Shown here piece after piece: positions 1 to 64,000 of a stretch of DNA of 64,000 nucleotides. The notes beneath the pieces were generated by a model that did no database searches, was not told the DNA's origin, and saw only the letters and a list, made by a program, of their open reading frames with translations. This stretch comes from Burkholderiales bacterium (lineage in GTDB: Bacteria; Pseudomonadota; Gammaproteobacteria; Burkholderiales; Burkholderiaceae_C). The position numbers and the translations under genes were made by a program. The stretch spans positions 62,001 to 126,000 of the forward strand of contig JAGWTR010000002.1 of the NCBI GenBank assembly GCA_028868855.1, given 5' to 3'. How positions within the stretch are numbered: the first letter of the stretch is position 1; each line of letters begins with the position of its first letter.

Positions 1-1
1 G

Positions 2-535
2 GAAATCGACCGCAAGATCATCGCCAAGCAACGCTCTTTGAGTTCGGCGGAAACTACCAATTTCGGTGTTCCGCTGGGTGGCTCGTTGATCCCGTGGATC
101 GACAAGGACCTGAACAATGGCATGAGCAAGGAAGAGTGGAAGGGGGGCGCCGAAACCAACAAGATCCTGGGGCAGGGCGCGGGCTTTGGCACACCGGCCA
201 TCCCAGTTGATGGCTTCTGCGTTCGCATTGGCGCCATGCGCTGTCACAGCCAGGCATTGACCTTCAAGCTCAAGAAGGATGTCCCCTTGGCCGATATCGA
301 AGCCATGATCGCTGCCGATAACCAATGGGTCAAGGTCGTGCCCAACACTCGTGAGGCCACTATCAAGGACCTCACTCCTGTTGCGGTGACCGGTACCTTG
401 ACCATCCCGGTGGGGCGCCTGCGCAAGATGGCCATGGGTGCCGACTATCTGGGGGCCTTCACCGTCGGCGATCAGCTGCTTTGGGGGGCTGCGGAACCGC
501 TGCGCCGCATGCTGCGCATACTTTTAGGTGCCTGA
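2..535 (+). CDS. asd: Aspartate-semialdehyde dehydrogenase, C-terminal part
   Basis: This is the 3' end of asd, open from the window edge, with 177 codons visible. Asd reduces aspartyl phosphate to aspartate semialdehyde with NADPH, at the branch to lysine/diaminopimelate, threonine and methionine. The visible part carries [32 protein letters not shown] and the C-terminal [19 protein letters not shown], which closely follow the proteobacterial Asd sequence as I remember it from E. coli. The catalytic cysteine lies upstream of the window. Asd just before fimV and truA is the usual order in beta- and gammaproteobacteria. Codon usage matches the neighbours and the reading frame is clean. Confidence 0.93.
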
Positions 536-826
536 TCGGGCCATAAAGCTGTTGTATCTAGCGCAGTCTTGCAATGGCTTGAAACAATCTCGTGTCCGCT
601 GATGTTGCCATGGGGCGACAATAGCGGCCACTGTGGCCCTGTAAGTCTTGGCATTGGCCGAGAGTACACGGTCAGTATTTGCATTAGCTTGTCACCGTAT
701 CTGCTTGATGCTATTGTGTTTTCTGCTGCGTACCGTCTGCGGGTGCGGGTTTGCGACCGAATCTGTCCTGGATTGGGGTGAACCTGTGGGTCGATTGAAC
801 GGCCTCATGACGACTTGGGAGACGCC
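536..826. other. Intergenic region asd-fimV
   Basis: About 290 bases with no convincing gene; the short open frames lack protein-like composition. The region holds a GGCCACTGTGGCC palindrome near 628-640 and a candidate promoter for fimV near 689-717. I saw no clear rho-independent terminator behind asd. Confidence 0.6.
689..717 (+). promoter_or_regulatory. Candidate sigma-70 promoter of fimV
   Basis: TTGTCA, a 17-base spacer and TATTGT form a reasonable -35/-10 pair about 110 bases before the fimV start, the only long gene gap in this block. This is a sequence match only. Confidence 0.4.
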
Positions 827-3622
827 TTGAAAGATCATTCGTTGTCCGTTGGGCGCTTTGCCCTGAACCGTGTTGCTGTTGCTGCGGCTTGTACCGCACT
901 GACCTTGCTGCCAGCCGTCTCCTGGGCGTTGGGGCTAGGGCGCTTGAATGTGCAGTCCGCGCTGGGCGAAGCCTTGCGCGCTGAGATCGATGTCACTAGC
1001 CTTACTTCGGAAGAGGGTGCGTCGCTGCAGGTGAAGGTGGCCACACCTGAAACCTATCGTGCGGCGGGGGTTGATTACAACCAAGTGCTGGGCGCCACTT
1101 CCATCGTGTTGCAACGCCGCGCCGATGGACGACCTTTCCTTAAGATCGCCAGCGACCGTGCGGTGCAAGAGCCTTTTGTCGATGTGATTTTGGACCTGAC
1201 TTGGTCGTCCGGTCGACTGGTGCGCGAATACACCTTGCTATTTGATCCCCCAACCGCGATGTCGCGCGCGCCAGTTCAGTCGACTGCTCCGGTGATGGAT
1301 TCGACCGCGCCTGTGGCACAGCCAGCACCGAGCACGGCCATTGCGCCTGCGCCCCATTCCAAAGCTGTGGCTTCCACGCCCGTGGCGGAGCCGCTCAAGC
1401 CGCGTAGCAAGGCCGCGGTGGCTTCTGCCCCGAGCGCGCCTTCGGCTGTGGCGCAAAAACCTGTTCCCGCGCCTGCACTAGTGCCCGCACCAGTGCCTGC
1501 CGAGTCCGCCTCTGCGGCAACGCGTCAATCTGAGCCGTCGGCGCGGACTGTGCGTGTGCGCTCTGGCGATTCGCTGTCCGGCATTGCCTCACGCTCCCTG
1601 CAGGCGGGCGTGTCGCTGGATCAGATGTTGGTCGGGCTGTATCGGGCCAATCCACAAGCCTTCCAGGGCAGCAACATGAATCGCCTGAAGTCGGGGGTGG
1701 TGTTGAATGTGCCCACGGCTGACCAGGTCAAGGAGGTTGCTCCGACTGAAGCGCGTCAGGTCATTGTCGCGCAGAGTGCCGATTTTGCCGCGTATCGGGA
1801 ACGCCTGGCTGGTGCCGTGACCGCTACCGCGCCTGAAAAACCGCAGCGTCAAGCGGCCGGAAAGGTCGAGGCCGAAGTCAAGGATCGCAAGCAGGCCGTT
1901 GCGCCCACGCCCGACAAGCTCACGTTGAGCAAGGGTAGTGTGGGTCCTGCGTCGGCTCCGGCCGCTGAAGACCGCTTGGCCAAGACCAGGGCTCAGCAAG
2001 ACAACGCGGCTCGGGTGGCTGAGTTGTCCAAGAATCTGGACGACCTGCGCAAGCTTAAGGAAAAGGCGGCCGCCGCATCGGCGACCGTGGCTGCTGTGCC
2101 AGCGCCGAAGGTGGCGCCTGTGCCTGTTGCACCGGTGCCCAAGCCCGCGTCTGCTCCGGTCGTGCCCCCTGTTGCGGCCTCCAAGCCAGCCGCCGTTGCA
2201 TCTGTCGTAGCAGCAGTGCCTGCGGTCCCCAGTGCACCGATGGTGGTGGCCTCTGCTGCCTCGATCGCGCAAGCAGTTCAAGAGGCGGCGTCTGAGGCGG
2301 CCTCATCCGCATCGATGGCGGCTACCAGCGTGGCCGACGCCGCGTCGGCAGCCTCTCAAGCGGTTTCGGAAGCGGCCGCATTGCCTGCAGTGCGAGTGCC
2401 TGTGCCTGCACCGGCTCCCGAGCCGGAATCACCCGGTTTGCTGGAATCGCTCAACCCGATGCTGTTGGCGGGGATTGGTGCAGGTGTCGCGTTGTTGGCT
2501 GGTGTGGCCATGTTCCTGCGTTCGCGCCGTCGAGCCGACACGGGGGAAACCTCCTTCCTGGAAAGCCGTCTGCAGCCCGACTCCTTCTTCGGCGCCAGCG
2601 GTGGCCAGCGCGTGGATACCCGTGATGCGACCGGTGCGCCGTCGTCCATGAGTTATTCGCTCAGTCAACTGGATGCCATTGGCGATGTAGACCCGGTGGC
2701 CGAGGCTGACGTGTACCTGGCCTATGGCCGCGACTTGCAAGCCGAAGAAATCCTCAAGGAAGCCCTGCGCAGTACGCCTGAGCGGCTGTCCATCCGGACC
2801 AAGTTGCTGGAAGTCTATGCCAAGCGTCGCGATACCAAGGGGTATGAGCAATTGGCGTCCCAGCTGTTCAATCTGACCGGCGGTCATGGGGACGACTGGG
2901 CCAAAGCTCAGGAAATGGGACTGGGCATCGATCCAGAGAATCCTTTGTATCAGCCGGGCGGTCAACCCCCCTCTGGCACGCCTTTGAGTGTTGCGACGGC
3001 ACCTGATGGCTTGGGTGCCAGCACCATTCCGCATTCGGTCATGCCTGAACCGGAACCCCGCGCTCCCGAGGTGGTTCAAGCGGCCGCAGCAATGGGTGCG
3101 GACGTCGATCTGGATCTGGACGTGTCTGTCCCGATGCCCTTGGATGCACTTGAGCCCAGTCACGCAGTGAGCAAGTCGGCGCCAGATGCCTTTGCAGATT
3201 TGCCGTCGCTGGACCTGTCTGCGGTGCATGACCTTCCTGCCGGTGCCCCTGGCACTTCGGCCGCTTCAGGCGATCATGGTCTGGACTTTGATCTGCCGGT
3301 GGCGCCGCATGCATCGGCAGAATCAGCCGGCAATGTTGCTCCGGTTCCCGCTTTTGACCTCGGAGGACTTAGTCTGAACCTGGACGAGTCGGCGCCTGCC
3401 AAAGCGGCGCATGGCTTGTCCCTGGGAGATGATTTCTTGGCTGGTCAGGTGCCGGACTTGCCGGCGCCGTCCGACCCGATGGAGCGCAAGTTCGAGTTGG
3501 CCGAAGAGTTCCGCCAGATCGGCGATCTTGATGGCGCTCGTGAGTTGCTTCATGAAGTGGTGGCCAACGCCTCGGGCGGGCTGCGCAACAAGGCCCAGTC
3601 CCTGTTGGATAGCCTGAGCTGA
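827..3622 (+). CDS. fimV: FimV/HubP-type polar hub protein with LysM domain
   Basis: A 931-residue membrane protein of the FimV family, which binds peptidoglycan and organises cell-pole functions such as type IV pili and chemotaxis. I prefer the TTG start at 827 because GGGAGA lies 4 bases before it; a TTG four codons upstream is the alternative. A hydrophobic signal segment comes first (about 15-37), then the conserved FimV N-domain beginning GLGRLNVQSALGE, a Pro/Ala/Val-rich linker, a LysM-like domain (about 240-296), a coiled-coil/Ala-rich stretch, one transmembrane helix (about 545-565, followed by RSRRR), an acidic cytoplasmic region, and the C-terminal FimV motif (KFELAEEFRQIGDLDGARELL). 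The N-terminus is less certain than the rest. Confidence 0.9.
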   Translation: MKDHSLSVGRFALNRVAVAAACTALTLLPAVSWALGLGRLNVQSALGEALRAEIDVTSLTSEEGASLQVKVATPETYRAAGVDYNQVLGATSIVLQRRADGRPFLKIASDRAVQEPFVDVILDLTWSSGRLVREYTLLFDPPTAMSRAPVQSTAPVMDSTAPVAQPAPSTAIAPAPHSKAVASTPVAEPLKPRSKAAVASAPSAPSAVAQKPVPAPALVPAPVPAESASAATRQSEPSARTVRVRSGDSLSGIASRSLQAGVSLDQMLVGLYRANPQAFQGSNMNRLKSGVVLNVPTADQVKEVAPTEARQVIVAQSADFAAYRERLAGAVTATAPEKPQRQAAGKVEAEVKDRKQAVAPTPDKLTLSKGSVGPASAPAAEDRLAKTRAQQDNAARVAELSKNLDDLRKLKEKAAAASATVAAVPAPKVAPVPVAPVPKPASAPVVPPVAASKPAAVASVVAAVPAVPSAPMVVASAASIAQAVQEAASEAASSASMAATSVADAASAASQAVSEAAALPAVRVPVPAPAPEPESPGLLESLNPMLLAGIGAGVALLAGVAMFLRSRRRADTGETSFLESRLQPDSFFGASGGQRVDTRDATGAPSSMSYSLSQLDAIGDVDPVAEADVYLAYGRDLQAEEILKEALRSTPERLSIRTKLLEVYAKRRDTKGYEQLASQLFNLTGGHGDDWAKAQEMGLGIDPENPLYQPGGQPPSGTPLSVATAPDGLGASTIPHSVMPEPEPRAPEVVQAAAAMGADVDLDLDVSVPMPLDALEPSHAVSKSAPDAFADLPSLDLSAVHDLPAGAPGTSAASGDHGLDFDLPVAPHASAESAGNVAPVPAFDLGGLSLNLDESAPAKAAHGLSLGDDFLAGQVPDLPAPSDPMERKFELAEEFRQIGDLDGARELLHEVVANASGGLRNKAQSLLDSLS

Positions 3623-3628
3623 CGTCTG

Positions 3629-4507
3629 ATGAGCAGTGAGCAGCCGAGGGCGACCCGCCGGGTCGCCCTCGGCGTTTCGTACCGGGGCTGTGCCTATAAG
3701 GGCTGGCAAAGTCAGGCCGGTGGCGGCACCGTTCAAGACGCCCTTGAAATGGCTTTGTCGACTTTTGCAGCAGAGCCAGTCAAGGTGGTGTGCGCGGGGC
3801 GGACTGACGCCGGCGTGCATGGCATCAACCAAGTGGTGCATCTGGACACACCCTTGCGGCGCGATCCATTTTCGTGGGTGCGCGGCACCAACACCTACTT
3901 GCCGTCGGACGTTGCCGTGCAATGGGCCGCTGAAGTGTCGTCAGATTTCCATGCGCGAAACAGTGCCCGTGGGCGTCGTTATGTATACATCGTGCTGGAA
4001 TCGCCGGTGCGGCCCGCCTTGGAGTCGGCCCAGGTCGGTTGGGTGTTCAGGCCGCTGGATGGCCCTGCCATGCGGGCTGCCGCTGAATGCCTGATTGGCG
4101 AACATGACTTCAGCGCCTTTCGTTCGTCGCAATGCCAGTCGCCCACGCCCATCAAAACGCTGCGTGACATCAGCATTCGGTGCTGTGGCGGGTTGGGCGA
4201 GTCTCGGAGAAGGCCCTTGAGTCCGTCGGGTTTGCTGGGCCCAGGCGCGGAGGGCGTCTATTGGCGGTTTGACTTCGAAGGCAATGCGTTTCTGCACCAC
4301 ATGATTCGCAACCTCATGGGCTGCCTTTTGGCTGTGGGCACGGGGGCGCAGCCTGTCTCGTGGATGCAGGAGGTGCTGCATTCCCGCCATCGCAAAATGG
4401 CGGCGGCGACCTTTTCCCCTGACGGCTTGTATTTTTTGGGACCACGATACGATTCGAGCTGGAACTTGCCCGCCGATGTCCCTGCTTTCCACTGGCTGCC
4501 CGCATGA
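3629..4507 (+). CDS. truA: tRNA pseudouridine(38-40) synthase TruA
   Basis: TruA converts uridines 38-40 in the anticodon arm of many tRNAs to pseudouridine. The 292-residue product has the family signature GRTDAGVHG with the catalytic Asp (about residue 58), FHARNSARGRRYVY and the C-terminal FLHHMIRNLMG. An insertion around residues 185-205 (SRRRPLSPSGLLGPGAE) separates two conserved blocks, within the usual variation. The gene starts 7 bases behind the fimV stop and its stop overlaps the trpF start (ATGA), so fimV-truA-trpF are probably cotranscribed. This order is conserved in proteobacteria. Confidence 0.96.
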   Translation: MSSEQPRATRRVALGVSYRGCAYKGWQSQAGGGTVQDALEMALSTFAAEPVKVVCAGRTDAGVHGINQVVHLDTPLRRDPFSWVRGTNTYLPSDVAVQWAAEVSSDFHARNSARGRRYVYIVLESPVRPALESAQVGWVFRPLDGPAMRAAAECLIGEHDFSAFRSSQCQSPTPIKTLRDISIRCCGGLGESRRRPLSPSGLLGPGAEGVYWRFDFEGNAFLHHMIRNLMGCLLAVGTGAQPVSWMQEVLHSRHRKMAAATFSPDGLYFLGPRYDSSWNLPADVPAFHWLPA

Positions 4508-5187
4508 CGACCCTGCCCACTTTGCCTGCTGATCACCGCACCCGTATCAAAATCTGTGGGTTGACCCGGGAGGTGGACGTGGCCGATGCAGTCGAGGCGG
4601 GTGCTGATGCAATTGGTTTTGTGCTCTATGAAAAAAGCGCCCGCCATGTGACGGTGCAGCAGGCCCGTGTGTTGGTCCAGGCCCTGCCGCCTTTCGTCAC
4701 GCCGGTGCTTTTGGTGGTGAACCCGACAGAATTCCTGCTAAGAGAGGCCATCACGGTTATTCCGAACGCAGTGGTGCAATTTCATGGGGACGAATCTATT
4801 GCGCAATGTGAAAGCGCCCATCGCCCTTATATCCGGGTCGCCCGCATGGCTGCGGGTTTCGATTTGTTAAACTTCTCAGAATCGTTTCCCGGTGCCCAGG
4901 CTATTTTGGTCGATGCCCATGTCGAGGGTTATGGTGGTGGCGGGAAGGTGTTTGATTGGTCTTTGTTGCCTGCGCGTCTGCTGCGTCCCATGATCCTGTC
5001 TGGTGGGTTGCATCCCGGCAATGTCGGCGAAGGCGTGGTGACGGTGCGGCCGTGGGCCGTGGATGTGAGTTCCGGCGTGGAAGCCAGCAAGGGCATCAAG
5101 GATGCCGGGTTGATGCGCCAGTTCTGTCAGGCCGTGCGGGCGGCCGATCGGCAATGTGCCGAAACCCCTCAGTCCCGCAAGGTTTGA
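4504..5187 (+). CDS. trpF: Phosphoribosylanthranilate isomerase
   Basis: TrpF isomerises phosphoribosylanthranilate to CdRP, the third step of tryptophan synthesis from chorismate. The 227-residue product shows the (beta/alpha)8 barrel motifs KICGLTR (catalytic Cys), GADAIGFVLYEKSAR, VVQFHGDE, LVDAH (catalytic Asp) and the phosphate-binding LSGGLHPGNV and VDVSSGVE. The ATG overlaps the truA stop by 4 bases, which suggests translational coupling. trpB follows after 15 bases. The C-terminal tail after QFCQAV is about 15 residues longer than the core fold needs. Confidence 0.97.
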   Translation: MTTLPTLPADHRTRIKICGLTREVDVADAVEAGADAIGFVLYEKSARHVTVQQARVLVQALPPFVTPVLLVVNPTEFLLREAITVIPNAVVQFHGDESIAQCESAHRPYIRVARMAAGFDLLNFSESFPGAQAILVDAHVEGYGGGGKVFDWSLLPARLLRPMILSGGLHPGNVGEGVVTVRPWAVDVSSGVEASKGIKDAGLMRQFCQAVRAADRQCAETPQSRKV

Positions 5188-5202
5188 GTCATTGAGATCT
5201 GC

Positions 5203-6465
5203 ATGCTGAACTATCAACAGCCCGACGCGCGCGGCCACTTTGGCCGCTACGGTGGGACCTTTGTGTCTGAAACGCTGATCCATGCGCTTGACGAGCTCAA
5301 GGCCGCGTATGAACACTATCGCCACGATCCGGCTTTCCAGGCTGAGTTCCGCCGCGAACTGACCCACTATGTGGGGCGCCCCAGCCCGGTCTATCACGCT
5401 GATCGACTGAGTCGTGAAATTGGTGGTGCGCAGATTCATCTCAAGCGCGAGGACCTCAACCACACCGGTGCGCACAAAATCAACAACACCATTGGCCAGG
5501 CCCTGTTGGCCAAGCGCATGGGCAAGCCCCGCGTCATCGCCGAAACCGGTGCCGGACAGCATGGCGTGGCCACGGCGACCATCTGTGCTCGTTACGGGTT
5601 TGAGTGCGTGGTCTACATGGGCGCCGAAGACGTCAAACGCCAGTCGCCCAATGTCTACCGCATGCACCTGCTGGGCGCCAAGGTGGTGCCGGTCGAATCG
5701 GGCAGCAAGACGCTGAAAGACGCGTTGAACGAAGCCATGCGTGACTGGGTCACCAACGTCGAGAACACCTTCTACATCATCGGCACGGTGGCGGGGCCGC
5801 ACCCTTATCCGGCCATGGTGCGCGACTTCCAGGCCATCATCGGTGAGGAGTGTCTGACGCAAATGCCCGAGTCCATTGGTCGCCAACCCGATGCCGTGAT
5901 CGCCTGCGTGGGCGGCGGCAGCAATGCCATGGGCATCTTCTATCCCTACATCACGCATGACAATGTGCGTTTGATCGGGGTCGAGGCGGCCGGTGAGGGC
6001 CTGAATACCGGCAAGCATTCGGCCTCCCTGCAAATGGGTACGCCTGGCGTCTTGCACGGTAACCGCACCTACTTGCTGCAAGACGTCAACGGCCAGATCA
6101 CCGAAACGCATTCGATCTCGGCGGGCCTGGATTACCCCGGCGTAGGCCCTGAACACGCTTACCTCAAGGACATCGGTCGGGCTGAATACGTCGGCATCAC
6201 CGACAAGGAGGCGCTGGAAGCCTTTCATCGCCTGTGCCGCACCGAAGGCATCATCCCCGCGCTGGAGTCCAGTCATGCGGTGGCCTATGGCATGAAGCTG
6301 GCGGCCACCATGCGTCCGGATCAGCATGTGCTGGTCAACCTCTCGGGCCGCGGTGATAAGGACATTGGCACGGTGGCCGATCTGTCGGGCACCGAGTTTT
6401 TTGACCGGCCGTCCCAGGGGGGCGTGTCCATCAAGGGTGGCCCCGCCGTGAAGGGGCAGGCATGA
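5203..6465 (+). CDS. trpB: Tryptophan synthase beta subunit
   Basis: TrpB condenses indole with serine in a PLP-dependent reaction to give tryptophan, in an alpha2-beta2 complex with TrpA. The 420-residue protein begins with the typical [15 protein letters not shown]. It carries the PLP lysine in [15 protein letters not shown], the phosphate-binding GGGSNAMG and the C-terminal NLSGRGDKD. Length and motifs are those of the standard trpB1 type. The stop overlaps the trpA start by 4 bases (ATGA), consistent with equal production of the two subunits. Confidence 0.98.
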
Positions 6466-7289
6466 CGAACAGCCGATTGGACGCGGCCTTTGCCGCGCTG
6501 CGCGACCAGGGTCGCAAGGCATTGATTCCTTTCATCACATGCGGTGACCCCTTTCCGGACCTGACGCCCGAGTTGATGTGGGCGATGGCCGATGCCGGTG
6601 CCGATGTGATCGAACTGGGCGTGCCATTTTCTGACCCGATGGCCGATGGACCGGTCATTCAGCGCGCAGCCGAGCGGGCCCTTATCAAGGGCATTTCGCT
6701 GGCGCATGTGCTGGACGATGTCAAACGCTTTCGCACGCACAATGCCCACACCCCCGTGGTGCTGATGGGTTATGCCAACCCGATTGAGTGCCACGACCAG
6801 CACCATGGTGCGGGCGCCTTCGTGCGCGACGCCAAAGCGGCCGGGGTGGATGGTGTGCTGGTGGTGGACTATCCGCCTGAAGAATGCGAAGAGTTTGCCG
6901 CGAGCATGAAGGCCGCCGGACTCGCCCCCATTTTCCTGCTGGCGCCCACGTCCACGCAAGAGCGCATGGCGCAGGTGGGCAAGGTTGCCAGTGGCTATGT
7001 GTATTACGTGTCGCTCAAAGGCGTGACCGGCGCGGGCCACCTGGACACGGATGCGGTGGCCAGGATGGTGCCGCTGATCAAATCGCACGTGAATACACCG
7101 GTGGGCGTGGGCTTTGGCATCCGCGATGCCGAGACCGCCAAGGCTGTGGCGCAGGTGTCCGATGCCGTTGTGATCGGTTCGCGCATTGTGCAACTGCTGG
7201 AAACGCAAACCCGTGACACCGTGGTCCAGGCGGGACGCGATTTCATCGCGGAAATCCGCTCGGCACTTGATTCCCTGAAAGGTGCTTGA
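6462..7289 (+). CDS. trpA: Tryptophan synthase alpha subunit
   Basis: TrpA cleaves indole-3-glycerol phosphate and channels indole to TrpB. The 275-residue barrel protein shows [10 protein letters not shown], the catalytic-Glu region [30 protein letters not shown] with the catalytic Asp, [11 protein letters not shown] and [13 protein letters not shown]. It starts inside the trpB stop codon and accD follows after one base, so the trp genes are joined to fatty-acid synthesis genes in one transcription unit. This trpFBA-accD order is common in beta- and gammaproteobacteria. Confidence 0.98.
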
Positions 7290-7290
7290 T

Positions 7291-8166
7291 ATGAGTTGGC
7301 TTGAAAAACTGCTGCCCCCCAAGATCCAGCCGACCGACCCCTCCGAACGGCGCTCGGTGCCGGAGGGGCTGTGGGTCAAGTGCCCGTCGTGTGAGACGGT
7401 GCTCTACAAGAACGACCTGGAGGCCAACGTCAATGTGTGCCCCAAGTGCGGTCATCACCACCGCATCGGAGCACGGGCGCGTCTGGACGCCTTCCTCGAC
7501 GCGGAAGGCCGCTTCGAACTGGGCCAGGAGGTCTTGCCCGTCGACGCATTGAAGTTCAAGGACAACAAGAGATACCCGGACCGCCTAAAACAAGGCATGG
7601 AAGCCACTGGCGAGACCGATGCCTTGGTGGTGTTCGGCGGTTCGGTGCACAGTATTCCCCTCATCGCGGCCTGTTTCGAGTTCGACTTCATGGGCGGCTC
7701 GATGGGTTCTGTGGTGGGCGAGCGCTTCGTGCGGGGCGTGGAAACCGCCGTCGAACAAAGGATTCCGTTCGTGTCCTTCACGGCCACGGGTGGCGCGCGC
7801 ATGCAAGAGGGCTTGTTGAGCCTGATGCAGATGGCCAAGACCAATGCGGCCCTGACCCTGCTGGCCAAAGCCAGGTTGCCCTACATCAGCGTGCTGACCG
7901 ACCCGACCATGGGCGGTGTTTCAGCGAGCTTTGCCTTTGTTGGCGACATCGTGATCGCCGAGCCCAAGGCATTGATCGGCTTTGCCGGCCCGCGTGTGAT
8001 CGAGAATACGGTGCGCGAAAAGCTGCCCGACGGTTTCCAACGTGCGGAATTCCTGATGCAAAAGGGTGGCGTCGACATGATCATCGACCGCCGTGAACTG
8101 CGACTGACCATTGCTCGCTCATTGGCAATGCTGCAGCGTCAGCCCGCTGATGCCCTGGCGGTTTAA
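7291..8166 (+). CDS. accD: Acetyl-CoA carboxylase carboxyltransferase, beta subunit
   Basis: AccD with AccA transfers the carboxyl group from biotin to acetyl-CoA, giving malonyl-CoA for fatty acid synthesis and for the malonyl-using PKS further along. I chose the ATG at 7291, giving [11 protein letters not shown], the usual AccD N-terminus, and not the GTG three codons earlier. The 291-residue protein has the four-cysteine zinc ribbon (CPSC and, 16 residues on, CPKCGHH) and the crotonase-fold motifs [25 protein letters not shown] and [10 protein letters not shown] strong terminator follows. Confidence 0.97.
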
Positions 8167-8220
8167 AGAGGCGGTTCGATAACCCCATCCAAGCCGCCAT
8201 TCCCGATTTCTTCCATCATG

Positions 8221-8251
8221 TGGGCTGCGCAGGTTGCAGCCCATTTTGTTT
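8221..8251 (+). terminator. Rho-independent terminator after accD
   Basis: TGGGCTGC and GCAGCCCA form a perfect 8-bp stem with a 7-base loop, followed by TTTTGTTT. It lies 54 bases behind accD and just before folC, so it probably ends or attenuates the trp-accD transcript. Confidence 0.85.
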
Positions 8252-8272
8252 CTGGCGTGACCTGTTGATTTC

Positions 8273-9691
8273 ATGAGCACCCCTGCCGACGCCTTCTCCT
8301 TCCCCATTTCCCCCCGTACGTTGGACGACTGGCTGACCCATTGCGAGCGTCTGCATCCGGTCACCATTGACCTGGGGTTGGAGCGCGTGGCTCAGGTGTG
8401 GCAGCGATTGAACGTGGTGCTGGGCACGCCATGCGACACCGAGGACGATGGTCGCGAGGCGCCAGTGGTGTTCACCGTGGCAGGCACCAATGGCAAGGGG
8501 TCGACCTGCGCCATGATCGAGAACATCCTGTTGGCGGCCGGTTTCAAGGTGGGCGTGTACGGATCGCCCCATCTGGTGCATTTCGAGGAACGGTGTCGCG
8601 TCATGGGCGTGCCAGTGCAGGCTGAGGATTTGGTGCCGCACTTCGAGGCCGTCGAAGCGGCGCGCGGTGACCTTGCCTTGACCTATTTTGAATTCACGAC
8701 CCTGGCCATCATGCGGTTGCTGGCCCTGGCTGGCTTGGACGCGGCGGTGCTCGAAGTGGGTTTGGGTGGGCGTCTGGATGCTGTCAATGTGGTGGACGCG
8801 GACTGCGCCATCATCACCAGCATCGACCTGGACCACATGGAGTACCTGGGCCCCGACCGCGAGGCCATTGGCCGCGAGAAGGTGGGCATTGCGCGCGCCG
8901 GTCGGCCCGTCATCGTGTCTGATCCCCAGCCTCCGCGCAGCGTGGTTGATAAAGTCGAAACTTTGGGCGGCGACCTTTGGTTGTTCGGTCGCGATTTCAA
9001 CTACTCGGGTGATCGCCAGCAGTGGTCCTGGGCGGGGCGCCACAAGCGCTTCAACAGCATGGCCTACCCCTCGCTGCGCGGGGCCAATCAATTGCTCAAT
9101 GCCTCGGGGGTGCTGGCGGCGCTGGATGCCATGCGAGAGCGCTTGCCTGTGTCGGCCCAGGCGGTTCGCACCGGCTTGGCCTCGGTCGAGTTGCCGGGGC
9201 GCTTCCAGATTATCCCGGGGCAGCCCACCTTGATCCTGGACGTGGCACACAACCCGCATGCCGCCGCTGCCCTGGCCGCCAATCTGGATCAGATGGGGTT
9301 TGCTCCGTGCACTCATGCGGTGTGGGGCGCCATGGCGGACAAGGACCTCGCCGGCATGGTGGTCAAGCTGCGTCCGGTTGTGGACGCCTGGTACTGCTGC
9401 GATCTGCCAACGGCGCGGGCGGCCACGGCAGGCCATTTGGCCGACGTGGTGCAGGCTGTGCATGGGCCGGCAGGGCAGGGCGCTTCGATGCTGCCCAAGA
9501 CGCCCAGCGTGTCCACGCACGAAAGTCCCATGGCGGCGCTGCATGCGGCGCTGGCCGCAGCGGCCCCGACGGATAGAATTGTGGTCTTTGGTTCCTTCTT
9601 CACCGTGGGGGGCGTTTTGCACGCAGGTTTGCCTAAGCTCAATGCGCCTCATCTCAACGCGAGCCCTGCGGTGGCCCCTGGCCGCGCCTGA
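8273..9691 (+). CDS. folC: Folylpolyglutamate/dihydrofolate synthase
   Basis: FolC adds glutamate to dihydropteroate and to reduced folates, using ATP, to make and retain folate cofactors. The 472-residue protein shows the Mur-ligase-type P-loop VAGTNGKGSTCAM, YGSPHLVHFEER, EVGLGGRLDAVN, TSIDLDHMEYLG and the C-terminal-domain motif LDVAHNPHAA. It has no ACP or transport domains. It lies between accD and a SPOR-domain gene, which is the common accD-folC-dedD order. The terminator directly upstream suggests some independent expression. Confidence 0.96.
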   Translation: MSTPADAFSFPISPRTLDDWLTHCERLHPVTIDLGLERVAQVWQRLNVVLGTPCDTEDDGREAPVVFTVAGTNGKGSTCAMIENILLAAGFKVGVYGSPHLVHFEERCRVMGVPVQAEDLVPHFEAVEAARGDLALTYFEFTTLAIMRLLALAGLDAAVLEVGLGGRLDAVNVVDADCAIITSIDLDHMEYLGPDREAIGREKVGIARAGRPVIVSDPQPPRSVVDKVETLGGDLWLFGRDFNYSGDRQQWSWAGRHKRFNSMAYPSLRGANQLLNASGVLAALDAMRERLPVSAQAVRTGLASVELPGRFQIIPGQPTLILDVAHNPHAAAALAANLDQMGFAPCTHAVWGAMADKDLAGMVVKLRPVVDAWYCCDLPTARAATAGHLADVVQAVHGPAGQGASMLPKTPSVSTHESPMAALHAALAAAAPTDRIVVFGSFFTVGGVLHAGLPKLNAPHLNASPAVAPGRA

Positions 9692-9715
9692 CCGTCATAA
9701 CCAGACTTACCGAGC

Positions 9716-10513
9716 ATGCCGCTGCCTTCGTTCATTCAGCGCCTTCGTCAGCGTTCGCCCGCGTCTGTGGCCGATGCGTCCCCGCTGTCCTCTGCAGACA
9801 TCGAGCTGGCCCGCGTGCGCGCGCGCCGCCGCCTGGTTGGGATGGTGGTGTTGGTGGGGGCCGGCGTGATTGGTTTTCCGTGGCTGTTTGAAACCCAGCC
9901 GCGGCCCGTGTCGGGGGACATCCAAGTGGTGTCGGCGATGCGCTCGGGCGGGAGTGTCGCCTCGGTCGCCTCTGGGGCACGACCTGCCATTGCCGCGGTC
10001 ACAGTGCCGACATTGCCTCGTGAGCAGCCCGCACCAACGGCGGAGGACGCTGACGCGGTTAAGGCCGTGCCCGTGCCCGCCAAGAGTGATCGCCCCGCCG
10101 TGCATGCGCCGACGGTCAATACGCCCAAGCCGGTGGCCGAAGTGGCTGTGCCGACGCCACCTCGGCCCGTAGCATCGCCAGCAGCTAAGGGGGTGTCCCG
10201 TGCAGCAGCTGATCAAGATGCCTCCCGAGTCAAGGCCTTGCTTGATGGCAAAGCCGCTGCCGCTTCTACTGCTGATGCGGCCACCACCCGGTATGTGGTG
10301 CAGATTGGTGCCTTCGCAGATGTCCCGGCTGCGCACGAGGTGCGCTTGAAGGCCGAGCGCCTGGGCATCAAAACCTATACTCAGGTCGTCGCGACCGCTT
10401 CGGGTAAAAGAATCCGTGTGCGGGTGGGGCCCTTCACCAGCAAGGCAGAGGCCGATAAAGCGCTGGCCGCGTTGCGCAAGGCAGGCCTGAGCAGTGCCTT
10501 GCTGACCTTGTGA
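9716..10513 (+). CDS. dedD: SPOR-domain cell-division protein (DedD-like)
   Basis: A 265-residue bitopic inner-membrane protein. A short cytoplasmic N-terminus precedes one transmembrane helix (LVGMVVLVGAGVIGFPWLF, about 41-60). A long Pro/Ala/Val-rich periplasmic linker leads to a C-terminal SPOR domain (about 188-265, starting TRYVVQIGAFAD and ending with KALAALRKAGLSSALLTL). SPOR domains bind denuded glycan strands at the division septum. The position between folC and cvpA is the usual one for dedD. The assignment rests on architecture and synteny, because linker sequences are not conserved. Confidence 0.85.
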   Translation: MPLPSFIQRLRQRSPASVADASPLSSADIELARVRARRRLVGMVVLVGAGVIGFPWLFETQPRPVSGDIQVVSAMRSGGSVASVASGARPAIAAVTVPTLPREQPAPTAEDADAVKAVPVPAKSDRPAVHAPTVNTPKPVAEVAVPTPPRPVASPAAKGVSRAAADQDASRVKALLDGKAAAASTADAATTRYVVQIGAFADVPAAHEVRLKAERLGIKTYTQVVATASGKRIRVRVGPFTSKAEADKALAALRKAGLSSALLTL

Positions 10514-10589
10514 TGACGGAGCGCGGCAAGACAGGCCTCGCATCTGCAAGGCACCGTTCGTGGAAGCCCCATCAAGAGCACGCAGACAG

Positions 10590-11609
10590 ATGAATACGTT
10601 CAAGAAACTCGGCGGCAAAGACTATTGCGCCTATTGGTTCGAGGCCATGGACAAGGAGGGGCGCGATGGCTTTTCGGATGCTGTTCGCTTTGACCCCCAC
10701 AAGCCAGAAGTGGCGTTGGAGGTGCGCCGCTATCACCACAGCCTCTTCGACGGTTTTGGCACCTACATGATGATGTCCAAGGACCTGGGCGACAGCTATG
10801 AGTTCCTGGATGAGATCAGCAGTCCTCGCCCGCCGGTCTCGGTCTGGAAGGCGCTGCTGTCGCCATATCAGGCGCCGGCTCATTCGGACTGCAAGACCCG
10901 ACCCATACCGTGGCAGGTGCCGGTCTCGCCCAGGCAGATCGGCCCAGGGGGCTTTCGTGGGCAGATCGCGCTGGAGCCTGAGTTGGTGCAACGGGCTCGT
11001 GCCCACTGCGCCGCCATTCCGTGTTCGTTCTACACCTGGGTGACGTGGGCCATCCATCAAGGCGTCGAGCAAACGCTGCTGGCCCAGCCCAGCCACTTGT
11101 TTTGGACTTACATGGTGAGCATGCGCCCCTGGGTGGCTCTGGAGCGCATCGAGTCCAACCACATCAGCGGGCTGGAGCTTGTTCTCGGTCCGGATGCCAC
11201 CCCGCGCGTGGTGGCCGACGAGGTCAAGACACGCTTTGTCAAAAATGACCACTGGCGCGCCTGGTATGCCTCGCGCATCGGCCGCCTGGTCGGGCGCTGG
11301 GGGGTGCGCCAGATCTACAAGCGCATCCACAACCTTTACCACACCGCCGGGCACATCAGCCATTCTGGGCGTGTGCGCAACCGCACGGGGCAAATATGGG
11401 CGTTGTCGGGCATTCCCAGTCCCGGCGCGCCACTGAACTTCAATACCCAGGAGCTCAACGGCCATCTGGCCATTGGCCTGCGGGTCGACGCCAGCTTTGG
11501 TTTCTCGGCGCAGGCGCCCAATGCGCAGGCGCTACTGGTGGCCATCAAGAATTTCATGATCAAGACACTGGACGAGGCGGAACAAGCGGCCTGCGCCAAG
11601 TCTGTGTGA
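10590..11609 (+). CDS. Stand-alone HHxxxDG (CAT/condensation-superfamily-like) protein, function unknown
   Basis: A 339-residue soluble protein that I do not recognise as a named family. I start at the ATG giving MNTFKKLGGK; a GTG ten codons earlier is possible, and neither has a strong ribosome binding site. Residues 49-55 read HHSLFDG, the catalytic HHxxxDG signature shared by chloramphenicol acetyltransferases, NRPS condensation domains and wax-ester synthases. The C-terminal part (NFNTQELNGHLAIGLRVD, FGFSAQAPNAQALLVAIKNFM) resembles the strand-helix end of such folds. The motif sits unusually close to the N-terminus. It lies between dedD and cvpA, where most relatives have nothing. An acyl-transfer role is inference from the motif. 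Confidence 0.6.
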   Translation: MNTFKKLGGKDYCAYWFEAMDKEGRDGFSDAVRFDPHKPEVALEVRRYHHSLFDGFGTYMMMSKDLGDSYEFLDEISSPRPPVSVWKALLSPYQAPAHSDCKTRPIPWQVPVSPRQIGPGGFRGQIALEPELVQRARAHCAAIPCSFYTWVTWAIHQGVEQTLLAQPSHLFWTYMVSMRPWVALERIESNHISGLELVLGPDATPRVVADEVKTRFVKNDHWRAWYASRIGRLVGRWGVRQIYKRIHNLYHTAGHISHSGRVRNRTGQIWALSGIPSPGAPLNFNTQELNGHLAIGLRVDASFGFSAQAPNAQALLVAIKNFMIKTLDEAEQAACAKSV

Positions 11610-11616
11610 GGCGGTG

Positions 11617-12126
11617 ATGGCTGAATACTCCTGGACCCTGGTGGACGTGGTGCTGGCCTTGGGGCTGGTCGTGTCGGTCATCGTGGGGTTGTGGCGCGGC
11701 TTGGTGACCGAGGTGCTGGCCTTGCTGGGCTGGGTCGTGGGCTATTTTGCGGCGCAGTACTTAGGGCCCACAGCGGCGAGCATGATTCCCGTGGGGGCGC
11801 CGGGCTCGCGGGTGAATGTGATCTCAGGCATGCTCGTGGTGTTCGTGCTGGCCTGGATCGCATGGGCCTTGTTGTCTTGGGCTTTGGCCCAACTTATACG
11901 CGGGTCGGTACTCAGTGGGCCGGATCGCCTGATGGGTGCGTTCTTTGGATTGTTGCGCGGCGTGCTGGTGGCTTTGCTGGTCTGCACGGTGGTGAGCATG
12001 ACGCCACTGGCGGGTTGGGCGCCGTGGCATGAGTCACGTGGCGTGGCGGTGTTACATGATTTTCTGACGGGCCTGCGGCCTGTCCTGCCTGAGCAGGTGG
12101 TCAAATTCCTGCCCGAGCGGCCTTGA
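11617..12126 (+). CDS. cvpA: CvpA family membrane protein
   Basis: A 169-residue integral membrane protein with about four hydrophobic helices, one near residues 5-25 (LVDVVLALGLVVSVIVGLWRG), others near 30-45, 62-85 and 100-125. It contains the family's WRGLVTEVLALLGWVVGYFAA and RLMGAFFGLLRGVLVALLV blocks. CvpA proteins were named for colicin V production in E. coli and are linked to envelope homeostasis. Location directly before purF is the classical arrangement. I use the ATG at 11617; a GTG directly before it is equivalent. Confidence 0.93.
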   Translation: MAEYSWTLVDVVLALGLVVSVIVGLWRGLVTEVLALLGWVVGYFAAQYLGPTAASMIPVGAPGSRVNVISGMLVVFVLAWIAWALLSWALAQLIRGSVLSGPDRLMGAFFGLLRGVLVALLVCTVVSMTPLAGWAPWHESRGVAVLHDFLTGLRPVLPEQVVKFLPERP

Positions 12127-12162
12127 ATCGAATTTGAGTAGTTTTTGCGGAAGAGGTGAACC

Positions 12163-13695
12163 ATGTGCGGCATCGTCGGGGTGATTTCCAAGACACCTGT
12201 CAACCAACTGATCTATGACGCCTTGTTGCTGCTGCAACACCGTGGACAGGATGCCGCCGGCATCGTGACCGCAGGGCCTGACGCATTGGGACGCAAGTTC
12301 TTCATGCACAAGGCGCGCGGTATGGTCAAGGACGTGTTCCGCACCCGCAATATGCGCGCGCTGCCGGGCACCGTGGGGCTGGGTCAGGTGCGCTATCCCA
12401 CTGCCGGCAACGCTTTCAACGAAGAAGAGGCTCAGCCTTTTTACGTGAACGCGCCGTTCGGCCTGGTGCTGGTGCACAACGGCAACCTGACCAATGCGCA
12501 CGCGCTCAAGAGCGACCTGTTTGACATTGACCGGCGTCACATCAACACTGAAAGCGACTCCGAGGTGCTGCTCAATGTGCTGGCACATGAACTGGAGCGT
12601 GTCGGGGTGAAGGGGCCTTTAACCCCTGCGGCCGTCTTCACCGCGGTTCGTGCCGTGCACAAGCGCATCAAGGGCTCTTATGCCGTGATCTGCCTGATTG
12701 CCGGACATGGCCTGCTGGCCTTTCGTGACCCGTTCGGCATTCGTCCGCTGTGCTACGGCGTGGCCGATATGCCGGAAGGCCCCGAGGTGATGGTGGCCAG
12801 CGAATCGGTGGCCCTGGAGGGCACTGGCCACCGCTTTGTGGGCGATGTGCAGCCAGGCGAGGCCTTGTTCATCGACCTCAATGGCAAAGTTCACGCCGAG
12901 CAGTGCGCTGACAACCCGGTGCTCAATCCCTGCATGTTCGAGTACGTGTACCTGGCCCGCCCGGACTCCGTCATGGATGGCGTGTCGGTTTACCAAGCTC
13001 GTTTGAACATGGGCGAAACGCTGGCTCAGCGCGTCATCTCGACCATGCCGCCGTCTGACATCGACGTGGTCATTCCCATCCCGGAGTCGAGCCGCCCCTC
13101 GGCCATGCAACTGGCGCAAAAGCTGGGTAAGCCCTACCGCGAAGGCTTCGTCAAGAACCGCTACGTGGGCCGCACCTTCATCATGCCGGGCCAGGGCGTT
13201 CGCAAGAAATCCGTGCGCCAGAAGCTCAATGCCATCGGGCTGGAATTCAAGGGACGCAACGTACTGCTGGTCGATGACTCCATCGTGCGCGGCACCACCT
13301 CGAAAGAGATCGTGCAGATGGCGCGCGAAGCCGGTGCCAACAAGGTCTATCTGGCCTCGGCCGCGCCGCCGGTGCGCTATCCCAATGTCTACGGTATCGA
13401 CATGCCGACCAAGGAAGAGTTGGTGGCGCACAACCGCACCGTCGAAGAAATCCGCCAGATCATTGGCGCCGATGCCCTGATCTATCAGGACGTCGATGCC
13501 ATGAAGAACGTGGTGGCCAAGCTCAACCCCAAGATCAAGAGCTTTGAAGCCTCCTGTTTTGATGGTGTCTACATCACGGGCGATGTCAGTGCCGAAGACT
13601 TTGCCGCCATTGAGACCCAGCGCTTGACGCAAAAGCAAAAGGGCGAGGACGACGCGAGCGGATCGCGGCTGGCCTTGCAACATTCACCGGAATGA
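12163..13695 (+). CDS. purF: Amidophosphoribosyltransferase
   Basis: PurF transfers the glutamine amide nitrogen to PRPP, the committed step of purine synthesis. The 510-residue protein starts MCGIVGVISK, so Cys2 becomes the N-terminal nucleophile after removal of the initiator Met and there is no propeptide. The glutaminase half shows LLLQHRGQDAAG and GLVLVHNGNLTNA. The transferase half has the PRPP loop VLLVDDSIVRGTTSKE. cvpA-purF-metZ is the expected order. An AAGAGG ribosome binding site precedes the ATG. Confidence 0.98.
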   Translation: MCGIVGVISKTPVNQLIYDALLLLQHRGQDAAGIVTAGPDALGRKFFMHKARGMVKDVFRTRNMRALPGTVGLGQVRYPTAGNAFNEEEAQPFYVNAPFGLVLVHNGNLTNAHALKSDLFDIDRRHINTESDSEVLLNVLAHELERVGVKGPLTPAAVFTAVRAVHKRIKGSYAVICLIAGHGLLAFRDPFGIRPLCYGVADMPEGPEVMVASESVALEGTGHRFVGDVQPGEALFIDLNGKVHAEQCADNPVLNPCMFEYVYLARPDSVMDGVSVYQARLNMGETLAQRVISTMPPSDIDVVIPIPESSRPSAMQLAQKLGKPYREGFVKNRYVGRTFIMPGQGVRKKSVRQKLNAIGLEFKGRNVLLVDDSIVRGTTSKEIVQMAREAGANKVYLASAAPPVRYPNVYGIDMPTKEELVAHNRTVEEIRQIIGADALIYQDVDAMKNVVAKLNPKIKSFEASCFDGVYITGDVSAEDFAAIETQRLTQKQKGEDDASGSRLALQHSPE

Positions 13696-13748
13696 CCATC
13701 GCAGACTGATCGGCACGACCTGCGCGCCAACAATCGAGGCAATACACC

Positions 13749-15056
13749 ATGGCTACCAAGGACAATAACGAGCCCAAAGCGGCCCCTGCGCTGGGCAAGG
13801 CGGCGGGAAAAAAGCGTCTGCCCCGCAAGGAGTTCTCGCCCGATGTGCGCCTGGAAACCCTGGCGGTGCGTGAGGGCCTGCCCGCGTCGCAATGGGGTGA
13901 AAACTCCGAAGCGCTGTTCCTGACCAGCAGCTTCGTGCACCCCGATGCGGCGACGGCTGCGGCGCGCTTCGCCAACGAAGAAGAATCCTTCGTCTACTCG
14001 CGCTTCACCAACCCGACCACGATGATGTTTGAGCGCCGCCTGGCAGCGCTGGAAGGCACGGAGGCCGCCATTGCCACGTCCAGCGGCATGAGCGCCATCT
14101 TGCTGATGATCATGGGTCTGCTCAAGGCGGGCGACCATGTGGTGTGTTCGCGCAGCGTGTTTGGCGCCACGATCACCTTGTTCGATCGTGAGTTCGGCAA
14201 GTTCGGCGTGCAAACCACTTTCGTGTCGCAAACCGACTTGAATGAGTGGCGCGACGCCATCCGCCCCAACACCAAGTTGTTGTTCGCCGAGACGCCCAGC
14301 AACCCGCTGACCGAGGTGTGCGACATCCGCGCCTTGGCCGAACTGGCCCATGCCAACGGGGCTTTGCTGGCCGTGGACAATTGTTTTTGCTCACCGGCCT
14401 TGCAGCAACCGGTCAAGTTGGGCGCGGACCTCATCATCCATTCGGGCACCAAGTACCTCGATGGGCAGGGACGGGTTCTGGCCGGTGCCATCTGTGGCAG
14501 CGAGGACCTGGTCAATGGCACCTTCATGCCAGTGATGCGCGGCGCAGGCATGTCCCTGTCGCCCTTCAACGCCTGGGTGGTGCTCAAGGGGCTGGAGACG
14601 CTGTCGATCCGCATGGCCGCGCAAAGCGCCAACGCCCTGCAACTGGCGACTTGGCTGGAGGCGCACCCGCAGGTCGAGCGCGTTTACTACCCCGGCTTGA
14701 AGAGCCACCCGCAATACGCCCTGGCCATGCAGCAGCAAAACGGCAGTGGTGGGGCGGTGGTGTCCTTTGTCGCGCGCGGCGCCAGGGGCCTGGCCACGCC
14801 AGAAGCCTCACGTCAGGCCGCCTTCCACGTGATCGACCAGACCCGACTGTGCTCCATCACCGCCAACCTGGGCGACACCAAGACCACCATCACGCACCCA
14901 GGCACCACCTCCCACGGACGCCTGAAGGAAGAGCAGCGCCAGGCCGCTGGCGTCACGCAGGGCTTGATCCGTGTGTCGGTGGGCCTGGAACACATTGAAG
15001 ACCTCAAGGCCGACCTGGCTCGGGGTCTGGACAGCCTTGCCTCGATTGCACAATGA
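13749..15056 (+). CDS. metZ: O-succinylhomoserine sulfhydrylase
   Basis: A PLP enzyme of the Cys/Met metabolism family that makes homocysteine directly from O-succinylhomoserine and sulfide. The 435-residue protein has YSRFTNPT, the SSGMSA phosphate-binding loop, [14 protein letters not shown] and the PLP lysine in [12 protein letters not shown]. The Arg/Lys-rich N-terminal 30 residues look like an extension ahead of the core (LETLAVREG). The gene lies directly after purF, as metZ does in Pseudomonas and many betaproteobacteria, which favours MetZ over MetB or MetC. Its stop overlaps the gltX start (ATGA). Confidence 0.93.
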
Positions 15057-16456
15057 CACAAGTTCGCACCCGCTTTGCCCCGTCACCCACCGGTTTCATC
15101 CACCTGGGCAACATCCGTTCGGCCCTGTATCCATGGGCCTTTGCCCGCGCCAACCAGGGCGTGTTCGTGCTGCGCATTGAAGACACCGACGTCGAGCGCT
15201 CCTCGCAAGAGGCGGTGGACGTCATCCTGGAAAGCATGCAGTGGCTGGGCCTGGACGTGGACGAAGGCCCGTTCTATCAAATGCAGCGCATGGAGCGCTA
15301 CAAGACCGCGCTGCAAGAGATGCTGGACAAGGGTCTGGCCTACCCCTGCTACATGAGCACCCAGGATTTGGACGCACTGCGCGAGGCGCAAATGGCCGCC
15401 AAGCAAAAGCCCCGCTACGACGGCACTTGGCGCCCCGAGCCTGGCAAGACCTTGCCGCCCGTGCCTGAGGGCGTCAAGCCCGTGATCCGTTTCAAGAACC
15501 CCATCGGCGGTTCGGTGGTGTGGGACGACAAGGTCAAGGGCCGCATCGAGATCAGCAATGAGGAGCTCGACGACCTCGTCATCGCGCGTCCCGACGGAAC
15601 CCCCACCTACAACTTCTGCGTGGTGATCGATGATCTGGACATGGCCATCACCCACGTCATTCGTGGTGATGACCATGTCAACAACACCCCACGTCAGATC
15701 AACATCCTGCGCGCCCTGGGCCAAGAGCCCCCGGTGTACGCTCACCTGCCCACCGTGCTGAACGAGCAGGGCGAGAAGATGAGCAAGCGCCACGGCGCCA
15801 AGGCCGTGACCGAGTACCGCGATGAAGGCTATCTGGCCGACGCCGTGGTGAACTACCTGGCCCGCCTAGGCTGGAGTCACGGCGACGATGAAATCTTTTC
15901 GCGCCAGCAATTGATCGGGTGGTTCAACCTGGATCACCTGGGCAAGAGTGCCGGTCAATTTGACGAAGCCAAGCTGCGTTGGGTGGCCCAGCAGCACATG
16001 AAGGTGGCGGACGATGCCCTGCTGGCCTCGCTGGTGGCTCAGCAATGGCAAGCCCGCGCCCTTCCGGTGCCTTCGGACCTGCCTGGCAGTGACAAACTCA
16101 AGGCCATGTGCGCCCTGTTCAAGGACCGTTGCGTCACCACGGTGGAACTGGCCGACTGGCTGGGCATGTATGTGGCGCCGGTCAGTGCGTCGCCCGAGGA
16201 ATTGGCAACCCAGTTGACCGATGCCGTCAAGCCGGCTGTAGCGGCCTTGGCCGAGCGCCTGAGCAGTGTCGTCTGGGACAAAGCTGCCATCGGTCAGGCC
16301 CTCAAAGAGACCCTGGCGCAGTTCGGTTTGAAAATGCCGCTGTTGGCCATTCCGGTGCGCCTGCTGGTGTGCGGTCGCGCGCAAACCCCGTCGGTGGATG
16401 CCGTGCTGGCGTTGTTCGACCGTGAGTTGGTGCTGCAACGTTTGAAGCAAGCTTGA
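15053..16456 (+). CDS. gltX: Glutamate-tRNA ligase
   Basis: GluRS charges tRNA-Glu. The 467-residue class I synthetase shows [17 protein letters not shown] (HIGH-type motif), the catalytic loop [20 protein letters not shown] and [11 protein letters not shown]. There is no zinc cysteine cluster where E. coli GluRS has one, as in many betaproteobacteria. Its start overlaps the metZ stop. Two tRNA-Glu genes, its own substrate, lie just downstream in the same orientation. Confidence 0.97.
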
Positions 16457-16482
16457 TTGATTTGTAAAAAACGTTGTATACT
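16453..16482 (+). promoter_or_regulatory. Candidate promoter for the tRNA cluster
   Basis: TTGATT overlapping the gltX stop, an 18-base spacer and a near-consensus TATACT lie about 95 bases before the first tRNA gene, in an AT-rich stretch unusual for this window. Confidence 0.55.
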
Positions 16483-16575
16483 TTTGGTCTTGCTTGAACG
16501 ACGCTTTGTTTTGACAAAGCAGCCGGGCAGCCTTGAAATGATTGCCAAAGACGATTGAGTTGGTGGCGGTCAAGA

Positions 16576-16651
<76 letters not shown>

Positions 16652-16705
16652 AATTTGGTGTCTGGGTGCTTTGATGTAGAGCGTTGGTCAGGTTGGACAG
16701 AATTT

Positions 16706-16781
16706 GTCTCCTTCGTCTAGAGGCCTAGGACACCACCCTTTCACGGTGGCTACAGGGGTTCGAATCCCCTAGGAGACGCCA
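16706..16781 (+). tRNA. tRNA-Glu(TTC), copy 1
   Basis: 76-base cloverleaf with encoded CCA. The anticodon loop CCTTTCAC reads TTC. Acceptor GTCTCCT pairs with AGGAGAC. Identical by eye to the copy at 17134. Confidence 0.97.
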
Positions 16782-16800
16782 AGTTAGTTAGTACCACTGC

Positions 16801-16877
16801 GGAGTGGTAGTTCAGTTGGTTAGAATACCGGCCTGTCACGCCGGGGGTCGCGGGTTCGAGTCCCGTCCACTCCGCCA
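16801..16877 (+). tRNA. tRNA-Asp(GTC), copy 1
   Basis: 77-base cloverleaf with encoded CCA. The anticodon loop CTGTCAC reads GTC. Acceptor GGAGTGG pairs with CCACTCC. Identical by eye to the copy at 17234. Confidence 0.97.
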
Positions 16878-16976
16878 TTTTTTTGATGGGCATTGCTGAA
16901 AGCGTTGCTCAAGTTGGAACAAGTCTCGGAGCCAGTTTGGCGCCCTACCGTGAAGATCACGCAAGTGAACACGATT

Positions 16977-17052
<76 letters not shown>

Positions 17053-17133
17053 AATGCCACAGGTTGTGGCCTGTGCTGCGGTGGCGACAAACGGGTTTCT
17101 TGAATGAGTTCCAGCGTGTTGGCTTGAGACAAT

Positions 17134-17209
17134 GTCTCCTTCGTCTAGAGGCCTAGGACACCACCCTTTCACGGTGGCTACAGGGGTTCGAATCCCCTAG
17201 GAGACGCCA
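17134..17209 (+). tRNA. tRNA-Glu(TTC), copy 2
   Basis: Second copy of the 76-base tRNA-Glu with anticodon TTC and encoded CCA. Confidence 0.97.
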
Positions 17210-17233
17210 AGTTTGGGTTAGTCAAACCACTGC

Positions 17234-17310
17234 GGAGTGGTAGTTCAGTTGGTTAGAATACCGGCCTGTCACGCCGGGGGTCGCGGGTTCGAGTCCCGTC
17301 CACTCCGCCA
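17234..17310 (+). tRNA. tRNA-Asp(GTC), copy 2
   Basis: Second copy of the 77-base tRNA-Asp with anticodon GTC and encoded CCA. It is directly followed by a terminator. Confidence 0.97.
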
Positions 17311-17317
17311 CCATTTC

Positions 17318-17354
17318 AAAACGCCTCGGTGCTCATGCTTCGAGGCGTTTTTGT
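17318..17354 (+). terminator. Terminator of the tRNA cluster
   Basis: AAACGCCTCG and CGAGGCGTTT form a stem of about 10 bp around a 12-base loop, followed by TTGTTT. It also lies just behind the convergent maoC-like gene and could serve both directions. Confidence 0.85.
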
Positions 17355-17366
17355 TTGGCAGTCCAC

Positions 17367-17864
17367 TCAGGCGTTCGATGGCCCTGGCTCGGCAGCGGCC
17401 GGGTGCCGACGCCGGAACATCGCCCAGCTTTCAATCACGACCACGACCTCGTCGCGCTGGTTGAAGCCTTCCCAACGGGTCTGCACCAGCCCGATGTGGG
17501 GCTTGCTCTTCATGGGGCGAGTGTCCAGCACTGTCATGCGGGCGTGGATTTCATCGCCCACCAGCACTGGCTTGAGCCACTTCAGACTGTCTATGCCGGG
17601 CGATCCCAGGCTGGCTGAATCGAGCATGAAGCCATCGCACATCATGCGCATCAACATGCCGCAGGTGTGCCAGCCGCTGGCTGCCAGGCCGCCAAACAGC
17701 GAGGCTTTGCCCGCTTCCTCGCTCAGGTGAAACGGCTGCGGGTCGAACTTTTGCGCAAAGTCGATCACCTCCTCTTTGGTGACCAGTTTGGGTCCGAAGT
17801 CCAGACTCAGTCCCTGAGTGAAGTCTTCCCACCACCAGCGCGGGGAGGGTGTGGTCGATGTCAT
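17367..17864 (-). CDS. MaoC-like hot-dog dehydratase
   Basis: A 165-residue single hot-dog-fold protein of the MaoC/R-hydratase family, which hydrates enoyl-CoA or related thioesters. Visible family features are FAQKFDPQPFH (the D-x-x-x-H hydratase signature), GLAASGWHT and WLKPVLVGDEI. I start at MTSTTPSPRW. The reading frame is open much further upstream, but that part overlaps the preceding gene and is not protein-like. The start overlaps the stop of the EamA transporter by 4 bases, so the gene is the last of an ogt-eamA-maoC operon. The substrate is unknown. Confidence 0.88.
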   Translation of the reverse strand: MTSTTPSPRWWWEDFTQGLSLDFGPKLVTKEEVIDFAQKFDPQPFHLSEEAGKASLFGGLAASGWHTCGMLMRMMCDGFMLDSASLGSPGIDSLKWLKPVLVGDEIHARMTVLDTRPMKSKPHIGLVQTRWEGFNQRDEVVVVIESWAMFRRRHPAAAEPGPSNA

Positions 17865-18778
17865 CTGTTTTGCTCCTGCAAGGGGCTCAAGGGTGACCAG
17901 GCGCCACTGGACAGCAAGGTGCCCAGAAAAATCACGGCGGTACTGGCCATCATGGTGTGGGTGACGCGTTCGTCCAGAAACAGACTGCCCCACAGCATGC
18001 CGAAAACGGGGATCAGGAACGTCACTGTCAGTGCGCGGGTGGGCCCCACTCGCGAAATCAGTCGGTAAAACATCAGGTAGCCCAGGGCGGTGCACAGCAC
18101 GGCCAGGCACGCCACGGCGCCCCATACCTGGGTCGGGGTGTCAGCCCAGCCGAGGGTCGGTCCATGAGTGGCCTGGGGCCCCAGCCACCAAGCGGGCAGG
18201 GCGAGCATCACGGCGGCCGCAGCCAAGGAGCCCGTCGTGAGGCTCATGGGCGAGAGTGCGTTCAGGTAGCGTTTGGCATGGTGCACGGCCAGCGCGTACA
18301 TCAAGGTGGACGCGAGGCAGAGTACGGCGGCTTGCCAGGCTGTTGCGGTGTTGATCTGGGAGCGGTCCGCCGCCAGCAGGGCCACGCCGGTAAATCCGAC
18401 GGCCAGTCCGAGCAGGCGGCTGGGTGACAGGCGTTCACTGGCCCACAACCAGCCCACCAGCGCACCCCACAGTGGCGTGCTGGCGTTCAGGATCGACAGC
18501 AGTCCGGCTGGCAACGAGCGTGCCGCCTGACTGATGCCGACGAAGGGCAGCGCATAGGACAGCAAGCCGGACACGAACAGGGCTGGCAGCAAGGGCTTGA
18601 GGCGGGGGAGGTCGCCCCTGAACGCCAGCAGCGGCAGCAACAGCAGGGCCGCAACCCCGACTCGCCAGGCCGCCACGCCGACGGCCCCCAGCACCGGAGA
18701 GGCCACACGCAGAAACAGGAATGAAGCGCCCCAGAGCGCCGCCAGCACGAGCATGGCCAGGGCATCGCGAAGGGTCAT
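17861..18778 (-). CDS. EamA/DMT family transporter
   Basis: A 305-residue polytopic membrane protein with about ten transmembrane helices in two EamA repeats. The first repeat starts LVLAALWGASFLFLRVASPVLG and the second begins near residue 150. Short basic loops fit a drug/metabolite transporter that exports small molecules or amino acids. The substrate cannot be told from the sequence. Its ATG overlaps the ogt stop and its stop overlaps the maoC start, so the three genes are translationally linked. Confidence 0.9.
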   Translation of the reverse strand: MTLRDALAMLVLAALWGASFLFLRVASPVLGAVGVAAWRVGVAALLLLPLLAFRGDLPRLKPLLPALFVSGLLSYALPFVGISQAARSLPAGLLSILNASTPLWGALVGWLWASERLSPSRLLGLAVGFTGVALLAADRSQINTATAWQAAVLCLASTLMYALAVHHAKRYLNALSPMSLTTGSLAAAAVMLALPAWWLGPQATHGPTLGWADTPTQVWGAVACLAVLCTALGYLMFYRLISRVGPTRALTVTFLIPVFGMLWGSLFLDERVTHTMMASTAVIFLGTLLSSGAWSPLSPLQEQNR

Positions 18779-19359
18779 GAGCGCGGTGTCGATGCATTTA
18801 GGCGTTGGCCGTCCACGCTATGCCCCTCGCGCTGCAACAGGTCAATTTTGCGGTGCATACCGCCCGAGTAGCCGGTCAGTTGCGCACTTTGTCCGACCAC
18901 GCGATGGCAGGGCACGATAATTGAGACCGGATTGCGTCCGACGGCGGCACCCACGGCGCGACTGGCCTGAGGCCGGCCCGCGACTTGTGCGATGTGGCCG
19001 TAACTGCACGTTTGACCGGGCAGAATGTGGAGCAATGCGTGCCACACCGCTTGCTGAAACGGCGTGCCGATCAGGTCCAGCGGCACGTCGAATCGAGGTG
19101 TCCGGCCGGGTGGCGCCGTCCAGTAGCGGTCCAATTGTTTGACCACGTCTTGTAAGAGTGCATCGCGATCCAGGCGCGGGGCGTCCAGCAAGCCGGGGTA
19201 ATCCTTCTGGTCCTTGAACCACAAGCCAGCCAAACCCTTCGACGTTCGGGCCAGCAAAATCGGCCCCAGCGGCGAATCAACTTGCGTTTGTGCCGCATAG
19301 ACGACGTTGGTCCCACGGGCGCGGTGCCCGGGCGGCGCGGATGGCAAAGTCGAAGGCAT
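18775..19359 (-). CDS. ogt: Methylated-DNA-protein cysteine methyltransferase
   Basis: Ogt repairs O6-methylguanine by transferring the alkyl group irreversibly to its own cysteine. The active site IIVPCHRVVG is present, with GTPFQQAVWHALLHILPGQT (helix-turn-helix, Arg-finger region) and GRPQASRAVGAAVGRNP before it. From MPSTLPSAPP the protein has 194 residues. An ATG 24 codons earlier (MTDTSRT) is also possible, and no ribosome binding site decides between them. It heads the minus-strand operon and is divergent from the phosphohexomutase gene. Confidence 0.92.
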   Translation of the reverse strand: MPSTLPSAPPGHRARGTNVVYAAQTQVDSPLGPILLARTSKGLAGLWFKDQKDYPGLLDAPRLDRDALLQDVVKQLDRYWTAPPGRTPRFDVPLDLIGTPFQQAVWHALLHILPGQTCSYGHIAQVAGRPQASRAVGAAVGRNPVSIIVPCHRVVGQSAQLTGYSGGMHRKIDLLQREGHSVDGQRLNASTPRS

Positions 19360-19552
19360 GTGAGACAAGGGCAATGAGGGCGGGGGGAGCGGGGGACAAT
19401 GTCCGCCATGAGTGCGGCTGGTGTCAGTCATCGTAGCGGCAAATACTTGATTGAGCCAGCGGTCACGCAATGACCCCAGACCCTCTCTAGAATCTCGACC
19501 CAGGACGCATCCATTGCGTCATGCCAAATCACCAATTCAGCCAAGGAACCCC

Positions 19553-20938
19553 ATGCAAGTCACTGCTTCCATCTTTAAGGCCTACGACATCCGGGGTATT
19601 GTGGGCAAGACGCTGGACGAAGCGTTGGCAGAGCACCTGGGCCGCGCTTTCGGGACCGAAGCCCTCAAGCTGGGCGAAACGACGGTGGCCATCGGGCGCG
19701 ACGGGCGTTTGTCTGGTCCGAGTCTGTCGGCGTCCTTGATCAAGGGTTTGCGCTCGACCGGGATCAATGTGATTGACCTGGGGGCGGTGACCACCCCCAT
19801 GCTGTATTACGTGGCCGCCACGCGCGGCGATCAGGGCTGCCACAGCGGCATCCAGGTCACGGGTAGTCATAACCCCAAGGACTACAACGGTTTCAAGATG
19901 GTGCTGGCTGGTCGTGCCATTTATGGCGACGACATCCAGGGCTTGCGCCAACGCATCGAAACCGAGGACTACGTTCAGGGCAGCGGCACGGTCCGCGAGT
20001 TGAATATCCTGCCCGAATACACGCAACGCATCGTGGGAGATTGCAAGCTGGCACGCCCCATGAAGATCGTGGTCGATTCGGGCAATGGCATTCCCGGGGC
20101 TTCGGCGCCCGGCATCCTGCGCGCCCTGGGCTGCGAGGTCATCGAGCTGTATTCCGAAGTGAATGGCGATTTTCCCAACCACCACCCGGACCCGTCCAAG
20201 CCTGAAAACCTGGTCGACCTGATCGCTGCGGTCAAGCAGCACGGTGCTGAGCTGGGGCTAGCCTTTGACGGCGATGGCGACCGGCTGGGCGTGGTCACCC
20301 AGGGTGGCAACAACATTTTCCCGGACCGCCAGATCATGCTGTTTGCGCGGGATGTGCTGAGCCGCGTGCCCGGCGGGCAGATCATCTTTGACGTTAAGTG
20401 CAGCCAGCAACTGGCCGTGGCCATTCGTGCTGCGGGTGGCGTGCCGGTGATGTACAAAACCGGTCACTCCCTGGTCAAGGCCAAACTCAAGGAAACCGGC
20501 GCGCCGTTTGCTGGCGAGATGAGCGGTCACATCTTTTTTGCCGAGCGCTGGTATGGCTTTGACGATGCCACCTACACCGCGGGCCGACTGCTGGAAATTC
20601 TGAGCAAGGTGTCCGATCCCAGCGCCGTGCTCAATGCACTGCCCACCAGCCACAGCACGCCTGAGTTGAATGTGGCGTGCGCCGAAGGCGAGCATCACGA
20701 GGTGGTCGAGAAACTGCGCCAGACGGCCACTTTCGAAGGTGCCGAGCTGACCACCATCGATGGCCTGCGTGCCGACTACGCCGATGGCTTTGGGTTGGTG
20801 CGAGCCTCCAACACCACGCCGGTGTTGGTGCTGCGTTTTGAAGGCCAGACGCCCCAGGCGCTGGAGCGCATCCAGAAGCACTTCATGGCGGCGATCCTGG
20901 CCGTCAAGCCCGACGCCCATGTGGGCGCGGGGCACTGA
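19553..20938 (+). CDS. Phosphomannomutase/phosphoglucomutase (AlgC-type)
   Basis: A 461-residue alpha-D-phosphohexomutase that interconverts hexose 6- and 1-phosphates for sugar-nucleotide and surface polysaccharide synthesis. It begins SIFKAYDIRGIVG. It carries the phosphoserine loop TGSHNPKDYNGFK, the metal site DGDGDR, the sugar-binding GEMSGHIFF and the phosphate-binding RASNTTPVL. I use the ATG at 19553, which has AAGGAA in front; the open frame runs 34 codons further but without family sequence. waaA follows after 5 bases, linking the gene to lipopolysaccharide synthesis. Confidence 0.94.
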   Translation: MQVTASIFKAYDIRGIVGKTLDEALAEHLGRAFGTEALKLGETTVAIGRDGRLSGPSLSASLIKGLRSTGINVIDLGAVTTPMLYYVAATRGDQGCHSGIQVTGSHNPKDYNGFKMVLAGRAIYGDDIQGLRQRIETEDYVQGSGTVRELNILPEYTQRIVGDCKLARPMKIVVDSGNGIPGASAPGILRALGCEVIELYSEVNGDFPNHHPDPSKPENLVDLIAAVKQHGAELGLAFDGDGDRLGVVTQGGNNIFPDRQIMLFARDVLSRVPGGQIIFDVKCSQQLAVAIRAAGGVPVMYKTGHSLVKAKLKETGAPFAGEMSGHIFFAERWYGFDDATYTAGRLLEILSKVSDPSAVLNALPTSHSTPELNVACAEGEHHEVVEKLRQTATFEGAELTTIDGLRADYADGFGLVRASNTTPVLVLRFEGQTPQALERIQKHFMAAILAVKPDAHVGAGH

Positions 20939-20943
20939 TCGGC

Positions 20944-22263
20944 GTGCTTAGAACCTGGCTGGCACAGCACGCCTATAGCGCGCTGCTGCGCCTGTTCACG
21001 CCGGCGTATTTCTGGCGGTTGTGGCGGCGTGGGCGTGCAGAGCCGGCTTACCGCCTGCATTGGCCGCAGCGCATGGGGTTTTATGACGCCGCTTACCGGC
21101 GGCAACTGGCCCAGGCGCAAGCGCAGGCCAGGGCGGACAGTGCCCCCCTGGTCTGGATCCATGCGGTCTCGTTGGGCGAAACCCTGGCGGCGCGCCCCTT
21201 GCTGGCCGCCCTGCGCGAGACTTGGCCGGGCATGCGCCTGGTTCTGACGCATGGCACGGCCACGGGCCGCGGGGCCGGACAGGCGCTGCTGCAGGCCGGC
21301 GATGTGCAAACCTGGTTGCCCTATGACACCCCGGGCGCGGTGCGGCGCTTTTTGCGCGCCCATCAGCTGACATTGGGCGTGCTCATGGAAACCGAAATCT
21401 GGCCGAACGTGCAGCGCGAAGCCTCTGCATCTGGCCTGCCCATGGTGCTGGCCAATGCGCGCTTGAGCGCGAAGAGTCTGCGCCAGGCGCTGCGTTTCGC
21501 GTCCTTGCTGCGCCCGGCGGCACAAAGCCTGGCCCTTGCGTTGGCGCAGACGGAGTCCGATGCACAGCGGCTTCGGCAGGCGGGCGTGAACCGGGTCGAG
21601 GTGTGTGGCAGCGTTAAATTTGATTTGACCCCATCCCCTGAGTTGCTGATTCGTGGGCGTGTCTGGGCCACGCGAAGCGATCGGCCCGTGGTGCTGGCGG
21701 CCGTGAGCCGCGAAGGTGAAGAGGCCGAGTTGTTGCAGGTCTGGACACGGTTGGCTGCACCTCCGCGTTTGCTGATCGTGCCTCGGCATCCACAGCGCTT
21801 TGATGATGTGGCCTCCCTGGTTGCGCAGCGAGGCTTGAGCCTGTCCCGGCGCAGCACCTGGGGCGAAGCCGGCCCTGATGATGCGGCCCTGGCTTGTGAT
21901 GTCTGGCTGGGCGACAGCGTGGGGGAGATGCCGGCCTATTACGCGTGTGCCCAGGTTGCTTTGCTGGGGGGTAGTTTTGCGCCGCTGGGCGGCCAGAACC
22001 TCATCGAAGCGGCGGCGTGTGGCTGTCCGCTGATCATGGGGCCGCACACTTTTAATTTTGCGGAGGCGGCGCAGTTGAGCGAGGCGGCCGGTGCGGCGCG
22101 GCGGGTGCAGACCCTGGCGCAAGCCGTGGAGGTGGCCTTGGAGTTGCTGGTCCCGGCCAAACACGACGCCATGGCCGAGCATGCCTTGCAGTTTGCGCAG
22201 CGCCACCGGGGCGCGGCAGCCCGCATGGCTGCGGCCATGAACTCGATCATGAGGGTGCGCTGA
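20944..22263 (+). CDS. waaA: Kdo transferase (3-deoxy-D-manno-octulosonic acid transferase)
   Basis: WaaA adds Kdo from CMP-Kdo to lipid IVA at the inner membrane, starting the LPS core. The 439-residue protein has the N-terminal membrane-associated segment, WIHAVSLGETLAARPLL, VLMETEIWPNV, and the GT-B C-domain motif LLGGSFAPLGGQNLIEAAACGCPLIMGPHTFNF. It starts at a GTG 5 bases behind the mutase stop. It appears to be a single full-length enzyme. Whether it adds one or two Kdo residues cannot be read from the sequence. Confidence 0.95.
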   Translation: MLRTWLAQHAYSALLRLFTPAYFWRLWRRGRAEPAYRLHWPQRMGFYDAAYRRQLAQAQAQARADSAPLVWIHAVSLGETLAARPLLAALRETWPGMRLVLTHGTATGRGAGQALLQAGDVQTWLPYDTPGAVRRFLRAHQLTLGVLMETEIWPNVQREASASGLPMVLANARLSAKSLRQALRFASLLRPAAQSLALALAQTESDAQRLRQAGVNRVEVCGSVKFDLTPSPELLIRGRVWATRSDRPVVLAAVSREGEEAELLQVWTRLAAPPRLLIVPRHPQRFDDVASLVAQRGLSLSRRSTWGEAGPDDAALACDVWLGDSVGEMPAYYACAQVALLGGSFAPLGGQNLIEAAACGCPLIMGPHTFNFAEAAQLSEAAGAARRVQTLAQAVEVALELLVPAKHDAMAEHALQFAQRHRGAAARMAAAMNSIMRVR

Positions 22264-22282
22264 TCGGCCTCAAGGGCCGGGG

Positions 22283-22570
22283 TCAAACTTGCAGCGTTTG
22301 CCACTCGGGGTGGCGTTTCATGTAGATGCGCACATAGCTGCACACGGGGTCGACTTTGAGGGCTTCGCTGCGTGCCCAGCTCAAGGCCGAGTGAACCAGC
22401 GCGGCGGCAATGCCTCGGCCTTCCAGGGAGGATGGGACCACGGTGTGGGTCATGCGGACGACCTGGCCGCTGCGCTCATAGTCGGCCACGCAACGCTGGC
22501 CGTCAACGATGGCTTCGAAGCATTGGGCCTCAGGGCGGTGAATCACGTTCACGGACGATGGGGTACTCAT
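22283..22570 (-). CDS. Small GNAT-fold N-acetyltransferase (YjdJ-like)
   Basis: A 95-residue protein of the short GNAT-like family, with the acetyl-CoA loop VVPSSLEGRGIAAALVHSALSWAR and the C-terminal CSYVRIYMKRHPEWQ. These mini-GNATs have no assigned substrate. The gene is convergent with waaA and 9 bases behind it on the same strand ends the chromate transporter's neighbour region. Confidence 0.9.
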   Translation of the reverse strand: MSTPSSVNVIHRPEAQCFEAIVDGQRCVADYERSGQVVRMTHTVVPSSLEGRGIAAALVHSALSWARSEALKVDPVCSYVRIYMKRHPEWQTLQV

Positions 22571-22579
22571 GGCAAAAGT

Positions 22580-23119
22580 CTATACCCAGCCCAGTGCGCC
22601 CAGCAAGCCGCCGATGGCAATGAGGCCAATGAGTGGAGCCTTAGTTCTCCACACCAGCCAGGCAACGGTGATGCTGAGGCCCAGCGGGCCAGGATGTTGC
22701 ACCGAAGGCGCCAGCAGCCAGCCCGTGGCCAGCAGCAGTCCGACGGTCACGGGCGTCATGCCTGATTGAAATGCACGCACGCCCAGCCAGTGACGGCGCA
22801 CACCCACCCAGCGCGAGGCGGTCAAGGCCAGGGTGGTGGAGGGCAGCATGACCCCCAGCATGCTGCTCAGCGATCCGCCCAGGCCAGCGCTGTACCAACC
22901 GATCAAGGCCACGAACAGCACATTCGGACCGGGCGCAGCCTGCGCCAGCGCGATCGAGTTGGTGAAGTCGGTATCGCTGAGCAGGCCGCCTTCGATGACC
23001 AGGCGCCGGTGCATTTCAGACACGAGCGAAATCGCGCCGCCGACGGACATCAATGACAACTCAAGGAATTGCTCGAACAATTGCCAGCAAATGTGCAGGG
23101 TGGTGTCCATCGCCGTCAT
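22580..23119 (-). CDS. chrA: Chromate transporter, second half-size subunit
   Basis: A 179-residue membrane protein of the CHR family: FLELSLMSVGGAISLVSEMHRRLV, then FTNSIALAQAAPGPNVLFVALIGW, about five to six helices in all. It is one of a pair of half-length CHR proteins (the next gene encodes the other). Its ATG overlaps the stop of the partner by one base (TGATG), so both are likely made together and act as a heterodimer. Half-size CHR pairs export chromate or related oxyanions in some bacteria; the true substrate here is not known. Confidence 0.87.
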   Translation of the reverse strand: MTAMDTTLHICWQLFEQFLELSLMSVGGAISLVSEMHRRLVIEGGLLSDTDFTNSIALAQAAPGPNVLFVALIGWYSAGLGGSLSSMLGVMLPSTTLALTASRWVGVRRHWLGVRAFQSGMTPVTVGLLLATGWLLAPSVQHPGPLGLSITVAWLVWRTKAPLIGLIAIGGLLGALGWV

Positions 23120-23733
23120 CAAGGTGTGCGCCGGCGCCTGAGGGCCGCGTAGGTCAGGACGCAACCGAGGCTGCCCAAGCCCAGCAAGACCCACACCAGC
23201 GGCCAGCGCAGCAGGCCGGTCATGACAAAGGCCACCGCGGCCAGCGCCAGGGCGGCCGGTCCACTCAAAGGGTGGTCTTTCAGCGGAGCCGCCAGACGCA
23301 GCACCGTGCCCACGATCTGGCCGGCGGTCACCGCGGCGATGCCCCCCAGAGCGCCCTGGATCAGGCCGTGCATCGACGAGGCCGGCGGGACTTGCGCGAT
23401 CAGCCAGGCCAGCGTGAGCATCAGCACCATGGGCGCGGCGATCATTCCAGCCAAGGCGGCGCAGGCGCCACGCCACCCGAAAAACCGATCCCCCACCATC
23501 ACCGACAAGTTGCAGACGTTGGCGCCGGGCAGCACCTGCGCACTGCTGAGCAGTTCGACAAACTCGGTGGCCGACAACCAGCGCCGGCGTACGCACAGTT
23601 CATGCTGTGCCACCGCCACCACGCCTCCAAAGCCCTGCAGCGCCAGCAAGGTGAATGCCACGAACACGGCCCACACCGAGGCTGGCCGCTCCAGCGGCGC
23701 CTCGCTCATCCGCACGGGTGGTACTTCAGGCAT
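23119..23733 (-). CDS. chrA: Chromate transporter, first half-size subunit
   Basis: A 204-residue CHR-family membrane protein. FTLLALQGFGGVVAVAQHELCVRRRW and FVELLSSAQVLPGANVCNLSVMVGDRFFGWRG are the CHR signatures. I start at MPEVPPVRMSEAP; a Met 8 residues later is equally possible. It overlaps the upstream thioesterase stop by 8 bases and the downstream half-size partner by one base. Confidence 0.87.
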   Translation of the reverse strand: MPEVPPVRMSEAPLERPASVWAVFVAFTLLALQGFGGVVAVAQHELCVRRRWLSATEFVELLSSAQVLPGANVCNLSVMVGDRFFGWRGACAALAGMIAAPMVLMLTLAWLIAQVPPASSMHGLIQGALGGIAAVTAGQIVGTVLRLAAPLKDHPLSGPAALALAAVAFVMTGLLRWPLVWVLLGLGSLGCVLTYAALRRRRTP

Positions 23734-24556
23734 AGACGGCCACCACCTGATAGCCCAAGGCGGCGAGTTGGCCGTCGGGCGTCCACAGTTGGGCCCGGTC
23801 GTTGGCATAGCCGTCTTCATAGGCGATGGTGTCCTGGTCAAGGCGCCACCAGCCGTTGTGGTCCACCTCGCTCACGGGTCGCAGCTCCAGGGCCCACGAC
23901 ACCGAACTGGCTGCGGCCATGGCCTTGGCCCGTGACAGGACTGGCGGGGGGCCGGCATCGGCAAGCATGATCGTCATCAGTTCGGGATCGACCCCGTCGT
24001 TGTCCTTGAGCCGCACGTGCAGACGCGCCAACCAGCTGTCGCTGCCCGTGAATGGAAAAGCGCCTTCGGCCAACCGCAGGTCCAGGTGTTGCGTGAAGTT
24101 GGGCGTCAGGCCGGGGATGAAGGGCAGGGGCGTGCCCGCCTCAGCCGGCGTTGCGACGGCAGCTTGGACAGGCCGGCGGGTGTCGATCTGCGAGGCACGG
24201 TCAGCCCCAAACACCCCCAGCAAGATGCCGCAGACCTGTTCGGCTCCCTGCGCGTCGGTCTGGCGAAGTTCCGCCTTGATCTGCCGCACATGCTTGCCCT
24301 GGCGCAGCAGCGTGACCTCGACGTGGACGGTGCCCACCCCGACCGGCCCCACAAAATTGGTTTGCAGCGCACGCAAGGGCCAGTCGCTTCCACACACATC
24401 GCGCATGGCCTGAACGGCGAGCGCCGAGAGCAGTCCGCCAAAGGCGGTGCGGCCTTGCATCCAGCCCTCGGTGATGTCAAAACTGACTCGGTGTGCCTGT
24501 TGCCGCCGGGCGATCAGCAGCGCAGAGAGGGAGATGCTTGCAGGATGGACGGACAT
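23726..24556 (-). CDS. Acyl-CoA thioesterase, double hot-dog type
   Basis: A 276-residue protein resembling the thioesterase-like (TesB-related, DUF-type) family. The first hot-dog begins HRVSFDITEGWMQGRTAFGGLLSALAVQAM and contains PLRALQTNFVGPV. The second contains LDLRLAEGAFPF and ends YEDGYANDRAQLWTPDGQLAALGYQVVAVYA. Such proteins hydrolyse acyl-CoA thioesters. Specificity is unknown. It is cotranscribed with the two chromate transporter genes, which appears to be a positional rather than functional link. Confidence 0.83.
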   Translation of the reverse strand: MSVHPASISLSALLIARRQQAHRVSFDITEGWMQGRTAFGGLLSALAVQAMRDVCGSDWPLRALQTNFVGPVGVGTVHVEVTLLRQGKHVRQIKAELRQTDAQGAEQVCGILLGVFGADRASQIDTRRPVQAAVATPAEAGTPLPFIPGLTPNFTQHLDLRLAEGAFPFTGSDSWLARLHVRLKDNDGVDPELMTIMLADAGPPPVLSRAKAMAAASSVSWALELRPVSEVDHNGWWRLDQDTIAYEDGYANDRAQLWTPDGQLAALGYQVVAVYA

Positions 24557-24589
24557 GGAGGTCGACTTCGGCGATTGATGGATTCGCCA

Positions 24590-27500
24590 TTATCGAACGA
24601 CCGTGCTTTTTTCGCTTGGCGTGGCCGGAGTCAGGTGAAACATCGCCTCGATTTGCAGGGGAGGCACCGGGCGGCTGAACAGATAACCCTGCGCGAGGTC
24701 GCACCCCAGTGCGCTCAGGAAGGCTTCCTGGTCGGGCATTTCCACGCCTTCGGCGACCACGATCAGGTTCAGTCCGCGGGCCAGCGAGATCATGGTCTGG
24801 ACCAGTTGCGCATCGCTGCTGTTGCCAGGCAGATCCTGGATGAAACTGCGGTCGATCTTGAGTTGGTGCACGGGGAAGCGCTTGAGGTAGGCCAGAGACG
24901 AATAGCCCGTGCCAAAGTCATCAATGGACAGGGACACCCCCAGCGCGTGCAGCATGTGCAGGAACTTTTCGGCGCCGACACTCGATTCCATCAAGCCGCT
25001 TTCGGTGATCTCCAATTCCAGGCGGTCGGCGGGCAGTCCAGTGCGGTTGAGGATGCGCGAGACGCGCTCGACCACACCGCCACGGCGGATCTCGCTGGGC
25101 GAGAGATTGACAGACAGGCGCCCAAAATCGAGCCCCGCGTCCAGCCAGGCCTTGCCCTGGCGGCAGGCCTCTTGCAGCACCCATTCGCCCAGCGCGACGA
25201 TCATTCCGGTGTCTTCCATCACGGGGATGAATTCGTCCGGGCCAATGGCCGGCATCAGGTCGATGACGCCATCCGGGGCCTTCAGGCGTACCAGGGCTTC
25301 CAGTGCCATTACGCGCCGGTCGGTCAGGCGGACCATGGGTTGATAGTGCAGCACAAACTCGCCGTGTTCAACGGCGCGACGCAGGCGGGTTTCCAGGTGC
25401 AGGCGAGAGGTGGCGTCGGAGGTGAATGACTCGGTGTAGAAGCTGAAGCTGTTGCGGCCCCGGCGCTTGGATTCATACATGGCCGCATCGGCGTCGCGGA
25501 TCAGCTCCGCCGCGTCGGTGCCATCGTCCGGGTACATGGCAATGCCGATGCTGGCGCGCACGTAGACCTGCTGGCCGCCGTCGAGCGTGAAGGGCTGGTT
25601 GAGGGTCTTCAAAATCGCCTGGGCAACATGGGCGGCCTGCTGTGGATGACGCAGGTGTTCCAGCACAAGAATGAACTCATCGCCCCCCAGTCGGCCCAGC
25701 GTGTCTTCTTGCCTCACGCGTTGTTTGAGGCGCTGTGCCACTTGCCGCAACAGGTCGTCCCCAGCGGCGTGGCCCAGGCCGTCGTTGACGGTCTTGAAAT
25801 TGTCCAGGTCCACAAACACCACGCCGACAAGCGTGTGGTGTCTCTGTGCCAGGTTCACCGCATGGGCCAGGCGCTCATGGATCATGGCGCGGTTGGGGAG
25901 CTCGGTCAGGGTGTCGAAGTGCGCCATGTGGGCCAGGCGGGCTTCAGTTTGCTTGAGCTGCGTGATGTCGGTCATCACACACACAAAGTGAGTGGGCTTG
26001 CCCAACGGGTTCTTGACTGCGCTGACCGACAGCTTGGTCATGAATAGTTCGCCGTCTTTGCGTTGGCTCCAGACCTCGCCCTGCCAGCTCAAGTGGGTGC
26101 GCAGCCCTTGCCGGACATCGTTGATGACGTCCAGCGGGTTGTCGGGAAAGAGGAACTCGGGCGTGTGGCCCAGGACGTCTTCTTCGGTGTAGCCGGTGAT
26201 GTCGGTGAACGCCGGGTTGATGGACACCAGCACTTTGTCGCGGTTGAGCACCACCATGCCATCGCGGGTGCTTTCCAGTGCCGCCGCGTGCAGGCGGATG
26301 CGTTCCTCGGTCTGCTCTCGCAGCGATTCGCGGTGCAGGTTGGTCAGGGCAAAGCCGAGGTCGCTGGCCACGTCTTCGAACAGGGCTTTTTCGTCCTGGT
26401 CCTGCGCGTTCAGGTGGGTGTCCAGCAGCAGCAGGTGGCCCATCAGCTGCTGTTCGCGGCGCAACGGAATGATGGCGCAACCGGCCAAGCCCACTTGCAA
26501 TGCGGCATCGGCCCAGGCCGGGCGGTTGGGCACATGGGACAGATCGGCGGTGTGAAAAATGCGCCCGTCAATGATGGACTGGTCAATGGGGCCTTCCCCG
26601 GACAGCTTGGGCCGGTAGCCTTCGAAAGCCTGCACGATGGCGTCCAGATTGCTGCCGCCGGCGATGATTTTGCAGAGCATGGGATTGCCGGTCAGTCCGT
26701 CGTCAGGAATCTCGTCATCCTTGTCTGGCCATTCGCACTGAATCACCCAGGCTTTCTTGAATCGGCCATGTTCCAGCGCGGCGCGACACACATGGGTCAA
26801 CAAGTCGTTCTCGGTCGTGGACCAGACGATGGCCTGGTTGACCTGGCTGAGGAAGTCGTACAGCCGTGTCATGTGGACCAGGCGTTGCTCGGCACGGCGG
26901 CGCGCGGTCACGTCCCAGATCATCCAGACGACGCGGTCGGTGTCGCCCACGGGCGAGCAGCGGCTGTCGAAGTGGCGCTGCCCCCCCAGGATCCGGATGG
27001 GATAGCTCAAGGATTGGGTCTGGCGCGTTTCAAGCGCCTTGGTCAGGGTGCCCATGAACAGCGCCGTGGATGCGGGCGAGAAGAATTTGGAGATGGGCTG
27101 ACCGATCAGTTGCTCACGCGGGCGCCCCAGCAAAGCCGAGGAGTGGTTGCCAAAGATCTCAAGGTAGCGGCCCTCCTTGTCCAGCAGAAAGGCCAGGTCG
27201 GGCACGGCGTCGGCAAAGGCTTGCAATTCCGCTTCACGGCGCAGCAGGGCACGGGTGGCCAACTCGCGCTGTTTGTGTGCTCGGCCGATCAGGGTGAGCA
27301 GCACGCCAGTGACCAGGGCCAGGATGCCCATGTTGATCAGGTCGATGCGCTGTTGCGTGGTGGTTTCCTCTGCCAGGACTATTTGCCATTCGTGCGCGGC
27401 GTACTCGGCCGTCTGATCGGCCTTCTTAAAGGCGGCCAGCAACTGGGGCACTGCGACGGTCTGGGGGTGTTTGATCCGCTGTTCCAGCAGACGCCGCACG

Positions 27501-27955
27501 TTTTCAAGCTGCGCCACCAGTGTTTGCATGGCCGGGTGCAGCGATGGTGTCGCGGTTTGCAGCAATTGCGTGGCCAGTGCCACGGCGTTATCCAGGGGGG
27601 GCTGTGCGTCTTCGGCGGCAGCCGGGTCGACCTGGTTCTGCCGCTGTTCGGCCAGCCATTGGCTGCGTTGTGATTGCAGGCGGGCCTGAGCCAGGACGGT
27701 GTCAAACGCGTGGCTGCGCACTTGCAGCTCACGCCAGCTGTGGTGGGACCACGCCATCAGACCCACGCAAATGGCCGCCAGCGCCGCCACCGCCAGCGCC
27801 AGTGGCCCAAAACGGCCCAAGGCAGGCATGGGCAGCGAGTTGCCTGTCGGTGTGGATGAGTTGGAGAGGGTCGCGTTCACACTGTTATGGTCGAGGATCA
27901 AGCATCGCAGCTTAGGTGAAAAATGCCGCCATCGGCGATCATCCAGAATGGCCAT
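24590..27955 (-). CDS. PAS/GAF/PAS-GGDEF-EAL membrane signalling protein
   Basis: A 1,121-residue cyclic-di-GMP protein. Two transmembrane helices (about 53-70 and 208-225) flank a periplasmic sensor region of about 135 residues. A PAS domain (about 245-360), a GAF domain (about 375-545) and a second PAS domain (about 555-675) follow, then GGDEF (about 680-845, with intact GRLGGDEF and the inhibitory-site region before it) and EAL (about 855-1110, with ALEALVRL, NLSPSEI, ELEITESGLM, DDFGTGYSSLAYL and VAEGVE). Both catalytic domains look intact, so synthesis, hydrolysis or both are possible. The start is uncertain: I use the ATG with AAGGGGG 8 bases before it; a GTG 13 codons earlier and an ATG at 27829 are alternatives. 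Confidence 0.9.
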   Translation of the reverse strand: MAILDDRRWRHFSPKLRCLILDHNSVNATLSNSSTPTGNSLPMPALGRFGPLALAVAALAAICVGLMAWSHHSWRELQVRSHAFDTVLAQARLQSQRSQWLAEQRQNQVDPAAAEDAQPPLDNAVALATQLLQTATPSLHPAMQTLVAQLENVRRLLEQRIKHPQTVAVPQLLAAFKKADQTAEYAAHEWQIVLAEETTTQQRIDLINMGILALVTGVLLTLIGRAHKQRELATRALLRREAELQAFADAVPDLAFLLDKEGRYLEIFGNHSSALLGRPREQLIGQPISKFFSPASTALFMGTLTKALETRQTQSLSYPIRILGGQRHFDSRCSPVGDTDRVVWMIWDVTARRRAEQRLVHMTRLYDFLSQVNQAIVWSTTENDLLTHVCRAALEHGRFKKAWVIQCEWPDKDDEIPDDGLTGNPMLCKIIAGGSNLDAIVQAFEGYRPKLSGEGPIDQSIIDGRIFHTADLSHVPNRPAWADAALQVGLAGCAIIPLRREQQLMGHLLLLDTHLNAQDQDEKALFEDVASDLGFALTNLHRESLREQTEERIRLHAAALESTRDGMVVLNRDKVLVSINPAFTDITGYTEEDVLGHTPEFLFPDNPLDVINDVRQGLRTHLSWQGEVWSQRKDGELFMTKLSVSAVKNPLGKPTHFVCVMTDITQLKQTEARLAHMAHFDTLTELPNRAMIHERLAHAVNLAQRHHTLVGVVFVDLDNFKTVNDGLGHAAGDDLLRQVAQRLKQRVRQEDTLGRLGGDEFILVLEHLRHPQQAAHVAQAILKTLNQPFTLDGGQQVYVRASIGIAMYPDDGTDAAELIRDADAAMYESKRRGRNSFSFYTESFTSDATSRLHLETRLRRAVEHGEFVLHYQPMVRLTDRRVMALEALVRLKAPDGVIDLMPAIGPDEFIPVMEDTGMIVALGEWVLQEACRQGKAWLDAGLDFGRLSVNLSPSEIRRGGVVERVSRILNRTGLPADRLELEITESGLMESSVGAEKFLHMLHALGVSLSIDDFGTGYSSLAYLKRFPVHQLKIDRSFIQDLPGNSSDAQLVQTMISLARGLNLIVVAEGVEMPDQEAFLSALGCDLAQGYLFSRPVPPLQIEAMFHLTPATPSEKSTVVR

Positions 27956-28008
27956 GCCGAACACCCCCTTAGCCGAGGGTCTGCTGCCGTGCACAACTTC
28001 ACGAAATC

Positions 28009-28956
28009 ATGACGGATCAAGCTGTTTATTCGCCACTTTATGCGGCACGCTCGCATTTTGTGGAGGCCCGGGGTTTGCGCCACCACATGCTGGTCTGGGG
28101 CGATCTGGCCATGGCCACGCCCGAGCAGCCCTTGCTGGTGCTGGCCCATGGCTGGATGGACGTGGGCGCCTCGTTCCAGTTCATGGTGGACGCTTTGCGG
28201 CAAATGCCCGGTTGGGGCACGCGCCCCATCGTCGCCATTGACTGGCGTGGCTTTGGGCAGACCGACACACCTGCCGGTGACCGCTACTTCTCGGCCGATT
28301 ACTTGGGCGACCTGGACGCCATCTTGGACGACTTGGCGCCCCAGCATGCGGTGGATCTGTTGGGCCACAGCATGGGCGGCAATGCCGTCATGCTGTATGC
28401 CGCCGTGCGGCCCCAGCGCATTCGCTGCTTGATCAATCTGGAGGGCTTTGGGATGCCTTCGACCAAGCCCAGCGAGGCCCCGGGCCGCTACATCAAATGG
28501 CTGGATGAACTCAAAAAACCATCCCGACTGAAGGACTATGACAGCCTGGAAGGCGTGGCCAAACGCTTGCAGGCGACCAATCCGCGCCTTCGGGCCGACT
28601 TTGCCCGCTGGCTGGCGCAAAGCTGGGCGCGCCAGGAAGGCGGACGCTGGGTCATCAATGCCGACCCGGCTCATAAACGGCCCCAGCCATTTCTGTACCA
28701 CGTGGACGAGGTGCAGGAGTTCCTCAAGCGAATCACCATGCCCGTGTTGTTTGTCGAGGCGGCCCAGACTTTGTACTTCATGTTCTTTAATGGGCAGTAT
28801 TCGCGCGAAGAGTTCCTGCGGCGCGTGGCCGTGGTGCCTGACTTTCGTCTGGAAACCATCCAGGAGGCCGGGCACATGCTGCACCACGATCAGCCTGCGG
28901 AACTGGCCGCCCATATCGCCAAATTCCTGGATCGGGCATCCATGGGCGGCGCATGA
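28009..28956 (+). CDS. Alpha/beta hydrolase
   Basis: A 315-residue alpha/beta-hydrolase-fold protein. VLAHGWMDVGASFQFMVDAL gives the oxyanion-hole segment, DWRGFGQTDTPAGDRYFSADYLGDL follows, and the nucleophile elbow is LLGHSMGGNAV with Ser intact. The acid (about 250) and the GHMLHHDQP histidine near the C-terminus complete the triad. There is no signal peptide, so it is cytoplasmic. The substrate is unknown. It is divergent from the GGDEF/EAL gene and 56 bases before prfB. Confidence 0.88.
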   Translation: MTDQAVYSPLYAARSHFVEARGLRHHMLVWGDLAMATPEQPLLVLAHGWMDVGASFQFMVDALRQMPGWGTRPIVAIDWRGFGQTDTPAGDRYFSADYLGDLDAILDDLAPQHAVDLLGHSMGGNAVMLYAAVRPQRIRCLINLEGFGMPSTKPSEAPGRYIKWLDELKKPSRLKDYDSLEGVAKRLQATNPRLRADFARWLAQSWARQEGGRWVINADPAHKRPQPFLYHVDEVQEFLKRITMPVLFVEAAQTLYFMFFNGQYSREEFLRRVAVVPDFRLETIQEAGHMLHHDQPAELAAHIAKFLDRASMGGA

Positions 28957-29012
28957 GAAAATGCGCTTTATTGGGCGCCTTGGGCGCCATTTGACTCTTT
29001 GCAGGAATCTCC

Positions 29013-30117
29013 ATGGACATCGAACACATCAACGCCTTGGGCGCTCAAATCAACAATTTGGGTCAGCGCACCGCTGACCTGCGGAGGTATCTTTGACTGG
29101 GATGAAAAATCCCGCCGCCTGAGCGAAGTCAACGCCGAACTCGAAGACCCCGCCGTCTGGAACGACCCCAAGCGCGCCCAGGAACTGGGCCGAGAGAAAA
29201 AGGCGCTTGAAAATGTCGTCCTGACGATCGCCGAGTTGACCCAGGGCCTGTCCGACAACCAGGAGTTGTTCGACATGTCCAAGGAAGATGGCGACATGGA
29301 CGGCTTGCAGGCCATTGCCGCTGACGTGGCCGCACAAGCCAAGCGCGTCGAAGAACTCGAATTCCGCCGCATGTTCAACAACCCGGCCGACCCGATGAAC
29401 TGCTTCCTGGACATCCAGGCCGGCGCCGGCGGCACCGAGGCCTGCGACTGGGCCAGCATGTTGCTGCGCCAGTACCTGCGCTATTGCGAGCGCAAGGGCT
29501 TCAAGCCCGAGGTGATGGAAGAAAGCGAAGGCGACGTGGCTGGCATCAAGAGCGCCACCATCAAGATCGAAGGCGAATATGCCTTTGGTTTTTTGCGCTC
29601 GGAAACCGGCGTGCACCGCCTGGTCCGCAAGTCGCCGTTTGACTCCAGCGGTGGTCGGCACACCTCGTTCGCCTCGGTGTTCGTCTACCCCGAAGTCGAT
29701 GACACGGTCCAGATTGACATCAACCCCGCGGACGTGCGCACCGACACCTACCGGGCTTCGGGCGCGGGCGGCCAGCACATCAACAAGACCGACTCCGCCG
29801 TGCGACTGACCCACATCCCGACCAACATCGTCGTACAGTGCCAGAACGACCGCTCGCAGCACCGCAACCGCGACGAAGCCTGGCAGATGCTGCGTTCACG
29901 CCTGTACGAGCACGAAATGCGCATCCGCATGGCCGCGCAGCAAAAGCTGGAAGACAGCAAGACCGACGTGGGCTGGGGACACCAGATCCGCTCGTACGTG
30001 CTGGACCAAAGCCGCATCAAGGATTTACGCACCAACGTCGAGGTCTCCAACACCCAGAAGGTTCTGGATGGTGATTTGGACGCCTTCATCGAGGCCAGCC
30101 TGAAACAAGGCGTTTGA
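29013..30117 (+). CDS. prfB: Peptide chain release factor 2, expressed by programmed +1 frameshift
   Basis: RF2 recognises UGA and UAA and triggers peptide release. The zero frame from the ATG at 29013 encodes 27 residues ([12 protein letters not shown], ending TADLRRYL) and meets TGA at 29094-29096. Reading resumes in the +1 frame at GAC 29095, giving DWDEKSRRL. The true product has about 367 residues (join 29013-29093 and 29095-30117). It has the RF2 anticodon-like SPF ([12 protein letters not shown]) and the catalytic GGQ ([16 protein letters not shown]). An apparent start at 28999 is only an out-of-frame extension. Low RF2 levels favour the shift, so the protein controls its own synthesis. 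Confidence 0.97.
29084..29097 (+). promoter_or_regulatory. prfB +1 frameshift site
   Basis: GAGGTATCTTTGAC: an internal Shine-Dalgarno-like GGAGG (29082-29086) stands three bases before the slippery CTT, followed by the in-frame TGA and C. This is the conserved arrangement of bacterial RF2 autoregulation. Confidence 0.97.
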
Positions 30118-30129
30118 GAAAGCACACCC

Positions 30130-32802
30130 ATGCGTGAAGGTACTGCCCCATTGATTCGCCGCGAAGACTACGCGGCCCCGGCGTTCTGGATCAAGACGGT
30201 CGACCTGACCTTTGATCTGGACCCGGCCAAGACCCTGGTCATCAACAAAATGACCCTGGAGCGCAACCCCGCTCAGCCCGTGGCGACGCTGCGCCTGGAT
30301 GGCGAAGAGCTGAATTTGACGCGGGTGCTGGTCGATGGTGAATCGATTTCGTTCCGGGTGGAAGACCAGCAACTGGTGCTGGACAACCTGCCCGAGCAGC
30401 CCTTCACGCTGGAGATCCGAACCACCTGTGCCCCCGAGAAAAACACACACTTGTCGGGCCTGTACACCTCCAGCGGCGGTTTTTTCACGCAGTGCGAAGC
30501 CCTGGGCTTTCGGCGCATCACCTATTTTCTGGACCGTCCCGATGTGATGGCCACCTATCGGGTCACGCTCAAGGCTGACAAGGCGCGTTTCCCGGTGTTG
30601 CTGTCCAACGGCAACCTGGTTGAGGGGGGGCCCCTGGATGGCAATCGCCACTACGCCGTCTGGGTCGATCCTCACCCCAAGCCCTGCTACCTGTTTGCCC
30701 TGGTGGCCGCCGACCTGGTGAGCCGCGAACAGCGTATCCGCACCCGCGCTGGCAAGGACCACCTGCTGCAGATCTACGTGCGTGCTGGTGACCTGGACAA
30801 GACCGAACACGCGATGAACTCGCTGATGGCCTCCATCGCCTGGGACGAAGCCCGCTTCGGCCTGAGCCTGGACCTGGAGCGCTTCATGATCGTGGCCGTG
30901 AGCGACTTCAACATGGGCGCCATGGAGAACAAGGGGTTGAACATCTTCAACACTAAGTTTGTGCTGGCCAATCAGGCCACCGCGACGGACGTCGATTTCG
31001 CCAATGTCGAAAGCGTCGTTGCCCATGAGTACTTCCACAATTGGACCGGCAACCGCGTCACCTGCCGCGACTGGTTTCAGCTGTCGTTGAAAGAAGGCCT
31101 CACCGTCTTCCGCGACCAGCAGTTCAGCCAGGACATGGCCGGCAGCCCGAGCGCCCGCGCGGTCAAACGCATTGAAGATGTGCGCACGCTGCGCCAGGTG
31201 CAATTTCCGGAAGATGCGGGCCCCATGGCGCACCCGGTGCGCCCCGACAGCTATCTGGCCATTGACAATTTTTACACCGCCACCGTCTATGAAAAAGGCG
31301 CCGAGGTGGTGCGCATGATGCACACCCTGGTGGGCGAACAAGGCTTTGCCAAGGGCATGGCGCTGTACTTTGAACGCCATGACGGCCAGGCCGTGACCTG
31401 CGACGATTTTGCACAGGCCATTGCGGACGCCAACCCGGACAGCGAGTTGGCCAGCCATCTCAATACCTTCAAACATTGGTATTCGCAGGCGGGAACGCCC
31501 CGTGTGCAGGCCCGTGGTGAGTACGACGCCCAGGCTCGCACCTACACACTGCACCTGAGCCAGGCCAGCACCGCCACCCCCGGCCAGCCCAGCAAGGCGC
31601 CTTATGTGATCCCCGTGGCCATGGGCCTGGTGGCCCAGGATGGCCGCAACCTGACCCTGCACCTGGAAGGCGAGGCCATGCCGATTGGCCCGCAGACGGT
31701 GCTGGTGCTGTCCGAGTCGGCGCAAAGCTTCACGTTTGTGCATGTGCCGGTCGATCCGGTGCCATCGCTGTTGCGGGGCTTTTCGGCCCCAGTGGTGCTG
31801 GAAGCCGAACTGAGCGACGCTGCCTTGTTCACACTGCTGTCCCACGATCTGGACCCCTTCAACCGCTGGGAAGCCGCGCAGAAGCTCGCTCTGCGCCGTC
31901 TGCTGGTCGGCGTGGCTGGCAATGGCCATGTCGAACTGGACACGCATTTTGTCGAGGCCCTGCGTGGCATCTTGCGCAATCCAGAGTTGGATGCCGCCTT
32001 CAAGGACCTGGTGCTGACCTTGCCCAGCGAAAGCTATGTGGCCGAACAGGTGGACGTGATTGATCCGCAGCGCATCCACACGGCCCGTGAAAGCATGAAG
32101 CTGCAACTGGCCAGTGCCCTGCATGAGGACTGGGCCTGGGCTTATGAAGCGCACCATGACAACGGTGGCTACACACCCGACACCGTCAGCATGGGCCGTC
32201 GTGCCCTGGCCAACCTGGCGCTGGGCATGCTGTGCCTGGACGCTTCGGTGCGCCACAACCCGGTCTGGACCAGCAAGGCACTGAAGCGCTTCGACGAAGC
32301 CACCAACATGACCGATCGCCTGGGCGCTTTGGGCGCCTTGGTCGGTGGGCATGCTGAGCAGGCACAGTCGGCGCTGGACCGCTTCCATGCTCAGTACAAG
32401 AGCGAAGCCCTGGTCATCGACAAATGGTTTGCCCTGCAAGCCATGACCCCAGAAAAAGACGGCAAGGTCTTTGCGCGTTGCAAGGCCTTGATGCAGCACC
32501 CGGACTTCACCTTGCGCACCCCCAATCGCGCACGCAGCTTGTTGATGAGTCTGTGCCAAGGTAACCCGGCGGCCTTCCATCGCACCGATGCGGCGGGCTA
32601 TGTGTTCTGGGCCGACCGCGTCATTGAAATTGATGCCATCAACCCGCAACTGGCGGCACGACTGGCGCGTTCGCTGGACCACTGGCGCCGACTGGCCGAG
32701 CCGTACCGTTCGGCCGCCCGTGAAGCCTTGAACCGTGTCGCGGCCAAGGCAGAGTTGTCCGATGACGTGCGCGAAATCATCTCGCGCTCCCTGCAAGATT
32801 GA
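30130..32802 (+). CDS. pepN: Aminopeptidase N
   Basis: A cytoplasmic M1 zinc metalloaminopeptidase of 890 residues, close to the family length. The exopeptidase motif GAMENKGLN and the zinc site [20 protein letters not shown] with a downstream Glu are intact. The N-terminal [25 protein letters not shown] is typical of proteobacterial PepN. It removes N-terminal residues from peptides in protein turnover. It lies 12 bases after prfB and 28 before fbp, suggesting a prfB-pepN-fbp unit. Confidence 0.97.
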
Positions 32803-32830
32803 TTTTCAAATTCTGAGCAAGCAAACCACC

Positions 32831-33838
32831 ATGTCCCACCGTATCAGCCTGACCCAATACCTGATCGAGCAGCAGCGCGGTCCCGCCCAGCTCCCCTCGC
32901 AATTGCGCCTGCTCATTGAAGTGGTCGCGCGCGCGTGCAAGACCATCGCCATCAGCGTCAATAAAGGCGCCTTGGGCGATGTACTGGGCACGGCCGGGAG
33001 CGAGAACGTGCAGGGTGAAGTCCAAAAGAAACTGGACATCATCGCCAATGAGGTCTTGATCGAAGCCAATGAATGGGGCGGCCACCTGGCGGCCATGGCG
33101 TCTGAAGAAATGGACGACATCCACGTTGTGCCCAACCGCTATCCGCAGGGTGAATACCTGTTGTTGTTCGACCCTCTTGATGGATCGAGCAACATCGACG
33201 TGAACGTCAGCATTGGCACCATTTTCTCGGTGCTCAAGCACTCCGACGGGCATGCGGTATCGACCAGCAGTTTCCTTCAGCCAGGCACCGCGCAAGTGGC
33301 CGCCGGTTATTGCGTGTACGGTCCGCAGAGCACCTTGGTGCTGACCGTGGGGCAGGGCGTGGTCATGTTCACGTTGGACCGCGAACAAGGCTCGTGGGTG
33401 CTGACGCAGGACAAGCTCCAGATCCCCGAGGACACTAAGGAATTCGCCATCAACATGTCGAACATGCGCCACTGGGCCCCCCCGGTGAAGCGTTACATCG
33501 ATGAGTGCCTGGCGGGCAAGGAAGGCGTGCGGGGCAAGGACTTCAACATGCGCTGGGTGGCCTCGATGGTGGCCGACGTGCATCGCATCCTGACCCGTGG
33601 CGGCATCTTCATGTACCCCTGGGATCAACGCGAGCCCAACAAGCCCGGCAAGCTGCGCCTGATGTATGAAGCCAACCCGATGAGCTTCCTGGTGGAACAG
33701 GCCGGTGGCGCCTCGACCAACGGCCTGCAGCGCATCATGGACATGCAGCCCACGCAGTTGCATGAGCGTGTGAGTGTGGTGCTGGGGTCCAAGAACGAGG
33801 TGGAACGTGTCACGGCCTATCACCGCGAAGCGCAGTGA
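32831..33838 (+). CDS. fbp: Class I fructose-1,6-bisphosphatase
   Basis: Fbp hydrolyses fructose 1,6-bisphosphate in gluconeogenesis. The 335-residue protein shows [11 protein letters not shown], the metal site [24 protein letters not shown] and the substrate region [33 protein letters not shown] start at ATG 32831 ([17 protein letters not shown]), not at the open frame's upstream Met. A second class I enzyme, cbbF at 59955, sits in the Calvin operon; this one follows pepN and is probably the housekeeping copy. Confidence 0.96.
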
Positions 33839-33842
33839 CGGA

Positions 33843-33869
33843 TTGAACTGCAAAAACCCGTGCTAGAAT
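33843..33869 (+). promoter_or_regulatory. Candidate promoter of tRNA-Thr
   Basis: TTGAAC, a 15-base spacer and TGCTAGAAT (extended -10) lie 13 bases before the tRNA gene. The short spacer lowers confidence, but the extended -10 supports it. Confidence 0.5.
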
Positions 33870-33882
33870 TTTTGCCTGGAAA

Positions 33883-33958
33883 GCCGGTGTAGCTCAGTCG
33901 GTAGAGCAGCTCATTCGTAATGAGAAGGTCGGGTGTTCGATTCATCTCTCCGGCACCA
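33883..33958 (+). tRNA. tRNA-Thr(CGT)
   Basis: 76-base cloverleaf with encoded CCA. The anticodon loop ATTCGTAAT reads CGT. The acceptor stem GCCGGTG with CTCCGGC has one T-T mismatch, and the T-stem contains wobble pairs, so the molecule is a little weaker than usual. Confidence 0.95.
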
Positions 33959-33974
33959 ATCAAAACAACAAATC

Positions 33975-34003
33975 AGCCCAACTCACAAGGTTGGGCTTTT
34001 TTG
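33975..34003 (+). terminator. Terminator after tRNA-Thr
   Basis: AGCCCAAC and GTTGGGCT form an 8-bp stem with a 7-base loop followed by TTTTTG, 17 bases behind the tRNA. The next 120 bases to 34125 hold no gene. Confidence 0.9.
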
Positions 34004-34125
34004 TTTCTGGGGATGTGCTTGGGCGGTTCACTTGACTGTGACCGAGGTCGATGCATCAGAATCCATCGCGTTCGGAATCGGGTTGCGAACTTTGCAGATT
34101 CTTGGCAGATGGCGGTTGCCGCGCT

Positions 34126-35508
34126 TTAGTAGGCCTGCTCTGCATGCAGCGCCGCCTGAATGCGCTTGCCCATCCACCACACGCCCATCAGCACCACAGG
34201 AATGCTCAAGCCGGTGGTCAATTCGATGTTGACCGGCAAGCCCGCTGACTTGGCCGCCTTGGCCACGTACACCAGCAGGCTGACAACGTAGTAGGAGATC
34301 GCTGCGATCGACAGGCCCTCCACGGTGCTTTGCAAGCGGAGCTGCAGCTCCTGGCCTTTGGTCAACTTTTCCAGCAGCATCTGGTTTTGCGCTTCGGTGG
34401 CGATGTCCACGCGCGTTCGCAGCAAGGCGCTGGCGCGTTCTACCCGCTGCGACAGCGAGGTCAGGCGCTGCGCGGTGGCTTGAACCGTGGCCATGGCGGG
34501 CGACAGCCGGCGTTGCAGGAATTCGCCCACCGCCTGAGTGCCGGGGATCGGGGTTTCGCGCAGTTGTTCGATGCGCTGCTCGACCAGGCTGTGATAGGCC
34601 TGGGTCGCGGAGAAGCGGTACATGTTGCTGGCCGTGGCCCGCTCGATGCGGGCGGCCAGGTTGATCAGGGTTTGCAGTAGATCTTGGTCAGAGGTTTCGG
34701 TGTTCTCCATGCGCGCGGTGATCTCGGCCAGTTGGACCTCGGCCGCGGTCAACATGGCCCCCAGTTCCTTGGCGACCGGCAAGCCACGCAGGGCCATCAG
34801 GCGGTAGGTTTCCAGCTCCAGCAGCCGCTGTGAGATCCGGCCCACGCGCAGCTCGGAGGCGTTGTTGGGGGAGATCACCAGCAAGCGCTCAAACCCGCTT
34901 TCGCGCAGCCTGAAGTCGGTCATCGCGCACGAGCGGCGAATGCCCAGCAGAGAGGCCAGCGTTTCGCGTCCTTCAAACCAGGGGGCCGCCAGCGCCTTCA
35001 TGGCTGCCGGGTCGTCCACATCGCCATGCACCATCGCCATGGTGATGGCGGCCACGGTACGACCAGGGATGCTGGTCAGCCAGGCCGGGTCGACCACCAG
35101 GGCTCGAATCAGTTCGGCCTCGTCGCCGCTGCTCATGGCGGACTCGGGCAGGGCCTGCACGATGGAGTAGCGCGTGAACTCGGTGTGGCGCTCCCACTTC
35201 AAGGTGTGGTTGCCAAAGCGCAGGCGCAGGAAGTTGCCGGAGAGGTCCTGCAGCTTCAGGTCGCTCTGATCGGGGAGTTGGCGCAGGTGGGCCCATTCAA
35301 CCTCCCGAGACACGCCTTCATTGAGCACGGCCACATAAACCACCAGGGCCGGCAGACGAATGCGGGCGGGGGGGCGGGCGTGCACCTCGTCATGCAGCGC
35401 CTGGCGCAGGCTGTCGTCGGGGGGGAGAACTGAGATGGCCTGTGGGCTGTGGGGCATGGTCTGGGCAGCGTGAAGTGGCGGTGAGGGGCAAGGGGGTGCG
35501 GCCGCCAT
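34126..35508 (-). CDS. DUF3422 family membrane protein
   Basis: A 460-residue protein of the DUF3422 family, found mostly in beta- and alphaproteobacteria; function unknown. The N-terminus begins SLRQALHDEVHARPPARIRLP, the family hallmark. A long helical middle region (about 230-400, heptad-like, Leu/Glu/Arg-rich) leads to two C-terminal transmembrane helices (SIAAISYYVVSLLVYVAKA and TGLSIPVVLMGVWWMG), leaving a short Lys/Arg tail. I use ATG 35508; MPHSPQA at 35457 is equally good, and no ribosome binding site decides. The topology suggests a cytoplasmic globular and coiled-coil domain anchored at the C-terminus. Confidence 0.85.
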   Translation of the reverse strand: MAAAPPCPSPPLHAAQTMPHSPQAISVLPPDDSLRQALHDEVHARPPARIRLPALVVYVAVLNEGVSREVEWAHLRQLPDQSDLKLQDLSGNFLRLRFGNHTLKWERHTEFTRYSIVQALPESAMSSGDEAELIRALVVDPAWLTSIPGRTVAAITMAMVHGDVDDPAAMKALAAPWFEGRETLASLLGIRRSCAMTDFRLRESGFERLLVISPNNASELRVGRISQRLLELETYRLMALRGLPVAKELGAMLTAAEVQLAEITARMENTETSDQDLLQTLINLAARIERATASNMYRFSATQAYHSLVEQRIEQLRETPIPGTQAVGEFLQRRLSPAMATVQATAQRLTSLSQRVERASALLRTRVDIATEAQNQMLLEKLTKGQELQLRLQSTVEGLSIAAISYYVVSLLVYVAKAAKSAGLPVNIELTTGLSIPVVLMGVWWMGKRIQAALHAEQAY

Positions 35509-35683
35509 GTTAGTGGACGCGCACACGACTTATCCCCTGAATATGTGGATAACCCTGTGGGAAAGCACTGCGCATCGGGCCCTGCTCCCGGGCTGGGCGT
35601 TTGCGTGCTGTGAAATGAGGCAGTTTTGTCACATGGGGGCGGCGCAGGTCGAGGGCTGTTCGGCCTTGCTTGCGAAACGGTGG

Positions 35684-36082
35684 TCAGCGGCCTGGCGATT
35701 TCGTGCCATGGCGGCGGTGCGTGTTGGCAATCGGCTGGTCCAGCACCCATCCCGAGGGCGTGTAGACATCTTGCAGTTTGGCCTGATCCCTGGTGTAGTG
35801 AATCTCGGTTCCCGGTGGCGCTCCCAGCGTGGGCAGGAGCTGCTGCAGCACCGACCGCGCCAACGTGGGATCGGTCACGTCAATGTCGATCCGGTGGAAC
35901 TCCACTGCGCGTGAGCCGTCAGCTTGCGCATTGCCAAGTGAGCTCCCCCATCCGGCGACCGACCCGCATCCCTGTTCGCCAAGTGCCTGGTCGATCCTCT
36001 CTTCATATTTCCGACCCCTTTCGCTGGGCTCAATGACTCCAGGGATCTTCACATAGACGAACAGTTCGGACGGCAGGCTCAT
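35684..36082 (-). CDS. Hypothetical cytoplasmic protein
   Basis: A 132-residue protein that I do not recognise. From MSLPSELFVYVKIPG it contains ERGRKYEERIDQALGEQGCGSVAGWGSSLG, then VEFHRIDIDVTDPTLARSVLQQLLPTLGAP, an alternating beta/alpha pattern of a small mixed fold. There is no signal peptide or membrane helix. The open frame extends 39 codons further upstream but without a convincing start. It lies between the DUF3422 gene and the phosphopantetheinyl transferase. Codon usage is like the neighbours, so I think the gene is real. Confidence 0.6.
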   Translation of the reverse strand: MSLPSELFVYVKIPGVIEPSERGRKYEERIDQALGEQGCGSVAGWGSSLGNAQADGSRAVEFHRIDIDVTDPTLARSVLQQLLPTLGAPPGTEIHYTRDQAKLQDVYTPSGWVLDQPIANTHRRHGTKSPGR

Positions 36083-36195
36083 GCGTTTTGGCGCCCTGTG
36101 GACGTGGTGTTGACGTGAAGCCAGTTTGACGCACCACCTTGCGCTTGACAAGCACGAAGGCGCCCCATGATGTGCGCCCTCAAAAACTCCGGGTC

Positions 36196-36948
36196 TCAAT
36201 TGGCCAGTGGGTCGTCGGGGTCGGTCAAGCAGGCCAGGGCGGCCCGGGCCGTGAGGGGCAGGTCAACACAGGTCACCGTCATGGCGCAGGCGTGGCCATC
36301 CACGGCGATGTAGGTGGTCTGGGGGGCGTCGTGCAGCCCGGCCTCGAACACCGCAGGTTCGATCGATAGGCCACTGCCCAGGGCTTTCAGGCAGGCTTCC
36401 TTGCGGGTCCAGCAACGGAAAAAAGCGTCGGTCTGATCGGCCGTGGGAAGGCGCTGATACTCCGCGTATTCACCGGCGCTGAAATTCTTCTGGGCCAAGA
36501 GGGGGGCGTCATTCAGCGGCTTCACCATCTCTAGATCGACCCCGATGGGTCCTCGCGTGCTCACGCCGATCAAGGCCCATCCGGCGCTGTGACTCATGTT
36601 GAAGTGCCAGGGCGATCGGCCCCGCAAGTGCGGCTTGCCATGTGGGCCCTCGCGGAACTCCAGGGCTGGGGGCTCCATGTCTGTGACCCGACCCAAGATC
36701 TGGCGCAAGGCCAGGTGGCTGGCTCGGTAGTGCTGCGCATGGTGAGTAAACCGGAAGCGGTTGGCGCGGGCTTGCTCGGCGGCGCTGAGTATCCGTTCGT
36801 GTCCTGTCGTGCCCATCGTCTCCAGATCAATCAGCCACAGGGCCACGTCGGCCGCGTGGGAACACACCAGAGCCTGGATCGGAGAGCCTCCGATCGAGGG
36901 GGTGAAATCAGGGCCATGGGGGAGCAGCTTGAACATATGATTGGTCAC
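36196..36948 (-). CDS. 4'-phosphopantetheinyl transferase (Sfp type)
   Basis: A 250-residue Sfp/AcpS-superfamily enzyme that attaches 4'-phosphopantetheine from CoA to the conserved Ser of carrier domains. The magnesium and CoA sites GPIGVDLE and FFRCWTRKEACLKA (W-x-x-KEA-x-x-K) are intact. Length matches Sfp rather than the 120-residue AcpS. The neighbouring NRPS-PKS needs at least four carrier serines activated (Ser556, 1568, 3174 and 4194), and this is the natural candidate. It is divergent from the cupin-like gene, with 59 bases between them. Confidence 0.93.
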   Translation of the reverse strand: MTNHMFKLLPHGPDFTPSIGGSPIQALVCSHAADVALWLIDLETMGTTGHERILSAAEQARANRFRFTHHAQHYRASHLALRQILGRVTDMEPPALEFREGPHGKPHLRGRSPWHFNMSHSAGWALIGVSTRGPIGVDLEMVKPLNDAPLLAQKNFSAGEYAEYQRLPTADQTDAFFRCWTRKEACLKALGSGLSIEPAVFEAGLHDAPQTTYIAVDGHACAMTVTCVDLPLTARAALACLTDPDDPLAN

Positions 36949-37007
36949 GGTGACATCACTGTAGCGGGTTCGCGGTCTTGATGTGGTGGGGTAGTGGGAG
37001 GAAATCC

Positions 37008-37895
37008 ATGTTGAAGTGTTTTGACGAGTCCTGTGATGCCACTCTGATGGACAGGCAGCCTTTCATGTTTCAGCATAAGTTGCTGGGACACCCCGCCTTG
37101 AGCATGGACAACCTGCGCCGGGCCATTGCGGCCTTGCCCTCGGACCATGTGAAATATTCCAAAGGCTTGCTCAAGAACGGTGACGATTTCGAGACCGCCT
37201 CGGTCCAGCACCGCAATGGTTTGTCCCTGGAAGAAACCATCGAATCGATCCGCACATCGGACTCTTACATCATGGTGCGTTCTCCGCAGGTGGATGAGTC
37301 CTTCGGTTCCGTGTTCAGGGATCTGAGTGCGGATGTGCTGACCTTGTTGCGCCAACAGATGGGTGACCGTCCAGGGCTGTTGATTGCGCCAAGGCTGTAC
37401 CTGTTCATCGCCTCGCCCAACAGTCACACCCCGTTCCACATCGACCGTAACTCCACCATGTTGATGCAATTTCGCGGCAGCAAGGAAATGGTGATCTTTC
37501 CGGCGCTTGAGCCCAAAGTCGTCACCGAGGCGGACCGTGAGGCCTATGCCGCGTATGCCAATACCAAGTTGCCGTGGTCGCCGGACAAGGACGCCTTTGC
37601 GCAGCGTTTTGATTTCCGCCCAGGCCATGGGCTGCACATTCCATTCATGGCGGGGCACTACGTGCGCAATGGCAGTGAAGACGTGTCCATTTCGATGTCG
37701 ATCATTTTCAATACACCTCGCAGCCAGGCCCAACTCAATGCCTTGAAGTTCAACCACCAGCTGCGCTCGGTGATGCGTCCCATGGGGCTCGGTCCCAGTT
37801 CTGTGGGGCAGGTGGATTGGCGTGATTCGGCCAAATCCAATGTGTGGCGTGCCCAGATGCGCATTCGCCGCTCACTGGGCTTGGTCGATGATTGA
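37008..37895 (+). CDS. Cupin/JmjC-like Fe(II) oxygenase-type protein
   Basis: A 295-residue protein of the cupin-like (cupin_8/JmjC) superfamily. I start at the ATG with GGGAGGAA before it; the open frame extends ten codons earlier. SHTPFHIDRNSTMLMQFRGSKEMVIFP gives the H-x-D metal motif (His144, Asp146), and the distal His is in GHGLHIPFMAGHYVRNG (His210 or His217). Cupin_8 relatives hydroxylate peptides or amino acid residues, or act as sensors. Being divergent from the phosphopantetheinyl transferase and next to the NRPS-PKS cluster it could tailor the product, which is inference. Confidence 0.72.
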   Translation: MLKCFDESCDATLMDRQPFMFQHKLLGHPALSMDNLRRAIAALPSDHVKYSKGLLKNGDDFETASVQHRNGLSLEETIESIRTSDSYIMVRSPQVDESFGSVFRDLSADVLTLLRQQMGDRPGLLIAPRLYLFIASPNSHTPFHIDRNSTMLMQFRGSKEMVIFPALEPKVVTEADREAYAAYANTKLPWSPDKDAFAQRFDFRPGHGLHIPFMAGHYVRNGSEDVSISMSIIFNTPRSQAQLNALKFNHQLRSVMRPMGLGPSSVGQVDWRDSAKSNVWRAQMRIRRSLGLVDD

Positions 37896-37898
37896 TGC

Positions 37899-39011
37899 AT
37901 GAATCCAACGCTGTCCATTTGGTTGGAGCTCAGCCGCGTCCTTGCTGCCTTGGTCGTCTTTGTGGGGCACTCGGTGGCTCTGGGGGTTGCGCCGCAAGAG
38001 GTCGGCATGGCATGGCACCGGACGGCCGATGATGCGGTCACTGCATTTTTCGTGATCTCGGGCCTGGTGATTGCCCACTCCACCCGAGCCAGCAAGGCGA
38101 CGCTGAGCGACTACGCGCTGGCGCGCCTGTCGCGGGTGTATTCGGTCGCCTTGCCCACGGTCCTGTTTGCCTTGGCCGTGGATCACATGGGCATGCACTT
38201 CGATGTCACACAGTACGCGCCCAACTGGCAATACCCCAAGCTGTGGCTTTACTTGCCACTGCATTGGCTGTTCCTTGGCGAAACCTGGTTGGGGGCGATC
38301 TATCCGTTCACGATGGCGCCGTATTGGTCGCTGGGTTACGAGGTTTGGTATTACGTCCTGTTTGGCTGCATCACCTTCTTGGCGGGACGCACCCGTTGGG
38401 TCGTGGTGGCTGCGGTGTTGCTGATCATGGGTCCGCGCATTTGGCTGCTGCTGCCCACCTGGTGGTTGGGGGTGGTGCTGTTGCGCTGGCTGGATCGCCT
38501 GCGCATGGGGCGGGGCGCGGCGTTCGGGCTGATGGCCTTGGCGCTGGCGGCTTATGCACTGTTTCTGCTCAGCGGGGTGCGCGGTGCAACTGATGCGGCT
38601 TCTCGGCAGCTCTATGCCTGGTTCAGCTCGGTGCTGACCGCGCCCTTCCATCAGGGCTCCACGGTGCATGTCCTGTCCGACTATGTGGTGGCTTTGTTGT
38701 TTGCCGCTTTCCTGGTGGGTTGTGCGAGTTGCCGGTTCGGTTTTGGCACGAGGGCCGAGGCGCTGATCAGGGCCGCGGCGGCTCATACCTTCACCTTCTA
38801 CCTGATCCACTTCACGCTGCTGGTGTTTGCGCGTGCGTTGGGATATGCCAGCGTCTCTTGGGGCGTCTATGGCGGGATTCTGGGTGCCATCCTGATCACG
38901 ACGTGGGGCCTGGCCAGGATTGGCGAGCAACGCCGGGGCTGGTACCGAACCTTGTTCGCTCGGGCCTGGCGCGCCTTGTCAGGCCTACGCGGGGCCCTCA
39001 AGTTCTCTTAG
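37899..39011 (+). CDS. Acyltransferase-3 family membrane protein
   Basis: A 370-residue protein with about ten transmembrane helices. LELSRVLAALVVFVGHSVALG gives the R...H motif of the acyltransferase-3 (OafA/NodX-like) family, followed by AVTAFFVISGLVIAHS. Such enzymes O-acylate sugars or lipids at the membrane using cytoplasmic acyl donors. It starts 3 bases behind the cupin gene, forming a two-gene unit, and its 3' end overlaps the convergent hydrolase gene by 14 bases. A role in modifying the NRPS-PKS product is possible but unproven; it could equally act on a polysaccharide. Confidence 0.85.
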   Translation: MNPTLSIWLELSRVLAALVVFVGHSVALGVAPQEVGMAWHRTADDAVTAFFVISGLVIAHSTRASKATLSDYALARLSRVYSVALPTVLFALAVDHMGMHFDVTQYAPNWQYPKLWLYLPLHWLFLGETWLGAIYPFTMAPYWSLGYEVWYYVLFGCITFLAGRTRWVVVAAVLLIMGPRIWLLLPTWWLGVVLLRWLDRLRMGRGAAFGLMALALAAYALFLLSGVRGATDAASRQLYAWFSSVLTAPFHQGSTVHVLSDYVVALLFAAFLVGCASCRFGFGTRAEALIRAAAAHTFTFYLIHFTLLVFARALGYASVSWGVYGGILGAILITTWGLARIGEQRRGWYRTLFARAWRALSGLRGALKFS

Positions 39012-39867
39012 ATTCTGCGGGCAATACACGCTGTTGCAGCCACTGAACGGTCATGTCGCTGAACGCCTGTTGCGCTTCTCGCCGTGTGAGCAAATGGTCG
39101 CAGTCGCTCAGGTAGCTGACCGCGACCCGATCGATGAAGTCATGGCCGCTGAACATGTTTCGAAATTGGTCTGCGTGGTTGAACCATTCCGGCTCGCCGC
39201 CGCAGTAAGCCACCAGTAACTCGACGCCGCCATCGACCAGGGTCTGGATGCGACGGGCATATTCCTCACGTGGGGGCACCTGTGAGGCCTCGATCGCGCG
39301 CTGTCCGAGGCTGTTGTCCGGGGCGGCTTGGTCCGTGCGGTGCATGGCCTGCTGCAGCCGCGCCTGCAGTTTGCGGGCCAGACCCAGCAGGCCGGCGCGT
39401 TGCAGTCGGTACAGGAAGGTGCGAAGCCGTGATTGCAGGGTGGGGTAGGCATACAGGTCCCACAGTACGGCTGCGCGCATGCGTGGGTCTTCCAGGGCCA
39501 CCAGATGTGCCACCTCGGCACCGGAGCAGAAGCCGACCATGAAGAAGCGATTGCACTGAAAATGCGACTGGGCCGCATCCATCACCGTGCGTGTATCGGC
39601 GACCCACTGCGTCAACACCGGCAGTGTGCCGCTGGAGCGTTGGCTGTCGCCCAGGCCGCTCATGTCGAATCGAATAGAGGGGATGCCCATCTGGGCAAAG
39701 CGGCGCGCCAGATGCACGTTCATGCGATGGGGGCCACTGCGCGGGATCACGCCGGAATTGCTCAACACGGCCACACAGGGCGGGGTGTTCGCGCTGCGGG
39801 GCGCCGATGGGGTCAAGGTGGCGACGAGGTGCTTCTCGGCGCCCAGGATCAGGGTCTGTTCAGCCAT
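38998..39867 (-). CDS. Alpha/beta hydrolase-fold protein, exosortase-A-hydrolase-1-like, Cys nucleophile
   Basis: A 289-residue alpha/beta-hydrolase-fold protein. The N-terminal SNSGVIPRSGPHRMNVHLARRFAQMGIPSIRFDMSGLGDSQRSS matches the style of exosortase-A-associated hydrolase 1. The nucleophile elbow is GFCSG (residues 112-116) with Cys114 where hydrolases have Ser. A C-terminal His (SDCDHLLTRREA) and an acidic residue are available, so thioesterase or acyltransferase chemistry by Cys is possible. It is the last gene of the NRPS operon, 3 bases after its sister. It overlaps the acyltransferase gene tail-to-tail. Confidence 0.8.
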   Translation of the reverse strand: MAEQTLILGAEKHLVATLTPSAPRSANTPPCVAVLSNSGVIPRSGPHRMNVHLARRFAQMGIPSIRFDMSGLGDSQRSSGTLPVLTQWVADTRTVMDAAQSHFQCNRFFMVGFCSGAEVAHLVALEDPRMRAAVLWDLYAYPTLQSRLRTFLYRLQRAGLLGLARKLQARLQQAMHRTDQAAPDNSLGQRAIEASQVPPREEYARRIQTLVDGGVELLVAYCGGEPEWFNHADQFRNMFSGHDFIDRVAVSYLSDCDHLLTRREAQQAFSDMTVQWLQQRVLPAESKRT

Positions 39868-39870
39868 GGA

Positions 39871-40677
39871 TCAGTCAAGGGTGGACAACAGGGTGCGCGG
39901 CAGGTCGGGGGGGACGATGGCCGTTCCCATGGCCTGGCTGGACATCCAGTTGATGCGGGCCTCCACGGTGTGAAGCCTCAGCAGCGGGCCGTTTTGCAGG
40001 CGTGCCAGCGGGGTGTGCTGCTCCGCATGAACGCCACAGGTGACGCGAATGCCGCGCCGCAGCGCTGGTGCCACGTCGAGGGCGCTCAGGGTTTGTAAAT
40101 CGCGGGCCAACTGCGGGCCGACCTGGAAACCCAGCACATCGCCCGGCAGGGTTGGCTCGTTCACCTTGCCCTGTCGCAGCAGCCGCTCCCAGGGGTGCCC
40201 GAACTCGCGGGCCAGCTCGGCACGGTGGGCATCGAGCAAGGCTTGCACATAGGCCGGGCCGGCCATCACGGGCTCCCACAACACCAGGTGCGCCGGAGGT
40301 GTTTTGGCGCGCAAGGCCGCGCGCATTGCCAAGGTTGCCCCCAATCCCATGCCAAACCAGTTCACCGGCACCCCGGCGCCGGGATCGAGTTGTGCGTGGG
40401 CCGCGAGCGTGTCCTCGACCCAGTCACCGAGCGACTGCTGATCTTCCTCACCCGAGGAGTCCCCGGTGCCGTGGTAGTCAAAGCGCAGGACTTCGCAACC
40501 TTCCCGAGCCAGGCGATCGGACAGGACCCGAAAGATGGCGGCGGTGCGCACGGCTTCCTGGCCAAGCGGGCGACACAATAGATAGCGCGCACGCACAGGA
40601 GTGCCCTGGCGTGACTGCTGGAGCACGCCAACCATGTCGCGGGATGGGCCTCCGAATAGCTTGATCGAGATGTCCAT
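39871..40677 (-). CDS. Alpha/beta hydrolase-fold protein, exosortase-A-hydrolase-2-like, nucleophile replaced by Gly
   Basis: A 268-residue alpha/beta-hydrolase-fold protein. LLCRPLGQEAVRTAAIFRVLSDRLAREGCEVLRFDYHGTGDSSG resembles exosortase-A-associated hydrolase 2. At the nucleophile elbow the sequence is FGMGLGA (Gly109-Met110-Gly111-Leu112-Gly113), so the expected Ser is Gly111. No obvious replacement nucleophile is visible, so it is probably not a normal serine hydrolase and may be a partner or binding protein. The ATG overlaps the NRPS stop by one base (TGATG), which shows tight coupling with the megasynthase. Confidence 0.8.
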   Translation of the reverse strand: MDISIKLFGGPSRDMVGVLQQSRQGTPVRARYLLCRPLGQEAVRTAAIFRVLSDRLAREGCEVLRFDYHGTGDSSGEEDQQSLGDWVEDTLAAHAQLDPGAGVPVNWFGMGLGATLAMRAALRAKTPPAHLVLWEPVMAGPAYVQALLDAHRAELAREFGHPWERLLRQGKVNEPTLPGDVLGFQVGPQLARDLQTLSALDVAPALRRGIRVTCGVHAEQHTPLARLQNGPLLRLHTVEARINWMSSQAMGTAIVPPDLPRTLLSTLD

Positions 40678-43600
40678 CAGGCGCGTTTGATGAGGGCGGC
40701 CAGGCGTTGTGCGAATCCCGCCCGCTTTGCCGGGTCGGGCTTGGCAGAGGCCGGGGATGCGCCGATCTGGTCATAGGCCGCAGCGAGTTGGGCCAATGTT
40801 TCGATCACGTAGCGGCGTGGGCTGAGTTGCTTGCCGATGCGCTGCTCCAGTTGTAGCACCGCTTGCATGGCCAGTAGGGAGGTGCCGCCCAGTTCAAAGA
40901 AGTTGTCCTGCTGTCCCACTTCAGTGATGCCCAGCAGCTCTTGCCAGACCTTGGCGAGTGCTTGCTCTGTGGGGGTGGATGGGGCATGGCGGGGTGTGTC
41001 AGCTGCGGCATGCCGTTTGCGTGACAGCAGCGCCGGGTCGAGGCTCCCATCAAGCAAGCGCGAGATGCGCGCGACTTCCATCAGGTGGGGAGGGGCGATG
41101 TGGCTGGGCAAGGCTTGCCGCAGGGCGGCGCTGCATCGGGCCTGGTCGAGCGAGGCATTCGGGCGTCCCTGAACCCAAGTATGCAGTCGGCGATGTCCCT
41201 GCGCGTCGTCCACCAGGGCGACGGCGGCGTCCTGCACGCCCGTTTGCGCTTTCAGCCGCTGTTCCAGGGCGGTGAGGTCGAGGGCGTGGCCTTCAAGGAA
41301 CGCCGTGCCTTTCACGGGCCCCAGGCATTGCAAAATGCCATCGGTGCGCCAACGCGCCTGCAAGCCGGTGCTGAACGATGTTGATCCTGGGGCTGCCGCA
41401 CACCGCAGTTGGCCGGCAATTCCCGGTGGAACGAGCGCACCCTGGGCATCGACGATGCGCACCCAGTCGGGCACGAGGGGCTGGCCGAACAGGCCACTGT
41501 CCTGGGCCCCCGACAGCAAGCCCGCGGCAATGGGCACGCTTGAGGCGGTCGGTCGGAAAATGGACATGACGGTGGCGTTGGCCTCCAGCAGCGCGGCCAC
41601 CAACTCGGGCGTGGTCTCGGTAACGTCCAGCCAGGCGATCAGCGGCAGCGAAGCGCCGACCGGGTTGGTCGCGAGTAAGCGCGTCCAGGCCGCAGCCGAG
41701 GCGTGCAGCATGGCCACCGACTCGCCACGCACCAGCGCCGCCAGTTGCTGGCCGTCTTGGGCGATCTCGGCATCGGCGAAAACCAGCGCTGCACCTTGGC
41801 TCAGCGCCAGCACGGCTTGTGTCAGGTGCAGGCCACGTGCCGCGTCATCAATGCACAGAACACGGTCTGAGGCGAGCAGGCGGATGTCCTTCGAGAGGGC
41901 GCCGTACAGTGCGCTCAGCGAGTCGCGATCGACCACGGTGGGCGCCGAGCCAGTCAAGGCCATCAAGGCCAATCGCACGTGTCCTTCGGTGGTGCGGCGT
42001 GCCGGGCGGGCGTCCTGGATCTCCTGCGCATCGATCCAGACGGTGCCGTCGATCCCCGCTGGCGTGTCGCTGATGGAGGCATCGATGTGGAGGGCCGGCG
42101 CCAGCGTCTGCAGCGCCTCGAAGGCGGTCTCGGGGTCGAGCACGAGGCAGCGAGCGCCACTGTCCAGAACCGCCAGTGAGGCGATGATCTGGGCCAGGGG
42201 GTCGTCGACGCTCACGGCGATCAGGGCGTGTCTTGCCGTGAGCTTGCTGGCGAGCACGGCCTTGAAGGCCTGCATGCGTTGCCCTAGTTCGCCGTAGGTG
42301 ATGGTGAGCGGTCCGCTGCGCAGGGCGGGGCGATCCGGGGTGGCTGTGATGCGGGCCGCGATGGCTTGCAGGGGATCACCGGCATCAAGGGCGCGGGAGG
42401 GGGCGGTGCTCCAACGTTCCACAAGGGCTTGTTCGGCGGGGCGCATCGCCAGCAACTGGGCCACTGCTTGCCGAGGATCGCTCACGAGCGATGTCAGGGC
42501 GGACACAAAGCGGTTGCACAAGGCTTCGGCGGTGCTGGGCAGGAACAGGTCGGCGTTGTATTGGAACCCGCCTTCGATGCCGCCCGGTATTTCGACCATC
42601 CACAGGTTCAAGTCCTCGGTGGCCGCTTGTTGCAGCAAGGGGATGCGTTCATGAACGAGAGGACCCCAGTGGGTTTGCCGCTGGCGGACATCCTGGAACG
42701 AGAACATGACCTGGTACAAGCGGTTGTCCACCCCTGCGCGTTGACCCGCCATCTCGCGGGACAGCAACTCGAACGGGGCGTCCTGGCTGGCAAACGCGGC
42801 CACCATGGTCTGGCGAACGGATTTGATCCAGTCAAGGCAAGTCAATTGGGGCTGCACCTCCAGGCGGATGGGCAGCATGTTGTTGAAAAAGCCCATGATG
42901 GCGTCCAACTCGGGGGTGGATCGACCACGAAAGGGCATGCCAATGGCGGGTCGGTTGTCGCCCAGCCATTGCGACATGAGTGCGGCGTAGACCGACATCA
43001 TGACGATGCTCAAGGTGCTGCCGGTTTGCTTGGCCACATCACGCACTTGCTCGACCAAGGTGTCGTCCAGGTGCAGCCATTGAGTCGACCCGCGACCTGC
43101 GCTGGCAAATTGACGCGGCACGTCACCCCATGGCGCCTTCGGCATGGCGCCTTCGCCAAATTGTCGACTCCAGTAAGCCACCTGGTCTGTCAATTCATCT
43201 GATTTCAGCCACTCCTGGTGCCACTGGGCGTAGTCGCCATAGGTGATGCTCAGTGGCGCCAGGTCTGGCGCCTTGCCATGGAGCAGCGCTTCGTACAGGC
43301 TGGAGATTTCGGTGTAAAAGATGTCGAATGACCAGCCGTCCCACAGGATGTGGTGGGTCATGAAGAACAAGGCGTGTTCCTGTTCGGCCAGCTTGAACAG
43401 CCGCATCTTGAGCAAAGGGGCCTGGCTCAGGTCGAAGGTTTCGGCCGTCAATGCCTCCAGCCGCTGTGCGAGCACGGCCTCGCGTTGTGGCTTGGGGAGT
43501 TCGCTCAGGTCTTCCAGCGGCAACAAGCTGGCATCAACGTGATCGAGCACTTTCTGTATGTAGCGGCCACCTTGCGGCACGATGGCGGTGCGCAGTGCAG

Positions 43601-46600
43601 GTTGACGCCGAATCATCTCGGCGAAGGCCTGGTCAAAGAGCTGCAAATTCATGGGGCCGGTCAGGCGATGGGCCGACGGCGCGTTGTAGGCCACGCGACC
43701 GGGCTGCATTTCTTCGACGAACCGGATGCGCTCTTGCATGACCGTCAGGGGGGCCGTGCTTTGATCGGCTCGGTGCACGATGGGCGTGCGCTGAAGTTCA
43801 GGGGTGTTTGCGCCGCTGCGCTGACCCTCAATGGCCTGCGCCAGTGTGGCCACGGTGGGGGCTTCAAACAGCGCACGCAAGGTCAACTGGGTGCCCAGTT
43901 GTTTGTTGATTTGCCCGATCACCCGGGCCGCGAGTAAGGAGTGCCCGCCCACGGCAAAGAAGTCGTCGTCCACGCCCAGTTGACGAATCTTGAGCATGGT
44001 CTGCATGGCCTCGGCGATGGTGCGCTCCAGGTCGTTGCGAGGGGCGTGATAGGTGACGCTTGAGGCGGGCTGTGGCTCGGCCGGTGCAGGCAGGGCCTTG
44101 CGATCGATCTTGCCGTTGGGCAGCAGGGGCAGCGCGTCCAGCGCCACGATGTGCTGCGGCAGCATGTAGTCGGGCAGCGTGGTGCGCAGGGTGTCGCGCA
44201 GTTGGGCCACGTCAGCGGTCACACCGGGTCGCGTGACGATGTAGGCGACCAGGCGCACATCGCCCGGGTCGTCTTCGCGGGCCATGACCACGGTGCGGGC
44301 GATGCCGGGCAGCGCGGCCAGGCGCGCTTCGATCTCGCCCAGTTCGATGCGGTAGCCGCGGATCTTGACTTGGAAGTCGAGTCGGCCCAGATGCTCGATG
44401 GTGCCGTCGTCGCTCCAGCGCGCCAGGTCGCCCGTGCGGTAAATGCGCGCACCCGCGTCGCGGCTGAAGGGGTCGGTGATGAACTTTTCAAGCGTCAGCT
44501 CAGGGCGTTTGAAGTAGCCGATGGCCACCCCCGCGCCGCCGATGCACAGCTCGCCTTCCTGGCCGATGGCGCAGGGTTTGAGTTGCTCGTCCAGCACCCA
44601 GACCTGGGTGTTGGCAATGGGACGGCCGATGGTGATTTTCTGCTTGGCATCAACGATGCGGCTGAGCGTGGACCACACGGTGGTCTCGGTGGGGCCGTAC
44701 ATGTTCCACAGCTCGACACCGGCTTGCAGCAGGCGCTCGGCCAGCGAGGGCGGCAGGGGCTCGCCGCCGCACAGGGCCTTGAAGCCGGCGGGTGCGCGCC
44801 AATTGGCGTCCAGCAGCATGTGCCAGGTGGTGGGGGTGGCCTGCATCACATTGATGCCTTGGCTGGCGACCAGGCGGCCCAGCACTTCGCCGTCCATGGC
44901 CTCTTCGCGCTGGGCCAGCACGGTGCGGGCACCCGTGGTCAGCGGCAGGAATAGCTCCAGCACGGCGATGTCGAAGGACAAGGTGGTGACGGCCAGCAGG
45001 CGGTCGCTGGCTTGCAGCCCCGGTTCGCGGCGCATGCTGGCCAGGAAGTTGCACACCGCGTTTTGCGGCAGCACCACGCCCTTGGGCTGGCCGGTGGAGC
45101 CCGAGGTGTAGATCACATAGGCGGGGGCGTCCGCGGGCCAGTGGGCTTGCGCGGGCGGGGCCGTGTCAGGCATGGCGGCAATGGCGGCGGCGTCATCGTC
45201 GATGCGAACTTGCTTGTCTCGGGGCACGCCGCTCAGGTCGGCGTTGAGCGAGTCGGTGATGACCAGGCGCACGTCGGCGTCCTGGGCCATGTAGTGCAGC
45301 CGATCCTTGGGAAAACCGGGGTCCAGTGGCACGTAGGCGGCGCCGGTTTTGAGGATGCCCAGCAGCGACGGGATCAGATCAAGGCCACGGGTCAGGCTCA
45401 CGCCGACCAGCATGCCGGGGCCGATGCCGCGCGACTTCAGGAGGTTGGCGAAGCGGTTGGCACGGGCTTCCAGTGCGGCATAGCTCAGCGTGCGGCCTTG
45501 GGCGACCACGGCGATGGCATCGGGGGTAGCGGCGGCCTGGCGGCTGATCCACTGTTCGATGCGGGCGCCGGGCTCGATTGGGGTGCCGGTGGCGGCGTTC
45601 CAGGCGATGACGCGTGGGTCGGCGGCGGGAATGGTTTTGGCCAAGGCAGGTGACTTGGGCGTTGACGGCAGCGGCTCGGCCATGCTGTCGCATTGCGCCA
45701 CCAGGGCATTGATCAAGGCCTGCGCGCACTCGGGACTGAAGTACTCGCTGCTGTAGTGCAGGTCCAGCGTCAGCGCGTCGTCTTGCTCATAGAAGTTGAA
45801 GAACAGTTCGCTGAGTGTGCCGCCCTTGCGACCTTCGTGCAGGGTGGCCACCAGCGGCGCATAAGCCGACAGGTCGACCTTGGGGTTCAGGTTGAAGTAG
45901 ATGCCGGTGAGCGGTGGGCGGTCGCCCGCGCTGCGAATGCCGAGCGCGCGCGCCACGGTGCTTTGCGTCATCAGCGGCTGTTCCAGCGCGTCCATCAATT
46001 GCGAGCGAACGCGCTTGAGGACGGTGGCGAAGCTTTCTTGCGGCTCGCAGCCCAGACGCAAGGGCAGGTCGAGCACGCCATCGGCCATCAAGGGGCCATG
46101 GTGCTTCAAGGCCTGGCTGGCGTAGGGAATGCTGACGATGAATTCGGGCTGGCCGCTGCGCTTTTGCAGCATCACCGTGACGGCGCTCAGCAGCAGCTGG
46201 AACAGCGTGGCGCCGGACTGGCGGGCGTGTGCGCGCAGGCGGCTGAGCAGCTCACCATCCAGGCGCACGCGCTGGGTGTCGGCCGCATAAGTGCGCGGGA
46301 CGGGCGGCGTGCGGTCACCCAGGTTCAGGTGCGCGGGCGGATGGCGCAAGAGCTGTTGCCAGTGGCGCAGCGACTCTTGGCCCTCGGGGCCTTCGAAGCG
46401 CGCTTGCTCTTCTTCGGCAAAGGCCAAGGGCGACTCGGCGGGCTTGAAGCTGGGCCGCATGCCCATGCTGCGCGCTTTGTAGGCCTGCGCCAGCTCGGCA
46501 TTGAAGACGCTGGAGGCCCAGCCGTCGAACACCAGGTGGCTGGCCACCACATGCACCACCACGCGGCCATCGGCCAGGCGCAGCAGGCTCACGGCGGCAA

Positions 46601-49600
46601 GGGGTGCCTGGTCCAGAGGGAAGTCGCGCTGGCTGGCCTGGGTGCAAAAGGCATCGAGGGCGGCGTGGGCGTCAGGCTGGTTGCGCAGGTCGACTTCGGC
46701 AATGGCCATGGGGCCTGAAGCGCCCAGCACCTGCCGGGGTTGGTCCAGGTCGAAGCGCACGCGGAAGGCGTCATGGCGCTCCAGCACGTCTTGCACGGCA
46801 GTCTTGAGCGCGTCGGCGTTGACCGGGCCCGACAGGCTCAGGCAAAAAGACTCGTTCAAGGCGCGACGCGCATTGGCGTCAAAACTGGCCGCCAGCCAGC
46901 GCTCGGTTTGTCCGGGGGTCAAGGGCGCAGCGTCGTTACCGTTGGGGCCACCAGAGGGGCCTGCTGGTGGGGGGAAGCCTTCACGCGGTGTGATCAGGCC
47001 CAGCCCCATCAATTCGTCCAGCGCCTTGAGGAAGACGTCGAGGATGCGTGCCGTTTCTGCATCGCCCATGGCTTCGGTCACAAAGTGGCCGAATTGTTCA
47101 TACAAGTGCAGGCCGTGGAATCGGGCCAGGTAGTAAAACAGGCTGACGTACTTCTGGTTGTCGTCCCAGCTCAGGCGCCACAGCGAAGCGCAGTGCACCG
47201 CCTGGACGGGGGCACCCCGCACCGCAAAGGCTTCGTTGAGCCGATCAACCAAGCGCTGGGTGCGTTCGTTGAGCGTGCGGTACAACTGCTGTCCGCCCTG
47301 CTTGATGTGCAATAGCGAGGCGCGCGCTGCCGCCAGTGCCAGCGGGTGGCGCACAAAAGTGCCCGCAAAATAGGTGACACCGGCCTCTGGGTAGGAGGCG
47401 TCGCCGTATTGCCAGTGGCCGCCGTCCAGCGCATCCAGCCATTTCGAGCCCCCCGCGATGGCGGCAAAGGGCAGGCCCCCGCCGATGATCTTGCCGTAGG
47501 TGGAGAGGTCCGAGCGCACGCCATAGAACTCTTGCGCACCGCCCGGGGCCAGGCGAAAGCCGGTCACGACTTCGTCAAAGATCAGGGCGCAATCGGCGTG
47601 GTCGGCGATCTGGCGCAAGGACTTCACGAACTCGCGAGGTTGCAAGGTCGGGTACTTGTTCTGGATCGGCTCGATCATGATCGCCGCCAGTTCGTGGCCG
47701 CGTTCACGCAGCACGCGCAAGGAGTCCTCGCTGTCGTAGTCGAGGACCAGGATGTTCTCGACGGCATTGGCCAGGATGCCTGGCGCGGCCGACAGCGAGC
47801 GCAACTGCTTGGTGCCCCGCACGATGACTTCGTCAAAGATGCCGTGGTAGGAGTTGGTGAAGATGGCGATGGTTTTGCGGCCCGTGACCGTGCGGGCGAT
47901 GCGCATGGCGCCCATCACGGCCTCGGAGCCGGTGTTGCAAAAGGCCACGCGTTCCATGCCGGTGAGTTCGGAGATCAGCTGGGCGACCTCGGCGGCGATG
48001 GGGTGCTGAGGGCCGACCTCAATGCCGGCGTCCAACTGGTCCTTCATGGCCTGGATCACCGAGTCGGGCTGATACCCCAGCAGGTTGGCACCAAAGCAGG
48101 ACAGGAGGTCGATGTACTCGTTGCCATCGATGTCCCAGACGTGTGCGCCTTTGGATCGGTCGGCCACGATGGGGTAGACCAGGTCCTTCCACAAGGGGTT
48201 GAAACCGGTGACCACGCGCGGGTCGGCCATGACCTTGCGGTGCTGCTGGCTGAAGGCCTTGGACTGACCCGTGCGGGCGTTGTAGCGGGCGATGAAATCG
48301 TCCAGCCAGCGGCGCTGGGTGGGCGTGAAGTCGGTCTTCGTGTCGAGGGTGATGCGCGCCGAGGCCCCAAAGGGCTTTTCAAGCAGCGAGGTTTTGAGCG
48401 GTGCTTCAGGCTCGGATGGTGCGGGGGGGCGCGGCTGGTGAGGCGTTTGCGCGACGAGGGCGGGCTGGCCCGATAACAAGGCCAATTGCTGGGCCATCAA
48501 CTGCATCTGCTGTTGAATCAACTGGTGAACAGCATCGCCATGGACCGGCAGGGCGGTGGGCATGGCTTGGGCCACTTGAGGCGTGGCCACCGCAGCAGGC
48601 GCTGGGGCGGGCGGCGCAAACTGGTTGGCCGGCACTTCGGCGTCCAGAAACATCGCCAGTTTGGCCAGGGTGTCGAGGTCCTCCAGCAGGCGGCGAAAAC
48701 GCAGCTTGATCCCAAAAACCCGCTCCAGCTCCAGGGTGGCCTGGGTCAGTGACAGGGAGTCCAGGCCTTGGTCCACAAAGGTCGCGTTGCGGTCCACGGA
48801 TTCAGCGGGGAGGCCCGAGACATCACCGAGGATGCGCGTGAGCTCCTGTTCGAGGCGGGGTAGACGGCTCATGGGCGGCAGATCCTCAGCGGCAGGCAAG
48901 ACGAATGGGGCAATGGCGGGCAGGGGGGCGGATTCGACGGCAGGCTCACTGGCCACAACAAGCGCTCGGCGTTTGAACCAGTGAACATCGCCACGGAAGG
49001 GGTAAGCAGGCAAGGGCAATCGCCGGGCGCGGCTGGACACAGGCCAGGCGATGGCCACCCCGGCGCACCACAAGGCACCAAGACCCTGCAGGGCGCGTGT
49101 GGCAGGCGCTCCGGGTTCTTGTGCCGGACCCAGCAGCGAGACGATGCGGGGGACGGTGTTCTGGGCTGTGCGGTGCTGGCGCAACAAGGCCGTCAGTGCC
49201 TGGCTTGGGCCCACCTCCACAAACACCGTCTCGCCCCGCGTCAGTTCGGCCTGGACGGCGCGGCTGAACTGCACGGTGGCACGAACTTGTCGGGCCCAGT
49301 AGGCCGGGTCGGTGGCATCCTCGGCCCGCAAGGGGGCACCGCTGACGCATGAATAAACGGGAATCGACGGTGCGCTCAGGGCCGCTCGGCCCAAGGCCTT
49401 GGACACCTTCGACATGGCGCCGTCCATGCTGGCGCTGTGGAAAGCGTGCGAGACCTTGAGGCGTGTGGTGCCGATGTCCTGGGCTTCTAGCTGGGTGGCA
49501 AAGGCGCTGATGGCCTCATGGGGCCCGGCCACCACGGTCAGGGACGGTGCATTGGCCGCCGCGATTTCAAGGCCAGCCGGCAGCAGGCTGGCGACCACTT

Positions 49601-52600
49601 CGCTGCTGGTGCGAACGGCCAGCATGGCGCCGCTGGGCTGCTCGAACATGGCCTGGCCGCGTGCGATGACTGCTGACATGGCATCGCCCACCGACATCAC
49701 GCCTGCATGACAGGCGGCCGCGTATTCGCCAATGCTGTGGCCGATCATGGCCTGCGCTCGGATGCCCAGGCTGTCCAGCCAGACGGCCAGCGCATACGAC
49801 ACGCTGAACAAGGCGGGCTGCGCGTGCCGGGTCTCGGCCAGTTTGGCTGCCACGGCCGCGTCGCTCGGATCGGCCTCGACCAGCCAGGAGCGCAGGTCGG
49901 CGGCCAGGGCAGGCGGTGCCACGGCCAGGCATTGATCGAAGGCTTCGCGAAAGGCGGGGATCTGGTCGACCAGTTGACGCGCCATGCCGGGGTGTTGCGA
50001 GCCCTGGCCGGGAAACAGAAAAACCACGCGCGGCGTGCTTGATGCGATGGCGGTGGCGCTCTTGACATCGCGCAGCGCGACCACGGCCGAGGCCGCATCA
50101 TGGGCCACGACGGCGATGCGGTGCGGCATGGCCTGCCGACCGCGTGTCAAGGTGGCGACCACGCTGGCCATCGGCGTGCTGGGGTGGCGTTCAAGGTAAG
50201 CGGACAGGTCTTGGGCGCGTTGCAGCGCGGCCTGCGGCGTGCGGGCCGACAGGGGCAAGAGCATTAAGCGGCCGGCATCGGCGACGGCTTCCGTTGGGAA
50301 GGGCTGCACGGGCGCTTCTTCGAGCACCACATGGGCGTTGGTGCCACCGACCCCGAAGGAGCTGACCGCCGCGCGGCGCACGGTCGCGCCGCGCGGCCAG
50401 GCGCGGGCGCTGCCCACGACCTCGAAGGGTGTGTTGGCAAAGTCGATGTGCGGGTTGGGATGGCGGTAGTGCAGCGTGCCTGGAATGACTTCGCGGTGCA
50501 GCGTCAGGGTGGCCTTGATCAGACCAACCACCCCAGCGGCGGCGACCATGTGGCCCAGGTGACCCTTGACGGAGCCGATCTGGCAGAACTGTGTGTCGGT
50601 CGTGTCGCCAGCCCAGGCGCGACTCAGGGCCGCGATCTCGATCGGGTCGCCCAGGGACGTGCCCGTGCCATGCGCTTCCACGTAACCGATGCTGCGGGCG
50701 TTCACCCCGGCATGGTCCAGGGCCATGCGGATGACGTCGGCCTGGCCGGTGACGCTGGGCGCCGTGAAGCTGGCCTTCTCGCCGCCATCGTTGTTCAGCC
50801 CCACCCCCTTGATGACGCCGTAAACGGTGTCGCCATCGTCCAGCGCTTGTTGCAGACGCTTGAGCACCACGACACCGCCGCCACTGGCGAACAGCGTGCC
50901 CGAGGCGTCGGCATCGAAGGGTCGACAGCGGCCATCGGCGGACTCCATGCCGCCTTCCACGTGCAGATAGCCGCCGGCCTGAGGCACGACCACGGTGACG
51001 CCGCCGGCCAGGGCGACATCACATTGGCCTTGGGCCAGCGCATGCCAGGCCTGGGTGATCGCGACCAGCGAGGTCGAACAGGCGGTGTGGATGGACACTG
51101 CCGGTCCGCGCAGGTTCAGTCGATTGGCCGCACGTGTGGCGATGTAGTCCTTTTCGCTGGCCAGCATGGTGGCGAATTCGCCGTATTGCTGGATCAGCTC
51201 GGGCTGCTCGGCGCGCATGGCCGGCAGGTAGGTGTTGTTGGCGCTGCCAGCGTACACGCCGATGCGGGTGTCACGGTCGTCGTCGCTGCCATCACTCACG
51301 CGGACGGGGTCGATGGCGGCGTCTTCCAGGGCCGACCAGCACAGCTCCAGGAACAGGCGCTGCTGGGGGTCGAGCACGGTGGCTTCGCGGGCGGAAATGC
51401 CGAAGAACGCGGCGTCAAACCGGTCAGCATCGTCCATCACGCCGCGTGCCGCCACGAAGTTGGGCCGGCTGCGCAGGGACTCGGGCACCGAGGGATCCAG
51501 CTCGTGCGGGGCAAAGCGGCGGATGCTTTCTCGGTCGGCCAGCAGGTTGTCCCAGAAGGTGTCGATGTCGTGCGCGTTGCCGGCCCGGATGGACATGCCG
51601 ATGATGGCGATGCCATCCTGCGCGGTCGAGGCCGAAGCCTCGGTCGTGTTTCTGCGTTTGTTTTTGCGCTGTGCTGCGGCGCCTTGCAGGCTCTGGGCCA
51701 TGCCGGCGATGGTCGGGTGATCGTAGATGTCGGCGACGCTCAGGTTCAAGCCCAGTTGCTTGAGCCGGCTCACGCAGCGCATCACCAGCAGCGAGCGGGC
51801 GCCGGCGTCGAACACATTGGTGTCGTCGCTCAACTCGTTGATGCCCAGCAATTCTTGCCAGAGCGCGCGCAACTGCTCGGCCACGGGCAGCGGGGCCTGG
51901 CCGGGCGCAGGGGCTGTTGATTCAGGGGTCACCGGCAGGGGCAGGTTGCGTCGGTCGATCTTGCCGCTGGGGGTGGTCGGCAGCATGTCGAGCACGATGA
52001 AGCGCACCGGGATCATGTAGTCAGGCAGGCGCTCGCGCAGCCATTGGCGCAGCTCGCCCAGCAAGTCGCTCCACGGGGGGCTGTCTGCGCGCAGCACCAC
52101 ATGGGCCACCAACTGGCGGCCGCTGCCGGGCACATCGGGCGCTGTCACGGCAGCATCCTGAATGTGCGGATGGGCCATCAGGGCCAGTTCGATGTCGCCC
52201 GGTTCGATGCGAAAGCCGTCGACCTTGAGCTGCTGATCAATGCGTCCCAGGTAGGTCATGAGCCCGCATGGGTCGCGGCGCACCAGGTCGCCGGTGGCAT
52301 ACCAGCGCCCGACCAGGCCCGCCGGAGCGTCGAGGAATCGTTCGGCGCTCAAGGCTGCCTGGCCGAGGTAGCCATGGGCCAGACAGGCGCCGCCCAGCAG
52401 CAATTCGCCGGTTTCACCTGGGCTGAGTGCCTGGGTGTCGGGATCGCGCAGGGCCACCTGAACATGGGGCAGGGCGGTGCCGATGGGCGGGATGCCGGGC
52501 CAGGCCGCCGTCGGGCCAGACAGTTCGAAGGCGGTGACCACATGGCTTTCCGTCGGGCCGTAGTGGTTGTGCAGCACCGCGCGGGGCTGGCGATCGAACA

Positions 52601-53459
52601 GGGCGCGGATGCTCGGGGTGAGTTGCAATTGTTCGCCGGCACTGACCACGTCCAGCAGCGTCAAAGAAGCCTGGCCGTCGGCGTGCGCCTCTTCATCGGC
52701 TTGCGCCAGCATTTGCAAGGCGACGTAGGGCAGAAACAGGCGATCCACCCGGTGCTCGACCAGGGCCTGGCGCAGCATGATGGGGTCGCGTCGGTGGCTG
52801 TCGGGGATCAAGACCAGGGTGCCGCCGCATGCCAGGGTCGAGACGATCTCCTGGAAATGCACGTCAAAGGACAGCGGCGCAAATTGCAAGGTGCGGGCGG
52901 CTCGCCCCAGGCGCGGATGCTCGGCGTGCCATTGAATCAGGTGACGCAGGGGCTGAGCGCCCATCGCCACTCCTTTGGGGCGTCCCGTCGACCCCGAAGT
53001 GAACAGCACATAGGCCAGATCATCGGAGGCTGCGTAAGGGCTGGCCGCCACGGGGGCGACGCGGTCCAGCGTGGGGACATCGCCCCCCACCAGTTCACGC
53101 AAGGTCGCCATGGCCTGGGGATCACCGACCACGGCGCGCAATTGCGCATCGGCCAGCATGGCGCTGAGGCGCTCGGCCGGGTAGGACAGATCCAGGGGGA
53201 CGTACGCGACCCCGACTTCCAGGGCGGCAAGGATGGCGATCACGGTGTCGGCCGAGCGCGTGGCGGCGATGCCCAGGCGGTCACCCGCGTGCAAGCCGGC
53301 AGTACGCAAGGTGGAGGCCTGCTGGTTGACCGCTTCCGACAGCGCTTGATAACTCAACGTGGCGCTCGGCGTTTCCAGGGCGGCTGCTTGTGGGAATCGG
53401 CGCGTAGCCTGGCGCAACCAGTCCCCCAACGGAGTCAGGCTGGTTGACACTTCACTCAT
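40677..53459 (-). CDS. Hybrid NRPS-PKS megasynthase (A-T-KS-AT-ACP-AMT-C-A-T-C-A*-T)
   Basis: A 4,260-residue single-chain synthetase. Domains: A1 (about 1-515, key Asp199, code read by eye DVQFVAHVVK, near proline); T1 (Ser556); KS (about 620-1050, Cys794, EAHGTGT, KGHLGHM); AT (about 1150-1440, Ser1242, HAFH 1338-1341, malonyl type); ACP (Ser1568); PLP aminotransferase (about 1725-2140, Lys1990); C1 (His2308 in SHLVFDG); A2 (about 2600-3120, Asp2830, code DILQLGMVWK, near glycine); T2 (Ser3174); C2 (HH 3369-3370 in HHILWDG); A3 (about 3670-4110, no TSGSTGxPKG, no catalytic Lys); T3 (Ser4194). No KR, MT or TE. Layout resembles McyE and MycA/ItuA beta-amino-acid modules. Start: ATG with AGGGGAA upstream. 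Confidence 0.92.
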   Translation of the reverse strand: MSEVSTSLTPLGDWLRQATRRFPQAAALETPSATLSYQALSEAVNQQASTLRTAGLHAGDRLGIAATRSADTVIAILAALEVGVAYVPLDLSYPAERLSAMLADAQLRAVVGDPQAMATLRELVGGDVPTLDRVAPVAASPYAASDDLAYVLFTSGSTGRPKGVAMGAQPLRHLIQWHAEHPRLGRAARTLQFAPLSFDVHFQEIVSTLACGGTLVLIPDSHRRDPIMLRQALVEHRVDRLFLPYVALQMLAQADEEAHADGQASLTLLDVVSAGEQLQLTPSIRALFDRQPRAVLHNHYGPTESHVVTAFELSGPTAAWPGIPPIGTALPHVQVALRDPDTQALSPGETGELLLGGACLAHGYLGQAALSAERFLDAPAGLVGRWYATGDLVRRDPCGLMTYLGRIDQQLKVDGFRIEPGDIELALMAHPHIQDAAVTAPDVPGSGRQLVAHVVLRADSPPWSDLLGELRQWLRERLPDYMIPVRFIVLDMLPTTPSGKIDRRNLPLPVTPESTAPAPGQAPLPVAEQLRALWQELLGINELSDDTNVFDAGARSLLVMRCVSRLKQLGLNLSVADIYDHPTIAGMAQSLQGAAAQRKNKRRNTTEASASTAQDGIAIIGMSIRAGNAHDIDTFWDNLLADRESIRRFAPHELDPSVPESLRSRPNFVAARGVMDDADRFDAAFFGISAREATVLDPQQRLFLELCWSALEDAAIDPVRVSDGSDDDRDTRIGVYAGSANNTYLPAMRAEQPELIQQYGEFATMLASEKDYIATRAANRLNLRGPAVSIHTACSTSLVAITQAWHALAQGQCDVALAGGVTVVVPQAGGYLHVEGGMESADGRCRPFDADASGTLFASGGGVVVLKRLQQALDDGDTVYGVIKGVGLNNDGGEKASFTAPSVTGQADVIRMALDHAGVNARSIGYVEAHGTGTSLGDPIEIAALSRAWAGDTTDTQFCQIGSVKGHLGHMVAAAGVVGLIKATLTLHREVIPGTLHYRHPNPHIDFANTPFEVVGSARAWPRGATVRRAAVSSFGVGGTNAHVVLEEAPVQPFPTEAVADAGRLMLLPLSARTPQAALQRAQDLSAYLERHPSTPMASVVATLTRGRQAMPHRIAVVAHDAASAVVALRDVKSATAIASSTPRVVFLFPGQGSQHPGMARQLVDQIPAFREAFDQCLAVAPPALAADLRSWLVEADPSDAAVAAKLAETRHAQPALFSVSYALAVWLDSLGIRAQAMIGHSIGEYAAACHAGVMSVGDAMSAVIARGQAMFEQPSGAMLAVRTSSEVVASLLPAGLEIAAANAPSLTVVAGPHEAISAFATQLEAQDIGTTRLKVSHAFHSASMDGAMSKVSKALGRAALSAPSIPVYSCVSGAPLRAEDATDPAYWARQVRATVQFSRAVQAELTRGETVFVEVGPSQALTALLRQHRTAQNTVPRIVSLLGPAQEPGAPATRALQGLGALWCAGVAIAWPVSSRARRLPLPAYPFRGDVHWFKRRALVVASEPAVESAPLPAIAPFVLPAAEDLPPMSRLPRLEQELTRILGDVSGLPAESVDRNATFVDQGLDSLSLTQATLELERVFGIKLRFRRLLEDLDTLAKLAMFLDAEVPANQFAPPAPAPAAVATPQVAQAMPTALPVHGDAVHQLIQQQMQLMAQQLALLSGQPALVAQTPHQPRPPAPSEPEAPLKTSLLEKPFGASARITLDTKTDFTPTQRRWLDDFIARYNARTGQSKAFSQQHRKVMADPRVVTGFNPLWKDLVYPIVADRSKGAHVWDIDGNEYIDLLSCFGANLLGYQPDSVIQAMKDQLDAGIEVGPQHPIAAEVAQLISELTGMERVAFCNTGSEAVMGAMRIARTVTGRKTIAIFTNSYHGIFDEVIVRGTKQLRSLSAAPGILANAVENILVLDYDSEDSLRVLRERGHELAAIMIEPIQNKYPTLQPREFVKSLRQIADHADCALIFDEVVTGFRLAPGGAQEFYGVRSDLSTYGKIIGGGLPFAAIAGGSKWLDALDGGHWQYGDASYPEAGVTYFAGTFVRHPLALAAARASLLHIKQGGQQLYRTLNERTQRLVDRLNEAFAVRGAPVQAVHCASLWRLSWDDNQKYVSLFYYLARFHGLHLYEQFGHFVTEAMGDAETARILDVFLKALDELMGLGLITPREGFPPPAGPSGGPNGNDAAPLTPGQTERWLAASFDANARRALNESFCLSLSGPVNADALKTAVQDVLERHDAFRVRFDLDQPRQVLGASGPMAIAEVDLRNQPDAHAALDAFCTQASQRDFPLDQAPLAAVSLLRLADGRVVVHVVASHLVFDGWASSVFNAELAQAYKARSMGMRPSFKPAESPLAFAEEEQARFEGPEGQESLRHWQQLLRHPPAHLNLGDRTPPVPRTYAADTQRVRLDGELLSRLRAHARQSGATLFQLLLSAVTVMLQKRSGQPEFIVSIPYASQALKHHGPLMADGVLDLPLRLGCEPQESFATVLKRVRSQLMDALEQPLMTQSTVARALGIRSAGDRPPLTGIYFNLNPKVDLSAYAPLVATLHEGRKGGTLSELFFNFYEQDDALTLDLHYSSEYFSPECAQALINALVAQCDSMAEPLPSTPKSPALAKTIPAADPRVIAWNAATGTPIEPGARIEQWISRQAAATPDAIAVVAQGRTLSYAALEARANRFANLLKSRGIGPGMLVGVSLTRGLDLIPSLLGILKTGAAYVPLDPGFPKDRLHYMAQDADVRLVITDSLNADLSGVPRDKQVRIDDDAAAIAAMPDTAPPAQAHWPADAPAYVIYTSGSTGQPKGVVLPQNAVCNFLASMRREPGLQASDRLLAVTTLSFDIAVLELFLPLTTGARTVLAQREEAMDGEVLGRLVASQGINVMQATPTTWHMLLDANWRAPAGFKALCGGEPLPPSLAERLLQAGVELWNMYGPTETTVWSTLSRIVDAKQKITIGRPIANTQVWVLDEQLKPCAIGQEGELCIGGAGVAIGYFKRPELTLEKFITDPFSRDAGARIYRTGDLARWSDDGTIEHLGRLDFQVKIRGYRIELGEIEARLAALPGIARTVVMAREDDPGDVRLVAYIVTRPGVTADVAQLRDTLRTTLPDYMLPQHIVALDALPLLPNGKIDRKALPAPAEPQPASSVTYHAPRNDLERTIAEAMQTMLKIRQLGVDDDFFAVGGHSLLAARVIGQINKQLGTQLTLRALFEAPTVATLAQAIEGQRSGANTPELQRTPIVHRADQSTAPLTVMQERIRFVEEMQPGRVAYNAPSAHRLTGPMNLQLFDQAFAEMIRRQPALRTAIVPQGGRYIQKVLDHVDASLLPLEDLSELPKPQREAVLAQRLEALTAETFDLSQAPLLKMRLFKLAEQEHALFFMTHHILWDGWSFDIFYTEISSLYEALLHGKAPDLAPLSITYGDYAQWHQEWLKSDELTDQVAYWSRQFGEGAMPKAPWGDVPRQFASAGRGSTQWLHLDDTLVEQVRDVAKQTGSTLSIVMMSVYAALMSQWLGDNRPAIGMPFRGRSTPELDAIMGFFNNMLPIRLEVQPQLTCLDWIKSVRQTMVAAFASQDAPFELLSREMAGQRAGVDNRLYQVMFSFQDVRQRQTHWGPLVHERIPLLQQAATEDLNLWMVEIPGGIEGGFQYNADLFLPSTAEALCNRFVSALTSLVSDPRQAVAQLLAMRPAEQALVERWSTAPSRALDAGDPLQAIAARITATPDRPALRSGPLTITYGELGQRMQAFKAVLASKLTARHALIAVSVDDPLAQIIASLAVLDSGARCLVLDPETAFEALQTLAPALHIDASISDTPAGIDGTVWIDAQEIQDARPARRTTEGHVRLALMALTGSAPTVVDRDSLSALYGALSKDIRLLASDRVLCIDDAARGLHLTQAVLALSQGAALVFADAEIAQDGQQLAALVRGESVAMLHASAAAWTRLLATNPVGASLPLIAWLDVTETTPELVAALLEANATVMSIFRPTASSVPIAAGLLSGAQDSGLFGQPLVPDWVRIVDAQGALVPPGIAGQLRCAAAPGSTSFSTGLQARWRTDGILQCLGPVKGTAFLEGHALDLTALEQRLKAQTGVQDAAVALVDDAQGHRRLHTWVQGRPNASLDQARCSAALRQALPSHIAPPHLMEVARISRLLDGSLDPALLSRKRHAAADTPRHAPSTPTEQALAKVWQELLGITEVGQQDNFFELGGTSLLAMQAVLQLEQRIGKQLSPRRYVIETLAQLAAAYDQIGASPASAKPDPAKRAGFAQRLAALIKRA

Positions 53460-53479
53460 GCGTTCCCCTATTTGTTGGT

Positions 53480-53518
53480 ATTGATTTTGGTCAATTGTGC
53501 GGGTTTAGCATACCCCGC
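53480..53518. promoter_or_regulatory. Two inverted repeats upstream of the NRPS-PKS
   Basis: Between the megasynthase ATG and the preceding hydrolase, ATTGA(6)TCAAT lies at 53480-53495 and GCGGG(10)CCCGC at 53499-53518. Both are perfect in their 5-base arms. They may be operators or an mRNA structure in the 100-base leader. I could not identify a convincing -35/-10 pair. Confidence 0.4.
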
Positions 53519-53561
53519 GAATCGATGATACTTGGCTGGCAAAGTGCCCATTTCGAACGGT

Positions 53562-54437
53562 TCAAGGGCTCAGAAATGCGTTGGCGTGCGCTGCCGTGCG
53601 AATTGGGTCTTCCTGCATGAAGCAGTGGCCGCCTGACACCTGCAGGCTTTCGACATGCGGGTTGATGAGTTGCCATTGCCTCGCGGAGGCGGTGACGAAG
53701 GGGAAGGTGCGTTCACCGTGAAGCATCAGCGTGGGGGTGGTGATGCGGCTCAGCGCGCTCCATAGACCTTGGGGCGCCGAACTGAAAATCTCGGACTCTC
53801 GCTGCGGTGCGCATTTCAAGGAGATGCCGCCCTCCGGGGCTTCGCGCAAGGCGTGATCGACAAAGGCCTGCAAGGATTCATCGGTCCAGCCACGGTAGGT
53901 GCCACGGCCCTCCAGGGACGATTTGGCTTCGGCGCGATCTGGCCAGTGCTGGCGGCGTGCGCGCGCGCTGCGGGCCAGAGGGTGGTGGCCGCTCAGGCCG
54001 GTCCATTGAGCCATGGTCATGGCCCATAGCATCGCGGGGCTGAACAGCACCGGGTCCAGCACCACGGCGCGTTCAAAAAGTTGGGGGTGCTGGGCCAGGG
54101 TCAAGCAGGTCAGCACGCCCCCAAAGCTGTGTCCCATGGCTGACCTGGGTACGTCGCTGAACAGGGGCAGGTGAGCCGTGAAGGCCTCGGCGGCCAGATC
54201 CGCGCTGCGGTTCCATCCGACGAATCGATCGCCGTGGTCGCTGTCGCCATGACCTTGCACGTCGCTCAGCCACAGGTCAAAGTGCTCGGACAGGGGGGCC
54301 AACATGGGCGTGTAGACGCGTCCGCAAAAGCCATTGCCATGCAGGAAATGCAGCAAGGGCTTGCCCGAGGGCGGGGAGTGCCAGCCCCGCAGCACAAAGC
54401 CTTCACAGGCGGTGTGGGTCCAGGGAGTCAACTGCAT
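53562..54437 (-). CDS. Alpha/beta hydrolase with intact Ser nucleophile
   Basis: A 291-residue alpha/beta-hydrolase-fold protein. The oxyanion region is LHFLHGNGFCGRVYTPMLAPL; the nucleophile elbow is AMGHSFGGVL (Ser104). The acid is near LMLHGERTFPFV and the His is in SGGHCFMQED, so the triad is complete, unlike the two hydrolases after the megasynthase. It is 102 bases upstream of the NRPS-PKS gene on the same strand and may start the operon. A thioesterase or release role is plausible, because the megasynthase has no TE, but it could also be unrelated. Confidence 0.82.
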   Translation of the reverse strand: MQLTPWTHTACEGFVLRGWHSPPSGKPLLHFLHGNGFCGRVYTPMLAPLSEHFDLWLSDVQGHGDSDHGDRFVGWNRSADLAAEAFTAHLPLFSDVPRSAMGHSFGGVLTCLTLAQHPQLFERAVVLDPVLFSPAMLWAMTMAQWTGLSGHHPLARSARARRQHWPDRAEAKSSLEGRGTYRGWTDESLQAFVDHALREAPEGGISLKCAPQRESEIFSSAPQGLWSALSRITTPTLMLHGERTFPFVTASARQWQLINPHVESLQVSGGHCFMQEDPIRTAAHANAFLSP

Positions 54438-54546
54438 GGGGGTACTTCGGAGTCAGAGTGTCTTGCGCCTATTGTGCCCACACATTGCGCGCCTGCGCCC
54501 GCTCGCGCCGACCTGACATCGGCTCGGCCTCGCACTGGCCAGGGCG

Positions 54547-54575
54547 AAAAAAAGGGACTCCGAAGAGTCCCCTTT
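54547..54575 (-). terminator. Terminator after the thiolase
   Basis: Read on the minus strand, GGGGACTC TTCG GAGTCCC with a stable TTCG loop is followed by TTTTTTT, 27 bases behind the thiolase stop. T-runs on both sides could let it act in both directions. Confidence 0.85.
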
Positions 54576-54601
54576 TGCTTGGGCGATGCAGTTGACGCTG
54601 A

Positions 54602-55786
54602 TCAGATGCGCTCAATCACCAGGGCAATGCCTTGGCCGCCGCCGATGCACATCGTGATCAGGGCATAACGGCCGCCGGTGCGTTGCAGCTCATAAATGGC
54701 CTTGGTCACCAGGATGGCGCCGGTGCCGCCCACGGGGTGACCCAGCGAGATGCCCGAACCGTTGGGGTTGACCTTCTCGTTGTCCAGGCCCAGCTCCTTG
54801 GCCACGGCGCAGGCTTGGGCGGCGAAGGCTTCGTTCGCTTCGATCACGTCCATGTCAGCCACGCTCAAACCCGCCTTGGCCAGCGCGTTGCGCGAAGCCG
54901 GCACGGGGCCGATGCCCATGTACTCAGGCTCAACGCCCGCGTGGCCGTAGGACACCAGGCGCGCCAGGGGCTTCAGACCCAGCGCCTTGGCCTTCTCGGC
55001 CGAGGCCATCACCACCGCGCCGGCGCCGTCGTTCAGGGTCGAGGCGTTGCCCGCCGTCACGGTGCCTTCTTCCTTCTTGAACGCCGGCTTCATTTTGGCC
55101 AGCGCGTCCACCGTGGTGTCGCCCTTCACGCCTTCGTCGGTGTCAAACAGCACCACGCCCTTGCGGGTCTTGATCTCGACCGGAACGATCTGGTCCTTGA
55201 AGTAACCAGCGGCAATCGCCTTGGCAGCGCGCTGCTGCGACTGCACGGCATAAGCGTCTTGCTGCTCGCGGGTGATCTCGTAGCGAGCGGCCACGTTTTC
55301 AGCGGTGATGCCCATGTGGATGTGCATGCGGGGGTCATGCAAGGCGCCCAACACGTAGTCCAGCATCTTGACGTCACCCATGCGGGCACCCCAGCGGTTG
55401 CTGGTCACCAAATAAGCGCCGCGGCTCATGGATTCAGCACCAGCGCCAACGGCCACGTCGCAGTCACCCAACAAGATGGACTGGGCCGCCGACACGATGG
55501 CTTGCAGGCCCGAACCACACAGGCGGTTCACGTTGAAGGCCGGGGTCTCCTGCGGCACACCCGCTTCCAGGGCCGCCACTCGGCTGATGTAGGCGTCTTG
55601 GGGCACGGAAGGGATCACATGACCGACGACCACATGGCCGACATCCTTGGGTTGAACGCCAGCGCGCTCCAGTGCGGTCTTGATGACCAGAGCACCCAGC
55701 TGGGCCGGGGGGACATCCTTGAGCGAGCCACCGTAAGAGCCAATGGCGGTACGGGCTGCGCCCACAAAGACGACGTCGCGTGTCAT
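54602..55786 (-). CDS. Acetyl-CoA acetyltransferase (thiolase)
   Basis: A 394-residue biosynthetic-type thiolase that condenses two acetyl-CoA, or cleaves acetoacetyl-CoA. From ATG 55786 (AAGGA 9 bases before) it begins [20 protein letters not shown]. It has the acyl-enzyme Cys in [16 protein letters not shown], the GHPVGGTGA His region and the C-terminal [15 protein letters not shown] with the second Cys. It may feed polyhydroxybutyrate or fatty-acid metabolism. It has its own terminator and stands alone. Confidence 0.93.
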
Positions 55787-55900
55787 GGAGTGTTTCCTTA
55801 ATCGTTGGATTCTGAGGGGAGGGGTTGTCAAATTATGACGCGTCGCAGCATGCTGCCAGATCCGGGCCGCTGGCAAAGCCGGTGGATCATGAAAAACCAC

Positions 55901-56836
55901 TCAATCGACGCACAGCAGCGAGGCATCCTGAGCCCCCAGGATGGTTTCAGCGTGCTCCAGCACGAAGTAGCGAAACGCCTCGGCCGCCGGAGACAGCACC
56001 TTGGACACTTGATGCACGATGTTCCAAGTGCGCATCAGCGGCGTGTCTTCAAATTCGATGATGTGCAGCAAACCATTGCGCACTTCGGCGGCCACCGCAT
56101 GCAGCGATAAAAAGCCGATGCCCAATCCGGCCGTCACCGCAGCCTTGATGGTCTCGTTGCTGGCGATCTCCATGCCGATGCGTGGAGCCAGCTGGTGGTG
56201 CCGGAGGTAGGTGTCCAGCACCTCGCGCACTTCTGAGCCGGTCTCGCGCGCGATCAATGGGTGGTTCATCAGTGCGTTCAAGGGCGGGTGGCCCACGCTC
56301 AACAAGGGGTGGCCCGGCGGGCAAACGAACACCATGGCGTGGCCGGCAAATGGCTCGGCGCGCATGGCGTATTCCTTGGGCGGACGGCCCATCACCGCCA
56401 GGTCGATCTCGTTGCTGTGCATGCGCGCCATCAGTTTGTTGATGTCGCGGGTCACGTCCAGCTTGACGTCCACGCCCGGGTGCTCGGCCTGAAAGCGCGC
56501 CAGCAACTGCGGCAAAAAATAGCCTGCCGTGCTGATCAGCCCGATGGTCAGCACGCCGGTTTCGACGCGCTTGAAACGCGCCATGACGTTGTCGGCGTCC
56601 TTCAGGGTCGACAGCAGGCGTTTGGCGTAGACCAGAAAGTACTCGCCCGCCATGGTGAGGCTCACCTGGCGGCCCTGGCGTTCAAACAAAGGCAGGCCCA
56701 CATGGCTTTCCAGCTCCTTGACCTGCATGGTCACGGCCGGGGGGGTGAGGTGCAGGCTTTCAGCCGCCTGGCTGAAGCTGAGTTGCCGAGCGACTTCCGT
56801 GAAGACCCTTATTTGCCTAAAAGTTACGCTTCTCAT
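55901..56836 (-). CDS. cbbR: LysR-type regulator CbbR
   Basis: A 311-residue LysR-family activator of Calvin-cycle genes. The N-terminal helix-turn-helix is FRQIRVFTEVARQLSFSQAAESLHLTPPAVTMQVKELE (about 6-43). The effector domain starts near 92 (LTIGLISTAGYFLPQLLARF). It is divergent from cbbL with 134 bases between the starts, the classical cbbR arrangement, which carries the identification. I start at MRSVTFRQ; the open frame goes further upstream into the shared promoter. Confidence 0.93.
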   Translation of the reverse strand: MRSVTFRQIRVFTEVARQLSFSQAAESLHLTPPAVTMQVKELESHVGLPLFERQGRQVSLTMAGEYFLVYAKRLLSTLKDADNVMARFKRVETGVLTIGLISTAGYFLPQLLARFQAEHPGVDVKLDVTRDINKLMARMHSNEIDLAVMGRPPKEYAMRAEPFAGHAMVFVCPPGHPLLSVGHPPLNALMNHPLIARETGSEVREVLDTYLRHHQLAPRIGMEIASNETIKAAVTAGLGIGFLSLHAVAAEVRNGLLHIIEFEDTPLMRTWNIVHQVSKVLSPAAEAFRYFVLEHAETILGAQDASLLCVD

Positions 56837-58455
<1,619 letters not shown>

Positions 58456-58477
58456 GCAAGGTCAAGGAGAACACCAC

Positions 58478-58921
58478 ATGATGACCAACCCCACCGGGCG
58501 CCTCACGCAAGGTCAGTTCAGCTTTCTGCCCGATTTGACCGACGCCGAGATTGCGTTGCAAATCGAATACGGGCTCAAGAAGGGCTACGCCTGGAGCGTG
58601 GAATACACCGACGATCCGCACCCGCGCAACACCTACTGGGAGATGTACGGCAACCCAATGTTCGACCTGAAAGATGCCGCTGGCGTCGTCAGCGAACTGA
58701 AGGCCTGCCGCGACACCTTTGGCCGCGGCCACTACATCCGCCTGATGGCGTTTGACTCCACCCGTGGCGTCGAAACCATTGCGATGTCCTTCATCGTCAA
58801 TCGCCCCAAGAACGAGCCCGGCTTGCGCCTGGAGCGTCACGAAGTGGATGGCCGCTCCATGCGCTACACCATGAGCGCCTACGCGATTGCAGCGCCTGAA
58901 GGCGAGCGTTACAGCGATTGA
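58478..58921 (+). CDS. cbbS: RuBisCO small subunit, red type
   Basis: A 147-residue small subunit with [45 protein letters not shown] and a C-terminal extension ([20 protein letters not shown]) that in red-type enzymes forms a beta-barrel in the central channel. AAGGAGA lies 7 bases before; two adjacent ATG codons at 58478 and 58481 are both possible. It follows cbbL by 22 bases and precedes cbbX by 10. Confidence 0.96.
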
Positions 58922-58931
58922 TGCGACCGAG

Positions 58932-59906
58932 ATGAACGCGCCGCTTTACTCCATCCCTGGCTCCACCGGCCGAACCGCTGTGGCCGATCCGGTCGTGGCG
59001 TCGTCCACCAGTGCCGTGCCTGCCGAGGCTGACGCCGTGGCGGTGCCGCGCACGGTGGCCGAGGTGCTGGCCCAAAGTCGCATCGACGATGTGATGGACG
59101 AGTTGGACCGCGACCTCGTGGGTCTGATCCCGGTCAAGACCCGCATTCGCGACATCGCGGCCTTGCTGGTGATCGACAAACTGCGCGCGGGCTTTGGCCT
59201 GTCGGCGCAGAGCCCGTCGCTGCACATGTGCTTCACCGGCAACCCTGGCACGGGCAAAACCACGGTGGCCTTGCGCATGGCCGAGATCTTGCACCGCCTG
59301 GGCTATGTGCGCAAAGGCCACCTGGTGGCCGTGACGCGAGACGATCTGGTCGGCCAGTACATCGGCCACACGGCGCCCAAGACCAAAGAGGTGCTGAAAA
59401 AGGCCATGGGCGGCGTGCTCTTCATCGACGAGGCCTATTACCTCTACAAACCTGAGAACGAGCGCGATTATGGCCAGGAGGCCATCGAGATCCTGCTGCA
59501 AGTGATGGAGAACCAGCGCGATGACCTGGTCGTGATCCTGGCCGGTTATCAAGACCGAATGGACACCTTCTTCAAGAGCAACCCGGGCATGTCGTCGCGC
59601 ATCGCCCATCACCTGGACTTTCCCGATTACGCCGTGCCGGAGTTGCTCACCATTGGCGAGCGCATGCTGGATCAACAGCACTACCGCTTTGGCGAGGGCG
59701 CACGCGAGGTCTTTGACGACTACCTGCAGCGCCGTCTGCAGCAGCCGCACTTCGCCAATGCCCGCAGCGTGCGCAACGCCCTGGAGCGCGCCCGCCTTCG
59801 CCAGGCCAGTCGCCTGTTTGCCGACCGTGATCGCGTCCTGACGCACGAAGACCTGACCACGATTGAAGTGGGGGACATTCGATCCAGTCGCCTGTTTGCC
59901 GCGTAG
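58932..59906 (+). CDS. cbbX: Red-type RuBisCO activase CbbX
   Basis: A 324-residue AAA+ ATPase that pulls the C-terminus of the large subunit to remove inhibitory sugar phosphates. Walker [10 protein letters not shown] (about 102-110), Walker [14 protein letters not shown], the pore loop YIGHTAPKT and the sensor residues are intact. The first 45 residues (proline/valine/alanine-rich) are a non-conserved leader before the conserved [29 protein letters not shown] start at [10 protein letters not shown], just after the cbbS stop. Confidence 0.96.
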
Positions 59907-59954
59907 CGCAAACACATGAACAAACACCAACAAAACACAAAAGAGGACTGCCCA

Positions 59955-61064
59955 ATGAACACTCTCTTTGAACCGGCCACTGTCGGCATGGAACTGGATC
60001 AGGCCTTGGCCTGCCACCTGGGTGATGTCCCGGCGCAAGCCTCTCAAGGCTTGCGCGACACGCTGGGCGCGATGGCCCAGGCCTGCGCCCGCATCAGCGA
60101 GATCGCCAGTCAAGGGGTGCTGGCGGGGGCGCATGGCTTGGCCGAGCGCAGCAATTCGCAGGGCGAGGCGCAGAAAAACCTCGACGTCATCGCGGAAGAG
60201 TTGATCTCGATGGCGTTGGCGCGCTGCCGTCATGTGGCCGGTTGGGCCAGCGAAGAGCAGGAGCAGGCTCAGGTGTCGGATGACCATGGCACGCAAGGTC
60301 GCTACCTCGTGGTCTATGACCCGCTGGATGGCTCCTCCAACATTGAGGCCAACATCTCCATTGGCACCATCTTTTCCATCTTGCCGCACCCCTACCGGGG
60401 CACCACCCCAGGCGAGATGGGCTTCATGCAGCCAGGGCACCAGCAGATCGCCGCAGGCTATGTGCTGTACGGCCCGGCGACCTTGATGGTGCTGACCTGC
60501 CGCCGTGGCGTGCTGGTGCTGACGCTGGACCGCACATCACTCTATGGCGCTGGTCCGGCCCGCTGGGTGGTCGCGCAAGATCAGGTCCGCATTCCGGCGG
60601 CCACGCGCGAGTTCGCCATCAACACCTCCAACCAGCGATTCTGGGAAAAGCCCATCCAGCGCTACGTGGCCGAATGCGTTGCTGGTGATGCGGGTCCGCG
60701 CATGAAGGATTTCAACATGCGCTGGGTGGCCAGCATGGTGGCCGAGGTGCACCGGATCATGACGCGTGGTGGCGTGTTCATGTACCCGCGAGACAGCCGC
60801 GAGCCTCGCAAGCCCGGGCGCCTGCGCCTGATGTACGAAGCCGCGCCCATGGCCTTGCTGGTTGAGCAAGCAGGGGGGCGCGCTGTCAATGGCACCAGCG
60901 AGTTGATGGACCTGGTTCCCGATACCCTGCACCAGCGCGTGCCCGTCATCCTGGGTTCGCGCGACGAGATCGACCGCATCGTCGGCTACCACGCCGACCC
61001 GCATGAGAACGTCTCCTGGCAGTTGTTCAAGACGCGGTCCCTGTTTGTGCAACCCCAGGCCTGA
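59955..61064 (+). CDS. cbbF: Calvin-cycle fructose-1,6-bisphosphatase
   Basis: A 369-residue class I fructose-1,6-bisphosphatase, possibly also active on sedoheptulose 1,7-bisphosphate as in other cbb operons. It carries [24 protein letters not shown] and [28 protein letters not shown]. From ATG 59955 (AGAGGA 7 bases before) it begins MNTLFEPATVG. It differs from the housekeeping fbp at 32831 mainly in the N-terminal third and in the C-terminal tail (ENVSWQLFKTRSLFVQPQA). Confidence 0.94.
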   Translation: MNTLFEPATVGMELDQALACHLGDVPAQASQGLRDTLGAMAQACARISEIASQGVLAGAHGLAERSNSQGEAQKNLDVIAEELISMALARCRHVAGWASEEQEQAQVSDDHGTQGRYLVVYDPLDGSSNIEANISIGTIFSILPHPYRGTTPGEMGFMQPGHQQIAAGYVLYGPATLMVLTCRRGVLVLTLDRTSLYGAGPARWVVAQDQVRIPAATREFAINTSNQRFWEKPIQRYVAECVAGDAGPRMKDFNMRWVASMVAEVHRIMTRGGVFMYPRDSREPRKPGRLRLMYEAAPMALLVEQAGGRAVNGTSELMDLVPDTLHQRVPVILGSRDEIDRIVGYHADPHENVSWQLFKTRSLFVQPQA

Positions 61065-61080
61065 TCGGCACGACCACACC

Positions 61081-61956
61081 ATGTCTCGCAAGCACCCCAT
61101 CATCGTCGTGACCGGCTCCAGCGGCGCCGGCACCAGCACCGTCAAGAGCACCTTTGACACCATCTTTCGCCGCGAAGGCATCACCGCCGCGATCATTGAG
61201 GGCGATGCGTTTCATCGCTATGGCCGCCTGGAGATGAAAGTCCGGGTGGACGAGGCCGAGAAAGATGGGATTGCCTTGAGCCACTTCGGGCCCGCCGCCA
61301 ACGAGTGGGAAGAGCTGGAGCAGCAGTACCGCACCTACGGTGAAACCGGCCGCTGCAAGACACGCTATTACCTGCACAACGAGGCCGAGGCCCAGCCCTA
61401 TGCCCAGGAGGCAGGAACCTTCACCGGCTGGATGGACACCCCAGTCGACACCGATGTGCTTTTCTATGAAGGCCTGCACGGCTGTGTGAAAACCGACGTG
61501 GTCGATCTGGTGCGCCATGTGGATTTGAAGATCGGCGTCGTGCCCATCATCAACCTCGAGTGGATCCAGAAAATCCACCGCGACACCAAGTTCCGGGGCT
61601 ACAGCAAAGAGGCGGTGTCCGAGACCATCCTGCGCCGCATGCACGACTACGTGCACTACATCTGCCCGCAGTTTGGCGAGACCGACATCAACTTCCAGCG
61701 CGTGCCCGTGGTGGATACCTCAAACCCCTTCATCGCGCGCGACATTCCCACGGCCGGCGAGAGCATGACCGTGATCCGCTTCAAGAATCCGCGCGGCATC
61801 GACTTTCCCTATCTGCTGTCGATGATTCCGGACTCGTTCATGTCCCGTGCCAACACCATCGTCGTGCCTGGCGGCAAAATGGATCTGGCGATGCAGCTCA
61901 TTCTCACGCCCATGATCCTGCGCCTGATGGAAATCCGCCGCGCACAGATGCAGTAA
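61081..61956 (+). CDS. cbbP: Phosphoribulokinase
   Basis: Prk phosphorylates ribulose 5-phosphate to the RuBisCO substrate. The 291-residue protein belongs to the short, proteobacterial class. P-loop GSSGAGTST (12-20), EGDAFHRYGR, FYEGLHGCV, KIGVVPIINLEWIQKIHRD and the C-terminal GGKMDLAMQLILTPMI are intact. It starts 16 bases behind cbbF and its stop is 4 bases from the cbbZ ATG. Confidence 0.97.
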   Translation: MSRKHPIIVVTGSSGAGTSTVKSTFDTIFRREGITAAIIEGDAFHRYGRLEMKVRVDEAEKDGIALSHFGPAANEWEELEQQYRTYGETGRCKTRYYLHNEAEAQPYAQEAGTFTGWMDTPVDTDVLFYEGLHGCVKTDVVDLVRHVDLKIGVVPIINLEWIQKIHRDTKFRGYSKEAVSETILRRMHDYVHYICPQFGETDINFQRVPVVDTSNPFIARDIPTAGESMTVIRFKNPRGIDFPYLLSMIPDSFMSRANTIVVPGGKMDLAMQLILTPMILRLMEIRRAQMQ

Positions 61957-61960
61957 ACCT

Positions 61961-62671
61961 ATGCAACTCATCACCTTTGACCTGGACGGCACCATGGTCG
62001 ACACCGCTGCCGAGATCGCCGAGGCGGCCAATCGAACCTTGGTGGAGATCGGATTGCCGCGCCGAACTCCGGGCGAGGTCACGCAATTGATTGGCCATGG
62101 CACGCGCGAACTCATGAAGGGGCTGCTGCAAAAGGCCCATGATGCCGGTGAAGCCTCGCTGGCCAGCCGTGACACCGAGCTGGTCATGCAGGCCTTTGAG
62201 CGCCATTACCATGACACCACCGGCACGGACAGCCGCCTGTATCCGGGCTGCCTGGATGGCTTGGAGATTCTGTACCGTGCGGGTGTTCAACTGGCTTGCG
62301 TGACCAACAAGGAGTTGCGTTTTGCCCAGCGTGTGCTGGAGGTGACTGGCCTGGCCAGGTACTTCCCCATCGTCATTGGCGGCGACAGCCTGGTGCAGAA
62401 AAAACCCCACCCGCTGGTGATTCAGTATTGCCTGGACGCCTTGAATGTGCATCAATCGAAGGCCGCGCACGTGGGAGATTCGTCGATTGACATTGAAACC
62501 GCACGGCGGGCCGGTGTGGCGGCGTGGGCTGTGCCTTATGGCTACAACGGTGGTCAGCCCATTGAACACGCCCGACCGGACGGATTGTTTGCCAACATTG
62601 CCCGCATTGCCGACCATGTTCTGTGCGGCGGTGCGCTTCGACCTGGTGCAGCCGCACCCTTGACCATTTGA
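61961..62671 (+). CDS. cbbZ: Phosphoglycolate phosphatase
   Basis: A 236-residue HAD-superfamily phosphatase that removes 2-phosphoglycolate made by the oxygenase activity of RuBisCO. Motif I is DLDGTMVDT, motif II CVTNK, motif III near KPHP, and motif IV HVGDSSIDIETARRAG. The position at the end of cbbLSXFP is the usual one for cbbZ. Confidence 0.95.
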   Translation: MQLITFDLDGTMVDTAAEIAEAANRTLVEIGLPRRTPGEVTQLIGHGTRELMKGLLQKAHDAGEASLASRDTELVMQAFERHYHDTTGTDSRLYPGCLDGLEILYRAGVQLACVTNKELRFAQRVLEVTGLARYFPIVIGGDSLVQKKPHPLVIQYCLDALNVHQSKAAHVGDSSIDIETARRAGVAAWAVPYGYNGGQPIEHARPDGLFANIARIADHVLCGGALRPGAAAPLTI

Positions 62672-62681
62672 GGAGACCCCC

Positions 62682-63269
62682 ATGGCCGTCACCACCCCCA
62701 TCGCCGACATTGGCTGGCATGCTGCCCCGTTCAAGCTCAAGGGTGTCGACGGGCAATGGCACACCCTCAAAGAGTTGGCCGGCCGAAAGGGCACCGTGGT
62801 CGTCTTCATCTGTAACCACTGCCCGTACGTCAAGGCCGTGCTGCCGCGCATCATCCGCGATGCCCGCGAACTCCTGCCCCTGGGCGTCAACTTCATTGCC
62901 ATCAACGCCAATGACGAATTGACCTACCCGGAAGACAGTTTTGAGAACATGCAGCGCATCGCCCAGGAAATGGACTTTCCCTTCCCCTACCTCGTGGATG
63001 ACACACAAGAGGTGGCGCGTGCCTATGGCGCGGTGTGCACCCCTGACTATTACGGTTTTGATGGCGGTGGTTGCCTGCACTACCGGGGCCGCCTGGACGC
63101 CTCAGGCCGCGAGCCCGCGCCGGAAGATGCGCCGCGCGAGTTATTTGATGCGATGCGCCTGATCGCCCACTATGGCTATGGCCCGGGTGAGCAGTTTTCC
63201 AGCATTGGCTGTTCTATCAAGTGGCGTGAGCCCCAGCAAGAGGCCGCACTGCACCCGGTTCAGGCCTGA
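62682..63269 (+). CDS. Thioredoxin-fold (AhpC/TSA-like) protein with CxxC
   Basis: A 195-residue thioredoxin-fold protein. VVVFICNHCPYVKAVLPRI gives a CNHC redox pair near the first beta strand, and a cis-Pro region follows at GAVCTPDYYGFD. It has no signal peptide. Such proteins are often annotated as thioredoxin-family or redoxin-domain proteins of unknown partner. It follows cbbZ by 10 bases with GAGGAG in front, so it is probably part of the cbb operon, and a redox link to carbon fixation is possible. Confidence 0.85.
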   Translation: MAVTTPIADIGWHAAPFKLKGVDGQWHTLKELAGRKGTVVVFICNHCPYVKAVLPRIIRDARELLPLGVNFIAINANDELTYPEDSFENMQRIAQEMDFPFPYLVDDTQEVARAYGAVCTPDYYGFDGGGCLHYRGRLDASGREPAPEDAPRELFDAMRLIAHYGYGPGEQFSSIGCSIKWREPQQEAALHPVQA

Positions 63270-63286
63270 GACGTCGGCCCCGCGCT

Positions 63287-63928
63287 TCAGGTGTGGCCCA
63301 GGCTGACCGCCGCACGGGCCAAGGCCGTGATGGTGGCCCAGTCGCCGCTTTGAACGGCACTGGCTGGCGCCAACCACGATCCGCCCACACAGGCCACATT
63401 GGGCAGTGCCAGGAAGCTGGGCGCGGTGTCCGCCGTGATGCCGCCCGTGGGGCAGAACAGCGCATCAGGGAAGGGGCCGCCGAAGGCCTTGAGCATGGCG
63501 GTGCCGCCTGCTGGCTGCGCCGGGAAGAACTTGAAGCACTCAAACCCGCCGTCCAGTGCCGTCATCAACTCGGACGCCGTGGCCACACCCGGCAGCAAGG
63601 GGATGGGGGCAGAGGGTGCCCGTTCAATGAGGGCCGTGGTCAGGCCCGGCGCGACGGCGAACTGGGCCCCGGCGCGCGCGGCGGCTTCCCACTGCTGCGG
63701 CGTGGTCACCGTGCCAGCGGCAATCATGGCATTGGGCAGATGATTGGCCAGGGTGGCGATCACTTCGAGCGCGTTGGGTGTGCGCAGTGTGATCTCCAGC
63801 ACCTTGAGGCCGCCCTCCAGCAGGGCGCGTGCCAGGGGCAGGGCGTCCGCGGTGCGCTCGATCACCAGAACAGGGATCACCGGGCTCAGGCGCAGCACCT
63901 GGGCCAGCATGGGGTTTTGATTGCGCAT
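63287..63928 (-). CDS. eda: KDPG/KHG aldolase
   Basis: Eda cleaves 2-keto-3-deoxy-6-phosphogluconate to pyruvate and glyceraldehyde 3-phosphate in the Entner-Doudoroff pathway. The 213-residue barrel protein shows LEITLRT with the catalytic Glu, AAGTVTT, the Schiff-base Lys in ECFKFFPA and FCPTGGI. GAGAGGA lies 8 bases before the ATG. It is convergent with the redoxin gene and follows the presumed edd by 16 bases. Confidence 0.96.
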   Translation of the reverse strand: MRNQNPMLAQVLRLSPVIPVLVIERTADALPLARALLEGGLKVLEITLRTPNALEVIATLANHLPNAMIAAGTVTTPQQWEAAARAGAQFAVAPGLTTALIERAPSAPIPLLPGVATASELMTALDGGFECFKFFPAQPAGGTAMLKAFGGPFPDALFCPTGGITADTAPSFLALPNVACVGGSWLAPASAVQSGDWATITALARAAVSLGHT

Positions 63929-63944
63929 GATGTTTTCCTCTCAG

Positions 63945-64000
63945 TCAATCGTGCAGACCAAAGGTCATGGCACCTTGTTCTGCGCCGGTCACGGACGCGC
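63945..64000 (-). CDS. edd: C-terminal end of an upstream gene, probably phosphogluconate dehydratase
   Basis: The last 18 codons before a TGA stop encode ASVTGAEQGAMTFGLHD. The -GAEQGA- ending and the position directly upstream of eda fit the C-terminus of 6-phosphogluconate dehydratase (edd), which shares its operon in many proteobacteria. Too little is visible for certainty. Confidence 0.5.
   Translation of the reverse strand, partial: ASVTGAEQGAMTFGLHD

Follow-up and report, generated by a model that had tools for sequence, protein, structure and literature searches.

A giant enzyme of a freshwater bacterium and its predicted product, an unusual proline-derived beta-amino acid linked to glycine

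Background

In the mycosubtilin and iturin synthetases MycA and ItuA, a polyketide synthase (PKS) module is followed by an aminotransferase (AMT) that aminates the beta-ketoacyl chain, and the starter of MycA is a fatty acid brought in via an acyl ligase. McyE of microcystin biosynthesis, like the cyanobacterial beta-amino polyketide lines, has its AMT fused behind a PKS module, with C-A-T following. For the starters of these cyanobacterial lines, the available text of one source names alpha-keto acids, aryl groups and fatty acyl groups (PMC13252402). An A-CP-KS-AT-CP-PLP1 block with the string Nrp-Mal-Gly-Pk was tabulated in 2013 for Pedobacter heparinus C6XWU5, and the table names no product for it (Table 2 in PMC3870968).

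The window analysed here is a stretch of 64,000 nucleotides from a Burkholderiales bacterium (contig JAGWTR010000002.1). Its synthase shares with MycA and ItuA the PKS module followed by an AMT predicted to aminate the chain, and with McyE and the cyanobacterial lines the fused AMT and the C-A-T behind it. Unlike MycA, it begins with an A-T starter for an amino acid, coded for proline, and no lipid is predicted; proline is also not among the starters named in the available text on the cyanobacterial lines. With the tabulated Pedobacter block it shares A-CP-KS-AT-CP-PLP1 followed by glycine, as far as the table shows, and this layout is therefore already known. Newly seen are a dead adenylation domain behind which condensation and carrier domains stay intact, the replacement of a thioesterase (TE) by a pair of hydrolases, and the nearness to EpsB_2 genes in some relatives. 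A search of mostly open-access literature found no product with this scaffold, no nonribosomal peptide synthetase (NRPS) product from Aquabacterium, no NRPS with an exosortase or XrtA system, and no proline-derived beta-amino or pyrrolizidine product.

The synthase gene and its domains

The earlier note had placed an open reading frame at 40677..53459. The frame exists and encodes 4,260 amino acids, but its strand had to be corrected: the gene lies on the minus strand, and a plus-strand reading of 40677-53459 is ruled out by many stops. An AMT 89% identical to that of the window lies in ORFs of about 4,150 amino acids in three congeners, so the ORF is more than chance. The 4,260-residue protein matches the Pfam models for AMP-binding, Condensation (two stretches), PP-binding (four), ketoacyl synthase, acyltransferase and class-III aminotransferase; the 12 Pfam families matched do not include KR, DH, ER or thioesterase. 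The proposed order A-T-KS-AT-ACP-AMT-C-A-T-C-A*-T in one protein, A* being a degenerate adenylation domain, is borne out by Pfam and by a search using the protein's own domains. This order, the pocket codes, the motif losses and the conservation described below are read from the sequence itself. The gene and its domains are as follows.

40677..53459, minus strand: NRPS-PKS megasynthase, 4,260 aa (ORF and translation, Pfam, homologues)
51930..53432, minus strand: A1, proline-type adenylation domain, aa 10-510 (code DVQFVAHV; core matches TycB1, GrsB1 and prolyl ligase 6o6e)
51660..51887, minus strand: T1 carrier, GARSL (own-domain search, motif)
50355..51626, minus strand: KS, TACST (Pfam, motif)
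49140..50033, minus strand: AT with malonyl-type motif, GHSIGE and HAFH (Pfam, motif)
48645..48872, minus strand: ACP, GLDSL (own-domain search, motif)
47115..48362, minus strand: AMT, PLP class-III aminotransferase of MycA type, STYGKIIGG (Pfam, structure-sequence match, motif)
45660..46937, minus strand: C1, SHLVFDG (motif alignment)
44085..45617, minus strand: A2, glycine-type adenylation domain (code DILQLGMVW; core matches 4zxh and 5u89)
43824..44042, minus strand: T2 carrier, GGHSL (motif)
42420..43766, minus strand: C2, HHILWDG intact (motif)
41070..42392, minus strand: A*, degenerate adenylation domain, code unreadable (alignment with intact A3 domains, dN/dS)
40770..40997, minus strand: T3 carrier, GGTSL, final domain with no TE behind it (motif)

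The active-site motifs of KS, AT (both motifs) and AMT (PLP lysine) are present, and all four carriers keep their serine. With A, C, T, KS and AT in one protein and the active-site motifs kept, the synthase is a hybrid of NRPS and type I PKS. Its end departs from a canonical terminal NRPS module, which would have a functional A domain and a TE; here A* is dead by its motifs and a TE is absent. C1 has SHLVFDG instead of HHxxxDG, and SH stands in 25 of the 26 members of the clade described below that show C1, the other (L030) having NH.

Predicted substrates and product

What would such a line make? Pocket codes were read from an alignment of 239 A-domain pieces, taken from related loci as well as from the window, with position 517 of A1 and A2 and position 331 of A1 read by eye. 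The A1 code, re-read as DVQFVAHV(V)(K), is near that for proline, as had been claimed. In the PDB the A1 core is matched best by TycB1 (75 bits), GrsB1 (68 bits) and the prolyl-carrier ligase 6o6e (40 bits), all others scoring 34 bits or less; TycB1 and GrsB1 we take to be proline-specific. A1 thus has the pocket code and the nearest solved relatives of a proline-activating domain, and we are highly confident that it would activate proline. The A2 code, DILQLGMVW(K) on re-reading, is likewise near that for glycine, and its core is closest to 4zxh (136 bits) and 5u89 (133 bits), presumably both glycine enzymes, with 8www third (120 bits). From this DILQLGxxW pocket and these relatives A2 looks like a glycine-activating domain, and glycine is very probably the next residue. 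Glycine is not universal among the relatives, since the A2 code is DVWHLSLVD, which we take to be a serine code, in G016, G014 and G039, and DMPQMGLVY in G029 and G036 (G and L numbers are our handles for genomes and loci).

Among solved structures the AMT is nearest to mycosubtilin MycA (6kfu and 6kfm, 390 and 388 bits; runner-up 184 bits). As a class-III aminotransferase behind KS-AT-ACP, with MycA as nearest relative and the PLP lysine motif kept, it belongs by sequence to the MycA-type beta-aminotransferases. The AT motif, the Pfam result and this match support the earlier reading of a malonyl AT, no KR and beta-amination. Extension with malonyl can be expected with good confidence, and the AMT would quite probably carry out beta-amination without ketoreduction. 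Given HAFH in the AT, the lack of a KR and the matches of A1, A2 and AMT, the proposed 3-amino-3-(pyrrolidin-2-yl)propanoyl-glycine is sound as a prediction. A proline starter with malonate and amination would give a beta-amino acid scaffold with a vicinal diamine, of which we found no description.

We lean slightly towards a complete assembly line with helpers, running Pro-Mal-AMT-Gly, with T3 charged by another A domain, release by the neighbouring hydrolase hydr1, and tailoring. The substrates, the order of the steps, the loading of T3, the release and the tailoring are the parts that we infer. L-Proline would be loaded by A1 onto T1, and KS-AT would add one malonyl unit to give a beta-ketoacyl chain. 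As there is no KR, the beta-ketone on the ACP would be transaminated by the AMT to 3-amino-3-(pyrrolidin-2-yl)propanoyl-ACP. C1 would then couple the beta-aminoacyl chain to glycine on A2-T2, and C2 would hand the chain to T3. T3 would be charged by another adenylation domain, most simply A2 with glycine, which would give carrier-bound beta-amino acid-Gly-Gly; the same chain is predicted for relatives with an intact glycine-coded third A domain. Release would take place in trans by the cysteine hydrolase hydr1 with its non-catalytic partner hydr2. A cupin would probably hydroxylate the product, and a membrane acyltransferase may acylate it.

Could the chain leave the line earlier? The pyrrolidine nitrogen is gamma to the thioester carbonyl, so that by chemical reasoning attack of the free NH on the ACP thioester would be a favourable five-ring closure, giving 1-aminopyrrolizidin-3-one with an amino-pyrrolizidine skeleton. 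Such off-loading would leave the downstream modules useless, and yet C-A-T-C-(A*)-T is conserved and C1, A2 and C2 have low dN/dS in close pairs. We therefore regard it as very unlikely, and go on with the complete line.

Distribution and phylogeny

The earlier note had called the protein undescribed. Its architecture is not unique: the Pedobacter heparinus block was already tabulated and related lines are widespread; congener homologues, wider relatives and the tabulated block also rule out the gene as a lone oddity. All 149 genomes searched with the AMT match some class-III aminotransferase; the counts that follow apply E cut-offs. At E <1e-200, 19 of 42 Aquabacterium genomes match (the window's own included); at E <1e-100 there is a match in 4 of 48 genomes from the family's other genera and in 2 of 59 from elsewhere in the order. 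Sphaerotilaceae, Lysobacteraceae, Rhodocyclaceae, Myxococcota, Cyanobacteriota and many Bacteroidota are among the best 80 of the 588 relatives in a scan of species genomes. Members of the family occur across the Proteobacteria, and Bacteroidota have a form of it that ends in a TE. Of the 33 plasmid records that a search retrieved, none reached 60% identity.

In a tree of 97 AMT domains, from which (as from the counts) eight loci duplicating G contigs were left out, the window falls in a clade of 28 rows with support 100/99; the named rows are all Pseudomonadota and the rest are congeners. A proline-type A1 code is found in 22 of the 23 clade members with a readable A1 (in G024 the parser split A1, and the code is on the first piece). 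The exception is L033 (Caldimonas tepidiphila, 3890-17818), whose A1-KS-AT is of another kind with a glycine-like code and whose remainder lies within the clade, an apparent exchange of the starter half. No A1 is seen in five rows (G009, G031, L027, L029, L030), four of them on short or cut sequence. In L027 (Lysobacter sp. CAU 1642, 5453-6600) the synthase ORF begins at T1, with an epimerase ORF directly before it and no A1. Unlike the window line, most Bacteroidota loci are split into two proteins and carry a TE at the C-terminus. Most of their A1 domains have the code DVQFMAQV, which is proline-like with Gln for His; the substrate there is less certain.

The degenerate last adenylation domain

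Alignment with intact A3 domains shows that A* has lost its phosphate-binding loop, the YGPTE and YRTGD motifs and the catalytic lysine; C2 and T3 keep their motifs. How do the relatives end? The region is visible in 26 clade members. The third A domain is intact and glycine-coded in ten (G011, G027, G008, G017, G033, G024, G001, G005, L017, L018), as it also is in the distant L037 outside the 28-row clade; it is degenerate in 12 (the window, G016, G014, G039, G041, G029, G036, L016, L026, L033, G004, G034) and absent in four (L025, L027, L030, G031). G031 (L127, reverse strand) has a tandem in its ORF at aa 939-2005, a serine-like and then a glycine-like A domain in C-A-A-T-C-T, which places two A domains before two carriers; this genome is 71% complete and the arrangement could be an artefact. 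In Aquabacterium commune DSM 11901 the codes and domains give Pro-Mal/AMT and then C-A(Gly)-T-C-T-C-A(Gly)-T.

In the 16 loci with a dead or missing A domain, HHxxxDG of the last C domain is kept in 14, G004 and G034 having HHLVWD followed by another residue, and the T3 serine is kept in 15, the exception being G036, which is cut at its end. The dN/dS of A* is 0.21 for G016-G039, 0.21 for G016-G014 and 0.24 for G004-G034, two of these pairs sharing G016; in the same three pairs it is 0.09-0.13 for A1, 0.04-0.07 for A2 and 0.03-0.08 for C2. Three pairs of intact A3 give 0.15, 0.11 and 0.10. Set against this range of 0.10-0.15, the 0.21-0.24 of A* indicates relaxed selection even in close pairs, which is still purifying. 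The window's own A* forms a single pair (with G016) with dN/dS 0.50, in which A2 gives 0.61 (glycine against serine code) and C1 0.41, and A* of G041-G029 gives 0.82. We think that A* has been retained as a scaffold; the selection in congeners supports this, and for the window's own A* it may hold as well. Might the whole cluster be decaying and non-functional? The motifs lost in A* would fit, but the remaining domains keep their active residues, dN/dS is low in close congener pairs and the frame runs through 4,260 amino acids without a stop, which makes decay extremely improbable.

Then how is T3 charged? As A* is dead while C2 and T3 are intact, and other relatives have no A domain or a glycine A domain at this place, T3 is probably charged by another A domain; whether it would carry glycine is evenly balanced. 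We hold it unlikely that an adenylating enzyme encoded elsewhere charges T3 in trans instead, or that T3 carries nothing while C2-A*-T3 acts as a release or docking platform, so that the product ends at the first glycine. A-less and dead-A ends do recur among relatives, a stand-alone AMP-ligase lies 1.2 kb downstream of the C-T end of L025, G031 has A-A before T-C-T, and L027 is without even A1. Yet ten clade loci keep an intact glycine A3, and no stand-alone ligase is linked among the annotated neighbours in the window. In other genomes, members of the L025 ligase family with similar scores are found at a distance from the synthase. The position of the ligase in L025 may therefore be fortuitous, and this weakens it as a dedicated T3 loader. 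Charging by another A domain, with A2 as the simplest, thus remains our preferred reading. Trans-loading of carrier proteins can be tested directly on this natural series, in which the terminal A domain is intact, dead or missing and the C and T domains are intact.

Proposed release by a hydrolase pair or a thioesterase

Two alpha/beta-hydrolase genes follow the synthase on the same strand, hydr1 directly after hydr2.

39871..40677, minus strand: hydr2, alpha/beta-hydrolase lacking the nucleophile, GMGLG (one base is shared by its start and the stop of the synthase)
38998..39867, minus strand: hydr1, alpha/beta-hydrolase whose elbow GFCSG has Cys in place of the usual nucleophile, Asp-His invariant (model pLDDT 86)

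The hydr1 elbow is GxCS[GA] in all 23 sequences, its Asp-His invariant in 16 of 16 aligned, and the nucleophile position of hydr2 is Gly or Arg in 21 of 21. Their best NCBIfam models are TIGR03100 for hydr1 (63.2 of 168.45 bits) and TIGR03101 for hydr2 (80 of 202.75 bits), the exosortase-A associated hydrolases 1 and 2, which are likewise an adjacent pair of unlike alpha/beta-hydrolases. The scores lie far below the curated cut-offs, so membership in these families was rejected, and the window pair differs in being tied to an NRPS-PKS. The two appear to be a coupled pair, remotely akin to the exosortase-A-associated hydrolases.

Is there any relation between this pair and the TE? With one Bacteroidota TE as seed, and matches above 50 bits counted, we scored 97 loci and set aside 20 in which the assembly line is followed by fewer than 1,500 bases or no C domain is visible; G073, although it has the hydr pair, is one of these because its stretch ends in an unrelated ORF. 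The 77 loci with a visible 3' end comprise 46 with TE only, 26 with the pair only, two with both (Lysobacter L086, L090) and three with neither in the flank covered (L025, G089, G098). TE and pair are thus almost mutually exclusive in these 77 loci (Fisher p = 5e-15, which overstates independence because the split is mostly by phylum and the rows are related). Outside Bacteroidota, four loci have a TE and no pair (L034, L045, L047, L085). Release of the product by hydr1 is rather likely, and the swap of TE for pair points to a release system for which our literature search found no study. In L086 and L090 the TE is followed by one more carrier domain, besides the hydr pair.

Neighbouring genes and the fate of the product

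The earlier note had described a single-protein line. The line is not self-contained: in congeners hydr2, hydr1, a cupin and a PPTase, in some with an acyltransferase, adjoin the synthase. The remaining neighbours in the window are these.

37899..39011, plus strand: membrane acyltransferase, Acyl_transf_3 (Pfam; also in 3 other loci)
37008..37895, plus strand: Cupin_8/JmjC-like protein, HxD...H intact (the ORF is open from 36978, and 37008 corresponds to the ATG used as start in several relatives; model pLDDT 87)
36196..36948, minus strand: 4'-phosphopantetheinyl transferase, PPTase (family match, congener comparison)
53562..54437, minus strand: alpha/beta-hydrolase on the upstream side of the synthase (5 congener loci have it there too)

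Across 26 loci compared, several of them too short to show these genes, the cupin is found in 17, the PPTase in 17 and the membrane acyltransferase in four. The HxD...H facial triad of the cupin (H144, D146, H217) is invariant in 14 of 14, and its profile matches FIH weakly (E 0.0017); with triad kept and FIH matched, hydroxylation by the cupin is plausible. Another Aquabacterium subgroup has a GDSL-like gene and a 265-aa gene without Pfam match between cupin and PPTase. A 630-aa protein with an N-terminal hydrophobic stretch, by eye of CocE/NonD (S15) hydrolase look, occurs in the G016 cluster (L096/L097), G039 and L016. Calvin-cycle genes surround the cluster in the window (54602-61064 and 32735-33838: CbbR-like LysR, RuBisCO large subunit, AAA protein), with two fructose-bisphosphatase-like ORFs seen by eye. 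Within the genus (loci L096-L126) the cluster sits in at least two neighbourhoods, typA/truB/infB-like, or efflux with fbp/pepN-like (names mostly by eye). The window genome (G000) has another Condensation-domain protein at C10:132241-133578, in a 1,212-aa frame.

Where does the product go? One proposal is that hydr2/hydr1 hand the proline-derived beta-aminoacyl-glycyl unit to a sugar of an XrtA-type surface polysaccharide. The line would then make a peptide-polyketide decoration of exopolysaccharide (EPS) instead of a free metabolite, and the megasynthase would correspond, in fused and elaborated form, to the adenylating-ligase and hydrolase genes that are named after the exosortase-A system and have no function assigned. 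In Aquimonas L025 and Lysobacter L027 the synthase comes after a TviB-like UDP-GlcNAc dehydrogenase and an epimerase, beside EpsB_2, a glycosyltransferase marker of the XrtA system, which scores over the cut-off; G073 has an XrtA chain-length determinant upstream, also over the cut-off. Further flank matches are TviB-like (L016, L018, L033, L090), EpsB_2-like (L031, G046, L086, L090) and chain-length-like (G089). EpsB_2 exceeds the cut-off in 18 of 21 genomes searched. Six of the 18 have it at a distance of 0.8-8.8 kb from the synthase (L025, L027, L086, L090, G046, G073), and four more at 25-36 kb on the same contig, as judged from hydr1 places (L016, L017, L026, L033), so that ten of 18 are within 36 kb. 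Under random placement, with an assumed genome size and kinship ignored, P is about 4e-9 for the six, 6e-6 if they are taken as 4 lineages, and 2e-13 for the ten. In the window genome EpsB_2 is about 119 kb from the synthase on the same contig; it is on other contigs in G016, G034, G011 and G008, and none is over the cut-off in G041. Since the linked members G073, G046, L086, L090 and L033 have other A1 codes, the polysaccharide link belongs to the wider family.

The product may instead be a small metabolite that diffuses freely (metal chelator, inhibitor or signal) and has no polysaccharide relation, a reading that we neither favour nor disfavour. In G034 (L104:16620-19916) genes for an AcrB-type efflux pump, an HlyD-type fusion protein and a TetR/CecR-type regulator are found upstream of the cluster, with homologues in four other loci, which speaks for a diffusing product; no such trio is seen next to the window cluster. 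The Bacteroidota members end in a TE without the hydr pair, the window cluster sits among Calvin-cycle genes and not EPS genes, and by reasoning only a vicinal diamine with amides could bind metal. Against a diffusing metabolite, the annotated genes close to the window cluster include no transporter, and EPS genes adjoin the synthase or lie near it in several relatives. With the nearer EpsB_2 places speaking for the polysaccharide proposal and the efflux genes of congeners against it, our estimate of it is unchanged: it is doubtful, and the link is a lead, not proof. As such, the nearness to exopolysaccharide loci gives a testable hypothesis for the function of the exosortase-A-associated hydrolases.

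The sheath polysaccharides of Leptothrix and Sphaerotilus bear peptide. As a precedent they were dropped, the literature available on them consisting of titles and a passage on cysteine in the sheath, and in the same partly available literature no paper tying an NRPS-PKS to XrtA loci stood out. In Aquincola tertiaricarbonis epsB2 is reported to be needed for floc formation (PMC9850573). The exosortase itself was rejected as the link, as nine of the 21 genomes have no exosortase match and five of those nine have EpsB_2 within 10 kb of the synthase. The window genome carries three exosortase genes over the cut-off, at C1:476588, C8:393365 and C8:388926.
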